Shown here in pieces: positions 1 to 64,000 of a stretch of 64,000 nt of DNA (the first letter of the stretch is position 1; the number at the start of each line of letters is the position of its first letter). The notes under the pieces are model-generated. The model searched no databases. It saw only the letters and a program-made list of their open reading frames with translations, and was not told the origin of the DNA. This stretch comes from Coprinus comatus (Eukaryota; Basidiomycota; Agaricomycetes; Agaricales; Agaricaceae): contig JAWPGT010000002.1 in NCBI GenBank assembly GCA_034638255.1, positions 1,550,001-1,614,000 of the forward strand, given 5' to 3'. The translations under genes and the position numbers were made by a program.

Positions 1-277
1 TTATGCACCTGCGCATTCATATTGTTGACCTCATGTATCAGGTTGAAGCTGCTCAAACTCGTCCCAACCGTATCCCAGCTGGTACAACTGCCACACAAAA
101 AATGGAGGCCCGCAGGTTACAGTTGCTCATCAAACAGAGAGAACATTTGGAACAAGAAGTCAGGTCACTGGATGAAGAAGTCATGCTTTTGGTATAGTTT
201 TATCCATGATTCGATATCGATGTACTTTACTCATATTTAATCAGGAAGCAAAAACTACTAGAAGGAAAAGATTCTGA
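1..277 (+). CDS. 3' end of an unrecognised coiled-coil protein (partial)
   Basis: Open frame from the window edge; the first ATG (position 3) need not be the true start because upstream exons are outside the window. The visible 63 codons are rich in Gln, Arg, Leu and Glu and read as an amphipathic coiled coil. A GT..AG intron fits 192-244; splicing there continues the frame for ten more codons to a TGA at 275-277, giving a basic tail ending TTRRKRF. Without splicing the frame stops at 195-197. The gene is convergent with the molybdenum-cofactor gene, the two stop codons lying about 10 bp apart. I do not recognise the family. Confidence 0.5.
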
Positions 278-287
278 TTATTGCAGA

Positions 288-2799
288 TCATTCATTTATT
301 TCAGTCTGGATTTCTCCGATAACGACAGCCTCCACTTTAGTACCGGCATCTAATCGCAAAGGCGAATCTGCCTTGGCAATTGGCAACACTAAAAAACCAT
401 TCGCACCGCTGAGGCTAGCAATCCGACTTGAACGCTGGCCTCCGGTGCTATATGCTTTCAACCCGTCCCTTCCGGATCGAATCATTACACGATGGAATTC
501 CATCCGTTGATCTAACGGCATTGCAGAAGCCAACTAAGGAGGAACAACATATCAATTTCAATTCATATACACGACGCTCTCGATTTTCACTAACCTCAAC
601 TGTCACCTTCGGAAGCTGTAGGAGATGGTCCGGCCAGCCAGCCAGTTTACGAAGGGCGGGTATTACGAACATGTGGAACGTCACAAGAGCTGAGGCTGGG
701 TTTCCAGGAAGCGCAAACAAGGGTTTCTCCTGTCCTTGGTCTGTGGGTATGGTGGCAAATGTTGTCGGTTTTCCAGGCTTGATAGTCACTCTGCCAAAGT
801 GTACTGTTCCGTTCAGATGTCTTTCAATTACAGGCTTCAGCAGGTCTGTTGGACCCATGGATGTTCCACCGGTTGTGATAATAATATCTGCTGTCTCAAC
901 GCCCCTGCGCAATGCATTGACATGAGCATCAACACTATTGTCTTCTAAGTATTCAGTTTTTAAAAAATTAAGTTGCGCCACATACTTGTCGCGAACTATA
1001 CCCAGATCAACTACCGAATATCCCATACTCTCCAAAGCTGCCCGAAGCGAAGGCCTGTTTGTATCAAAAATGCCTCCCCATTCATTACCTTCAGTCGTAG
1101 TTGTCGCGTCGTGGAGATCCATAATCTCATTCCCTGTACTTAGAATTGCTGCAATAGGTTTCTTGTATACCGAAACCTCTTTCTTCCCCACAAATGCCAG
1201 AGTACCAATTTCTCCCCCATTACCATGAATCCTTTCTCCTTGTTGAAGGACTAAATCACCCTTCTGTACATCCGTACCTGGTGCTCTAATATTTTCTCCT
1301 AAGGATACTTGTGCTAATGTTTCAACCTCTTTCTCTTCTCCTTCTTCCTCTCCTTCTACAGCTTCATGCGTTGAAACAAGCTTAGTGTCTTCAACCATAA
1401 TAATAGAATCTGTGCCCGTGGGTAAAGGACCACCAGTGTTAATTCGATAAATATATCCTTCGGGTAAGGGGCTATCTATAGTATGACTCTTGGAAGTCAA
1501 AACCTTATACACTCCAGGTGGATCAGTTGCTATGAAAAAAAAAAAAAGAAGGAAATCAGTCTTTTTGTCTTTTTTTTTTTTTGACAACCATCTAAACCTT
1601 GAAAGTATTTGGTTTTGATGTTGGGAGAAAAAAAAATCACTCACATCGCAATGCGTAACCATCTACACTTGTTGTAGCTCTAGGTGGAACTTGTTGAAGT
1701 GCATAAATATCTTCAGCTAGAACATGATTGCGAAGTTGAGAGTTAACCTTTTGTAGATTGATTGTGATTTGATTCGATATGAGTTTTGAGTGGACATATA
1801 CAATCATTAAAAAGACAGTGATTGGTTTTTAGACTTACAGGAAGTGTTTGTATAGGAAGACGTTTGACATTTGTCGTTATAAGTTGAATGGCAGATTCGA
1901 AGGAAATCAGAGGATAGGGTGATTGTCTATGTCTTGCAGAAACTGGATAATTCAATTTCAACGTTGTGGTTGAATAAAAGAATATGGAATATATTTACCA
2001 GGTGCAGATGGGTCATGAGATACTACTGTCCGTGGGACAGGCGCCTTATGGTCATGACTATGGTGATGGTGATGATGATGGTGATGGTGATGGTCGTGGA
2101 CAGCTGATTGTGAAGAAGGTGATGTTTTTGTGGATAGTGAAACATGTACATCGCGCCCAGTACCTCCTTTGATTAGATCCAAAGCGTGATTGATGACATT
2201 TCTTGAAAATAGTGCTTCCAAATTTTCTTTAACCGCTTTGACACTACCTGGTAAAGTCACTATCAAATGTATTCTTCCGAGTTCCTGCTATAGGTCTTGA
2301 AAGTGCAGCGAAAGGTGTATGTTTCAATGATGAGGAAAGTAGGAGATGTACTATTCCCGAAGCTTCACGGTCTAGAATTGGTTTAATAGCCTGACAACAT
2401 TACAAATTAGGTTTAAATGACTCAAATGCGTTAAAGAGATTTCGTTGATGCGCGTACCTCTGGTGTAACATCCCTGACACCAAAACCTGTTCCTCCTGTA
2501 GTGATGATCCAATCGACAGCTTCTTCACCATCACTCCATTGTTTGATTGTTGCTTGGATCTGAGCAATATCATCTGCCACAATCTGATAGTACTGTGAAT
2601 TGGGAAGGTCTGTAGGTAAGGTTTTTAAGTTGATCTGGAATTCCTGACGAGCTTTGAGAGCATCGATAATTGAGGGACCAGATTTATCTGCAGATGGATC
2701 TTTGGATGCAGTGTCGCTTACTGGAAGTATGTTAGAGCATTACCGGAAATGAAATAAGAGATACTGACTTGTGAGAACCGCCACTCGGAATGTAGACAT
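288..2799 (-). CDS. Molybdenum-cofactor biosynthesis fusion protein (MogA-MoeA, CNX1/gephyrin/cnxE type), with an apparent frameshift
   Basis: Two-domain enzyme of the last Moco steps: the MogA-like half adenylylates molybdopterin and the MoeA-like half inserts molybdate. The start at 2799 gives MSTFRVAVLTS, followed by an intron. MogA motifs include DWIITTGGTGFGVRDVTPE and LPGSVKAVKENL. A linker with a run of eleven His joins it to MoeA (SPYPLISFESA, SVDGYALR, STGNEIMDL, DIIITTGGTSMGP, ALPGNPASALVTF). The C-terminal domain IV ends at 288-290. At least six exons. Between the residues SRPIAGTRKNT and the residues IVTLPGS the frame shifts by one base, within the AAA run at 2265-2267; I see no splice site that would explain it. 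Either the gene is broken or the base is a sequence error. Everything else looks intact. Confidence 0.85.
2061..2093 (-). repeat. Imperfect trinucleotide repeat encoding the poly-His linker
   Basis: A run of TGG, TGA and TGATG-type units on the + strand reads on the minus strand as CAC/CAT codons. It encodes most of the histidine-rich linker between the MogA and MoeA halves. The repeat nature makes the length of this linker likely to vary between strains. Confidence 0.7.
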
Positions 2800-2994
2800 G
2801 GTAATAGGAACTGACCAGTGTGGAAAGGATCATGAGAACGAGTATCTATCCGATGTTCTAAAAATAGTCATCCATCAACTCACTCAGGATCAATATCTGT
2901 TTTGGTAAGTAACTGAAGATCCATACATGTAAATAAGTACACGGCCCGAACCAACATTAGGTCTAAACCACATAACAATCAATGATTCATCTAT

Positions 2995-5781
2995 TCAAAG
3001 AGTCAATTCCTCCAGTTGATAAGCACCAACAGCCATTCCTTGTTCATGCATCTCCCTTTTCCTTTGTCTCCAATCCCTCTTATCTTCTCTTCCTGCACCG
3101 GACTTAGTCTTACCCGCTTCAGCATCTGCGATAGCTTTTGCATGTGCATTAGCAAACCCTCCTATAAGACCACGTAATTGTTCAGTCTGAGAAAGAGTGG
3201 AAATTTCGGGCTCTATATGGGCTTTCAGATTCTTGAGAACGGAATAGGCAGGCGGGTATTGAAGTAAGACAAGGAAAGATGCATCAAGAAGTGATACAAG
3301 GAAAACTAATATCTAAGGGAAAAACATTAAATTATTAGATCATTTTTTATGAGCTATCATTGGTCTTACTTTTTCGATGGGAGGCAAGTCACTGGGCTTG
3401 GGTTTGATATTTTCTGGTTTGAAGATAATAGCCCCATGTTCATTTTTGGTAATATCTTTCTTGGATGGCAACAACTTAATCTCTTGCAATTGCAACTTTT
3501 TGATCCACTGGTCAAGGATTTTGCCAATGGCGGTGATAGCCTCAGCCGATCGTAAAGACCGACGAAGGGCTACCACAAGTTGAGGTGCAGTGAAAGCCCA
3601 ATGTTTCAAGATTGAAGCCATAAAATCAGAAAGGGATGGAGGTGTGAGGGTTGCTTCGTCGACTTGGGTGGCATCAATATTGGTGGCAGAAGATGATACT
3701 ATAAGGTGGTGATTTGCAACAATATTGAGAGTCTCGACCAGCTCATTTTCTGTGATATCAGGAACGCAACGGAGAGCTAGATCAATTGAGGGCTAAAAAT
3801 AAAGCCGACGTGTTAGCTAAGGAAGACAGTTGTCATGATACAACTAACCCAGTCGTTTCTTGCTCTCAAAGTCCCCAGTAAACCTCCAAGCATCGAGCTT
3901 CGAACAACTCCTCTATCAATCAAGTTCCGAACAACGTCTGATGAATACAGCGGGCTTGGTGGATTTTGAGGTTGAATCAATGCTTCTAAGATGTCTTTAA
4001 CAAAAGTGTAATCGAGTCCCATCTAACATGTCATGTTCAGTATCGAGTCTATTGAGAAAAGGTCCACAGCGTTGAACGCACCGATTTCACAAGTCCTTGT
4101 TCAATTTTTCCTTGTTCGTCCTTTTCCCATTCATTAAAAAGTGCGACGGCTGCTTGTGGACGATTTTGCTCCACAGCCGTTTTCATTTTCGTTACTAATT
4201 TTACTCTGGCAGCATCCCGAGGAGAGTCTTTGTCAATTGCTCCCTTGATATCAGCTATCCATCGTTTCCCAGCATTTCTGCGGCCGATGGCATTAGCGAG
4301 TGTGGATTGCGCTGGAACATTATAGGGTACGACGTAAACAGTTGACTTGATGGGTGATTTGGGATCTGCTTCGGCGGTCGGTTGTGAGAGGGTTAAGATC
4401 GCTTGCTGATTCCCAGATTTCATGGATCCACCGCCCGGAGATAGTAAGTCAAGGGTCAGCGAGGAAGACCGATCATTAATGGAGGAAGGAAGAGTAAGCA
4501 CGTGTGAAGCAAGAAGGACGGAATATTGCGTATCCCAGAGGAGTAGAGCAATTTCGTTTAGAGGCGTTATTGAAGCCAAAAGTGTATGGGAGGACGTTAA
4601 AGCCAGAAGTGACAGCGGTGTGGGGGTCCGAGACTTGCCAGTTTTCCCTTGGACCTTGTTGGTTTCAGGGGAGGTGATAAATGACAGTCCTGATAATTGC
4701 ATAGATGACGATGGTGTAGACAAGTCTAAGTCTTGTGAGAGGGAGGTCATGCAATAAGAATACCAAAGGCCATCACGACCTAGCGTTACATTTGAACACA
4801 AGCTCGTAAGAATAAGTAGCTTCATATAGACTCACATATTACATTTAAAAAGCCCATAGAGCTGCAAGATGATGCTGCAATGTCCTGCGAGTAAGTGATA
4901 GTTAGTATCTTTCCCGTAAGGTAAGGGAAGAGACATACAGGTGGAGAAATATTCAATTCAGATGTGTTAACAAGAGTAATCCTATCTCCAGAATTGATGA
5001 TATACGTCCGAATTTGAGTGTGACTTCCGACTCCAACCAATAGCATAACCACTGCGCCCTCCATGAATGTCCCCAGTGACTTAGTAAATAAACAAGAGTC
5101 CTTGGAGAAAGTGAACAAGTTTAGTACTTCTACCTTGGACGTGTCGGGTTGTTGGTAAGTCGTTTTTAGCTCCAGGTCAGAGGTAATAACAGAGATATCA
5201 CCGGTGGGTGATATGGCTACAATTCTCTCCGGTAGCCCATCGCAGTTACGTAGAAAACAAACAAGATGCGGAACCTGATTCCTTGTGCTTAATGAATAAC
5301 CTCTCGCAAGTAGTGAACGCATATTTTGACTTACCACAAGGGTGTGGTGTTCAGTATTGGAAGAAGAGGATGCACGTTCTGCGGCGGGGCTAGCAAGATT
5401 TTCTGTCCATCTCCAAATACATTTTCCTTGCTGATCCTGTTTTATATCAGGTGATGATGCAATTACTGTATATGTGCTATGTGTGTTTTCCGACGGTAGA
5501 TGGTGTGTCAATGGCGAACATGCGAAAGTAGTTGAAGGCCCTAATGTATAAGAGATTATCGGGTGTAAAGTAGAAACCTTTTTATATCTCTTAGCGTGTG
5601 GATGTTGTTACGAATTTTGACAACATACGTCGAGAACATGGACTCCGTCGGACTGTGCGACGACACTGACAAACCCATCTGAATTTTGAGTTGATTTTTC
5701 ATAGCTTGCATATATACCCAGGGCATTCGAAGCGCGTCTTGTCGTTGAATAGTTTGCCAGGACAAACGGTTCGTTTATCAT
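2995..5781 (-). CDS. NOL11/UTP8-like nucleolar protein (probable SSU processome / t-UTP subunit)
   Basis: Multi-exon gene. The chosen ATG at 5781 opens MINEPFVLANYSTTRRASNALG, which runs into DGVHVLD. An intron with GTATGT and AAAAAG borders joins this to VSTLHPIISYTLGPSTTF. Later exons read as beta-propeller-like repeats (ERIVAISPTGDISVI, LVGVGSHTQIRTY), then a helical C-terminal half with TLANAIGRRNAGKRW, WAFTAPQLVVALRRSLR and finally ILVFLVSLLDASFLVLLQYP before a Gln/Lys-rich helix and stop at 2995-2997. The order (propeller then helical tail with LLDA) fits NOL11/UTP8, which acts in pre-18S rRNA transcription and processing. This is recognition from memory; another nucleolar propeller protein remains possible. 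Confidence 0.5.
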
Positions 5782-6548
5782 TTCAGGCAAAGCAAGCAGA
5801 TCGAAAATCAAGACAAAGTCCAATTGCCGACAAGATTTTTCGAATTCTATCACGTGAGAAATCCGCATGCCAGATTCGGGAGTCCTCAATCTTAATCTCA
5901 ATCAAGCCTTCTCCAGACTTTACCTCTACATATGTAGCTACTGGCTTCAAGGTTCGATCGTTTCAACCCCTTGGAGTGACAATTGAAGGACAGATAGTCT
6001 CCACCGATGTATATGTACATGCACAATGTGATTGTGTAACCGAGCCTGACCGGAGACCACGATCTATGCCAGATTAATGCCGTGTCAACCGCGCTCAACC
6101 CATGCCTGACATACAACGAAAATCGGATCCGACACGTTCGGGGAGTTATGCTATGGATTCAGGACATAGTGCAGTGCGGGCATGGTCAAGCGACTCTCCT
6201 CACATACAGCCTCATACGGTTACACGCGGCATCTTTTTTATTCGTCCAGTGATGGATGACTCCGCATTGGGTCTGATGTGCCTAGATTTCACTCAAAAAA
6301 CTTTGTCTAACTTTGTAATACACTCCAAGGTTGAACCAGGTTGTTAACGCGCCCAAGTGATATAAATCATAGAAGAATTCCGTTACTTATACCATGCTTG
6401 TTCTTGGCACAGTTTTGAACAACATTGACATGTTGACATGCCGGTAAAAATCATACGGGTATCCTCAGGGTGAACCTTACATGACTATATAAGACAGATG
6501 AAGAATGCTTTCGTGCGCTAGTTTTGTCCCTTTTGTTATCGAGGTACC
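5782..6548. other. Divergent intergenic region between NOL11-like gene and first cysteine-rich gene
   Basis: About 770 bp serving both the minus-strand NOL11-like gene and the plus-strand cysteine-rich gene. Only short unsupported frames are present. A TATA-like box lies about 55 bp before the ATG of the cysteine-rich gene. Confidence 0.6.
6486..6493 (+). promoter_or_regulatory. TATA-like box of the first cysteine-rich gene
   Basis: TATATAAG, 55 bp upstream of the ATG at 6549, in the position expected for a core promoter. Three other family members carry a similar box, which suggests inducible, TATA-driven expression (inference). Confidence 0.45.
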
Positions 6549-7368
6549 ATGCAGCTATCCCTCATCTCCACAGCAGTACTCCTCCTCCAACTCTTCGCCC
6601 CAACTCTGGCGGCTAGTGCTGGTGTACAATATGCCCAACTTGAACCCTTTGTTTCGAATTCGCCTGTGCAGAAAAGGCAGATCAGTGGCTTGCTTCGCGC
6701 CAGACAAAGTACTTGCAGTATAGGCGACAGTGCCTGTGGTACCGAGGGTTGTTGCCCATCAACAGGAGATTGTTGCAGTGGTAAGTTTACCCACTTGAAG
6801 TCTCAAGACCGGCCACTTATTGGCCAATTTTATTGTAGGAGAAAGCTGCTGTCGTAGTGGAACATTCTGCTGTACAGGTGAGTAATCTCTTCTCTCTATT
6901 CTAAAACTTGTTCTGAGATTGTGATTATTTTAGACGCGGAAGGTGGTGGCTGTTGCAGAATTGGTACAGTCTGTCAAATTGATGGCTGCTGTCCCATTGG
7001 ACGTGTTTGTGTCGGCGGTGGCGGAACCATTACCGACGAGGAGACTACAACGGCTACAATTAGTACCACTAGCATCCGAACACAACCATCCTTCACAGAC
7101 GTATTACCTGGAACCACCACTTCCCGAACTCGAACCACAAGCAACCCCGCCAGTACTGAAATAGCTAATGGTAAATCGCATTGTTCCTTGACTCAATCCA
7201 AAGCTAAACTCGTCCTTAGATGATACCGGTGTCGGCAGTGGCAATGATGACGATGGTAATGGCGGGGGTTTGCTCGGAAACCTGAATGGTTCAATGGGGT
7301 CCTTTGAGACTTCCAATGTCCTTGCTGCTGCTGCTTTGATTGTAGCTGTCTCAAATTACCTCTTATAA
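6549..7368 (+). CDS. Secreted cysteine-rich (granulin-like) GPI-anchored protein, member 1
   Basis: The ATG at 6549 opens a clear signal peptide (MQLSLISTAVLLLQLFAPTLA). A propeptide of about 30 residues follows, with basic sites QKRQ and RARQ just before the first Cys. The mature part has 16 Cys, mostly as CC pairs: GCCPSTGDCC, SCCRSGTFCC, then GCCRIGTVCQIDGCCPIG. After it come a Thr/Ser-rich stalk, an Asp/Gly-rich stretch and a hydrophobic C-terminus (SNVLAAAALIVAVSNYLL), as expected for GPI attachment. Four introns; one exon is only 39 nt (6839-6877) and all junctions fall in phase 1. It lacks the extra C-terminal domain of members 2 and 4. Function unknown; a cell-wall or host/soil-facing surface protein is inferred. 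Confidence 0.75.
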
Positions 7369-7893
7369 TTTCAAAAATCTGCATTGGTACCTTTTGCTTC
7401 CCTGTTTACGAATATGACATGTTTTGTGGACAATGATTAGGACTATTTTGAATAAATTCTTTTAATGTGTGTAGGGATCTTGAGGTTATTATATATAGGA
7501 AAACATCCGACATCAGCGGGATCAGCGCTGATTTATTTAAAGGAAAAGTAGTTGTCAAAAAACAATGCATCACATTTCAACAGACGTCAACGTAGGTCAA
7601 CGCCCAACGTAACATTGTACATTTCCAAATTCGTCGAGCTCTTTTTGCGAAGATGGACCTTTGAAAACAGCATTAAAAATGGCACGAACTTTGCGCGTGC
7701 TTCATGAACAGGAGATTTATGCATGCTTAAAGGTGTTTAAGCACACTGAAGCATGCATGGTCGCCGCTGGACGCTTGGCAGGGTCTTGACACAACCCTTT
7801 CCATCCAAAGGGCAGTGTGTTTCTGAGTATTTCGTATATAAACAGGAAGGTTAAGGACTTGTCTTTTTCTGTGTCTCACAGCTTGTTCATACC
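7369..7893. other. Intergenic region between cysteine-rich genes 1 and 2
   Basis: About 525 bp without a supported gene. It should contain the 3' end of member 1 and the promoter of member 2. A cluster of GTCAACG-like words lies at 7584-7608, and a TATA-like box lies close to the downstream gene. Confidence 0.5.
7835..7842 (+). promoter_or_regulatory. TATA-like box of the second cysteine-rich gene
   Basis: TATATAAA, 59 bp upstream of the ATG at 7894, at nearly the same distance as in member 1. Confidence 0.45.
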
Positions 7894-9274
7894 AATGCGC
7901 CTCGCACTCATCCAAACCACGGTTTTCATTGCTTTTCAACTATTCCTACCGAGCTCCCTTGCTCAGAGAAGTCTTCTTGAACACCGTGTGTCGAGGGTGG
8001 GACCCTCTACCGCCAAAACTTTGGTAATTCGTGGACTTCTTGGGAAAAGACAGTCTACATGCGATCCAGGATACGGTTCATGTGCTGGCGATGGATGCTG
8101 CCCCATTAAAGGAGATTGCTGCCAGGGTAAATACCCATAATTTTATGCAATTAACGCTCAGAACTGAAGATTGTCTAGATGGAGACTCCTGTTGTCCCAA
8201 CGATACGTTTTGCTGTTCGGGTAAGAGGTTTTCTGTATTTACTGATACCTGATAATCACACTGAATTTTAAATAGACGAGGATGGTGGAGGATGTTGTCG
8301 CGTTGGTACATATTGTCTCATTGATGGATGTTGTCCTACTGGCAGCATCTGTGAGGACGATGCAGATACCTCCACCGGCACTTCCAGGACCACCACCAGG
8401 ACTACGACAACTCTTGCTAACCCAACAAATTCAGCTAACACAACCACGACCAGCGCTTTCCAAGCGCCAATTGTCACGGATTTCCCTACTTTCACGTCAG
8501 GTGCGAGTGTCATTGAATGAACCATTTTTAAACTATTTTTTTTACTTATGTACCACCTAGATGCACCTAGTACCCCTGCGCCTTCAGGAAGACCGACAGC
8601 TTCCGATGGTTTTATTGTATCCTCAATTGCCTTGGACGACAATAGGATTGAATGGGCTGGTGCTAACTGGCATGATGGAGAAGAAGGATGTGGTGGTTCT
8701 GAATCCAGACGTACTGATGTGAGATCAGATAGATTCACTGCCATGCTTGACTCCGAGGGTATGCCAAGTCTAACACTAACGGAAATTATGAGGAGCTGAC
8801 CATTAATTATTTCCAGTCCGAAGCATTCATTTGAACATCAACAACTTGAATGCCATGTGGACTTTATATATCAATGGTGATTCAACTCTTTACTTCACTG
8901 ATGTGCTCGATTTCGCAGAAACGTGCGATTGGAAGGGTATTTCAGTCCCATCTGGAACTCAGAGCGTGAATGTCACTGTCGTTGTCCATGGAGTACCCAC
9001 CAGTGGCAGGCGACAAGAAATGGACTCTTGGTACTATCAAGTAAATGAGCTTCTGTAAGTCTTCTACCATATTTGTTGTCTATCGTTCTGCGATTCACTA
9101 GTTTGCAGCGTGTTGGAACGTGATGATGGTACCAACAGTGGTGGTAGCAGTGACAATAGTAATGTTTCTGGCAACAACGGAAACACTAACGGTGCGTCTC
9201 ACATGTCTAATGCCTCTTGGTTGCACGCCAGCGGTATTGCACTTGTGGGGAGTCTCCTTGCCCTTGTACTATAA
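7894..9274 (+). CDS. Secreted cysteine-rich (granulin-like) GPI-anchored protein with C-terminal domain, member 2
   Basis: Signal peptide MRLALIQTTVFIAFQLFLPS, then a propeptide ending LLGKRQSTC. About 17 Cys follow in modules GCCPIKGDCC, SCCPNDTFCC and GCCRVGTYCLIDGCCPTG. The last is nearly identical to the module in member 1, so the two are tandem duplicates. A Thr-rich stalk leads to a domain of about 150 residues (IVSSIALDDNRIEWAG, MWTLYINGDSTLYFTDVLD, DSWYYQVNELL) that is also present in member 4. A Gly/Asn/Ser linker and hydrophobic tail (GIALVGSLLALVL) indicate a GPI anchor; the stop is at 9272-9274. There are at least six exons, the Cys ones joined in phase 1 (for example 8170-8220, 51 nt). 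I do not recognise the C-terminal domain; a beta-sandwich is a guess from its alternating hydrophobic pattern. Confidence 0.75.
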
Positions 9275-9981
9275 TAGTACCAAAGGCTGTTTGGCCTAAA
9301 TACGGATATACCCTCAGAAGGACCTTGTTAATTACTAAGTAGCAATCTTACCTAGTTCACAAATCATTTGAATGCTTCGTAGCAAGACAGGATAATCTAT
9401 CTACTGTCCAGCCTTCCAGTGGTGTTAGTGATGGCGGTGTGTCCCAGGACACATTGGTATAAGACTATAGTGCGGTGCACATTTCTTGGGATTACAAGTG
9501 GAAACGTCAGGATGAGAAAAATCATCGTCGTATATTGTATTATGGGAGTGATAAGAAGGAAAGAAGCGTTTGCTGAGAGCAGGGGGGCGGATTCCGAGCA
9601 ATCCCTGACGCATAGTCATTCGTGAGAATCGCCATATATGGAAGAAAAAAAAACTGTCCAAAGCAGGGTCTCTTGTCACAGACTACAGTGGGAAGATCAC
9701 TGATAGATATGATGTCAATATCTAGATAAACATATTGTTGTGTATGTATCCAACTGGCATCGAATGAATTTCTACTTAATATCTACGGACCGACGGTACA
9801 ACTCCAATATAAGTCTACGGTTTTCAGTAGTTATAGTAAGTAGGTGTATAGCCTGAGCCCTGAAGACAGAAAATACAGCAACAATAGTCTTAGAAACATA
9901 GTGGGCTATACTGTGTTACTATACTGAATATTATAAAAGTGAGAACTCAAAGACAGAAAACATTAAAAACACAACTTCTCA
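9275..9981. other. Intergenic region, no supported gene
   Basis: About 700 bp of AT-rich sequence. Short frames on both strands lack homology or codon structure that I trust. A TATAAAA-like word occurs near 9933, about 50 bp before the ATG of the next reading frame. Confidence 0.5.
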
Positions 9982-10545
9982 ATGACTTCTACACTCCCAA
10001 TCACTATTACTCTCGACTCTCTCACTGGTATTGGCCCTCCAATGCAGTTAACATCCATACTTGTCAAGAAAACCCACTATATCCAGTGTGATATTTGTGG
10101 CGCTAATATCAAACTTGGTGCAAAAGCCAATCCAAATATTCTTTACACTCATCGGGACAAATGTCGCAGGGCTGGTCCTTTGAAGTTGGACACTAGTCGA
10201 TTCCGACTTCAGAATGCCATAGGTGTTACTACTGCCATGTCCAGCTCTGCGGCGCCAGCGCTAGTGACAAGCCCTTGGGGACCTAAACCATGTCCTGGTA
10301 TTTTGATTCAATGGAATACTGTATCTATCTTTCGTTCGTACCCATTCCATCAACATGAGAATGAAAGGATTGATTGGTTTCCTGTTGGTTTAAACAAAAA
10401 CAATAATTCTATTATTGTCCGATCCAATAACTGCTCCCATTTATCACTTGGGTCATCCAACACACCATGCATACAATGTGCAATGATCATAACTTCCTCC
10501 AACTACCTCGCTATGAAAGACTATGCCTCTTCAAATGATTGTTGA
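9982..10545 (+). CDS. Truncated member of a repeated Agaricomycete protein family, possibly transposon-associated
   Basis: Single 187-codon frame. It has a zinc-finger-like HYIQCDICGANIKLG motif, followed later by a His and a Cys (THRDKC), then PCPGILIQW, FRSYPFHQHENERIDWFPVG and IVRSNNCSHL with CIQC. I recall a large, highly copied agaric protein family with the same order of motifs, but I cannot confirm it here. The frame stops early at SSNDC; shifted downstream sequence (EEHLPMTYYRGELR) could be a decayed continuation. It may therefore be a fragment of a longer gene or repeat rather than a working gene. Confidence 0.35.
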   Translation: MTSTLPITITLDSLTGIGPPMQLTSILVKKTHYIQCDICGANIKLGAKANPNILYTHRDKCRRAGPLKLDTSRFRLQNAIGVTTAMSSSAAPALVTSPWGPKPCPGILIQWNTVSIFRSYPFHQHENERIDWFPVGLNKNNNSIIVRSNNCSHLSLGSSNTPCIQCAMIITSSNYLAMKDYASSNDC

Positions 10546-10664
10546 TATGCACGTGTCAAGTAAAGAGGAGCACTTACCCATGACCTACTACAGAGGGGAG
10601 CTGAGAGTAGATCATCACGTGTATGTTATACAGTTGAAGGGGCAAAGTTCTGGCCTCCTCCGTC

Positions 10665-11359
10665 ATGTCATTCCGCGCCGCCTCTCGAACGTTTGCAAAA
10701 AATCTATGTGGATTAAGGCCGCGTACTTTGTGTGGCGGAAATACCATTCGTTTGTCAATTAATCACATCTCAACAAGAAAAATCAACACTACACCTACAT
10801 GGCGGGACCGATCCTTCACGAATCTATTAGCAGACAGTGACAACCCACCCCCGGTTCAAGTCAGTTCTATTACCGACGAAGGTATCCAGTTAGAGGATGG
10901 GTTGTTAATTCCTTCAGCCTGTGTGTTCCTGGAGGGCCACGTTTTCTTGTGGGATGTTCCCGCAAAATTATGGGAAGGTTGGGGACCCGAGAGGTTCGAG
11001 CTGTTCGAAACGGCTATTCCACGACCAGGTGAGTACACTCCCCACAATTCTAAAAGCGCCTCATCATTAACCACCGTATTGTAGAAATGCTGATTCTCGG
11101 AACGGGACGAACATTGGTCCAACCACCACCCACTTTGCGCCCTTACCTCACCAAGCTCGGTATTCAACTTGACGTCATGGATACTGTACGCCAATTTCTT
11201 ATATTTTCAATCCACCTGTCTGACGCGAACGTTCAGCGTAACGCTTGTTCCACATATAACCTCTTGTCAGAAGAGGGTCGGCGAGTAGCAGCTGCATTAT
11301 TACCTTTGAAACCTCAGAGTTGGCAAAAAATACAGACGCGAAAAGCTTCCTCAAGTTGA
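10665..11359 (+). CDS. NDUFAF3: NDUFAF3-like mitochondrial complex I assembly factor (Mth938/DUF498 family)
   Basis: The ATG at 10665 opens an Arg/Ser-rich N-terminus consistent with a mitochondrial presequence. Domain motifs include FTNLLADSDNPPPVQVSSI, LEGHVFLWDVP, then after an intron (about 11030-11083) EMLILGTGRTLVQPPPTLRPYLTKLGIQLDVMDT. A second intron leads to NACSTYNLLSEEGRRVAAALLPL near the C-terminus. This order is typical of NDUFAF3, an assembly factor of respiratory complex I in the matrix/inner membrane. Three exons, stop 11357-11359. Convergent with the following minus-strand gene, with a 40 bp gap. Confidence 0.85.
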
Positions 11360-11398
11360 AAATGATGCCAAAAATGTAACTGGTTATTACTCCTCTAT

Positions 11399-12173
11399 TT
11401 AAATATCTGCTTTCCTTTTGCCTAAACTTGTACTGGAAGGTTCTGGTTCAACTACCGATCCCTCGTCTTCCTCGTCATCTAATGGTGGGAGGGTATATTT
11501 TGGTGGAAGAAGTTCGCCTGAATGGATGGATTCACAGTCAAGTTGCCGGATATTATTGTTTATGTTCATTGGGTGGATGTGAGAGAGAGAGAGAGGGAAA
11601 GAAAGAAAGAAAAATGTATATAGAATGTGAATGATCAACCCCGCCAACAGTGTTTAATACTTTGGGTAAAGCAATGAAATCTCAACTCACCAGTTTCTTT
11701 ATCCCTAAATTGAATAAAAAGCGTCTCCCAACCAGTTATTCCAGTATACATCATCTTCGTTTCATTTGCGTTAATAAGCTTATATTCACCCGTCGGTTTA
11801 TTTTTTTCCATGACTGCTCGACATAACTCAAAGTCTTCAAGACTTGTCACTTGAGGAACTATATCATCAGGAGTAGGTGGTAAACCTGTATCGTAGGCCA
11901 AGTGATCCTCTTGCATTTCATCGTCACCTATACCACCACCGCCACCACGTGTAAGTGGTACACCAACATCGGAAGTCAACGCTTCAAACACTTCTTGTTT
12001 GAGTTCTTCGAGTGTTTCTGTAGGTTCGACAATAATATTGATACTGAGTTTATGTGTTTTAATTTGAAGAAGGTATATTCTGGGTTCAACGCGTGGTGGC
12101 TGTATAAACCATAATGCATGTTGAGAATAAAGAGAGTATACTGACTGCAACCCTAAACGTGATCACTTACCAT
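11399..12173 (-). CDS. Small protein with ubiquitin-like (beta-grasp) N-terminus
   Basis: The ATG at 12173 is followed directly by GTAAGT, so the first coding exon holds only the start codon. The next coding exon begins PPRVEPRIYLLQIKTHKLSIN, giving MPPRVEP. The IYLLQIKTHKLSINIIV..TLEELKQEVFEAL pattern resembles a ubiquitin-like fold (inference). Middle motifs are LTRGGGGGIGDDEM, DFELCRAVMEKN and GWETLFIQFRDKETG. A 173 bp intron (11518-11690) carries a pyrimidine-rich tract, and the last exon ends in an acidic segment plus GKRKADI. About 190 residues. I know no function; the C-terminal KRK could be a nuclear signal. Confidence 0.6.
11581..11613. repeat. GA/GAAA simple repeat inside an intron
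   Basis: (GA)n followed by (GAAA)n on the + strand. Read on the coding strand it is a long polypyrimidine tract within the last intron of the ubiquitin-like gene, upstream of its acceptor at 11518. Confidence 0.8.
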
Positions 12174-12873
12174 GTTCGTGGCACTTTAATATAGGTAATT
12201 ATCAAGAGGTGTTGAACGCACATAATTAGAACACTATATTTGTATCAGAAGGTATTGCCAAACGAATAATCTCCGTTTGGTACATCCGATCAAGCCAATT
12301 TAAAACTCCGACCTCAGTGATTATATAAATCTCGCCAAATTTTCTTTTTTACCCTCAAGTGTCCGACTTCAACCCATGAAGCGTCTCTTTGAGAGTTCTC
12401 GCAAGGGACTCTCAATCTTTTATGGCGTTATTACTTTCAGGTTGACGGAGCGAGGTGTCCGCTTTCTTCACGGGAGGTGTTGACGCTCACGAGACTGAGC
12501 GATTTTCGCATTTTTGTCTTCGTTCGTTAAGACCTTTCGGCATCGTCTTCGGACTTGATGTAGATTGGTTGAGCGTTAGGTGAAGTGCGGGTTGCGTCGT
12601 TATATTCCTATACCTTCCGTACTAGTTACTATGTGGCATTGACGGTTGGGTGAGACCATAACGAATACATTTTCATATTGTGACTTAGATTTGTTAATCA
12701 TCAATAAAAAACATATTTACATATTTGCTACCAATCTCTGAGATTGACAAAACAAGCATGACATCAGACTTTTTTTCCAGCAATCCTTCACAAGATGAGA
12801 TGTTGCCAGAAAGAGTGCCATTAGTAAAGCCCTAGGTCAATATAAATACACAACCCCCAAAACCCTCTCCTTT
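12174..12873. other. Intergenic region, no supported gene
   Basis: About 700 bp that must contain the promoter of the ubiquitin-like gene and the 3' untranslated part of KEX1. No long frame and no repeat were seen. Confidence 0.6.
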
Positions 12874-15366
12874 CTAAGTTCTGTTTCTACTATACTCTTC
12901 CTCATCTTCATCATCGCTGCCCACATCAAACACAACCGCCTTCTCCTTCCCTTTCAAACTTCTCCTCGACGACGTATTATCTTCATCATCGACATGAGCA
13001 TATCCATTTCTATTCCCATTCCCATTTAAATTGGATATAGATGAATTGAGTGGTATGCTTTCTTCATCATCACCTCCGTTTGGTCCATGATCTGTTGTCA
13101 ATTGTACACGTCGACGTTTAATGCGGCACCAGACAAATGTCCCAATCAATATGAATACTAGTAAGAGAACGAGAGCTGCTGATCCGGCGTTATAATATGC
13201 TATACAAGGATAATTGATTTAATCAAATGATAATGGGGTATATAAAGTAGAAAATCTTACCTTCCCACATAGCTTTATCCTGTTCAGGTGATTTTGCGGG
13301 TGGTACTGCATTAGTCGGTTTCGCTTGTTGTTCTTCAATCAATATTGGTTTAGCTTGACTGCCTATACTGCTTGGTATACGAGCAGAGCCCTCAATGATG
13401 GCTGAGAAATTAACGTTCATGAATCGTAGCATCATGTCATGTGCGACATGGGGAACATCATAGGGTGCCATATGAGATGCATTAAAGATCTATTTCATTA
13501 AAGCGATTCTGTCAGAGATGTGGTCAGGTTTTCGAAAGGAAATGCATACTTTAACGTAAGTAAGATTTCGAGATTCAACCCATGTACCCGCAGGGGTTGC
13601 ATTGACACTCCATGATTGAGTTTGTACAGTCTAAGGATCGCCGTAGTTAGTAATACATCCATTTCATCGGGAAATATATGCTCACTCCTAGGCCAGTATT
13701 ACCGTTCCATGTTAAATCTTTAATCATAGCCTCCAATCCAACATAATTGCAAATCAAATCCTGATCACCAGCAAAGATCAATACTGGAACCTTTTCGATA
13801 ACTCGGGGGAGAATAGTAAACGATGAATTCATTTTGGACTCCTGGAAAGCACGATGAACGTCTCCTCTGCACTCTACCCAATTTCCCGGTCGTGCGGAAG
13901 CATGAAGGGCATCAATAACACCAGATTGCTAACCAAATATCAGTGAACACTGGAGTCGTGAAGAGCGAGATGACATACACCAAGGAATTGTGTGATGGGG
14001 TGAATGTCGGGAGGCCAGTTCATGCCGCATGCAGGCATCTCATCGTTAAACCGGACATCATAAATATTGATACAGGTCTCTGTACCATTTACTCTGTAAT
14101 TGTTTTAATGAATTGACATACATGATCGGAAATACAGGAACTCACTGTTTTTGCCTAATTTTTGCTACATCAAGAAGTAGGCTCTGACATTGATCAATTA
14201 CCATCAGGTCTCCAGATTTCTCTATGGCCGCAGCGCAATGATCAGTAGCTTTTTTAGCTTCCTTCCACGGCTGTATATCTGTTAGTCAGAATGATTTGCA
14301 TAGCGAGCGATCAGAAACCTATGGACACGTACTGCAGAATTCTCCTCTAGAATCCCAACCTTGACAGAATAGTCCAAGTAGGACATATAGTGCTTTTTCG
14401 GATCTATCCACCCATTTCCAATGGCGATGCCCTTGAGAGGGACGCCGATATTCGAGTTGAGGAGAGAATCAGCTGTGACATGGTTTCAATATGACTACAG
14501 TGTTGGGAGTAGGTGGTTAACAGACGCACCATAGTATGGTATCCATTGTCCTGCAAAACTTTCGCCAGCAAGGTACGTCTACAGAAATGATGAGAGTAGA
14601 CCATTAAACCATTGTGCGCATGCGTACATCCATGCGTTTGTACTCGGGGAATACACTATAGAATTGGTCGAGGAAAGTTAGGAATTGTTTTTGACCCTAA
14701 AGAACGTCGGAATGAGCTTGTTGTGACGATGAATGAGGCAGTGATGTATAATTACTTCATCTATGAAATGAATGTATCGATCAGTACTGGTGTACGAGAA
14801 GCCTGTTCCTGCAGGCTGGTCGACTGTGTGCAATATGAGTGTGGGTACATTGGTTGGATTGTCATGATGAACGCACGGAAGACCATAGTGGTGTATTCCT
14901 CCCAACCACCTTCCTGTACACGGAATTCGCCTTTATCGTCCAAACGCCATGGACCAACCTCCATCATGAGACCGTCGAATGAGGAGCAGCCTGGGCCTCC
15001 CTATTAGAGAATTAGATTCAGGGTAATTTATGCTGATAATATCACTTGCATTGAACCAAAAAACGATTCGTTCTCGGTCTGCTGTTCGCCTGTTCTTTAC
15101 GAGGACGAAGAAGAGATGGGGGGTGACTTCGTCTGTCGAGAGGCGTGATATGTTGTACTCGGATGAGAGATGGCCGGCATATATTGTGAGAGGGTGGTTT
15201 GGATCTTGGTGGATGCCCGGAATGGATGGGACGTAGAAGGACGCTGCGGACGGGGCTGGGTGGAGTGAGATGAAGAGAACACGTTTGTTGTATTGGACAT
15301 ACCTGTTTGAGGTGCGGCAAAGGCATGGAGCAGGAAGGCCAGCAGCAGAGGAATGGCGAGCAGCAT
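12874..15366 (-). CDS. KEX1: KEX1-type serine carboxypeptidase (Golgi, peptidase S10)
   Basis: The preferred start at 15366 gives a strong signal peptide ([19 protein letters not shown]); an in-frame ATG at 15414 is possible. Family motifs in order: [39 protein letters not shown], the catalytic Ser in [15 protein letters not shown], the Asp in [16 protein letters not shown], and the His in [14 protein letters not shown] transmembrane helix ([18 protein letters not shown]) and a basic then acidic cytosolic tail follow, as in KEX1. The enzyme removes C-terminal Lys/Arg after Kex2 cleavage in the late Golgi. About ten exons. It lies among four genes for secreted proteins that have Kex2-type sites, so they are plausible substrates (inference). 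It shares a 71 bp divergent gap with the next gene. Confidence 0.93.
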
Positions 15367-15401
15367 GGGACTGGCGGAGGCCAGGTGGCAGGATGACAAC
15401 C

Positions 15402-15410
15402 TATAAATAA
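15402..15410 (+). promoter_or_regulatory. TATA-like element in the KEX1 / ER-protein divergent gap
   Basis: TATAAATAA lies in the 71 bp between the two divergent start codons, 28 bp before the plus-strand ATG. It is the only core-promoter-like word in the gap. Confidence 0.35.
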
Positions 15411-15437
15411 TCAATTAATTTATTCTTTCTACTTCCC

Positions 15438-16657
15438 ATGCATTTCCTCTGCCTCCTCCTTCTGCCTCTGGCTGCCTCTGCACAATATTTCTCAGATGGA
15501 TGGCAACCAGGCCAGCCAGTACACACTACCACACACCCAGCACCAGTATACACACCCGGTCCCGCGCAAATCACCCCGCCAGAGCCAAAGCGTATCTCCG
15601 ACCTCTTCAATCTCAACAATATCCTCACTTCGTCTCCCGTCGCTTCACTCTTCCAACATCTCGGCATCAACATCACAGAACGCGTCGAGGCTACAAAGGT
15701 CAAGTTCTGGGACGAGCGCATACCCTTGATCACAGACAGTAATTACGAGGACCTCATCGTCAACGAACCTCTCACGGATCAAGAAAAGCGGGATCGCGTC
15801 TGGGTAGTCGTCATGTATGCTTTAGTCCTCTAGCACACAAGCCTTTTACTCAATACTATTACTAGTTCCGTCACGGCCTCAAAGCAAGACGGTATATCCA
15901 AGTATCTCGACCATGTTTTCGACTCGGCTTACAACGAGACGGTAAACGCGAATGATCTCCCCCATGTGCGCTGGGGACGCATCGACTACCTCAATGTCAC
16001 CTATCTGACTACCAAGTGGAATGTCTGGCAGTTCGTCTTTTTTGTTTTCCTCAACAATAAAAACTGCCCCTGACTGTATGTCATCACAGAGCACCGTACC
16101 TTATGATTATCACAAACCGTGGCCAAACTTTACGCTTCTACAAACCCTACCAGCTAAGGCTCAGGGAAAATGCCCTCCGCGAATTTCTGCTTAACGGACA
16201 CTGGGAGAACACACCTACCTGGGAGTCGCGCTATGCACCTGGGGGCGATCGGTATGTTATTCTCGGATTATAATGCCATACTCTAACAAGTCAATTTAGC
16301 GAGTGGATCATGCATCACTTCGCAACGTACCTCACCCGAATTTATGATGCAGTCATTCTTGTGCCCCGTTGGTTATTTTTCATGCTCACAGGCGGTCTTG
16401 CCTCCATTATTATCAGCTTCCTCCATCGCCCTTCAAAAGCCCAAGCGACACGTCAAGCCCTTGTGAAGCCTGAGTCTGCAACTGAACCCGCACCCAAACC
16501 AGAGGTACCAGTCAAATCCGAGGTACCACAACCTTCCGCAGGGGCAAAAGCTATATCCAAGCCTGAGATACCAATCAAAGTTGAGGAGTCAGAATCTTCT
16601 GCGAAGGCAACTACAACCCCTAAACGCACAAGGAAAACAAGGAGCAAGAAGAATTAA
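15438..16657 (+). CDS. Single-pass ER membrane protein with probable thioredoxin-like lumenal domain
   Basis: The ATG at 15438 opens a signal peptide (MHFLCLLLLPLAASAQ) followed by YFSDGWQPGQPV and a Pro-rich segment. The lumenal part (DRVWVVV, SKYLDHVFDSAYNET, VRWGRIDYLNVTYLTTKW, APYLMIITNRGQTLRFYKPY) has the strand-helix rhythm of a thioredoxin fold but no CXXC. A hydrophobic helix (WLFFMLTGGLASIIISFL) near residue 270 precedes a cytosolic tail rich in Pro/Lys/Glu repeats (KPEVPVKSEVP, SKPEIPIKVEE) ending in KTRSKKN. Four exons. The family looks like a conserved, uncharacterised fungal one; a role in protein folding in the ER is inference. Confidence 0.6.
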
Positions 16658-16819
16658 CATGATTTTCTTCGTTCGGCGTCTTGGTTTATCATGTGTGTGC
16701 TCTCATATATCTTATGCATTATGTTTGATACCACTTTGTATACATACCCTCAGTTGTGTATGCTTATTTTAGCCAATGTAGCACTACAGTTACACAACCC
16801 ATCATATCAGACGCAAGCA

Positions 16820-17386
16820 CTACGCCGGACAATGTTTCCCTCTGAGACAACAGCCTTCATCCCCAAACGCAAGCTCAACACAATACGTATTCGATGGGCA
16901 GCAATGGTTCACTAATCTCCCCATAATATTGAGACATTTTAACCCCCTAGAGTTAAATGGAATACTCACTTTTACACTTGGTACTATTATCTGGGCAACA
17001 ATTGCATGTATTTGTATTTCCATTCCACCAACATCCTGTACCAGAACCATTAACCAAACCGATCTAAATCTGTAAAACTCAAACTCAAACTCACCTGGAC
17101 TACATCCCCACCTCTTCCCCATAATACTAGTTTTCTTCGGGTCCAAACCATTAGCTGATTCCGATTCTACATCCCCTCGGCGAGAATACATATCCCTTTG
17201 CTTAAAGGTTGTACTAACTTCTTCAGGTTGTATGTATGAACGGAATCCCTTTATACCAGTATCTCCTTTTTCTCCACTATCAACATTTCGGTCTCGGTCA
17301 CCATGTGTAACAACTCTACCAGTGCCGTGTACCAATAAAAAAGATGCAGCAAATGCGAATGCGGTTGTAGGTGTCCAGAACTTCAT
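16820..17386 (-). CDS. Small secreted cysteine-rich protein, member 3
   Basis: The ATG at 17386 gives a signal peptide (MKFWTPTTAFAFAASFLLVHG), a propeptide of about 65 polar residues and the Kex2-type site MGKRWGC. The mature part is short, with 12 Cys: GCWWNGNTNTCNCCPD, NHCCPSNTYC and GCCLRGKHCPA, then the stop. Three exons join in phase 1 (GTGAGT donors). There is no stalk and no hydrophobic tail, so the product should be soluble and secreted, effector-like in size. The final module matches the end of member 5. Confidence 0.65.
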   Translation of the reverse strand: MKFWTPTTAFAFAASFLLVHGTGRVVTHGDRDRNVDSGEKGDTGIKGFRSYIQPEEVSTTFKQRDMYSRRGDVESESANGLDPKKTSIMGKRWGCSPGEFEFEFYRFRSVWLMVLVQDVGGMEIQIHAIVAQIIVPSVKVSIPFNSRGLKCLNIMGRLVNHCCPSNTYCVELAFGDEGCCLRGKHCPA

Positions 17387-17936
17387 CGTTTGTTTGCTAG
17401 TAATATGATGTAGATATAGATTTTTGTTGGGGGTATGAATATTAAACGTCAAGATTCATATGTAGGTGATATCTGCAATTTGGAAATGTATAAGATCGGG
17501 TATTTATAATTCCGTGTTTCTCTTTTGTGTCCTAAGGAGCCAATGCGAGGAGAAGGTTGGAAGTGGATGATTTTTTCCCAGGCTCGATCTTTACTTCTAA
17601 CCTCCTTTCTCCTCACCCCCATAATTTGTTTCGGAGTAGTTTATTCTCCTTGTTCATAACTTTTTTTTTCCGAGTATAGGATATATTGATTTGTCGTGTT
17701 GTAGTTACTTGTCTCTCAATCAATTAACATAAGGAGAGGGGCAAATGTATTTATAGAATGCCCCTTTAACTTATTCAAATTCCTATATCTAGTCACTAGT
17801 GTTATTTTTAGGTTTTCTGTCCAAGTTACACATACGTAGAAGGCAACAACCTAATAGATCAATACAAAAAAACTCAGGTACATTACATACAATAATTATT
17901 CGAAACAAACGTCCACTGGCAGATGTACGCTAGTTA
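17387..17936. other. Intergenic region between cysteine-rich genes 3 and 4
   Basis: About 550 bp, AT-rich, without a supported gene. It contains the promoter of member 3 and the 3' region of member 4, both on the minus strand. Confidence 0.5.
17501..17508 (-). promoter_or_regulatory. TATA-like box of cysteine-rich gene 3
   Basis: TATAAATA on the minus strand, about 115 bp upstream of the ATG at 17386. Confidence 0.4.
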
Positions 17937-19720
17937 TTATAACCATGCTACGAGAACGGCCATGATCATGGAGAATACCATATAGTGTGAACCAACCGCA
18001 GATACAATAGCCGGTTCGACACCATTACTACTATCAGTATTATTGCTATCAGTAGCATTGTTCAGGACACTAAATAGTCGACAGAAATAGGTCAGTAAAA
18101 AACATCTTCTAAGCCAGCGAGAGGATAGTAGTAGGAGTAGTAAATTACTTACAGAATTTCATTTAATTGGAATGACCAATCTCCATTCTGTCTCTTGTTC
18201 AAACTATTCCCAGAAGGTCCCACAACGATAATAGAAATATTAAACCCTGACGGATTTGATGCTACCCCATTTATCAAAGGTATCTCCACATAAGCACAAA
18301 CTTGAGTAGATTGTCTTGTAACGACTTGTGAAGACCCATCAACTAAAATCCTGAACATGACGTTCGTAGTTGTATCGATGCTTAACCAGATACTAGTAGA
18401 AACTGGAAAAGGCGATGTAGGAATAAGTGGAAAGTATGAATTAATTATTAAGGCTAATCATACCTGAGGAAATCATTACCCAGAATGATTGATTGGGAGA
18501 GGTACAGCGTCTAGAAGCCGTGGAGCAGGGGTTGGTAGAATTGAATTGTAATGATTCCCAACCAGAAGACCAAGTTATCGCTGTGCTACTTGCACCAATT
18601 GAGACAATTTGTTGTCCAACAGAAGCGGTAGGTCGAGGTGTAAATGCAACGGTAGGTGCAGTAGTACTAGTGGCTGCGTTGAATTGAATGTAGTTGTGAG
18701 TTTGAGTAAATGGAAAATTTTACAAAAAAAAAAACTTACAGGTAGTAGCAACTGAGAAAGTGGTAGTTAGCGTGCTTGAACTCGTACTGGTCGTGCGAGA
18801 GGTAGTAGTACGAGAACTAGTCGAAGTTGTTGTACTAGTACGATGTGTGCTTGTAGATGAACTTGTAGCTTGACTTCCTGGGCCACCTCCCTCAAGACAC
18901 CTTGGGTTACCCGCACTATCGCGAACACATTCTTCATTTGGGGCTATATATACAGAAATAAAATGTCAAATTATAAGGCTTCGCCACATATGTTTTTTTT
19001 TTTCAAAAAACTCATTCACATACCACAACAACCATTAGTGCCTGGACAGAAATGAAAACCTGGATCGGCGCATTCATTACTGGAACTTGAGCATATTTCA
19101 CCATCCGGACAGCAACCACCTGGGACACAATATGTTCCTGGTCTGCAACAATTGCCTGTAAAATGTGTAAAGTGGTGTACTTGAACAGTTTTGGTACTTG
19201 AACTTACTACCAGGACAACAATCATAACCTCTTGGGCAGCATTCATCACGGCCTCTACATGCAACGTCGGTGATCTGACAACAATCTTAAACGATCAGTT
19301 GAATATATGGGAGATGGGTAACAAAGTATCAATATATCCTACTTGATCCATGACAAACGAAACCCGCACGACAACATCCTAGAAATTAATGTTATGCTAT
19401 TTCTAAGATAGAAGTGGATTCAAGGCGAAGGACATACTATCAGGACAGCAATCACCTCCGACAGGGCAACAAAAGATTCCGTTGGAGCATACACCATACC
19501 CAGCTCTGTTGCAGGTGAACTGTCTGGTAAGGAGTTCTTCAATTCTTGTGGAAGCACTCCGCCTTTGTAGTGATGGTTCTTGTGGGGTACCCGAGGACAG
19601 TGCAGGTTTGAGTGCAGGTATGGTCCTACCCTCACGAGGTAATAATATCCCTCGAGAAGTATCTCTGGAGAGGACGCCAGATACGAATACCAAGAGTAAG
19701 ATGATAGAATAGTATAACAT
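17937..19720 (-). CDS. Secreted cysteine-rich (granulin-like) GPI-anchored protein with C-terminal domain, member 4
   Basis: The ATG at 19720 opens MLYYSIILLLVFVSGVLS, a signal peptide. The propeptide ends IEELLTRQFTC. About 28 Cys follow, the largest array of the family: FCCPVGGDCC, RCCRAGFVC, DECCPRGYDCC, NCCRPGTYCVPGGCCPDG, FCPGTNGCC. A stalk of almost pure Ser/Thr with Arg leads to a C-terminal domain (IVSIGASSTAITWSSG, MFRILVDGSSQVVTRQ, GDWSFQLNEIL) that aligns with the end of member 2. An Asn-rich linker and hydrophobic tail (MVFSMIMAVLVAWL) suggest a GPI anchor. About nine exons; the Cys-module exons begin and end in phase 1. Architecture matches member 2, but the two sit about 9 kb apart on opposite strands. 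Confidence 0.75.
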
Positions 19721-21134
19721 TGCTTGGAATCTTGAGGCTGATTCCAATACAGCGGTTTCGTCTTGGATTAAATACCAAATTGCAAGTTGGATTACACGAT
19801 CTTGGAATATAGATATGAGTCACCTAAATTAAACCACTTGTAGATGAATATCCATGATGTGCGCGAGAAGACATTTGCGCCACCAAATAGGAGCTCTAAT
19901 GAGCAAAATCCAAGTCGTCAGGGAACCATCACATAAGAGTTTGTTTGTTTCTCTTACGCTTTGCACTATATTTTGCAGGATATCATGATATGTGTGATCT
20001 GTAGTTAGACAGATGAAGACATGAGAACCCTGATATTATAATAGGTAAGAGAGAAGTTGGGAACACTCACATGGTTCAACGTTTAACGTTCGGCGCCCCG
20101 AGTCCGTTAAAATTACAACTTATAGATGGCAACTGAAGACGTTGCGATGCTCATAACATCAAGAAAGTGGTTCAGGAAGCACATATCGCCTGTACATAAA
20201 TTTAGTTTAATATCACTTTCAGTATGTGGTTACCCATACATAATTAATGAAATTCCCACTGTCATAGAAATACCTTTAATAAATTGGACACGACTCAAAC
20301 ATACCAGTGTACTGAACCCAGTCCGAACCCTACAATCCTTTTATGTAATTCATCAGTCCCCAGAGTTCTCCAGTTCCGGGTGATATGGTGATATACATCC
20401 AAATAACATGATCATAGTTCTTAAGCTTTCCAAGGGTGATCGTTTTGAGTGTTAATAGCTTAAATGCTCTCAGTTGACTGTGATCTATAATCCAATTGTT
20501 ATTCACTCGTATCAAAATGGGGCTCATATATCTGCTGTTCTTGGATGCGATGCCTTCGGTGTTTTATATAATAATATCTCGTTGTCTGTTCAGTGTTGGA
20601 TGGCTAGAAATAAAAAAAAATGACAGTATCCCGATCAATTCTTCCTTGAAGTTTGAAGGTCATGGGTGCAAATTATGACCTATTCCTTCATGCAGTCAGA
20701 AGCGTCAAGTACCCTGTTGACTTGAACAATCTTATGTCCTTGAATGGGTAGAGGACATATTCAATATTCAATGACAAGTTTTCATTCTTGTGTTTCTGTC
20801 CCTGACTGGGAAATTCTATTCAATACGTCAAATGGTTGTATTTTCTGGTGGTATTATAATAATGCTGGATCATACAGAATACAACAGAGTAAAGATAGAA
20901 GACCTTCATGGGAAAATGGGCCATATCGTACCTATGTACATGATCATAAAACAGGGGAAGAGTAACGCAATGTGAACATGAAGGTGAATGATGTGTGTTG
21001 TTACAATGAAATGTTGAATTAGGACGGAAATGATAGTAAGTTTTTTTTTCGCAAATCTAGATTTTTGATCAACTAACACCATGGATTCTTGTATGCAAAC
21101 TTACCGTATGCTTTATAGATTAAAAAAAAACCAA
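19721..21134. other. Long intergenic region, no supported gene
   Basis: About 1.4 kb, AT-rich, the largest gene-free stretch in the window. Scattered frames of 60-85 codons lack starts with context, domains or splice structure. I see no terminal repeats. It may hold the promoter of member 4 and worn-out sequence. Confidence 0.5.
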
Positions 21135-22745
21135 TTAATGCGCGTCATCAAAATGCAGTTTGTAGTGCAACAAACTCCCTGGCATTGGAGTCAATCCCTT
21201 GAAGATTCTCCTCCCTCGTAATAAATCGACCCTCCTCATGCCACACTGCTCGTTGTACAATGGTAGCCCCGGACTATCCTTACATCGCTGCTTAAAGGCT
21301 GGTTGGCAACGCAGCAAGTACTCATCTCCGATCATTCGCTTTTCACTGTTGGTCAGCAAGACGCTGTATGCATCATATATTGCTTGAAAAACGTCAATAC
21401 TCCGAAGTCCACGAGACCTCCGTACATGTATTGGCCAACTTGCAAGGCGGTCAGACGCAATTATCATCTCAGTTATCTTTACACCCAATGATGCTGAAAC
21501 CGGAACCTCGCTTTCCTCCTTTGTCAACGGTGATGAATGACCTCCTCTATGTGCTCGAACTGCCCATTTATCTTGTTTGGGATCAAAACCGACATCGAAA
21601 TATACAGGTGGCATATCCAAGTGTCTTCGGAGAGCAAAGTCAACTAAAGGCCAACCCAAGATAGCTTCGTTCGGTGGTTCTTTATTGCCATGAGTAAGTG
21701 CCTTCTTTTTAACCCACTGTTTACTCACGTTCTTTGATATAAACTGGGACATACTTGGATGGTTGAATTGGATACTCTGGCTTGGTTTCGATCATACTAT
21801 GGTGTCTAGAACGAGGCTGCTGTTTGGCCACTATCGACGGGTTTTAGCTAGAGCCTAGAAGAGGAAGAGCACTACGGCGTACCATGATTGAAGTTGTAAG
21901 TTAGTTCGTCGTGTGTTTGTGAATGGCGACGCTCGACAGGAATGGCGGCTAAGACAATCATTAACGGGGATATGATCACGGAGATACGAAGGGGTCAAGT
22001 ATATACCAGCACGCTCATAAACTGGTTCGTGGTGTGCTCGCGAATGGCGATGTTCGACGGGGATGGTGGCTAAGGCCAAGTTAATAGTAGTACAATCACA
22101 AACGTCTAAAAACGTACGAAAATCATGCTTGTTTACGGTGGATATCATTTGAATGGCCCCTCCTTTCATCGCAGACTTCAATGGCCCTTTAATTCAGGTC
22201 AGCCCTGCATGTGTTCATATCCCCACTATTTGTAACATACGAGTTTGACAAACCACCGGGTGTTCACCTTTACCTCTTCCCCCTTGTATTAGGAGTGGCG
22301 GAATATATGCATCTACGTATTTCGGAATCGTCTTCGGAATCACCGAATTTGCCGTGGTAATACTGGCAGGTTGTGCAGTGATATGTGGCGGGGAAGCTTT
22401 ATGAGGCTTCAGGTTCAACATGACAACATCTGATAAGCAAGTTAGCTAGCTATCGCCTGATAACGCTGGAGCACACCTACCACCGTCATTATGGGACGTT
22501 GATACCGTCCTCAAGGGTGAAATATATGTCTCTTTGCTTCGGCGACTTGAGATCACTGGAACGGGTGTCGACAATCTACGGTCAGACATCAGTCTTCCAA
22601 AGAACGACACTTTCGACTGTTTTTCCGATGGTTTGCTAGGTGTCGGCGATCCTGCACAACTGTCGGTGTCGGGAAGGGATGCGAGGGACATCTTGGGTGT
22701 CGTGGGCTCACCCGAAGTTTGTCTGGCCTTTAGAGACTTGAACAT
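21135..22745 (-). CDS. DUF6699-domain protein with a duplicated internal exon
   Basis: Exon 1 starts MFKSLKARQTSGEPTTPK and is Ser/Pro-rich, likely disordered. Exon 2 reads MLNLKPHKASPPHITAQ..YVDAYIPPLLIQGGR. Two small exons, 22007-22069 (63 nt) and 21883-21948 (66 nt), encode similar peptides (TIPVEHRHSRAHHEPVYERA and AIPVERRHSQTHDELTYNF). Each has a CTTAG acceptor and phase 1 ends. Then come QQPRSRHHSMIETKPEYP and YVPVYIKE, and the last exon carries the DUF6699 domain (ILGWPLVDFALRRHLDMPP, WPIHVRRSRGLRSIDVFQAI, CGMRRVDLLRGRRIFKGLTP). The family is common in agaric genomes with no known function. Stop 21135-21137. Confidence 0.7.
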
Positions 22746-23321
22746 GTTGGTTTTTTGTTATAACGAATCGCGTAGATCCAGCGATGGATTGAATCAAGTG
22801 GGTGGGTGTAAGCCGTAGATGATAGTTAGTTGCGAAGCTATATAATATATAGGCACGAGGAAGGTGGTTGGTTGGTTGGCTAGCTAGCTAGCTACCATAT
22901 GCGAGATATATGTTAGTGTGGAGAGATATGGGTGATAGCTTGTTTTTGACTGACCGATTTATGTCCTGACTGGATTCTTCAAAATCCGAGTCGTTGTGAA
23001 GACCCTTGTGTGTCACCACAGCCCAACCACTTTGCACCTATGTATGTGCTAATGGAGGGAGAATAGAGAGCTTGGAGAACACGAGGCAAATATCATCTAT
23101 ACCTGCCAAACTAAGTATGCTTCTCAACTACTTATTTCGGTAGGGATTCGGAGCTCTTACTGTCAAGGTAGTAGTGACTCGGGAGTATAACTGTGTATAG
23201 TGTAGATGACTGCAGCGCGATTCTGAGAGACCTTTGTTTGGAAAGTCGCAGCTTGAGAGAAGTAGAGATATAAGTAAACCAAAGTTGCGAATAGACACAT
23301 GATCCGGGGTCCCGGTCAATT
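22746..23321. other. Intergenic region with a tetranucleotide microsatellite
   Basis: About 575 bp before the inverted-repeat element. No supported gene. It holds the promoter side of the DUF6699 gene and the GGTT/GCTA simple repeat. Confidence 0.5.
22865..22894. repeat. (GGTT)n-(GCTA)n microsatellite
   Basis: Three GGTT units pass directly into about four GCTA units, a compound tetranucleotide repeat. Confidence 0.8.
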
Positions 23322-23343
23322 GGGCACTGTAATGCCGAGTGCC

Positions 23344-23358
23344 AGGACCCTGGAATAT
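23344..23358 (+). repeat. Left terminal inverted repeat of the MITE-like element
   Basis: AGGACCCTGGAATAT; its exact reverse complement occurs at 23698-23712. Confidence 0.8.
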
Positions 23359-23697
23359 CCTCTATAAGCCCAGACCCAAAATTTTCGAAATCTGGCCCTT
23401 TTGTTCATCAAAAATCATCAAATTTGGCCCATTTTTGTCCATTTTTGCCTCCGGCCTACCCCAAAGTCATAATTTTTGTTCATATTTTGGCGGATCCTGC
23501 CTCCAAAAATGGGGGGAAAATGCTGAAAATTTTGTTTTCCAGTCTTGTTGTACACAATATCCTCAAATTTCCCATGTTTTTTGGATCCGGCTTGCTGTCC
23601 TGGAGCCAACTTCTTGTTCATTTGCACCAAGTTTTTGTCTCCGGCCTGACGGCCGATTTCGACATTTCTGTTCATTTCAGGATCTAGCTCATGGGGC

Positions 23698-23712
23698 ATA
23701 TTCCAGGGTCCT
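23698..23712 (-). repeat. Right terminal inverted repeat of the MITE-like element
   Basis: ATATTCCAGGGTCCT, the exact reverse complement of 23344-23358. Confidence 0.8.
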
Positions 23713-23864
23713 CGAGTGCCCCTAACCAACCTGTTCACTAAAAATACCTGCCCTAACACTCCGAAATGTTCGAATATATTGAACCCCTGCGAACTGCTGC
23801 GGACTCAAAAATAGCATACACAGGTCGCACAGTTCGAGTATGTTGGAACTGTATGTCTCCACTC

Positions 23865-24603
23865 ATGCAGGTTGTAGACGAAAAAAAGAGTGTCAATGCA
23901 TCTCAAGAACAAACCACCATTAAACTCACAACGAAATTGAAGCATCCTCGCCGTTCTCTATGGTTTCGTCTACTCCCAACCTTCGTCTCAGTAATCATTA
24001 TATACCATATCCATGTTTGGGGTCGTCATCGGCACTTGGACTTTTCAAATCATGTAAGAACTTGTTTACTTTTTCGATGCTGAAGAATTAAATGGACCCA
24101 ATAAACAGGAAGGGTTTTGGCTTGGTTGCCTATCTAATGACATGAAAGACGGTAAATGCCCCGGGGACCATGGATCCCCCGATATGTCAGATCCGAATGT
24201 CAATTGGTTTGGGTCAACTATCCTGTCAAGTGAAGGGACCAGGAGACACCCGAACAAAAGGGATGCCAACTGAGCCATCATCTGGGAACTTGTCACGATA
24301 GCCTCGTCAATGAAAGGCGCGGGGAGGGGAGTCACGATGAACAGGAGAATAAATGGCGTAGACGCATTTTCCGCGCATTCCGACGAATACAATCTATCAA
24401 TGAAAAGAATCACGTTCGTTTGGGTCGAGCTTGATTTCCAAGGTTTGGGTGCAGCACCTGGGAGATAATTGGAGTATGGGGCGACAACCTTGCCTGGTCT
24501 TACCGAAACCATTGTTTTTGACCATGATAAGGATACAACGGAGAAAGAACAAGGAAGGTTAGAAATTTTGATTAGGGACATGACCAAGAGACTTGAAGCA
24601 TGA
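23865..24603 (+). pseudogene. Decayed, internally deleted copy of the neighbouring M28 metallopeptidase
   Basis: The 5' part starts MQVVDEKKSVN and has the same cytosolic-tail plus anchor pattern as the intact gene (RRSLWFRLLPTFVSVIIIYH against RLSMWQQLIRIFLTVVILYH). The 3' part retains the dimerisation-domain end: ENKWRRRIFRAFRRIQSINE, then a stop and frameshift, then an APGR-stop-LEYGATTLPGLTETIVFD stretch that matches the APGKWLGYGATTFPGLTEAIVFD region of the intact protein. It closes at a TGA at 24601-24603. The whole catalytic core is missing. It lies tail-to-tail with the intact gene, 354 bp apart. A sequence of 173 codons on the opposite strand here is only a shadow. Confidence 0.7.
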
Positions 24604-24957
24604 GGTTAATTATGTAGTAGTACTAAGTTGGTAGTAAGTAAAATGTTGGGAGAGGGTACTTATTGGTATTTATTTTTACTAACGATCAAGCGGAAAAATC
24701 CACCCAACTATCTTGTATATCTGAGCTATATAAAAATCCAACGGAGACTGATCCATAAATCAAATGCCGGACTCTGTTATGCACAGTCTGATTTCTGTAT
24801 ATGTAGTTTTTGTTGTACGGAGGAAATACGAAATAGAAATATCAGTCAGCTTCGAAGCTATTGTACATGTAGTACATGCACCGGGAAGTCGATAGTTCAA
24901 TAATGTACAAATAAAGACAATGGTCCACATTTCCAACACATTTGGACACCAAACAAT
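24604..24957. other. Convergent intergenic region
   Basis: About 350 bp between the pseudogene and the 3' end of the intact M28 gene. No gene seen. Confidence 0.6.
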
Positions 24958-27900
24958 TCAAACCCTCAGATTCCTAACGATATTGTCAAGTACACCAACC
25001 AACCTCTCCCTCTCCTTCTCCGCATTCTCTTTACTACTATCAAACACGATGGCCTCTGTAAGTCCCGGGAATGTAGTTGCTCCATAACCCAACCATTTCC
25101 CAGGTGCAACACCCAAATGGCGGAACCATTCTCGGTCTTTGATACCTTCCTTTGAAATAAACCCATGTTCAAAGGTGCGTAGTTTCTTGTTCACATTTTG
25201 GACACGGTGTATTGCGTGAATAATACGTTTGCGCCATTTCTTATGTTGGTGTTTGTGTTTATGGTGATCCTTTCCATAGATGTCGTAGCCATCAACAAAT
25301 TCATCGTCCATCTCCATCTCACCTTGTTCGTATTCATACCATTGAGCGAGGGCTTCTTCAACCGACGCAGAAATATCTTCATCTCGAATACACCTATTCT
25401 TTCCATGTTTATGTTTATGATGATGTTTATGATGTCTCCACCAGCTTCTCAAAACATCGACGAGTTCATGCCAAGCATCGTGCTTCTCTTTATCAAACCT
25501 TAAACTTGCTTTGTGAACTCTGGATACTGCACAATGGAGAGAAGAGAGGTCAATGCCCAGTTCCTTGGTCTCAGGGAGGTTCTTCACGCTATTTTTAGGA
25601 AGATTAATCTCAGAAGGTTTCGTAAATGCTAAATGATGTGCTTACGTATCAAAGTACGACTCGAGTTGCAGCGAGTAATGAGTCGTATTGAACGGAAGTA
25701 TAGGCACGCTAGAAATACGCAGGAGTTCGAGGCCTAAATGCTTGGCAACGGCAATCTGAGGTTGAAGATCATCAGATAAAACTGTAAAAAAAAATTGTTA
25801 TAATTAGATAGACTTGCATGTCTATTGAAACCTGGATCTCCAAACCTCTCCATCCATGGGTTTGAATCGAATACAGAGTGATAGTGGTACACGGGGTCGT
25901 GCACAGCTTCGCTGAACCCTTCATTAGAGCATGGAACCTTAGAAATGAATCAATATACGCTTCTAAAATAGGGATTAAACGACGTCATACTCACCCCATT
26001 GCGTTGAAGGAATACAGTATAATCACTACCCGAACCTAAGGGACTGACTCCGAGATCACCTGTGTCTGTACTAGCCTTTCTTAATAACCCTTTTTGGGAT
26101 AGTCTGTGTCCTTCATTCGTTTTCCCGGTGCTGAAAAGTACACCACTATCTTCTCTAGCATCCCATAAGGTTCTATTATCGTCTGTCGGGTGAGGTATCT
26201 CCATAGCAGTCTCACGAATGAAGTGAGCAAGGAGAGGAGAACCAGATGTCCCAAACTGCGAACCAGAAACGGCGACATCTATTTATATCAACTGTATCAG
26301 TGAATCATATTTTTGACGAGAGTTTTCCACGAACCTAAGTTGAGGTATGCCACAACGTGACGATCAATCCATTTCTCAAAGTCTTCTCCCCATTCAACGC
26401 TACCAATTAATCCATACTAAGAAATAATGGTAATGTTAATAAGCAAGACAGGTTATGAGAATAATTGGATGGCACCTCTTCTGCATCCCAACTAGCGATC
26501 ACGATTGTTCGAAGTGGTTTCCATCCCTTCTTGAGTAAGTGACCAAATCCACGAATAATCTCGCTGACGGAGACTGTACCACTACTTGGGTCGGCCGAAC
26601 CAAGAACCCAAGCTATAATTAACATATTCAGTACAGTTCTATATCTTGGTGGTTCAGCCGCCTGTCCTTACCATCTCTGTGGTTTCCTGCTACAACAACT
26701 TCGTTCTTTATATATCCAGGAATAACACCAATGACATTCCAAATAGGGGTTACCTTTGAATCTACATTGTTGAAGAGCCTGACAGGCTTCCCTTCTAACG
26801 GATTTCCAGGAGTCAAAACTTGAAGAAGTGTTTGAGCATTTTCCCAAGAGAGTGGCAGGCTGGGAATAGATGGAGTATTTGTAGCTTCTTGTCTCGTACT
26901 ATTTTCGTATGCGGGGAAGCCTGGAGTTGTCGGGTCTCCTGGGTAAATACTGAGGAATTGGACACTTCCCCTTTGGACTGAGGTGGGATTTCGAGCTGGT
27001 CCATCAGGGTACCTAGATATATGTTTAATATGATGTAGTATTACTGAAGAAATGTAAATGATACTGACGCAGCATAACCGTTCTCAACTGTGACCGTTCC
27101 GTCATCTCGTGGGTCAGAGTATATAACTACCCCAACTGCACCGTGTTCTTGTCCTCCCTTGATTTTAAGACCGCGGAATATCACGCCGTAGCGACAGAAT
27201 ACAATAGATCCTTCCAATGGTGCGTCTAACATATTATATTAGGGAGAATTTTCTCATGATTTGAATGAATGTGACAATCACCCGCAGCAGCAAGCCTATC
27301 ATAATCCTACATTGCCGTTAATTGCGCAAGTCTATACCCAGATGAAAAACCCCTCACTCACCTCTTTAGTGCAGTAATTTCCATCAATAAGATGACCAGT
27401 AACGTCTCCACTAACGCTTAAACCATGGAAAGTCGGAACTGCATTGGCAAATCTGGCAGCATCTCTATCCTTTTCATCACCTTCGGGTTGGTGTTCTACC
27501 AGATCAGCACTCCATAGAATGTTTCCAGATTCATCCAATATTTCCAGCGCCCTTTCCAAAGGAGTATTCATGACGGGGTAATATTTATCAATCCAGGCAG
27601 AAGGTTCATTCCTTTCGACAATTCCTAAAGTAGCTTTCTGGGAGTCATGGGAGCCAGCCTCGAAGATTGGTTTACGTTTGGGTGCAGCGATACCAAACGA
27701 CCCTTGTAACATGGATAAGAAACCTTCGGCTGTCTTCAAATCTGTATTAGAACCGGCTAAGTGGGGTTGTCCAGCAATTCTACGCGAAGTTTGGATAGCA
27801 TTTCGCCCATCTGGAATTGACCTATGGAATACGAACAAGATTGAGCCTTTTCATCTCGATGAAGACATTGATATTTGGAATGACGTACAAAAACGCTTTC

Positions 27901-28148
27901 TCCGCAGCTCTACCAAGGATACGGTGGTGGTGTTCATGGTGAACTCCCAAGCTTTCCAATAATTCCAAGGAGTATGGCCAATTCCAATACCAGAAGTACA
28001 GATGGTAGAGAATTACGACTGTCAAGAATATGCGAATCAATTGTTGCCACATGGAGAGCCGAAGTGGACGTGGGTGAACTTGAGCTTCATTTTTCACTTG
28101 TTTTTCAAAAACATCCACAGTCGCCTTTTCCTCCTTGAGGTTGTTCAT
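24958..28148 (-). CDS. M28 metallopeptidase, glutamate carboxypeptidase II / VPS70 / transferrin-receptor-like
   Basis: Type II membrane protein: the start at 28148 (MNNLKEEKATV) is followed by a short cytosolic tail and one anchor helix (IRIFLTVVILYHLYFWYW). PA-domain sequence (GSIVFCRYGVIFRGLKIKGGQEHGAVGVVIYSDP) precedes the zinc peptidase core: GNHRDAWVLGSADPSSG, SWDAEEYGLIGS, GSGSDYTVFLQRNGV. The helical dimerisation domain is C-terminal (PGKWLGYGATTFPGLTEAIV). It carries two His/Lys-rich inserts, RHHKHHHKHKHGK and DHHKHKHQHKKW, unusual for the family. More than ten exons. Such enzymes cleave terminal residues from peptides in the vacuole or at the cell surface; substrate unknown. Confidence 0.88.
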
Positions 28149-28605
28149 TGTCGAAGGGATTGTCGTGAAGGAGACGCCCTGGGGCGGTTATATATGTGTG
28201 TAGCATTTATTCTTAGAATTAGAATTAGATCCCTTGCCTTACAGAGGCTGAGGAAGAGAAGGATGGTTCGCATGACATAACTTATTGCAACATGAAATTG
28301 TTCTTTCCCACACCCCGGTAAGATCATCAAATATGTGATTTGGGGTCAGTTCTATTGTCATTTTCCGCAGTGACCTCGCGAAACACAACAAAAGAAAATG
28401 ATGCACACACAAATGTGCGCTAACTACACAAAGTTCAGATGATGCATATGGGAACCCTTGGACTCAGCTAAGAATATCTCATATAAATTTATAATATTGA
28501 CATTGTTGAGATGGGCATCAATTTGCCTCATATGTTTCTTCTTGAAAAACAAAGACAGTATACACTATACATAAAAGTCCGTATATTTAACGTTAACCAG
28601 TCCAT
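28149..28605. other. Intergenic region, no supported gene
   Basis: About 455 bp between the M28 gene (start) and the dehydrogenase gene (stop), both on the minus strand. It should be the promoter of the M28 gene. Confidence 0.5.
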
Positions 28606-30803
28606 TCAAGCACCTATACCACCAAACACAATCAACTTGGTGTTCATATATTCCTCAATTCCGTGACCACCCTCCCTACCAAGTCCACTTTCTTTGACAC
28701 CACCAAACGGAATAACAGCTTGTGAAATAACACCTGTGTTGGTACCAATCATACCAACCTCCAACCTCTCCGCGACTCGCCAAATTCTTCCAATATCCCT
28801 AGAGAAGAAATAACCAGCAAGTCCAACGTCAGTGTTATTAGCTAATTTGATAACCTCATCTTCTGTTTCAAATTTTGTCAATGCAGCAATGGGACCGAAT
28901 GTTTCTTCAGTATGAATAAGTGTATCAGATGATACGTCGGAGAGAACGGTAGGATGGAAGAAAGATGTATTGGGAATGCGTTTGCCGCCTACTAGAATTT
29001 GAGCACCCTTGGAGACCGCATCCTCTAAGTGCCTGACAACTTTTTCGATGGCACGATTGTGTATCAGAGGGCCGTGAGTTCTAACAAAAAAAAACAAGAA
29101 AATGTTGAAATGCATATGTTTTAGCATTTAACGAAAACTTACACTCCCTCCTCAAGGCCATTGCCAATCTTGAATTTGGAAACGCGATCAGCGAGACGAG
29201 ATGCAAATTCGGCGTAGATAGAGGATTGGACGTAGATCCTATTCGCACATACACAAGTTTGACCACTGCCACGGAACTTGCAAATTAAAGCGGCTGAAAC
29301 ATGTTAGTAACACGGAAAGACCAGACCAGAAGCTGAGTGACGTGAACAGGCTTACCCTCAACGGCTTCATCAATGTTTGCATCGTCGAAGACAATGAAAG
29401 GTGCGTTTCCACCAGCCTCAAGAGAAACCCTAAGGGCGTTCCGTGAGTAGTTGTATCCATTGAATAATGATGTGTACTGACTTTTTTAAAGTGGCTGAGG
29501 CAAGTCCATATAGAAGTTTTGCCACAGGGGTTGATCCTGTAAAGGTTACTTTTTTGACACTCTTGTTCTGACACATTTCTTTGCCAACATCAATGACATG
29601 GTCCAGAGTCGGAACAACGTTGATAACACCATCAGGAATACCAGCCCTACGGCCAAGCTATCGCTCACTTCAGTAGACACCAAGATTTATAGGACAAAAC
29701 GCACTTCGGCAAGCGCGAGAGCAGAAAAGGGCGTCTCAGGAGGTGGCTTAATGACTGCTGTGCAACCAGCAGCAAGGGCAGCACCCAATTTACGGGTAAT
29801 CATCGCAGATGGGAAGTTCCATGGAGTAAAAATTGACCTATGGCAAAGATGAGTTGTGGCGGCTGCCTATTTGTAGCGGATTGCCCATACACAACACCAA
29901 TAGCTTGCTTGATAACGATATTCCTGGAACCTGGAATAGGGGATGGTATTTGCTCTGTATATTGCGGAGTGTTAAATACCCGAGAACAAGGGTTAGCTGT
30001 AAAAACATACCTCCATATGTTCGAACGGCCTCCTCAGCTATACTTAACGTGAGATCCTAGTTGCCTTAAACTCGCTTCAAAGGAGACCCACCGAACCACT
30101 GTTAAAATAGCATTAGTTCACCCATGAACTAGAATGGATAAAAGTAACCCACCTCCAAGAAAGAAGCACTGTATGCGTTCTCAGCCTATTACCATACCAC
30201 GTACGTTGAGTAAATATGCTCGGAAGATAAGCCAGGGGGTAACTGACCTTTGCTTCGGCTAATGTTTTACCATTCTCCAGCGTCTGAAATTCATGTTAGC
30301 GCATTGTATGACGTCAGAGTGGACAAGTATGGACACACAATGAGACGGCCTAGATCTTCATGGTGTTCTTGCATGAGATGAAAGAAACGTAGCAAAATAT
30401 CATGTCGTTGCTAGAATACGTTGTATGAGTGTGTAGGTCTGGGTGATGATACGTGAACAGACAAACCTTGGCGGTGGTGCGACTCCAGGTGGCGAATGCC
30501 TCAGTAGCAGCCTCGATAGCCTCCTGCGTCTCGCTTAATCCCATGTCCGGGACTGACCCAAGCTCCTCGTTCGTCGCAGGATCTGCGGGTTATGTATGAG
30601 CCAATACAAGCTGGCTACGAGATTAGCCTACACACTAGTGACGACGATCTTCTGCCCGTTTTTTGCGTCAACCCATTTACCTCCAATGTAGCCTTGGAAC
30701 TTGATTAATGAGGGGTCTGAGAGACCGAACTATAGACGAATAAGAATACAAGCCAGAACAGGAACGGTGCTGTGCATACCGCTGGTGCTTGTGAGCTGGC
30801 CAT
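28606..30803 (-). CDS. Succinate-semialdehyde dehydrogenase (GABA shunt)
   Basis: Aldehyde dehydrogenase of the GabD/UGA2 type, oxidising succinate semialdehyde to succinate with NAD(P)+. The start at 30803 gives MASSQAP without an evident mitochondrial presequence, so the product is probably cytosolic. Motifs: [19 protein letters not shown] with the general-base Glu just before (EAGGN), the catalytic Cys in [43 protein letters not shown] and [15 protein letters not shown]. About nine short exons; stop 28606-28608. The EAGGN form, in place of the more usual ELGGN, keeps the catalytic residue. Confidence 0.88.
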
Positions 30804-30978
30804 TCTGAGAGAGAAGTGGGGGCGAAGAAAGGATCGATGGAGAGAAGTGGCTGAAAGCCTTTGAAAGGAAGACAGTCGCATGTGCGGTAGTTACATGACC
30901 CAAGCCCTATTTTGAGAAGTAATCACAGAGCCGGTTCAACTTTACCACGGATGCAGTATTGTATTACATACGCTACTC

Positions 30979-32274
30979 TTAGTGTTTTCTCCGTCCACTA
31001 TGTACCTTTTTATCTCCTTCCTCTAAAAACCCTCCTAGTTCCAGCGCATTACGTGCAGCTTGGTTAATGTGTTTAAAGCGGTCTGGACCTAAGTGTATTC
31101 CACCAAAAAAGCGTGTAACCACAACGAGAACGTTATCGACCTCCTGCCCGGAATTCAACAGCGGAATACCCAATAACCGGAGAAACCCACCAGTATTTGC
31201 AGCAAATGGGCCAAACGACCACCGGCAGCCGTTTCACCATCATCATCGTTATCTGTAATATATATCAGCTCCCGAACTAGCAAATGTCCGGCAGCAGAAG
31301 CTTGCCTTGATGGAGGACATTTCCCACTGGACACCGCCATGCGTTTATGATTGGATGAGCTGCTCGAGCTATCCGCCTATCACACATAAGATGGGAGAGA
31401 ATCTGTGGCACCTGAGTCGCTGAAAATCAGAATTGAACCATTGCTTTGCCGCATGACCATATACCTGTGATGGGTGTGATATTCGGCATGCTCTTCCAAC
31501 AAATGAACTTTTGCGGTCCATGATCGCTTCGGCGACATAGAGGTTTACCCCCGGGGGCAAGTCAGGCCCAGGTGCCGGTCCCTGGTCGATTTCTGTAATG
31601 TCCCTTGGCAAAGTTGAAGTTTTAGGGTTTGTGTTTTCGCCAACCCCTTTGGCCTTTTCATCGTCTCTGACCATCTCGTTTACCTTTTCTTGGTTTAGCT
31701 GTTCTTCGTACCATGTATTACACAGTTCTAAAGCGTTCTGTACTCCGTCAAATACACAGACTGTTTCCAGAGCGAATTCAACACCATTGATAGAAATATA
31801 TGTGCGGAGGATCGATCCAAATAGGCTGGCATCGGCGCTGAAAGCACCTATGTACCGCGACAGAAGCTGTAATTGAGGGGGTGAAGAGACGGGATAGGTT
31901 GGGGGCAGAGAGACTAGGATCTTGATAGTTATTGTTTCAAACGAAGGTAGACTGCACTCGGTCATTTAATATGTATACAACGAATGCATTCGGTCACAAA
32001 CGTACCTAAGGGTCAGTGTGTAGCGTACTGTCTTGGGATCTGAGTTTCCATTGGAGTGCCATATTCTAATAGCATCTTCGCCATAGATAGACTGGAGGAC
32101 TGATTCGATTTGAGCGCTTGAGCTCGAGCATCCGGAAGCGTTGGGACCTCACCCTCTATCTCGGAAGCAACCGCTTCACGATCCGGGCGTTGGTATAGTT
32201 CAGCTATAAATCGCTGTAGTTCTTGTGCATAGTCCTTGTCCGAGTCAGTGTCGCTAGAAGCTGAGGGAAACATA
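30979..32274 (-). CDS. YIH1: YIH1/IMPACT homolog (RWD plus UPF0029 domains)
   Basis: Regulator that binds Gcn1 through an RWD domain and so restrains Gcn2 during amino-acid starvation. The start at 32274 gives MFPSASSDTDSDKD and then ELQRFIAELYQRPDREAVASEIE. RWD part: TIKILVSLPPTYPVSSPPQLQLLS and LCNTWYEEQL. The C-terminal IMPACT part has DRKSSFVGRACRISHPSQV, DNDDDGETAAGGRL, then SGQEVDNVLVVVTRFFGGIHLGPDRF. Four or five exons, stop 30979-30981. Its ATG is only 38 bp from the ATG of ATG29 on the other strand. Confidence 0.85.
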
Positions 32275-32312
32275 AGGCAACACAATCACTTACTTAGTCA
32301 CCACCACACCCC

Positions 32313-33622
32313 ATGCCTCCCACAATCCGCGTCGTCGTCAGACTTCCTTGGAACAGACCAGAGAATGCAGAGCCTGACCCTCCGCGCGTGTGTATCTTCT
32401 AGTATTGGTACTTATCGCAGCTAACAGTATTCGCAGATAGAATGGACTCCAGAGAAAGCTGATATACTCTGGAAAGTCATAGAGAAGTCACGCTCTAGTG
32501 ATAGCGGCGGCGCAGACTGTACGGATCCATCTACTTCACATTATTACTGCTGGTTTTAATATTATATTAGGGAAAGGACTCGCAGCACACCTGCAAGTAC
32601 CACTGCCATACCTACTCTACCGTGTCAACGCTCGGTTCCAGGAAGACATTCGTGGACTAAAGGATATCCAAGGCGCACTCTCACCCAACCCAGCTAACAC
32701 CAGCAATAGCAAGCCCGAGGCGCAGCAGACCGATCGTCCCTCCCTCGCGGTTCGAACTAGCATAAATAATGCTCGCCTCTCGACGTCCAAATTGACCACA
32801 CCCCGGAACGTCCGTGCAAGACTCAATTCACTTGGGAACAATTCTCCGAGACCTAAGAAAACTATTTCATCCTCGACATTGACTGCAACTGCGAAGAGGA
32901 CACATATCCACATGCGCCCAACCTCCCCTTTCTCGTCTGAAGGATCCGAAACAGACGAGGAGGAAGCGTTCAAAGAGGAAGAAGCTGCACGTACAGCAGA
33001 AGAGGAACATGCCCTCGATCGCAAACTTGAAGAACTACAAAGGATGATTACTAACGATACTCTTGGTCTGGTCAAAGGCGCTTCCAAACACCGATCGAGA
33101 AAGAGCGTTGACAGAGGACGAAACCTTGACAATATTTCCTCCCCCGCAAGTATGTCAGGAAGTTATAGGAACGACTCCTTGTCTAGTAGAAGTGATAATC
33201 AGAGCTTGTCGAGTGTCAGTTCGCCACAGGGGTCAATACCAGAGATACCGTCACCTTCTACCGATTCTCAATCCCATTCGCCAATGAGAGGTTATTTATC
33301 ACCGAATAAGAGCACCAGTTCAGTAGCGCTTTCTCCAAGAAGTGCACTAGGACAGGGATCGAGAAGGAACACTCAATTGGTAAGTGAACCGGGGAGCAGC
33401 CATGAGTCGGAAGCATCCAGCTTCAGTGATTTAAGTGGTATGTGATTGTCTTGACTTTTCATTGGATTCAACAAACTTACTTATTCTCCCTTTCACTCTC
33501 TAGATGCCAGTTTGTCAGCATCTGCGCTTGAAAGTGGTTTCATGTCAAGTGTGCGCAGCACTACTACTACGAGGATGTCTAATCATTTCACTTCGCGAAG
33601 TCGTACACAAAGACCATTGTAG
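32313..33622 (+). CDS. ATG29: Autophagy-related protein 29
   Basis: The ATG at 32313 gives MPPTIRVVVRLPWNRPENAE. Two introns then join VEWTPEKADILWKVIEKSR and GGADWKGLAAHLQVPLPYLL, the conserved ATG29 N-terminal domain (about residues 1-85). The long remainder is Ser/Thr/Pro-rich and disordered, with an acidic helix (EEEAARTAEEEHALDRKLEE) around residue 190. A final intron near 33440-33503 leads to SRSRTQRPL. Atg29 works with Atg17 and Atg31 as a scaffold that starts phagophore assembly on starvation. Stop 33620-33622. It shares a 38 bp divergent gap with YIH1. Confidence 0.85.
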
Positions 33623-33944
33623 TGGATGTTGAGGTTCTATAGAGAGAGAGATTGTACAGTATTTGATATATGATACCCATGCTAATTTACCCGTTTATTA
33701 TACTATTTCTTTTTAGGAAGAAGTTTTCCAATGAGCGTATGTCTGCGTGTATGTATTAAGTCCATAAACGTTCCCGAGGAATGACACTGAAATTGAAATT
33801 GGAATTGAGCCATATTGATCGTGTAGCGATATCTGATGCCTGTGATGCAATCAAGGTCATCCTCCCCAAAATTAAACAGCATTGTAGTTCTCTTTCATCA
33901 ACCACAATCTACCTCCTCCTCTATTCTATATACAAGAGAAATTG
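33623..33944. other. Intergenic region between ATG29 and DDI1
   Basis: About 320 bp between two plus-strand genes; no gene or repeat seen. Confidence 0.6.
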
Positions 33945-35824
33945 ATGAAGCTCACTTTTATTAACGATCTTGGTAGTACCTTCACCGTTGAGATCGACCC
34001 GGGAATGGAGCTGGAGAATGTTATGGCTTTGATCGAGGCAGAAGTGCGTTTTTCTTTGCTTGTATACACACTGTCCTCCACAGATTTACCAAAATGCCTT
34101 TTATTTACCTCTCCACGACCTATTACCCCATTAACTATATATTATCCATCGAATATAGTCTGGCATTCCAACATCCGAGCAGGGGGTCTACTACGGCGTC
34201 AAGGAACTGACGAATCCCAAAAGCACAATGAGAGAATATGGTATTGAATCTGAAGCAGTTTTGATTTTGAGAAGAAAGGTCGCAAATATGGCTGGGCAGT
34301 ACGTCTCTATTCTCTTTCATAATCTATTATTTCAATTAAACTATTCTGCTTCGCATATTTGCTTCGCGATTTATATACTGATACGTATTGCTATTGTCTT
34401 TACGATGCTTTTAGGCAAATCGAACAGGACGCTGAGATGATGAGGTTACAAATTCTAGGCGATCCTAATTTAATGACTCAACTCCGAGAGGTATGCATCA
34501 TCTCCCCCATATCTAATCAACTCCTCATAAACCATCCCCAACTCTCCCCCCCCCCAAAAAAAAAAAACATCTTTCTCTCACGAAAACAAAAACGAAAAAA
34601 GAATCAACCGGAATTAGCAGCTGCAGCCCAAAATGATCCACAAAGATTCGGAGAAGTACTTCGTCAAACTAGACAAAGACAACATGAAGCAGAACTCCAA
34701 CATGAACGTGAAATCGCTAGATTAAATCAAAATCCTTATGATGTTGAAGCTCAAATGAAGATCGAAGAAAGCATTAGACAACAGGCTGTTCTTGAAAATA
34801 TGGAACATGCATTAGAGTACTCACCAGAGAGTTTTGGCAGGGTTACTATGCTTTAGTGAGTTTGCCATCCTCCTCCTCTTTTTAGTGAGAAATGTTGAAG
34901 CCCATTTTTCATTTCCTACCCCTGGCTTTTTCAGTATTCCGGTAGAGGTGAATTCGCAGCCAGTCAAAGCATTCGTGGATAGTGGGGCTCAACAGACTAT
35001 AAGTGAGTCGTTATATATCTATCTATTCACTGGAATAAGAAGCTAATTCTAATAATTCTGAATAGTGAGCCCAGAATGTGCAGAAGCATGTGGGTACGTG
35101 AACTTGTGTTACCATTTGTTCTAGGATATATGGATGTCCTAAGCGCGTTTTTTTTCCCTTTTCCTTGATAGCTTGATGCGCCTGTTAGATAAACGATTTG
35201 CTGGTATCGCGCGAGGTGTTGGCATAGCGAAGATTCTTGGGCGAGTACATAGTGCTCAGATAAAACTCGCAGATTTACATTTGCCTTGTTCTTTCACTAT
35301 CATGGAGGTAAGTCCTACAAAAACATGATCTCATACAATCAATTATGGGTCATTAATAATTGCATTTGTATTCACATTCATAGGGTCGGGATGTTGACCT
35401 CCTCTTCGGTCTCGACATGCTCAAAGCACACCAAGCATGCATTGACTTGGAGAAAAATGTTCTTCGTATTCAAGGCCGCGAAGTTCGCTTCCTATCTGAA
35501 CATGAACTTCCGGATAAAGCTCGGGATCCAGTTGGAGCAATTGCAGGTGATGAAAGTTCAATAACAGGACCAACGGGTTCCACTTCTACTGGACCGGGAA
35601 ATAACAGTCGCCCGGGACCCTCTTTCCCTGGTTCTGGGCATACTATTGGTAGTTCTCCAGGTGTTGCTGCTGGAGTTGTACCACAAACACAGGGTAATGC
35701 TAGTCGTCATCCAGAATCGTCGATACGTACTTTGATGGATTTAGGAGCTACTCGAGAGTTCGCTATTAGTACTCTTGATGCTGCTGGTGGAAACTTGGAT
35801 GTTGCTGCTTCGCTTTTATTTTGA
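33945..35824 (+). CDS. DDI1: DDI1 homolog: UBL - retroviral-like aspartic protease - UBA shuttle protein
   Basis: The ATG at 33945 opens a ubiquitin-like domain ([33 protein letters not shown]). A helical segment follows ([32 protein letters not shown]). The protease domain has [22 protein letters not shown] with catalytic Asp in DSG rather than the DTG usual in many homologs, then [19 protein letters not shown] and [20 protein letters not shown] Gly/Ser/Thr-rich linker leads to a UBA domain ([20 protein letters not shown]) ending at the TGA 35822-35824. Six or seven exons. It carries ubiquitylated proteins to the proteasome. Confidence 0.93.
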
Positions 35825-35988
35825 ACAAAATAACTTTTGGTGGGTATCTGGACGATGGTGACATTGTGAATAAATAAACGAATTCGATATATACTGTAAC
35901 AATAATATTGTACAAAAACTTGGTGTTGTACATAGGCAAAAAAAACTGCATAGCGATCAACCAGAAAAAAGAACAGAAAGAGGAAGAC

Positions 35989-37271
35989 TCAAATTAAGCT
36001 AACACGAGTCCGTACGAGACCACCTCGCCAATTATGCATACCAGCGGATCGTTTATGTGACCAATCGCCTTGCATCCTAGCAAATGCATCTTGAATATGC
36101 TCAGGCATCAATGCTTTCCTGTCTTCAGGTGGTTGCATAAACAAGGCATTAACGGGCAACGTATATTCTGCATCATCATCCGGTGAACTTTCTCTTCTTC
36201 TCTTCTCCGCAGGACCTCCTATCCCAGTATGTTTACGCTTTCCGAGAACAGGTGAGGAATATTCTTCTCGTAAATGGGATTCTTCCAAAGATTTCTTTAC
36301 GGTTAGACCTGCGAGAGTAAGAGAACGGACCATTTCGAATGCGAGGAAACCGACGATATCAATAGTATCATCATTGGCTTTGAGGTCGAGATGAGGAGGG
36401 AGGTTTAGGAAGTCACGAAATCGTTTGGCTTTACGGTAAGTAAAGGTGGCTTGTCGACAATCAGCATAGTGTTGATATTCTTCACGAGTCATTTGACGGG
36501 TTGCCTCATCTGCTTCCTGTCGGTGTTAGATGAGATTGACATCTCTGTGAATATTGAAAGGAATAGTGTACGTACTCTTAGACGTTGGATTGAGGCTTCA
36601 TGTGCTTCAATATCGTCTTCGTCTTCTTCGTCGTCAGATTGGTGGCCGCTTTGTCGTAAAGCTTCAGAGTATACTGTAGTAATTTCCCAAGGAAGTTTGA
36701 TTGTGATCTTTTGTGCTTTCGAAGTCAATTTCTCTGTGAACCTCATTGTTAGAATGAAAACTCTAGTGAAGGAGAATGTAGGAGAAATATACCATCGGCT
36801 CCGTCCTCGGGGATTTCAACTTCAACTCCTCCTCCTCCGTCACCACCAGAGTCCTTGGCATGCTTTCGAACTTCTTTCCAGGATAGATATGTTCGTAGTC
36901 GATTAACTTTGCCTCTGTCATGACGAATGAGGAAGATGAGATCCTCAGCAGATAGGTATCGTGCTCCTCGACGCGTTGCTAATGCTCTTGCTTGCACTAT
37001 CTATTATTGTGTTGTTTGGTGAATGCCAAGTAAGTAGAAAAGGCAGTAACTAACTAGTTCGATGAGTTGACTTCGTACAATATCTTCGACTAAATTTACA
37101 GTGTCAATGTTGGGCTCTTGAACTTCCCCGAAGACGAACATCTATTGCAAGTATTTAGTGCCTTGAACGGGATTAGGGCTAATGTAAACTGACCATCTGG
37201 GAGATTTCTTGAGTATACTTGTAATCGCGGGTAGAGCTTGCCATGGGGTCTCCGGGTTTCTTACTTGCCAT
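35989..37271 (-). CDS. SPT3: SPT3, SAGA-complex histone-fold subunit
   Basis: The start at 37271 gives [13 protein letters not shown]. Motifs: [19 protein letters not shown], then [39 protein letters not shown] (histone fold 1). Later exons carry [54 protein letters not shown] and [20 protein letters not shown] (histone fold 2). The tail ([14 protein letters not shown]) is conserved. Spt3 links SAGA to TBP. At least five exons, stop 35989-35991. Confidence 0.92.
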
Positions 37272-37544
37272 TATAAGAGCGTGAGGGTCAGGGTCAGCCT
37301 TCCGGATATATTGTGATGACGCTCAGTGGGAAGGAGCGGTAACCCTGCAAGGAGCTACAGCTACTCGCAGTTGCGTGCGTCTTCTAAGCTTTACTTCCAG
37401 TGACAGTGAATGTATCCTGTGTAATGGACACAGATGAATTTAGTGGATGGGGATGGTGAATGGACTTAAAGGGTGGACGTGATTGAAACTCCGCAGGCAA
37501 CCCAAAGAAACGCGTTCACGCGCCTCTGTTACATACCCTTAACC

Positions 37545-38518
37545 ATGTCTGCTCTGGCTCTCCGTCGTCTGGCTTTATCTGCCAGAAGCCAGACAAGACT
37601 TCTCTCGAGGCCATCAACCCTCTCACCGGTTATTCCGGCAAGAAAGAATACAACAGCAGCTCAGACCAGCACCAAAGGTCCCATTAATAGCAACAATAAT
37701 AATGTCGCTTCTGAAGTTGTTCCTCCTACTCAAGAACAATCCTTACCTGAACTAGGAGAACCCGAGTCCAATCCATCGAAAGATTGGTCAAAGAGTTATC
37801 ATGGCCTTTCTTCAGAGCCATTTGCAAAAGAAATTGCAGATATTTTGCAGGCACCCATTGACCCTCTCGACGTCGAAATGAAGCCTGGTGAATAGTTTGC
37901 AATTGAACAGTCCCATAAAAGGTTACTTATTCTCTTTTAGATGGTCTCATTTATCTCCCAGAAATCAAGTACCGTCGTATTCTAAATAAGGCTTTTGGCC
38001 CTGGTGGATGGGGCTTGGCACCTCGTACAGAGACGAATGTCGGACCGAAGATTGTAAGCCGCGAGTATGCGTTGATCTGTCTTGGAAGGTGCGTCGTATT
38101 CTTCATTGGTATCCAGGAGAATGTCCGAACATGGTCTAGATTGGTTGGAATTGCTCGGGGAGAACAAGAATATTTCGACCCCTCTGGAATTCCTACTGCA
38201 ACGGAAGCTTGCAAAAGTAATGCGCTCATGAGATGCTGCAAGGACTTGGGTGTTGCAAGTGAACTTTGGTGAGTGTTTAAGATCAAAAGCATCATTTTTA
38301 TATCAGTTTAATTAATGAAAACGACAGGGATCCTCGTTTTATTCGCGAGTTCAAATCTAAATATTGTATGGAAGTTTTTGTGGAGCACATCCCCACCAAG
38401 AAAAAGTATGTTCAATGCTTCAAAGAGGAGCATGTAAAGTTTACTAACATATTGGTATAGGAAGAAGCTCTGGCGTCGCAAAGATCAGGGCAAATTTGAG
38501 TACCCATACCAGGAGTAA
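37545..38518 (+). CDS. MGM101: Mitochondrial genome maintenance protein MGM101
   Basis: The ATG at 37545 opens an Arg/Ser/Ala-rich mitochondrial presequence ([18 protein letters not shown]). The conserved core begins [20 protein letters not shown]. It continues after introns as [40 protein letters not shown] and [20 protein letters not shown], ending [21 protein letters not shown]101 is a Rad52-like single-strand annealing protein of mtDNA nucleoids. Five or six exons; stop 38516-38518. Confidence 0.93.
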
Positions 38519-38875
38519 TCCAACCATGCCCGATTCTAGTATCTAGACGTTTTTTATTCATACATATAATAATCCCACTTGGCAAATGTTTCACACCTCC
38601 CAACGCTCGACGCGTTCAACTCTGGAGTGTTCACAATTACGTCTATTATTAGACTGATCATCCCTTTTTTCTTTAAAAAGAATTCCGCACTTATATGCAA
38701 TAAGTAATCTAGTGCTGAGTCTAGTACTAAGCCGCGGTTAGTTGAGACTAGTATACACTATAATATATTGAAGTGTCGTGAGCGATGAGTTCTGTGGTGT
38801 CAGTGTATGGCGTGACGGAAGGGGGTTGTGACCATATGGTACTTATTACCAAGAGATTGCGTTTGTATTCAATTA
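38519..38875. other. Intergenic region between MGM101 and GCP5
   Basis: About 360 bp between two plus-strand genes. No gene seen. Confidence 0.6.
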
Positions 38876-41800
38876 ATGCCTACGCCTTCAGAATCGTTGT
38901 CGCCTATCTCCAGGCCACCCTCTAGCCTCTCTAGACCAGATTCCGGTCTTTCTCATGGAACCCCTATATCACGACCTCCCTCAAGTGCTTCTCTCCGCCC
39001 AGTTTCTAGGGCATCAACAACGCGTCCTTCCTCCGCAAGACCTTCATCATCTGTCGGGTTTACGCGCCCTCAATCAAGGTTTTCTCAGCGCACACATGCC
39101 AGGCATGCTAAATCAAAGCTAAAACCTTTGGCGCAAACCTTGGTTAACCAAGTAACTGGACTCGAAGAGGCCGAAGACCCAGAAGGATATCAAAGATCTG
39201 TAGAATATGTCGTGAAAAGCTTGGAATCTACTACATTGAATAAAGGTGCTGCTAGGGTTGATATGAGTTTTGTAAAGCAGCAAATCAATGGGTATTATCA
39301 TCTTGAACTTAGGGTCGCATATTGAATCTGAATTGAGTGCCGTTCTCTCAGTCATGCTCTCAAAGCTCGAATTTCGATGAATGATCCTATATCCGAAGCC
39401 CTTCTTACTGCTTTTAAGAGATTAACGACTCATGTGGAAGAAAGAGAGAAGGATTTGGATCATGATATTCAAGTATGGAACATAATCTTGGCCAACTTTA
39501 TCCTCGGTGACATTGAATATTCAGACAACCCATTTTCCAGATCACCTACAGTTTTTAGTACGTCGTTTATAATGCTACTATTAATTATAAGGAAACTTAA
39601 GGATATACTCAGCTGAATTTATCGCAACCGCCAACCAACACAACAATAGCGTACGCTGAACAGTTTCTAGATGAAATCAAGAACCCACGCCCACCAGTAC
39701 CTGAAATAACATGGAAAGATATCTTAGCAGATGATCCATTTGAAGGAGACCATTGGGAAGGTATTCTGGATTCTAATACAAGAAAGGCCCGTGATGAAGA
39801 TTGGGAAAGTACACCTTCGCTTTCGTCTTGGAGCTCTGGTGATGAAGGGGTACGGTTGGGTGAAATAATCAATGAGGTAGATGAAATTAGGTTTGAAGAG
39901 TTGCGGAAAAGTAGGCGGGGACAATTTGGCACGGGCTTGAATTTTGAGTTTCTCAAATTCAATGATGATAGTGCAAAAAAAGAAAAAGATGAGGAAGATG
40001 CGGAGGATGTGGTCGAAAAACCTGGCTCAAGTGTTCCGCCGTTTACATATGCGCATAGGAAGGAATTTGAGGATCTACAGGCTATGCAATATTGGAGAAA
40101 GGATTGGAAAGGTTACGTGCCTCCAAGTAAGAACTTTGATATTGGAGATCCTTCTACACTGGGTGCGTGTAAAGAAGCATTTGACTTGATGGAATATACT
40201 GAAATGCTTTTAGGTGCCGCTTTCGCGAACGCTCTCGCAAGTCATAAAAGTTAGCTCGAATGCGACACAAGTTCTACTACAACATGAAGTTAATTCTTCC
40301 TATTGAATGTTTAACCCCTGGACTCATATCTTGTTATTAGAAATACATTAGGGAAGAAGACATGGTCAGAGAAGTTTATATGGCTCTTCAAGGGCTAAGT
40401 AACATTGTCTTGACTTGGAAAGCCAACGCATATACCGTATGTAGTGCAACTTGGGTGCTAACTATTGTGTCGAAATTAACAACAAATCTCAGATTACTCC
40501 AGATACACCACGCCTTGCTCATTTGACTCTAGGCTCTCAAGTAGCTATTCTAAGCTCTCTTGCTGAAACTGCAACCACACTAGAGCATCTCCGACGATTT
40601 CGAAGTTCGGTTTTCTCTCTTTTACACAATCGAACTAAAACAACCACCAGAAGTGGGACTACCGTTCCATCTGCAAATATAACCCGGACTGTAGAGGCAT
40701 TCGCAGATGCTATCGACAGTGAAATACGTGTATTCGATACATGGTGTGCCGACCAAGAAACAGATATTTGTCGCATCCATGCTACATTTACATCCAAGCC
40801 AGATTCCGACTTGGTGGTTAGCCTCCTCAAAACTACCAAAGATCTGAACGATACTTTTGAACACACCTTCAACGTATTACATTCTGTAATTCATGAAGTG
40901 TTCGCAGCCGATTTATCTACATCATCCGAATATTGCGTTTCTTATCTGACAAGTGGAAGGAAGGCACCAGCGATGGTGGCTTCAAAGTTATTGGATGTTT
41001 TATTCGGAACTGTTCAGATGCATTTAGAGAGGGAAGAAAGTGTAACTAGTGGAAGACTAATGAGAGTTTTTGTAAGAACAGCAGAGCCGGTTTGGGAGAT
41101 GTGTGGGAAGTGGTTGAGAAATGGGATGGGATTGTATCTGAATATAGGATTGGGGATTGGAGGTTTGAGTAAGGATGATTTAGAAGAGGAATTCTTTATT
41201 GAGTCGAAGGTGTTTGAACTCAGTGGTGAAGGAACATCAATCGGGTTGATGCATCCTGATTTCTGGAAGGAAGGATATGGATTGCGAGTTGATATTGTTC
41301 ATGAGGTAATGGGTGATGATGATCAAAGTGAGATCAGACAAAAAGCAGTTCCCACATTTTTGGACCATGTCGCGGGGATGATTTTGAGCACAGGAAAAGC
41401 TGTTGGATTGATTAGAGCTCTTGGATCAGTTACAGATATTGAGATGGAAAACAATGCGGATAAGTGGGAATCGTTTAGGGAATTAGTTGGATTAGAAGAA
41501 AACGGGAACTCTAGTGGAAAGCTATTCTCAGTTTCTGTGGATACTTTATCAAGAGTCATCTACGATCGGCTCTTACCCAAATGTCAAGCTATTGGTCATA
41601 GCTTGGTCAATATTGCTGTGGACGAATGCGGGCTATGGAAACACTTGGGAGCAATCGAAGACATCTTCTTGATGAGGAGGGGTGATACAATAAGTCATTT
41701 TGTTGATATCATCTTTAACAGGGTGAGTGACATATGTTTAAATGATTTGATGCTGTAGATCATGGAATTTATAGATGGATATTAAACAACCTTGGAGTGA

Positions 41801-43011
41801 TTTCCACTTCCTCAATTCTGCATTTACTGATGTTGTTGAAGCAAACAGCAATAGTAATGCTGGTGCTCGAGAATGGATCAAACCCTCTTTAGTACGCATT
41901 TCGTACCGGGGCAGTAAAGAAAAAGAGCGTATGATCTCTCGCACGGTGAAAGCTCTCGATGGTTTAATCATCGAGTATGCTGTACCATTTCCGCTGACAT
42001 ACTTGTTCCGACCAAGTGTGATTGCCGTTTATTCGGAGATATTTGTGTTTTTGTTACAGATTAGGAGAGCCAAGAGTGTTCTTGAGAGTATACTTGTAAG
42101 AGGAGAAGAAGGGAAGAAAGTCCAGAGTGTCAAAGTTATCTATGCGATGAGAAGTCGGTTGAGTTGGTTTATCAAGTGAGTCTTCCACCAATTCACTTTT
42201 CTTGGACTTGGCTCATTTTGTCACATAGTACATTGTTGAATTTCTTTACAACATATGTGAGTATTACTATATTTATCCCGTAAATGCATGATGTGTATTA
42301 TGTGTAGGTTATTCATGCACAGGTGGTCGCCTTTCACAAGAACCTAAAAGAAGCACAATCGTTTGATGAGATGATTCAATTACATGATGAACAGTAAGTA
42401 GATTGCAACCATCTTCAAGACAACCATTAAAGTGTTTCATAGTCTCAACAAGATTCAGAGTCGCTGTCTACTAAAAAAAAACGTAGGTCTATGCTGTCCT
42501 ATTTTAGATATATTTTGTTGATATCATTGATGTACAGACGTCGGCTCTACATCGGGCTATTTTATCGATATTGGACATGTCGCTTCATTTTAGCGAGTTT
42601 TTCATCGCTTATTCTGGGTATACGACAACACATGACGTATCTCGGCATACATTCATGAAAGGACATCGTTCTCGGAGACAGAAACGTCGGAGAAAAAATG
42701 TGATTGGATTTTCGCAACCCGACTTTTCATCATCATCGTCTTCGGACGATGATCAGGAACCTGAAGTTTTGAGAAAACCAATCACGGAAGCCGACTCATA
42801 CTCGAATTCTACCAGTATGAATACGACCAATTTTTCTTCTATCATCACAAACCCAGAAGAGTTCAGCGACAGAATGGAAAAGTTTTCGATGGAACTTGAT
42901 GGTTTAGTGAGGTTTGTCAGAAGAGGTGTGGAGAGTCTTGCAGGAAGCGGGAGTGAGGCTGCTCCAGCATTTGGTGTCATGGCATTTGCTTTGGAGGATT
43001 GGGATCTATGA
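38876..43011 (+). CDS. Gamma-tubulin complex component, GCP5-like
   Basis: Long multi-exon gene. The ATG at 38876 opens a Ser/Pro/Arg-rich N-terminus with RPPSS repeats. Core motifs: ILADDPFEGDHWEGILD, YIREEDMVREVYMALQGLSN (GCP signature 1), FDTWCADQETDI, GLMHPDFWKEGYGLRVDI, HLGAIEDIFLMRRGDTISHF, VDIIFN (GCP signature 2 region), then WFINTLLNFF and HDEHLRRL. The end is Ser/Asp-rich before FSMELDGLVRFVRRGVESL and DWDL. GCP5 helps build the gamma-tubulin ring complex at spindle pole bodies. Around ten exons; stop 43009-43011. Confidence 0.82.
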
Positions 43012-43141
43012 TGGTGATGGTATATAAATAGACGCGCGTAGACACAATTACGATCAAAATGTTACACGTGACTGATGGCTCAATGCTCTCTGTTAATGAG
43101 TTTGCAGCAAGGCGGTGTTCGCTGCTCCTGCTTCTTGACCA

Positions 43142-45855
43142 ATGCCCGCCCCGCATGTTCAACTCGAACAGGACAACACTGCTCCATCGAATGGGAATGA
43201 ATTACCCACTTATGACGACCTAGCTGCACAGCATGGCCCTAATTCAAGGTACCTTTGTTTGGAGGAACTTGGTTTCCAAGCTTTCTAAAATTCTAGTGTT
43301 TCTCCTTTATTAATTACTCTTCGGTTAGGTTTGGAAGATGGCGAAGTTGGATTGAGAAGAGGTCAGTTGTACATGTATGAGTTTTATGGATATCCCTCAA
43401 AACGTCAATCTAGGGCCGCTGAACGGTATAACGACATTACCCCACAAGAACGACTACGGAGACAGGAGAGGGGTTGGGATTTACCGGATGTACCAGTACG
43501 TGGTTGCAATTTTCCTCCATAGAGCCACCGTTAATAATATAACAGCGTCCACCTGCCGGGCTTCATGAGAATCCATTATTGATACCAGCGGTTACCCATC
43601 AACCCCCTACACCTGGACCAGCTAGTGGACAATTCAACCTGCATATACAAACTAACTCTTTGAATCTCAGTGACGGGAGCCACACTATCTCATCACCGGC
43701 TCCTATACCGTTCGTCAGTCAGAAAATATTACCTTCGCATTTGAAGCTTAATCATTTTGGATCGCGCTTTTTGCCTCATGCAACCTCACAAGTTCGATGT
43801 GTCTTACCGCTCGCTTCGGAGAAATTACTGTTGATTGGTCACGACGAGGGACTGTCAGTTCTCGATTTGTTTCCTCAGGAGTGGAATGATATTGGTGGAA
43901 TTGATGTAAAGAACCCCGGCGAAGCTCAGGCAAGGCTCATCTGGGAAGGAGAAGGGTACCAGATATTTATCATTAAACATGAATGGTATTGCTGATTTTG
44001 GTTTTCATTCAGAGTATTCCAAATGACAATTATAGAGCAAGAGGAGGGGGGCGAAGGCTCACTACAAGGCGTCGTACTTGCTCTTGTAGGACAGGAACAC
44101 GGATCTCCGACGTTCAAAGACTGTGACACAACTCGGTCACTGCGGATGTATAATCTCCAGAGTCTCATTAATTTGGCCAAATGGACAATATCAAATAAGG
44201 TTACCACTTCATTAATTACTTTGGAGAGAATTCATGGTTCTAATATCATCTTTTAGGGTGCCAATCCACTGGACCTTCGTAGACCAGCAAACTGGCAAGC
44301 CCAGTCACCACCTCGACGTCATAGGCATCAGAACAGTCTCGCTCTTCTTAAGTCTCTCATGGAGACGACATCCCCAGTAAACAGCAATTTAGCCGAAAGT
44401 CCAGTTTCCTATCAAAACATGCTAGCCCCGCCTAAACCTAATAAATCTCCTAACGGTCGAAGGACTCCCTCCCCAACATTCTCTCAAAATATAGCAAACC
44501 TAATGCCTCGCCGCCGTAATACGGAAGAGGCAGGTTGGGATATAGTTGAAGATTCACCTCTTCGTTGGGCCACAGATTTTAAACCTCTTGCAAGTCCTGG
44601 CACTCGCTTGGCGGGTTGTTCTGTGGTATCCTATGCCATATGGACGGACGAGAACAGAATAGGAAGAGGTGGTCAGTTACTTGCCGTAGCGACGCGAAAT
44701 AACATCTTTCTCTACGAGACACCGAAGAGGGAAAGAGCATTTCGATTTGTGAAGGTAGGTTGATAAATATTACAGAGTACATATAATCACTAATACTGTC
44801 GATATCAGGAATTTTATACGCCAATGCAACCACGGAGTATTACATTTTTCCAACAAGTCGTTCAGGAAGTCACTCGCAGTATGTCAGATGTAACTGGAAA
44901 TCGCCACAAACGCAATGATAGCACTAATACCCTCCGATATGGTAATGAATCATCAACATTAACAACGATGGATTATGGAACTCAACTGAGTATCTTCGTC
45001 ATCTTTGACAAAAAAGCGGGCTGGATTCGAATAGCCGATTCTGCTGTTGGCGAACTAGAATTACCAGATGATAGCTACATTTCCGCACTCAACCAAGAAT
45101 CTTCATCTTCATCCTCGTCCCATTTCCTCAGCCCTCGAGATACTTTAACATCAGGAGCGAACAGAGTGCGCGCACGACTCTCATTCGAGCATGCTAGTCA
45201 ACCAAGATGGATCCTTCCTACCTGTTGTGAAGTACCACTACCTCCTAGTTCGACATCCCGTTTTAGTGCCCCAGGAACGGATCCTCTGACACGTAAAATT
45301 CTCATCCTAACCCGTGGACGCAAAACACACATCGTACCATCTCCGTTGCCTTCTAATTACGCTGCATACCCTTCTCTTGCCATTGTAACTTGGAAATCAC
45401 CTCCACGACATATTGTACCGCGTGTATGTGAACAGCGTAACAAGGACGAAACCGGAGATTTCGATCCTGTTTCTTTTCTTCAACTGGTTGCATTTGGGGA
45501 AGAGGGTTTAGAGGTTCAAGAAATCACACTCAATTTCCTTACAAAAGGTGGAGGCAAGGGCAAGGGCAAAGCAACTGTTGAAGAGATTGTAAGAGCACAA
45601 TACGATGTAATCCAGAATTGTGGATTTGTGGCTACAGGTGGACATTGGGATCAAGTGAGTAGGTTGGTGGATCCTGATGGATTGGCGAGATCATTGTCCA
45701 CAGGAAGTGATGCGTCATCAAATTCATTTGATAGTGTGGGTACGTCTGTTATTATGTCAAGAATAAAAAGAGAGGAGGGAGTATATGGTTGGTGGCAGAA
45801 GGATGTAGGGGATTATCGTGTTTTTTGGGTGGGAGGTTCCGCGGACAATGAATGA
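43142..45855 (+). CDS. CNH (citron homology) domain-like protein
   Basis: The ATG at 43142 opens MPAPHVQLEQDNTAPSNGNE; small exons give RFGRWRSWIEKR and AAERYNDITPQERLRRQERG. The CNH-like propeller begins near residue 170: VRCVLPLASEKLLLIGHDEG then LSVLDLFPQEWNDI. Further blades include LQGVVLALVGQEHG, SVVSYAIWTDENRIGRGGQL, LAVATRNNIFLYE and QLSIFVIFDKKAGWIRIADS. A long disordered insertion (SPPRRHRHQNS; NGRRTPSPTFS) splits the domain. CNH domains usually bind small GTPases; partner unknown. About eight exons. Stop 45853-45855. Confidence 0.6.
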
Positions 45856-46070
45856 TAGATATGATTTGTATGGATGGATAGATATCGGACACTCTAATAC
45901 TCAAACATTGTTTAACTAGACTTTTCTTTCTTTCTTTGTTACATGTATATATTGTATTCACTTTTTTGTTTTGTAGATATGCATTTCCATTTTCATTCAA
46001 CATGTTGGTATGTATAGCAGCCACATGCTATGAGAACAACCTACGACCGACATTATAAGAAAACCGTGTG

Positions 46071-49000
46071 TTATAATGTACATAATTGTCTTTTAGCAGA
46101 AGAAACGAACATAAAGGCGGAACCAAGAAAGGGTAACAGCAAAAAAGGGAATCCGTAAGAAAATCGACATTTTGTACCAGAAGATGGTGGGTATGTTGCA
46201 TTTTGTAGTTGACTGGTACTCTGACTTTGATTAAGCCTGTTCATGCTTTGTGGCTGAGCTTTCCGTATCACAACAAAAGATCTTGTGGGTTTTTGCATAC
46301 CACCACTTTCATTCCCTCCTTCGCTACCAGGAGATGTCGATGTGGAAGGGCCATTGAATCCACTTGCGCCTGTAACAGCATTATTGCTGCTTGTTGAGGC
46401 ACCCAGCCCCCCTAGTTCAGGATCTATAGGTGCACTAGTAGGCGATGGGTCTCTGTCTTTATTATCTTTATTATTTCCTCCATCGCTACTTGTTGGTCGG
46501 TGTCGTATGATGTGGTACCAAGGTTTCTTTTTAGGTTGTTCCTCAATCGTGCTGGCATCGTCATCATAGTTAGCATCATCATCTGTTGTAACAGAAAATT
46601 GCGCTTGATTGGTACGATGTGGCCAACTTGACCCTTTCGTTCCAACCGTATTACCAGACAAAGCTCCAGATGTTCCAGAAGTCGAAGCAGAGTTCAAACC
46701 ACTCATTCCTCCACCGCCATTATTGTTATTAGAACCAAAGCCCAAAAGTGGATACAACCCACCCGCATCTTCAATAATGGCGGTTTGTGATTTCGTCCGT
46801 ACATGCGCAGGTTGCATCGCTCCAGGAGGTAACTGACTATACTCCAGTTGTCTCGCAACATTTGAAAGCGAAGGGGGTGGATCATCTTCATCATAAAACG
46901 CACTCGCATTTGTCGCGGCTTTCATACTTCCAGCTGGGAGTAAAGTCGTCCTACTTGGGTTTTGTTCGTTGTGAACCGAAGGGAAAGTATGCGTTGATCC
47001 ATTTCCAAGGACGTGCATAGAAGTGCTAGCAATGGCTTGTGTTGAGGCATTGACATTATTTGAGAACGCACTTGTTGAACCATCTGTGATCGCATATGGT
47101 GTATCGATATGTGCTCTCCCACCTCCTACTCTTGAGAACCCACTCTTAGGAGGTGCTGGAGAAGATGCTCCAACAGGGGAATAGTTATGACGAAGTGGAT
47201 ATGATTGCCAAGCACCCATAATGTACCCTTCGTCGTCGTCGCTCTCTCTGTATGGTCTTGGTAATGCATGTTCAGGTTTCAAAACACTAGGTGGAGGGCC
47301 TGAATGAGTCGATCCCTTCCTGCTATCTGAATTCATGAATCCAGGACCGATAGGTAAACCCATCAACGGATCCGGAGAACTAGTTGAAGCAACGTCTGAA
47401 GACCCTCCGTTGGTTCGTTGACTTGGTCTTCCATTTTTCTTCTGTGACTTCCTCTTCTTTGATCGAGTTCGCGAACCACAGCAACCTGCCATCATAAGTG
47501 CACCCAACAGCCCGGAATCAGCCACATTGCGACTGCGGTCAAATCCTACTCTGCCAGCAATACGCACAACCGCTTCAGTCAATTTAACCAATAACATCAA
47601 CACAAGTGCCAAGTACACAAGAGCGAGGATAATGAGGATGCCATAGGCGACCCATCCACCAGGTCCAGAGCCAATGGAAATCTGATGAACATTAATAAAA
47701 TGACAACGGTGGTGATATGGTAAGAGAGAACATACGGCAGGAGTCAAAATCACCAATAGGACCGCAACAACAATCCGGGCCACACAGAATAAAAAGCTGA
47801 TCAAACCCATTCTTGCACCACCAGCCCAAGGCAGCCAGATACTTGTTCCCAGAGCCGATATCACCTCCACCACAAGGATCACAATGGCTTGGGTGGTTCC
47901 ACTCCTCTGTCCAGCTCCAATGGTCGCTCCGAACGCAAGGTTGCTTGCAAAAAGCATCGTAGCAAACATTTGAGAACCATGTCGGTAATGGTTGTACAAA
48001 GGCCCAAGAGAAAGTAGCGTCCGTGTCTCATCATATAGCTTGTTTGTGGTTGTGAAGGTTACGCGAAGTACTAGGTGTAACGGGATGATGACAGAGAAAA
48101 ATGTGAAGGACAATGCAGCCAAGGCGACACTAGCCTTGGTGAAGTCGGAATTCCGTTGAGTCATGTGGAAAACGGAAAAGATGGTAATAGGAAGGTGAAA
48201 TAAAACCAAAATGCGGACAAGATTTCCATGAAGGACATTTCCATGGAATGAACCAATGTCACTCCGGAATCGCCACCATGATCTATGCGTTCCTATGGCG
48301 CGGTTACCAACACCAAACATGCTCCCACCACCCAAACTTTGTCCTGTCACACTTTTGTTTTCTTCAATAGGTACAGGCGAGGTCATATCTACTTGCTCCT
48401 TGCTTAAAGCGTTTCGATTGGAAATACTTGTAGCAAAACCTGCACTCCGTGAGAGATTGTTAGAATAGCTTGGTCTACCAGCGGACTTTAAGATGACCAC
48501 AACAATGAAGTAGTCCAACACCCATAAGACAACGGAAAGAACAATTATGCTGCCAATAATAGCAAGGAATAGAATGAGGCAGGTAGGGAAAAGGTCTTGA
48601 GGCCGCAGGCCCACGGCATATGCAAACGAGCGAATCCCATCTGGGGTATCTTCAGGGAGAGTGAAAAGGAAATTAGGAACAGAAGGATCAATGTAGAGTG
48701 GAGATGCGGGGTCCGAGAATTGATCTGAGAAATTTGAGGTGGGTGAGAACGGTAACGTAGAGAGTGGGTTCCACAAATGTGAGGTGTGCGAATTAGTGAG
48801 CGTGACATCTAGAGTAGTGTTCAGCTTGTGTGATAAGGTATAAAACAAAGCGAACGCACTATAAGAGAGTGTAGCCCACGCTGTCTGCGTTAAGAGAGGA
48901 TCTACAAACGGATCAATGTGATGAGCTTCTTTGAAGGGATGTCAAACCCACAAATAAACGGAGGCCATTGGACAGCTACCATAGCAAGCGCTGCGCACCA

Positions 49001-49932
49001 CTGAGTATGAAAAATTACATCTCGCATCGACGGAGTGCCTGCAATACCATTTCAATATCTGCTGTTAGGATAGCAATTGGTTGGGAACCTACAAAACCTC
49101 ATTAACGCCGGTGACGACGCCATTCTTTCACCACTGATTGCACTCGCCAAAATGAAGCCTCCACTCTGCAACCTCCCCCAAATCGAGTTACTATTTCTAC
49201 TTAGACCCAGACCCCTTCCACAAGCCGATATCACTCTGGCCACCCCAACAACGAGCCAATACGCCGCCGTCAGAGCCACAGTAGCCCAGAGGATCATTCT
49301 TGCGTCGCCATAAGGCCCCAGACTTTCTGACGGTTCCAACGGCGTAGTAGCAACATCAATACAAACTAGTTCCTGGCGAGCGGGATCGACGGCACGCAGT
49401 CGTGTGACAACGGTTGTTAATGCACGGTCCTCACCCAGTGGTATTGTTGCAGCTAATGCAAAGGGCCCGGCAGGAAGGGGACAATAAGTACTTGGAATGA
49501 CATTAGGATCGAGAGGTGGGAGTGGGGATGGTGGACGGAGTGTTGTGCATAGATATGAACTGTTTGTCCATGCGTTGAGTGTGAGCACCGAGGCTGTTGT
49601 AAATAGCGTAGCTATAAACTCAATAAATCAGCTCGTGTAACGAGTGGAGAGAAAGCAGGCGACCGACAAAGACTTCCACTAGCGTTCGTGAGGCCTAGGA
49701 TCTGCTGCGGACTTTCTCCAAGCACGGTCAAGTTTAAATAAGTGCCAAGGTCTTCATTTCTATGTATTTGCGCATATACAGTAGTTACGTTCAGCTTTAG
49801 CGCAGCATTGGCCTCGTCGTCGAAACAGTCAGTAAAGGGTACAGTTGCAGGGTCGGCATTAACAGGCGAGATGAGGTGGAGCAAGAAGAGCACCACCAAC
49901 GAAGGGGGCAGTCCGCTGAAAAGAATATGCAT
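46071..49932 (-). CDS. TRP-like membrane channel / ML-like domain protein (FLC/PKD2 family)
   Basis: The start at 49932 (MHILFSGLPPSLVVLFLLHL) gives a signal peptide; an in-frame ATG at 50025 is possible. A Cys-containing lumenal ML-like domain follows (FTDCFDDEANAALKLNVTTV; STYCPLPAGPFALAATIPLG), then about eight to nine transmembrane helices (MILWATVALTAAYWLVVGVA; LFPTCLILFLAIIGSIIVLS; AIVILVVEVISALGTSIWLP). The C-terminal 400 residues are disordered, rich in Ser, Asn and Gly. An in-frame 54 nt intron lies at 47682-47735. The family affects calcium, cell wall and FAD transport in the ER or plasma membrane. Stop 46071-46073. Confidence 0.75.
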
Positions 49933-50088
49933 GATAACAAGCGTCGACGCCGGCGTGAACGACGAGAACGGGTATCTGGAGGTTGTAGTTGGAGAGGCGG
50001 CAATACACCACCTTTCCAGAGGCATTACATCATCAAAATATTCTCACGTATATTACACAAAAAAACAAAACAAAAAACAAATGGTACA

Positions 50089-51149
50089 CTACACTTTGCC
50101 ATCATCATCGTGGTACGGAGGCAAAAGGCCTTCGTCTGGCTTGACCGGAAGACGGATCTTGCCTGTCTCCCGCGAACGACGGTGATGATGCCTGTGTCGG
50201 TATTCGGTGGACGATACCCACATTTCCTTTGCACTTGTTTGTGTATCGCGAGGCAGCGAGCTTCTTGGGACTGGGGTATAGACCATCTCAACATCTGTGT
50301 CCATAGGGGTCGAAATGGGAACAAGCAAGATGCGTTGGGGTGCACCCGAGGTCGAACCGCTACGCGAATGGGTCGGAAGGTGGGTCGATGAGTAGCAACA
50401 ATGAGAGGGGCATCTAGCGGATTGGCGGACAAGCTGATCGTAGAAGTTTGACACAGCAAGAAGGAAGTGCAGCTGGGCGTTTAATATATTAGTGCCAAGT
50501 GGTTGCGGAGTGTGATAATCAACTTACTCTGATCACAAGGATTATAAAAAGGACACCGACAACAACATAGATGGCTTTGGAAATCCATTGTTCGCAGTTC
50601 TCTGAGTTCAAGCCCATTTCATGCAGATCGCGCATGAGCTCGGGATGATGAGAAAATTCTTCGCATATGGCAGCACGGGCAGAGGAAAGGAATGCTGCAT
50701 ATGTCGTGGCAAGAGTAGCCAAAGAACAGAAGGCAAAGTCTGCGATGGAATAGTCTCTGTAAAACCTCACTAAGGAGGCTTTGCTCTATGAAGAGTCAGT
50801 GCGTCATATAGCTGAAATTGAGCAAATTGCACACCTTGATTGTTCCTACAAGCCCAAAGGCGCATACGGAAGCCGCAGAGGCGAAATAGACGGAAAGTAA
50901 AGCCCACAATACTTTGACCCCATCGACAGCCTGAGGCCAATTATCTGTCGCCCACTCACTCTCAACATCTCCCCACTTGAGTTGTTGCCATGCTGTTAGA
51001 ACATGGAAGCCGAGAGCAAGGTTTGTAACGGTGCCAAAGAGAGTGATTAGCAAAGAAGCTACCCTGAGAGACGAGCGACGGCGACGATGCATGAGAGAAT
51101 GTAGTCGGAAGGAAAGGAGAATGTACCTTGCAGCAGAAAGCCTTGACAT
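50089..51149 (-). CDS. Tetraspan membrane protein of unknown function
   Basis: The start at 51149 gives MSRLSAARYILLSFRLHSLM. Predicted helices: VASLLITLFGTVTNLALGFH, VLWALLSVYFASAASVCAFG, IADFAFCSLATLATTYAAFL and IYVVVGVLFIILVI. Between helices 3 and 4 lies an acidic loop with a Cys. The C-terminal exon (after an intron near 50471-50524) is hydrophilic, with a His/Arg-rich stretch (TEYRHRHHHRRSRETGKIRL). Three exons, stop 50089-50091. I do not recognise the family; four helices and a short cytosolic tail are what can be seen. Confidence 0.6.
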
Positions 51150-51817
51150 TACTCAGCCCACCAGATGGAGGTTAGACAACGGCAGTCACACTCAGTCACA
51201 AGTTTCGCCGCTAACATACGCATACCGAACATTATAATATTACGTGAATCAGCCGACAAAATCCGTATGATCCGTTTTTCAAGAACACAAATCACCACAC
51301 AATCCAGAAATCAGACGACATTCTCCAGATTTTCTCCCATTAAGTGCACTCTCACCCAAGGCCGGATAATACACAGGAGCAGAGTCCGCGATAATAATGA
51401 TTGCACCCTATACCTTGTGTTCAGGGCCTATGTGTATGACATCTATAATTGTGTCATCGCCACGCAGCCCTCGGGCTCTTTTCCATTCCTACTTGCACAA
51501 TAGTCAGAGCCCACAGCGGAAGTCCCGGCCAACGAAGAGCAGTTAGGAAAAAGCTGTATCCATGTTACAATCATGTATCATGTTTGTGTCAATTCACAAA
51601 GTTCCTGAGAAGAAGTGCGTACTATCGTACTTGACTATTTTTATCAGAAGGCCAGGCGTCTCAGGCGCAGTCGGAGTAACTGTGCATGTCATATCGCTTG
51701 GTAATATTTGTATGGCAAACAACCCTGTGCCAAACATCAAACCGGCCCGCGTTCTTCCCGTCCACCATCCTCCGACACAGAAAGCTAACAGCCTCACGCC
51801 ACATAACCACACCCAAA
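51150..51817. other. Divergent intergenic region
   Basis: About 670 bp between the tetraspan gene and COA3. Several overlapping short frames exist but none has codon or domain support. Confidence 0.55.
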
Positions 51818-52466
51818 ATGACATCACAATATCTGGACAGGCGCAAGGCCCAAGCTTCTTACCGACCCAAAGGAGGCGTACGTAGTCCACAAAACACAAC
51901 AAAAATAATAAATTTTCATGCCTAAATAGATCATGTCCGAAGGCCTCAAACGAGCCCGTGAACCATTTCGTCTACGAAACGCGTTAACAGGACTTGCACT
52001 CGGCTTGTTCTCTTTTGGAATATATTCCTACTCAATCAGTGCCGTCAAACAAGACGTTTTCGATGATATCGACGAAGAAGCCAAAGCTCTCATTAAAACT
52101 GGTACCCCTGCCGGTGCAACCACCCTCCCGACCTCTTCTCCCTCGACAACAACCTCAGAAGGTACATCAACGATACCATCGAAGCCACTCCCGGTGACTT
52201 TAACCAAAGACCAAGAGGCACGGATAATGGAAAACGCTGTGGAAGCTGCTACTGGCATGAGCAGCACAAATGAAAACGGACGCGTTGCAGAAGTTTCCAA
52301 GGATTCTCCTATACCTACCGCATCCCAGGAGAAGGTAGAACGTCCAAGGGGTATATTACAAAGTCTAGATGGGAAAATTCCGTGGTTGTTGGATGCTCAG
52401 AATAAGACTTTGGTACAGGGTGCTCCTCCCATTGACAATATCGGCAAAATGTCCAAAAGATCGTAG
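51818..52466 (+). CDS. COA3: COA3-like cytochrome c oxidase assembly factor
   Basis: The ATG at 51818 gives MTSQYLDRRKAQASYRPKGG; a single intron (about 51878-51929) joins it to IMSEGLKRAREPFRLRNALT. The conserved transmembrane segment reads GLALGLFSFGIYSYSISAVK, followed by QDVFDDIDEE. This is the COA3/CCDC56 signature, a factor that holds newly made Cox1 in the inner mitochondrial membrane. The C-terminal 120 residues are Ser/Thr/Pro-rich and longer than in yeast. Stop 52464-52466. Confidence 0.82.
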
Positions 52467-52725
52467 GATCGGACCATGTTTCCAATTGAATCTATATTAT
52501 TCATTATCTTCTCCCCTCTCATTTTTTTTAGATTTTGTCGCCGAGCTTGTCCTGCTGGATGTAAAACACCACTCTTTTTTCATTAGTATGCATATATCAT
52601 GAATTCATTACAGATTAAAGCGAACACAGAACGCAAGAGACAGCAATTACAACAGCAAATATCAACATCACAAAACATTTTCACAAAACACGTTTGCAAC
52701 CCTTACACTCATCTGAGTTTTCAAC

Positions 52726-54539
52726 CTAAGCTAGACCCCAAATCCCAGCCTTCCTGACGCCCTCTACCAAGGCATCCACATTACCCAGCATAGTACCCAA
52801 TAACACTTTCTTCTCTTCAGTGGTCTTCTTCCTGTCCTTATTCTGGTCATCATTCTCTCCACCGTCGGGAATGCTACTCATTGACATCGACATTGAGGTG
52901 CTCGTGCTCGTGCTAGAAGCGAAATTGCGACTTGGGGTATACAGTTGACCATGTGTTTGCGCCCTCGGCCTCGAAACGGAAGAGGAAGAGGAGGAAGTCG
53001 AGTCTACCCTGGAATGGTACGGTGTACTGACGCGATCTCGACTAGAAAATCCTGATTTCTTGGGGCTGAGAGGTTCGTAATCAACATCCTTCTTTAGCAT
53101 CATCATCATATTTGTAGCAACATTATTCCCATTTCCGCTTCCATGGTTGGCACCTGGCCTTGCAAGAGGCTTAGGAGTCTGAGGAAACTTGGATGGGAAT
53201 GGAGAAGATTTCAAAAACGGTGTTTGAGTCCTTGGTAATGGACCTTTGATTTGAGAGCTAAGATTGAGTGCTTGTGTGTGTCGAGCGCTTTTAGGTTTTT
53301 CAGGAGAGGAGGGTATAGATGAAGCTGGTGTTGACAGTGATGACATAGAAGTAAAAGAATTCATTGAAGAACCACTTGTTGAACGAGACCCAGAGGAATT
53401 AGATGATGAAGTAGAAAATTCGCTTGAAGATGCAGAGCCATGACGAGCGAGAGGTCGAAGAGGTGTAGGGTTAAGAGATGGTTTCGAGAGGCGACCTTGT
53501 GAAAGAGTACGAGGAGCCCGAACTGGGGTGCTGGGCGGAGGTGATGTACATGGTGATCGAGGGTTTTGGATTGCTTCTGTTGGAACAGTCTCATCCAGGA
53601 GGTAAAAATAGATGAACTCGAGGCATTTCATCCTAGAGATTGTGCAAGTGAGCCACGGTAATGTCCTTCTGGGTGGAACCGTATACTTACCGAACCTCGC
53701 GAGGTGTTCCAGCACGCTTGAGGATCTTGACAATTGCTTGAATGCCATGCGCGCTTTCAAACGATCTTATGGCTTTAGGAGAGTCCACAAGAACGCATAA
53801 CAGAGTATCCATGACCATCGAAGATAGTGGCGGCGGCAGTTGGATAGATGGTTTGCTATCCTCCTCACTTGTTGTTGCTGGTGTCATATGCCGTGAAGTT
53901 AATAGGAGATCAAGTAACACCTATGCTCTCGCGTTAACTATGATGTAAGAACCTTGTGAAGTGACGTACTTCAAGGCTATATTTCCTACCAAGAAACACT
54001 TTGCTAGATTCGTGGCTTAACGCAATTCCTTGTATAATTCCCAATGCCTTCATCAACTGAGACGAGAGACATATCTCTTCTACGAACCGAATAAGCCAAA
54101 ACGCACAACCTCGAACAATACAAGAATGCTCACCGTCGTTTGACGTTTTGTTTAAACTAAAGACATACTCCAACCTTCTTGTAGCTGTAGTTATCCAGCC
54201 AATCAATCGTAAAGGTACTGATAACCGAACTCGAATCATCAACACCTTGGGCGCCAAAGAATAAAAGCATACGCACTATTACACTCAAAAGTATATTGTA
54301 ATGCCATGAAGTAATCCCAACTTTCATTCCCTTCTCCACCTGCCAGACAAGCACTAGCCAGCTGCATCTCAAGTTGGTCCAACGCCTTTGTCCTAACATC
54401 GGATGACGATCTTGGTGAACAAAGCTGTAGAGTAAATTTATATCAGTTTCTCCAATCCTCGTATATGTTGATACACACGTACTTCATCCAAAGAGTCCTC
54501 AACTATACATCTCAGTTCTTCCAGACTAGTTCCAATCAT
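52726..54539 (-). CDS. Cdc14 homolog of the septation initiation network
   Basis: The start at 54539 gives MIGTSLEELRCIVEDSLDE. Helical exons follow (ALDQLEMQLASACLAGGEGN pattern around 54310-54370; CLSSQLMKALGIIQGIALSH; FLGRKYSLEV; LLDLLLTSRHMTPATT; SFESAHGIQAIVKILKRAGT; MKCLEFIYFYLLDET). The rest is a disordered Ser-rich tail, closing with the conserved KKVLLGTMLGNVDALVEGVR. This is the S. pombe Cdc14 family (partner of the kinase Sid1), not the Cdc14 phosphatase. Stop 52726-52728. Confidence 0.75.
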
Positions 54540-54897
54540 AACGACCTTGCTAGTTTGATTACAGAACCGTATAAGCGTACCAGATGAAAAAGAAGTAAAA
54601 ATAATAGACGAGAACAGAAGAAGAAAAAAGGGCGCGCAAGTTATATAAATATTGGTTTTTGGTTCAATCAAAACGTGGTGTGTCCTGCCAACTCAAACCC
54701 CCCCTATCCCCATCCAAACTGTTCGCGATTTCCGAACATGATGTCACGTGTATATGACTCCTTCTGCACGTGATGATATTTTTCCCGCGCAATTAGGACA
54801 TCATTTGGCGGAGATAAGGTGTGTAAAACTTGTGTCAGAATGTCGGAATATATCGAAAAATACTCACAGTTGCTTACTTACTGTTTACCGAATACTC
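54540..54897. other. Divergent intergenic region
   Basis: About 360 bp between the Cdc14-like gene and the FAH-family gene; it likely carries both promoters. It includes CACGTG palindromes (around 54746 and 54767), which are candidate bHLH sites. Confidence 0.4.
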
Positions 54898-56190
54898 ATG
54901 GCACCCATAACCACAGTGAGCAAGCTGTTAATGTAATACTTCGCAACCAAAGACTTACATAGGACTTTTCTGACAGCAATGGACACGTCTCATTCGCTTT
55001 GTGGCTGTTCAGACTAAACGAGTTCACATTGGTCAACCGGTTGATGCAAACTTAGACGGTAGGATGATTAAACTACCATATGGTAGCGTAAACTGATTCT
55101 TTCTCTTCTTCACTAGTTGGTTTGGCTAAGGCCAAAAATCAAGTTATTAAAGCTTATGAGATTATAGGTTCAGCGCTTGACCCCAGTGCTCAAGTTACCA
55201 AGCAAATTCTGACAGTCGACACTCTTCTTGCTCCTCTCTCGAACGATGAAATCAAAGTTGTCCGTTGCTTAGGCTTGAACTACTCTGATCATGCTGTATG
55301 TCAATTTTTTTTTACAATTTTACCCCACTATTGTCACTAACATACACTGTGAACTAAGGCCGAAGCCAAGCTTGCTAAACCTGCGTATGTCCCATACTTG
55401 ATCCACATAATCTTTTTGCGATGGTATTAATCAATCGTATTCCGACAGTTTCCCTGTCCTCTTTTACAAACCTGTGACCTCTTTAATTGGTCCTCTTGCA
55501 ACTGTAGTAATTCCTTCTGTTGCTCAACCCATTTCCGAGCATCTACCAGATTATGAAGTAGAACTTGTCATCGTCATTGGAAAAGCCGCTAAGAACGTTT
55601 CCAAAGCCGATGCTTTGGATTATGTTCTAGGATATACCGGTGCCAACGATGTCTCCTTCAGGAAACATCAAATGGCCATCTCTCAGTGGGGATTCTCTAA
55701 GAGTTTCGGTCAGAAAACTTATCATTATTGATTAGTCGGAACTTGTGTTGACGATTTGTGGGGTACTAGATAACACTAACCCTCTTGGTCCTTGTCTCGT
55801 CTCTAATAACGCAATTCCCGATCCTCAAGATGTCCGTCTCAAAATGACACTCAACGGAAATGTTGTACAAGACGGTACAACTGCGTGAGTCATACCCTAT
55901 TCGCAGCATTCTCCCTCCGATCACTCTTTATTAACTGACAATATCCAACCCTATTGTATAGTGAACAAATCTTCAATGTCCGCACAACAGTCTCTTTCCT
56001 CTCCCAAGGAACTACTCTTCAACCAGGTACCATCATCCTAACTGGAACACCAAAAGGTGTAGGTTTCGTCAAACAACCTCCTCTTTACCTCAAAGATGGT
56101 GATAAAATGGAAGCTTGGTTGAGCGGTGGTATTGGCACTTTGGTAAACGACGTAAAGGAAGAGAAAACCAACATTCTTGCCAAGTTGTAA
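54898..56190 (+). CDS. Fumarylacetoacetate hydrolase family enzyme (FAHD1/YcgM-like)
   Basis: The ATG at 54898 gives MAPITT; the next exon gives QWTRLIRFVAVQTKRVHIGQ. Family motifs: VVRCLGLNYSDHAAEAK, FPVLFYKPVTSLIGP, EVELVIVIGKAAKNVSKADA (metal-binding Glu), VLGYTGANDVSFRKHQ, SFGQ/DNTNPLGPC, TVSFLSQGTTLQPGTIILTG and TPKGVGF. Such enzymes are acylpyruvate hydrolases or oxaloacetate decarboxylases; exact substrate not determinable. Six or seven exons; the stop TAA is at 56188-56190. Confidence 0.88.
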
Positions 56191-56396
56191 TAACGTTATT
56201 GGTCTCATCAAGACTTGTACCCCTTCAACAAAACAAAGTTGGCACGCTGTATTTAGGAACAATCTGAGTCCGACTCGGTGAACGAGATACATATCATCAA
56301 GATATATTTATTTTAAGTCCATGTCCGTACCCGAAAGCAAAAAACGTCAACGCCGCTTGCGTCTGTTGTTCGATAACTGAGCAGTGGTAGCAAGCA

Positions 56397-57076
56397 CTAA
56401 CCACATCTGCTCCCATTGCTGCAGCACCTAATTTCACCTCTGGCAATTCCGCTACGGTAGCAGTATGAGCTACAAATTATCAAAAAATTTATCAGTAATG
56501 TTGAGATACTAAATGAAAGAAGAAAATTTTACCCGCGGGGACAGCAGCGCCCATCTAATTTAAGATGACAGGGTCGTCAACTATACTGTTTCAAGGATAT
56601 GAACAAAGAAAGACACGTACCACCACAGCAAACAGTGTCTGCTGGGCAACAACCACGTTGTGCACACCCGTTCATGTTATTGGGGCAACAAACTACACCA
56701 CAATTAACACCCTGCTACACAACATTAAATAAAAAATTCCACGAAAAACTTACTTTGTGAGGTGTAGCACCATCGATCCCTTCCACAGCAAGTACCTAAA
56801 ACCTACGCATTAGCATTGAAAGTAATTGAAAAAGAATCATCATATACCATTGCTGCAACAGTCACCACCCAGAGGGCAACAAGATCCCGTATTACTGCAG
56901 CGGCCTCTGTCGGGTCCACAATCTTGGCGCTTGACTAGCAAGCCTTCCAAGTCTGAACGTTCAGAAGGGGTGGCATAGCTTACGGTCTCAACAGAGGCAG
57001 AAAGCTGTACAGTAGCACTGGAGAGACTGACAAAGTAACCACCGAGAACAAGCAGAGAAGTAATTGAGAGACGCAT
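56397..57076 (-). CDS. Small secreted cysteine-rich protein, member 5
   Basis: The ATG at 57076 gives a signal peptide (MRLSITSLLVLGGYFVSLSS), a short propeptide and the basic site LLVKRQDC. About 22 Cys follow: SCCPLGGDCC, TCCGRDRWC, ICCPNNMNGC, RGCCPADTVCC, GRCCPRGSYC and a final module ending RCCSNGSRCG at the TAG 56397-56399. Exons are 20-70 nt and mostly join in phase 1. There is no stalk and no hydrophobic tail, so it should be soluble. The last two modules resemble member 3. It is 36 kb from the other four. An alternative reading of the last exon (HTATVAELPEVKLG) has no Cys and was not chosen. Confidence 0.65.
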
Positions 57077-57130
57077 GATATACAGGGAAGAAAACAGGGA
57101 TCAACGCAGACAAAAAGTTGGGTAAAGGGG

Positions 57131-57138
57131 TTTTTATA
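57131..57138 (-). promoter_or_regulatory. TATA-like box of cysteine-rich gene 5
   Basis: TATAAAAA on the minus strand, about 55 bp upstream of the ATG at 57076. Confidence 0.45.
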
Positions 57139-57350
57139 GAGCTCCGCAAAAACTAGTTCCAAATAGTCTAGCTGAACTTTTGAGCGGCCTTGACCCTGCG
57201 TTGACCTGGACTCGGCGACACATTAAAGCATTATGTTAGGTGTTACGTTTTTTTTTTGTGTTGGAAGTGGACCCTTATAATAAGTAGAAACAGTGTCGAC
57301 CTGTGTCCACAACTGGTCGAAAAAGACCACAGTAAAGTCGCCAAGAGTTT

Positions 57351-59055
57351 TCACATTGTTGCAAAAGGCGAAGGCCTGTCCACTAATCTAGGGAAAGCGT
57401 CTACTCGAGACAAAACCACAATTTGCCGTTCGTGACTAATGTAGCCTTTCATGTACCCTCGATAGATCATGTTGGCGACCAGGCATTCAGCTTCCTCCAT
57501 TGAAACATCGAGACCTGATATCTTCAGAGAGCAATGAAACCAAGAGATAGGTACGCGGGCGCTCTTTTCATGAGCTATCCAACTAAATGAAGTGTTAATT
57601 AATGCATATGACCAATACAAGCGCTAGTGACTTACACGCGACGAAACAAGCTACGCATGCAGAGTGCTCTGGCTTTCTCGAGTGTTAACCATAGATTCAG
57701 CTCAAGGAGCCTCCTTTCCGCCTTTTCGAGCGCTCGATCGAAAGCGGACAGGTCGCCTTTTTTGATTGCCGTAATAAATGGTCTGTAAAGATCCAGGAGG
57801 ACCGGAAAGCGTTGTAGAAGCTCTTCTGAAGGAAAGTGACCTCGAATGATTCTAAGAGGAATGAGATACGTCAAAATTCGTCTGGAAACGTGTGAGGCTT
57901 CATGTATTTTTAAGTGATGTATGAAACTCTTACTCTTGGTTACTATGCGCCTTAGTCGTGCATTGGTAAAACGCAAGGGTTAATTCCTCTTCCGCCTAAA
58001 AATCTCAGCAACTAGAAGTTTCCAAATTGATAAAGATAGTTGTACCTTCGGGAAATCTTCGTTCAAAAAGCTTAGCATCCCAATGTAGTACCGGAATGTT
58101 ACCTAGAAAGTTAGTATACATTATAACACTAGAAGAGAACAATTCACTTGGTGTGCGCGGGGGTATGTCTCGAGCGGGAATATATCGGCATTCGCCTGCA
58201 GTGCCCGAAGTATATTTTTTGACAATGAAATACGTTTTATCTGGGGCAACTGTTGAGTGAATACCGGAAAAACAAGTGAACCTGAAAATACTCACCCGGA
58301 AATAACACTTCATGATCAAACCTACAACATAATAAACACCCCATTTCCTTGACTGTTCGGGTGGTGATATTCTAGGCATCTTGTCAATGACTTACGGTAA
58401 ACATCTCGGCCAAAAGTTCACCTGTCAGTCATACAATTGCTAAAAGCTTTGGCTATGACCCGAGCCGATTCTTCCATACATTCACTTTTCTGGTTATTGT
58501 ACTTTGCATGGAAGTCGGCCTGAACAAGTGTTTTATCAATGGTTATTGTATGCTATGCTGTATTCATCGACAACGTACGTCATATGCCAAGTCCCTAAGG
58601 TCTCGCAAGACGGAGAATAGCGCTGGTAATGTCCATCCCCTATTTTCAGCGAAGAACCGAAGGAAAGACCTAATAGCAATGTGAGGTGTATATCATTACA
58701 TGTATAGAGCATATACACACGAAACAAGTTGCGTCTGTTCTTTGAAAGCCTCTATAGGTTTCTTCTTGGCTATATATATGCACGTCAAGACATAAGAGAT
58801 GGCAATTTCATCCCATGGACTTGCAATAGCGCCCGCATAGCGACGTAGGGCTATTCGCTGATTGATATATCAACTACGAATATATATGCCGAGCTTGATG
58901 AAATTGAGACGTACTCCTGTGTCGTTTTTGAACTCTTTGACTAGATCTTTCCCCTGTGGACTTGTTGGACGAAGAAGATATGCCAACGTGGGACCATTCT
59001 CTGAGATAATAGCATCGTTGAGTTGGCTAAGATATGTCGAAAAATCTACAGGCAT
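57351..59055 (-). CDS. PCI-domain protein, PCID2/Thp1/Csn12-like
   Basis: The start at 59055 gives MPVDFSTYLSQLNDAIISEN, then GPTLAYLLRPTSPQGKDLVK. C-terminal PCI motifs: RILTYLIPLRIIRGHFPSEE, LLQRFPVLLDLYRPFITAIK, KGDLSAFDRALEKAERRLLE, LWLTLEKARALCMRSLFRRV and VSMEEAECLVANMIYRGYMK, ending at the TGA 57351-57353. The family comprises the TREX-2 subunit PCID2/Thp1 and Csn12, both binding a small DSS1/Sem1-type partner and nucleic acid. I cannot separate the two. About nine exons. Confidence 0.75.
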
Positions 59056-59202
59056 GACAAGATTAAGCAAGCAATAAATATCAATTGTTCTAAAGTAACT
59101 GCACGCGTCCAGACTCCGTCCAGATGTGATGTATTGTCACGTGATCAATAATAGATAATTCTGAGATAGCCTGGAGCCCCCCCTATTCATTGTACCACCA
59201 CC

Positions 59203-60081
59203 ATGGCTCTCCCACCCTCGCTGAAGCCTCTTGTCGTAGTCGGCAATCCAGATGCACCACATACCCTAGAAATTTTCTGTATGTCTATCATACTGGCAAT
59301 GCCCCTGACCTTAGAGTTTTTAACTGAATGTACCGACATTAGTGGATTATGTCTGTCCATACAGGTAAAGCATACTGCACAAGCTACAATTGTTGTAGGA
59401 AAGAGAGTACACAATAACCTCTGGAAAACAGTGGAAAGATGGCCCGTGGTATCGACAACTTCATCAAACCTTTAATCTCTAAAGGAGGGAAATATGAAGA
59501 CAAAGTTAAAGTCCTATTCCGCCTACAAGTTCAACCCTGGCACTCGGCTTCCACTTTAACCCACGAAGCTGGTCTTGCGGTACTACGTGCATCTCCAGAC
59601 CATTTCTGGACTTTCAGCCGTCTTGTACGCCTTAATCTCTCCTCAATCTCCTGAGGTGATTACTAACACCCCTTCTCATCGAACCTTCAACTATGTATAG
59701 CTCTTTGATAATCAGGAAGACTTCTATGACGCTCCCACTCTCGACTTGACACCAAGACAAATTAGGGCAAAGCTTGCCGATCTTGCTTCTCAAGTCATTC
59801 CTCCCGCCGCGGTGGATCAATTTAGGGATCTATTGGCAGTCAAAGGTTCCCCAAATGGTGGTATTGCTGTCACCGATGACTTGAAATACAACAGTCAGTA
59901 CTTTGGTTTCACTGATTGATTGTCTTATGCTCATATAATATCTGCAGTTAAATTTGCTCGCCAGAACAGCATTCATGTCTCCCCCACAACATTGTGGGAT
60001 GGTCTTATTGCAAGCGAAGTATCTAGTGGATGGGTTGAAAAGGACTGGAATGATTTCTTTGCTGCTAGAATTAATAAATGA
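59203..60081 (+). CDS. DsbA-like thioredoxin-fold protein
   Basis: The ATG at 59203 gives MALPPSLKPLVVVGNPDAPH; two introns then join EIFLDYVCPYSGKMARGIDN, giving the CPYS active-site-like motif. Further sequence: FRLQVQPWHSASTLTHEAGL and TPRQIRAKLADLASQVIPPA, then the cis-Pro-like VSPTTLWDGLIASEVSSGW. The order fits the DsbA/HCCA-isomerase thioredoxin-like fungal family. The second Cys of CXXC is Ser, so it is more likely a transferase- or isomerase-like than a disulfide oxidant (inference). Stop 60079-60081; 147 bp from the divergent PCI gene. Confidence 0.7.
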
Positions 60082-60316
60082 AACACCCAGACTTGAATAT
60101 TTGAACATAATAATATAATGCTGTTATTACTACTAAACTATTTCACCATATTGGCACCCATTGAACAACATTGAGAAGGGGATTTGTCACATAGCACTAT
60201 TGGCTTCAGATTGGTTTATATTACATTTAATTCGCGGAGGACGGAAAAAAGAATAATTTAAAACGAAAAGAAAGATCCAACTTGAAAAAAAGAATGAAAT
60301 GAATAGCATATATCAC

Positions 60317-62182
60317 TCAGACAATCCTCGTTTCTTTTGGCGGGGGCGATCGTACCCGGTCTCCATGTCTCGCAGAAGTTCCATTTGTTTGCGTGTGAGG
60401 ATAATGACTTGCATTTTGTGCATAATAACCCGCTTGGCTAAATCCTCCTTGTATGTTGGTCATATGGGCTGGTAGTTGTGCACCTGGCGGTGGCGGTGGT
60501 AAAGGTTGCGATGAGGGATGTGTACGAGAGGATTGTGGGTGGGGGTGAGAGGATTGTGAGTGAGAGTGAGAGGATTGATGTTGGTGAGAGGAAGTAGACT
60601 GCAGTACCATATTCGAGGTCTTGATATCCTTATCTCGTTCTCTTTCCCTACGCACATCCTTATCTCGTTCCTTATCTTTGGTTTCCTTCGTTTGGACCTG
60701 GTCAATATTTTTGATAGGTGAACGTGCCATGCTAATAGTCTCAGGTCCTCCGTTCGAAGATGCCATAACAAGTTTACTCCCCATAGAACTAAACCGCAGA
60801 CTCCCTCCGATTTTCAAGTCATCCATTTTGAAGATTCGTTGATATATATATGAATCATTAAAAGGAAGGGGCTGTGAGGATGCGGGATCCGACGAAAGTG
60901 GCACCAGTGAGCGAAGCCATACTCGAATTTTGTGCGTTGCACCTGGGGGCATTGACTGCGAGGGAATTGTGCTAAAATAATGTTAGAACGAGGTGATAAA
61001 AGAACCTCTTCCTGGATTAACTCACTAAATCAAGAAAGAAACTGTCTGAGGATTACCATCAACTCTCAGTCGTAAGTCGCTGAACAGCATATCCCCCACC
61101 CCGCCACCATCATATTCCAATGAATATTTATATAACGAATCTCTGACCCGCTGCCATCTATGACATACCGATTAAGTGCCCAGGTGAGGAACAGTGTATT
61201 AGTATGAAACTTACCTGACAGTAAAAGTGACTAGGGCTTTGCCAACGTACCCCATATACATTTGATGGTTTGTACTGAGGGCTCGTTGCCTTGCAAAGGA
61301 AACATCATCCCCGATGGAATTGAAGTCCGGATTCTTGCCCACCCATAAGTCGTCTTCACCAAACAATCGATGCCCCACCTCCGAAGCTGCATTCAACCAC
61401 ACCCGTACACACCATAGACATCCTACCGGAATACCTTGTTTTCCTGGAAATACGCTGTAAGTACATGGAGGGTAATGTGAGCGCCTGCGTTCAACACACA
61501 CACGTGGTGTGAGAGACGCACAAGACTTTAAACTCCAGTGTTCTTGGATCTACGGTCATTTGTCTGGTCACAGGTTCCCCGATCGGTCGTTCTATGCCAT
61601 TCGCTCGCATAGAGAGTCTGAACTGGTATTTTCCTGGTGTCGGCTGGCCAGAAAATGGTTCCACCCTTGAATGAACAGGGATGATAAGTTGCTGATGAAA
61701 AACCAAGGAACATGACTTACGAGATATAAAATTGTAGGGGTGTTGAGCTCGCCATCAGGTTGTATGTATAGACATATCGCTTGTATTCGGGTCGTGAAGG
61801 ATGTCTTGAGACACTGTGGATGGATGGATAAGTATTTGATCGTGATAAATTGCGGATGGACATGGACGTGTATAAAGAAATAGACGGGAAGTGGACCCAC
61901 TTTAAAGGTGCAAGGATATCCGTATTTTCGGACCAATGGGCGCTTTCAGACACTATACTCATCCCTTTACTTGTTGCATTGGAATTACTACTTGATGTGA
62001 TATGACACAGCGTTGATGATTCGGAAGAAGAAGGCGGTGAGTATGAAACACCTGGGAAATGTAGCACATGGTGCCCACCTTCTGCTCACTGCTGCTTCGT
62101 AGTCCGGGCAGTCGTCGTCTTGGGGCAGATAGTATGGGAGGGAAGGGAGTGGATTGGACCCCCAGCCGATGTGCCTGGACAT
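60317..62182 (-). CDS. Unrecognised protein with beta-rich core and disordered C-terminus
   Basis: The probable start at 62182 gives MSRHIGWGSNPLPSLPYYLP. Downstream exons read HRPSRPEYKRYVYTY-like sequence, PFSGQPTPGKYQFRLSMRAN, GCLWCVRVWLNAASEVGHRL and LSTNHQMYMGYVGKALVTFT. Then LYKYSLEYDGGGVGDMLFSD and KIRVWLRSLVPLSSDPASSQ. The alternation of hydrophobic and polar residues suggests beta-sheet. The last 130 residues are charged (KETKDKERDKDVRRERERDK) and His/Ser/Pro-rich. Eight or so exons; the exact 5' exons are uncertain. I know no function. Stop 60317-60319. Confidence 0.5.
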
Positions 62183-62772
62183 AGTGGTGTATAGAGAAGG
62201 AAGGACCTGAGCGCAAGAGATAAATATATGTTGTGCATGTTCAGGTCATCAGCAATAGCCCATTGGGGTATGTGGTATACAAAGGGATGCAACAACAATC
62301 ATGATTGATTCCACATCCCGAGATCATACAGTACTACTTGCACAGCGCTTTTAATACACGCGGCAAACCACAATTGCTCATGAGCTTCTTCACACTTCAC
62401 TTGCGAGCGGATATCCCTATCAAGCTCACAAGACCGTCACAAGGCTTTCTTCGCCCGCAGAAGGACATGTACAATATTAGGGTAGCCATGCTACGGGTTC
62501 CACAATTAATTAGCACAACAGTGTATGTGTGAGAACATACCAGAAGAACCCAAACACAAAAATATGATGAACTAGACATATGGAAATACAGGATGTTCAC
62601 ATCCAAGCAGAACGGACAATCCAGATGGTTCGCATGCAAATCCAAAAAGAGATCAAAGGAGACAGGCTCTAGCGTGGCAAAGCTATCATTGACAGAGATT
62701 CTGAATTTATGCAAGTTTCTATTGGTGGAAGAAGTGTGTAACAGTGATGGTTGGTCCGGTATAAGTGGTAGT
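62183..62772. other. Intergenic region, no supported gene
   Basis: About 590 bp between two minus-strand genes. A 130-codon frame on the minus strand spans the stop of the COX7a-like gene but has no domain. Confidence 0.5.
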
Positions 62773-63174
62773 TTACTTTGCTTTGTCACCCTGCACTAAA
62801 TGAGCACGACAGAAAAAATGAGAAATAGACATACGCACCTTAATCATTGAGAAACAAGCGAACGCAGTGGCCATCATGCCAACACCGAAGAGAGTGCGGT
62901 AGGCGCCTATAAGATGCGAGTGAGCATATACGACCAAATAACCTATTAGTGGTACATACCGAAGTAGAGCCTCTGCCTGGGGCCACGGTACATGACGTTG
63001 ACATTGGTGTTCTAGTATGGAGGTCAATATGTATTACATATTAAATAAAAATGAGAGCCAACCTGGTAAAGCTGCTGCTTCTCGAGGACGTGGTTAGGCT
63101 CTGTATAATGTTAGTGGCTATATGTGAAAACAGAGGATATACAGACTGTTGTAGAGGGGAGTGAGGATGGACAT
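62773..63174 (-). CDS. COX7a-like small mitochondrial inner-membrane protein
   Basis: About 67 residues in five small exons. MSILTPLYN, then PNHVLEKQQLYQ, NTNVNVMYRGPRQRLYF, GAYRTLFGVGMMATAFACFS and MIKGDKAK with the stop at 62773-62775. One transmembrane helix follows a basic segment, like cytochrome c oxidase subunit VIIa of other fungi. The first donor (GTCTGT) is unusual, so the join after residue 9 is less certain. Divergent from YAF9 by 97 bp. Confidence 0.5.
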
Positions 63175-63271
63175 TGTTGTAGGAAAGGAATGGTGGTTGA
63201 GGTGAAAGAGGAAGTCGTGATGCGGGTGGTTGCGGAGTTTGTTCCGGGAGCCGAGACTTTTCGACCCAACC

Positions 63272-64000
63272 ATGGCAAACGACCGTGTTCGCGTTAGGGT
63301 CCGTCCTTTCTCTTCCTCTCAAACTCACTGCTCACATCCACACAGGGCCTCAGCATCTTCCGTCCAATCATCTATGGAAACACTGCTATCATTCTCTCGG
63401 AAAAAGAACGTCAAGCCTTGCCTCATGCTGACCACACACACAAGTGGACTGTTGCTGTCCGCTCTGCCGCATCTGCTCCCAACTCGGACATCGTAGGCGG
63501 CGCAGATGATATCTCTCACTTCATAAAACGCGTCACCTTCAAATTGCACGACACTTATCCAAATCCTTCACGAAGTAAGTCCATACGTCATCTCCCACTT
63601 TTCAAAGTCATATTGATTGCCTCAGATATCGATAAACCACCATTCGAGGTTTCAGAAACAGGGTACGTAGATTTTCCCCTACCAACCAGCAATACCTCAT
63701 TGTCTGTAGATGGGGTGAATTCGAAATACAAATCCGCATTACCTTCGTACCAGAGTCTGGGGAAAAGGCCATGACACTCTACCACCACCTGAAACTCCAT
63801 CCATGGGCTGCTGCTGGTGAACCAGAAATCCCTCCTCTTGATGTTGCAGTGAAACTAGGCCCAGTCCACTCCTGGCAGTACGATGAGGTTGTCTTCAATG
63901 ATCCATATCAAAACTTCCTCAACACATTGACCTCTGTTCCTGTCACCCCGCTTCCGAAGACTAAGAGAAAACCTGTTCCTTTCCATCTTTCAAATCCATC
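63272..64000 (+). CDS. YAF9: YEATS-domain protein YAF9 (5' part; continues past the window)
   Basis: The ATG at 63272 gives MANDRVR, spliced to GLSIFRPIIYGNTAIILSEK, the YEATS start. Then [58 protein letters not shown] and TLYHHLKLHPW. YAF9 reads acetylated/crotonylated histone H3 and belongs to SWR1 and NuA4. The 3' end is cut by the window. The frame after the W/G intron near 63663-63712 is open to 64000. Confidence 0.9.

What the first reader, a model, noticed from the sequence alone, without database searches (positions are those of the whole stretch)
6549..19720. Local cluster of four related cysteine-rich secreted-protein genes, with a fifth at 56.4-57.1 kb
Five genes share a signal peptide, a propeptide with a basic site before the first Cys, and an array of CC-paired modules. 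Two (6549-7368, 7894-9274) are tandem and share a nearly identical module (GCCR(I/V)GT.C.IDGCCP.G). Two lie on the minus strand at 16820-19720. One is distant, at 56397-57076. Cys counts read by eye are about 16, 17, 12, 28 and 22. They come in GPI-anchored and soluble forms. I know of no named fungal family with this exact build; the module resembles granulin. They may be wall-associated, effector-like or defence proteins. This is my best candidate for an undescribed system.
Basis: partly seen in the sequence, partly recalled or inferred. Interest (0 to 1): 0.8.

Follow-up and report, generated by a model that had tools for sequence, protein, structure and literature searches.

The report
Fungal granulin-like surface protein gene cluster
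Five related fungal genes in one 50-kb stretch encode secreted, cysteine-stapled proteins, three of them apparently tethered to the cell surface; they belong to a widespread but little-described fungal family, so they are real and worth naming, but not a new kind of system.

Summary
All five genes (A-E) give intact spliced models with a hydrophobic N-terminus, a basic site just before the first Cys, and a CC-paired array of 16, 16, 12, 28 and 22 Cys. A, B, D and E share the place of the first array intron. Relatives occur in Basidiomycota and Ascomycota; D's 28-Cys frame recurs in Mycena and Hohenbuehelia with 3-6 of 18 gaps changed. A Mycena relative hits only this region of the 35.7-Mb genome, bar one weak chance match. 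The array resembles granulin but misses Pfam's cut-off and the recalled 12-Cys spacing. B and D carry a further beta-rich domain, possibly a carbohydrate-binding-like jelly roll (from a relative's weak model). Best reading: Kex2-matured, disulfide-stapled hairpin stacks, held on the wall by GPI stalks (A, B, D) or released (C, E), as structural, binding or defence proteins. Function is inferred. Nine paper searches showed no description of the family. New variant of a known kind.

The parts
6549..7368 (+). Gene A: 218 aa, 4 exons (6549-6780, 6839-6877, 6934-7170, 7220-7368); hydrophobic N-terminus, pro-segment, 16-Cys array, S/T-rich stalk, hydrophobic C-tail (putative GPI)
6693..6704 (+). Gene A L-x-x-R pro-site (LRAR|Q), 3 residues before the first Cys
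   Evidence: position counted from the model
6839..6877 (+). Gene A 39-nt phase 1-1 micro-exon coding one CC module
7895..9274 (+). Gene B: 366 aa, 6 exons (7895-8126, 8179-8220, 8276-8500, 8561-8758, 8817-9054, 9109-9274); 16-Cys array, Thr-rich stalk, beta-rich C-terminal domain, putative GPI tail
8039..8050 (+). Gene B L-x-x-R/K-R pro-site (LGKR|Q)
   Evidence: position counted from the model
8179..8220 (+). Gene B 42-nt phase 1-1 micro-exon coding one CC module
8561..9054 (+). Gene B exons 4-5: most of the beta-rich, possibly carbohydrate-binding-like domain
   Evidence: alignment with Mycena relatives; fold inferred from relative P0005
16820..17386 (-). Gene C: 149 aa, 3 exons (17386-17095, 17035-16970, 16911-16820); 12-Cys divergent array, no C-tail (soluble)
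17111..17122 (-). Gene C K-R pro-site (MGKR|W)
   Evidence: position counted from the model
17937..19720 (-). Gene D: 441 aa, 8 exons (19720-19438, 19378-19343, 19285-19208, 19155-19024, 18943-18740, 18673-18464, 18402-18153, 18069-17937); 28-Cys array, S/T-rich stalk, beta-rich C-terminal domain, putative GPI tail
19523..19534 (-). Gene D L-x-x-R pro-site (LLTR|Q)
   Evidence: position counted from the model
19024..19378 (-). Gene D exons 2-4: three phase 1-1 exons (36, 78, 132 nt) of the Cys array
18153..18673 (-). Gene D exons 6-7: most of the beta-rich, possibly carbohydrate-binding-like domain; intron phases as in gene B
56397..57076 (-). Gene E: 145 aa, 5 exons (57076-56848, 56795-56754, 56692-56621, 56554-56533, 56469-56397); 22-Cys array, no C-tail (soluble)
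56927..56938 (-). Gene E L-x-x-R/K-R pro-site (LVKR|Q)
   Evidence: position counted from the model

Best explanation
The five genes are one locally expanded branch of a family of secreted pro-proteins found in both Basidiomycota and Ascomycota. The leader directs export; a Kex2-type protease cuts after the conserved L-x-x-R (or K-R), usually leaving Gln close before the first Cys; the CC-paired array then folds into a disulfide-stapled stack of short beta hairpins, granulin-like in general build. In A, B and D an S/T-rich stalk and a C-terminal GPI signal fix the stack to membrane or wall; in B and D a jelly-roll domain between stalk and anchor probably contacts a wall or foreign glycan. C and E lack the anchor and are released. 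Together they give the hyphal or fruit-body surface a protease-resistant layer of binding modules, for wall cohesion, adhesion or defence. Array length changes by gain or loss of short phase 1-1 exons, each coding one module or a few. Shown: gene models, family membership (C less firmly), Cys frame shared across genera, pro-site, exon symmetry, clustering. Inferred: Kex2 cleavage, GPI anchoring, hairpin stack, jelly roll and glycan binding, exon gain and loss, biological role.
Confidence: 0.5

Rival explanations
1. Defence proteins: the arrays, above all soluble C and E, are antifungal or anti-grazer proteins deposited in the surface layer of hyphae or fruit bodies, as cylindracin is in Cyclocybe.
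For: Same broad build as cylindracin: signal peptide, N-terminal segment ending in Arg, Cys-rich C-part, agaric origin. Cylindracin lies in the pileus-surface polysaccharide layer and its Cys-rich part inhibits three filamentous fungi (PMC11532979: abstract and passages). Tandem and local duplication with Cys kept and other residues diverging would fit an arms race (inference).
Against: Cylindracin has 8 Cys in 95 aa, against 12-31 here, and no sequence comparison was made. In the mushroom it was seen only uncut; the cut after Arg was seen in Pichia. GPI-type anchoring of three of five members fits poorly with a diffusible toxin.
Confidence: 0.2
2. Secreted effectors acting on another organism (plant, fungus or animal), matured by Kex2 like the K2PP effectors.
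For: Pro-segment with L-x-x-R or K-R, as in K2PP effectors (PMC8528282, passages); Cys-rich; soluble forms. Some relatives are from genera that I recall as plant pathogens (Colletotrichum, Tilletia).
Against: Relatives are also in genera that I recall as saprotrophs or lichen-formers (Mycena, Hohenbuehelia, Variospora); three of five carry a putative GPI tail and a stalk; the way of life of this fungus is not known.
Confidence: 0.1
3. True granulins: a fungal branch of the animal/plant granulin family acting as growth-factor-like signals released from a pro-protein.
For: Granulin is the only Pfam model listed for B's array (16.9 bits, E 0.0071); granulin A and granulin-5 head the PDB profile search; local superposition on three granulin fragments at 1.1-1.7 A over 20-29 columns; 3 of 26 relatives named 'Granulins domain-containing protein' by UniRef.
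Against: Below Pfam's cut-off of 20.9 bits in every window protein and array, with no granulin match at all listed for the arrays of A and C at E 10; 13.0-15.3 bits in P0001-P0003; only 3 of 18 relatives match granulin at E 0.1 or better (which gives no bits); 12-Cys granulin spacing in 0 of 31 proteins (spacing recalled); superposition E-values 2.6-4.1, with unrelated chains ranked higher.
Confidence: 0.12
4. Convergent Cys-rich proteins or mis-spliced models: the five are not one family.
For: Cys-rich sequences align easily; Cys-fixed shuffles reach the observed pairwise score at least twice in 500 for four of ten pairs. C's exon layout differs and its match is short.
Against: The profile of relatives scores each of the five above all 300 Cys-fixed shuffles; shared intron position and phase in A, B, D, E; shared pro-site.
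Confidence: 0.05

Closest known systems
Granulin (Pfam PF00396; human granulin A 2jye, carp granulin-1 1qgm)
   Same: CC pairs at short regular spacing, short beta hairpins in a weak model, secreted; weak profile and local structural similarity
   Different: Below the curated cut-off; different Cys spacing (CC5CC4CC5C rather than the recalled 12-Cys ladder); L-x-x-R pro-site, S/T stalk and GPI-type tail in this fungal family
Fungal relatives named 'GPI anchored protein' or 'Granulins domain-containing protein' in Mycena, Colletotrichum, Penicillium, Emericellopsis
   Same: Same family by profile; pro-site, array, stalk and tail in most complete ones
   Different: By eye, ascomycete members have shorter or differently spaced arrays; the C-terminal beta domain was seen in Mycena and the start of it in Hohenbuehelia P0014
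[quoted passage not shown]
   Same: Pro-segment ending in L-x-x-R or K-R (PMC8528282, passages)
   Different: Those are effectors of plant pathogens; here three of five have GPI-type tails and no host interaction is known
Cylindracin / PRI3 of Cyclocybe
   Same: Secreted Cys-rich agaric protein; N-terminal segment cut after Arg in about half of the protein made in Pichia; surface-layer location
   Different: 8 Cys in 95 aa, seen uncut in the mushroom, no stalk or anchor reported in the passages read; not compared by sequence
CE2 esterase N-terminal jelly roll and CBM36/CBM6/CBM61 modules
   Same: Fold match of the C-terminal domain of relative P0005
   Different: No esterase domain in A-E by Pfam; CE2 and CBM61 rows have 8-16% identity

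Membership tests
Granulin PF00396 | Score at or above Pfam's curated cut-off (20.9 bits) | tested here: not met
   0 of 5 whole window proteins (A-D, E) and 0 of 5 arrays; arrays: B 16.9, D 9.7, E 8.2 bits, none listed for A and C
Granulin PF00396 | 12-Cys granulin spacing (pattern recalled, not from a call) | tested here: not met
   0 of 31 proteins: 5 window and 26 relatives, some of them partial
Granulin PF00396 | Stack of beta hairpins on a disulfide ladder | tested here: inconclusive
Fungal family of P0001-P0026 | Match to a profile of outside members beyond Cys positions | tested here: met
   5 of 5, 0/300 Cys-fixed shuffles reach the observed bits; C by a small margin
Fungal family of P0001-P0026 | L-x-x-R pro-site within 6 residues of first Cys | tested here: met
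   4 of 5 window proteins (not C, which has K-R), 18 of 26 relatives
K2PP effectors | Pro-domain cut by Kex2 | not testable with these tools
   Motif present; cleavage needs an experiment
K2PP effectors | Effector activity on a host | not testable with these tools
   No host or expression data
Cylindracin / PRI3 | Eight conserved Cys in a 95-aa precursor | tested here: not met
   12-31 Cys in 145-441 aa against 8 in 95
Galactose-binding-like jelly roll (CE2 N-domain/CBM) for the C-terminal domain of B and D | Jelly-roll fold | tested here: inconclusive
CE2 carbohydrate esterase | Esterase catalytic domain | tested here: not met
   No esterase family in Pfam scans of A-E
Hydrophobin (one relative, P0018, bears this name in UniRef) | Pfam hydrophobin match | tested here: not met
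   No hydrophobin match for A-D at E 1 or for E and the five arrays at E 10, nor for P0018 among 18 relatives scanned at E 0.1

The most novel reading that the evidence does not exclude
An unnamed class of fungal surface proteins, spread over Basidiomycota and Ascomycota, in which a granulin-like hairpin stack, lengthened or shortened by gain and loss of symmetrical micro-exons, is mounted on a GPI stalk together with a lectin-like jelly roll; the clustered paralogues form a tunable recognition or armour coat, with soluble members as its released arm.
Probability: 0.25. Interest if true: 0.6.

Novelty: new variant of a known kind. Interest (0 to 1): 0.42.

Why it matters
Cys-rich secreted proteins are a large unexplained part of fungal proteomes (general knowledge). 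Here one family is tied together by a Cys frame shared across genera, a pro-site, and intron positions shared among the paralogues, so that its members can be found, named and tested. If the array is a granulin-type stack, fungi carry their own version of a module best known from animals and plants. The phase 1-1 micro-exons give a simple route by which array length can change without breaking the frame.

Tried and rejected
A sixth member elsewhere in the genome: whole-genome searches with B, D, E, C, P0005 and P0014 hit only A-E, apart from two weak places taken as chance. C86:36959-37066 (E 0.011) lies in low-complexity sequence where I see no Cys array. C29:95085-95339 (E 0.167) partly overlaps a 289-aa frame that looks TPR-like by eye; it was not searched further. 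The tool says counts are lower bounds, since genes match exon by exon and only best candidates are scored.

Granulin family search of the own genome: no match, but the control rang in no genome either, so it shows nothing.

RNA families: none at the gathering score in the window. Repeats: only five rows of short tandem arrays in the window, one of them an 18-nt repeat in B's own module; no transposon search was made.

Structure of the array alone: model too weak to assign a fold. In one search the rows are filled by the C-terminal domain, so the array is barely tested there.

Literature: nine paper searches for fungal granulin-like or mushroom Cys-rich proteins showed no description of this family in what they listed; two lists were cut (15 of 1,048 papers, 12 of 81). 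A tenth search was for Kex2 motifs. Papers opened: PMC8528282 (passages), PMC11532979 (outline with abstract, and passages), PMC5662087 (passages: apple proteins with granulin domains, not relevant); the rest were seen only in search listings. The library holds open-licence papers only.
Full report
What is there. The window lies at C2:1550001-1614000 of a 35.7-Mb genome in 134 contigs, not named; the closest relatives of the genes are from Mycena, so an agaric-like basidiomycete is likely (inference). I rebuilt the five genes by hand. All 21 introns are GT-AG, 49-83 nt, and all models run in frame from ATG to stop. A and B are tandem on the plus strand; C and D lie on the minus strand 7.5-10.5 kb from the end of B; E lies 37 kb further on, also minus. 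Lengths are 218, 366, 149, 441 and 145 aa with 16, 18, 12, 31 and 22 Cys for A, B, C, D and E.

Is it more than chance? Six CC-C-CC motifs fall in the window, all in these genes, against a mean of 0.07 (max 1) in 30 simulated windows. That is a mild control, since the motif was written after seeing the modules. The harder question is whether the likeness goes beyond Cys content. A profile from the first 240 residues of 14 relatives scores the five arrays at 22.5, 29.2, 16.9, 71.1 and 39.6 bits; 0 of 300 shuffles that fix every Cys reach these values for any of them. The relatives had been found with A, B, D and E in the queries, so for these four the test is not fully independent; C was in none of those queries, but its margin is the smallest. 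Pairwise tests are weaker for D-E (21/500), C-D (18/500), A-E (4/500) and A-C (2/500); the other six pairs give 0/500. The case therefore rests on the profile, the intron positions and the pro-site. The first array intron lies in phase 1 one or two residues after the GDCC motif in A, B, D and E; B and D also agree in the phases of their last three introns, in stalk and C-terminal domain (1, 1, 2). In all, 18 of 21 introns are phase 1. C fits least well: different exon layout and K-R in place of L-x-x-R.

Exon symmetry. The short internal array exons are 39 nt (A), 42 nt (B), 66 nt (C), 36, 78 and 132 nt (D) and 42 and 72 nt (E), all phase 1-1; the exception is E's 22-nt exon, which ends in phase 2. 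Such exons can be gained or lost without breaking the frame, which is a simple way to the range from 12 to 28 array Cys. That they were gained or lost in this way is inference.

Relatives. Three protein searches (all that the cap allows) gave 26 proteins: with B alone 3, with profile A1 13 (only the 7,995 candidates sharing most words were scored), with profile A2 19. Fifteen of 26 are from Mycena; one each from Hohenbuehelia, Atractiella and Tilletia (Basidiomycota) and from Colletotrichum, Penicillium, Tirmania, Variospora and Emericellopsis (Ascomycota; placement recalled); three have no organism. Sensitivity is limited to relatives that share short words, so the true family is probably larger. 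UniRef names three of them 'Granulins domain-containing protein', four 'GPI anchored protein' and one 'Hydrophobin'. D's Cys spacing, C7C5CC5CC3CC5C4CC6C5CC5CC4CC5C4CC5C6C7C5CC5C9C, has 18 gaps; Mycena maculata P0005 differs at three of them, each by one residue, Hohenbuehelia P0014 at four and Mycena capillaripes P0004 at six. Odd tails in P0006, P0012 and P0018 right after 'DGCC' look like read-through of an intron at the place of D's fourth intron; that is an inference from the protein models.

One locus. The relative P0005, from another genome, gives seven matches in the 35.7 Mb at E 1 or better: six in A, B, D and E, and one at E 0.167 elsewhere, taken as chance. P0014 hits D and E only. 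Searches with B, D and E hit members of A, B, D and E, plus one weak low-complexity place with D. C is found only by itself.

Pro-site. L-x-x-R ends within 6 residues of the first Cys in 4 of 5 window proteins and 18 of 26 relatives; C has K-R. Gln follows in 16 of these 22. The eight relatives without it are P0002 (His for Arg), P0017, P0020 and five partial or oddly predicted models. PMC8528282 uses K-R, R-R and L-x-x-R as Kex2 motifs (passages). The count is biased, because the searches used words from that segment and most hits are from one genus.

How it most likely works. Export, Kex2-type cutting at the pro-site, folding into a disulfide-stapled hairpin stack, then display on a GPI stalk (A, B, D) or release (C, E); in B and D the jelly roll, if it is one, probably holds on to a glycan. 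The end use, a protective or cohesive surface layer, is the least certain step. A defence role like that of cylindracin, which lies in the pileus-surface polysaccharide layer and whose Cys-rich part inhibits three filamentous fungi (PMC11532979, abstract and passages), is the main rival. No sequence link to cylindracin was tested and the Cys numbers differ. Its N-terminal segment was cut after an Arg in about half of the protein made in Pichia, but in the mushroom the uncut form was seen.

Verdict. Its interpretation is partly right: one family, granulin-like, no Pfam family above cut-off; but the family is widespread in fungi and no system is shown. New variant of a known kind; interest 0.42.

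Noticed in passing
window about 13200-15400, minus strand (extent read by eye from the frames): A serine carboxypeptidase gene: the 79-aa frame at 14764-15000 matches Peptidase_S10 (36.9 bits), and its only PDB sequence match at E 0.01 is yeast KEX1. It lies between the A/B and C/D gene pairs. KEX1 trims peptides made by Kex2 (recalled), so its place beside pro-proteins with Kex2-like sites may be chance or not.
   Followed up: partly
window 8290-8335: An 18-nt tandem repeat (2.6 copies, 67% matches) inside gene B's CC module, as if a half-module of six residues had itself arisen by duplication.
   Followed up: no
window 448-1662, 40445-41758, 46071-48941, 52726-53766: Neighbouring frames match ordinary gene families: MoeA/molybdopterin binding, gamma-tubulin complex component, TRP-like channel, CDC14/SIN component; five of the ten frames scanned had no Pfam match at E 0.001.
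   Followed up: no
   Followed up: no
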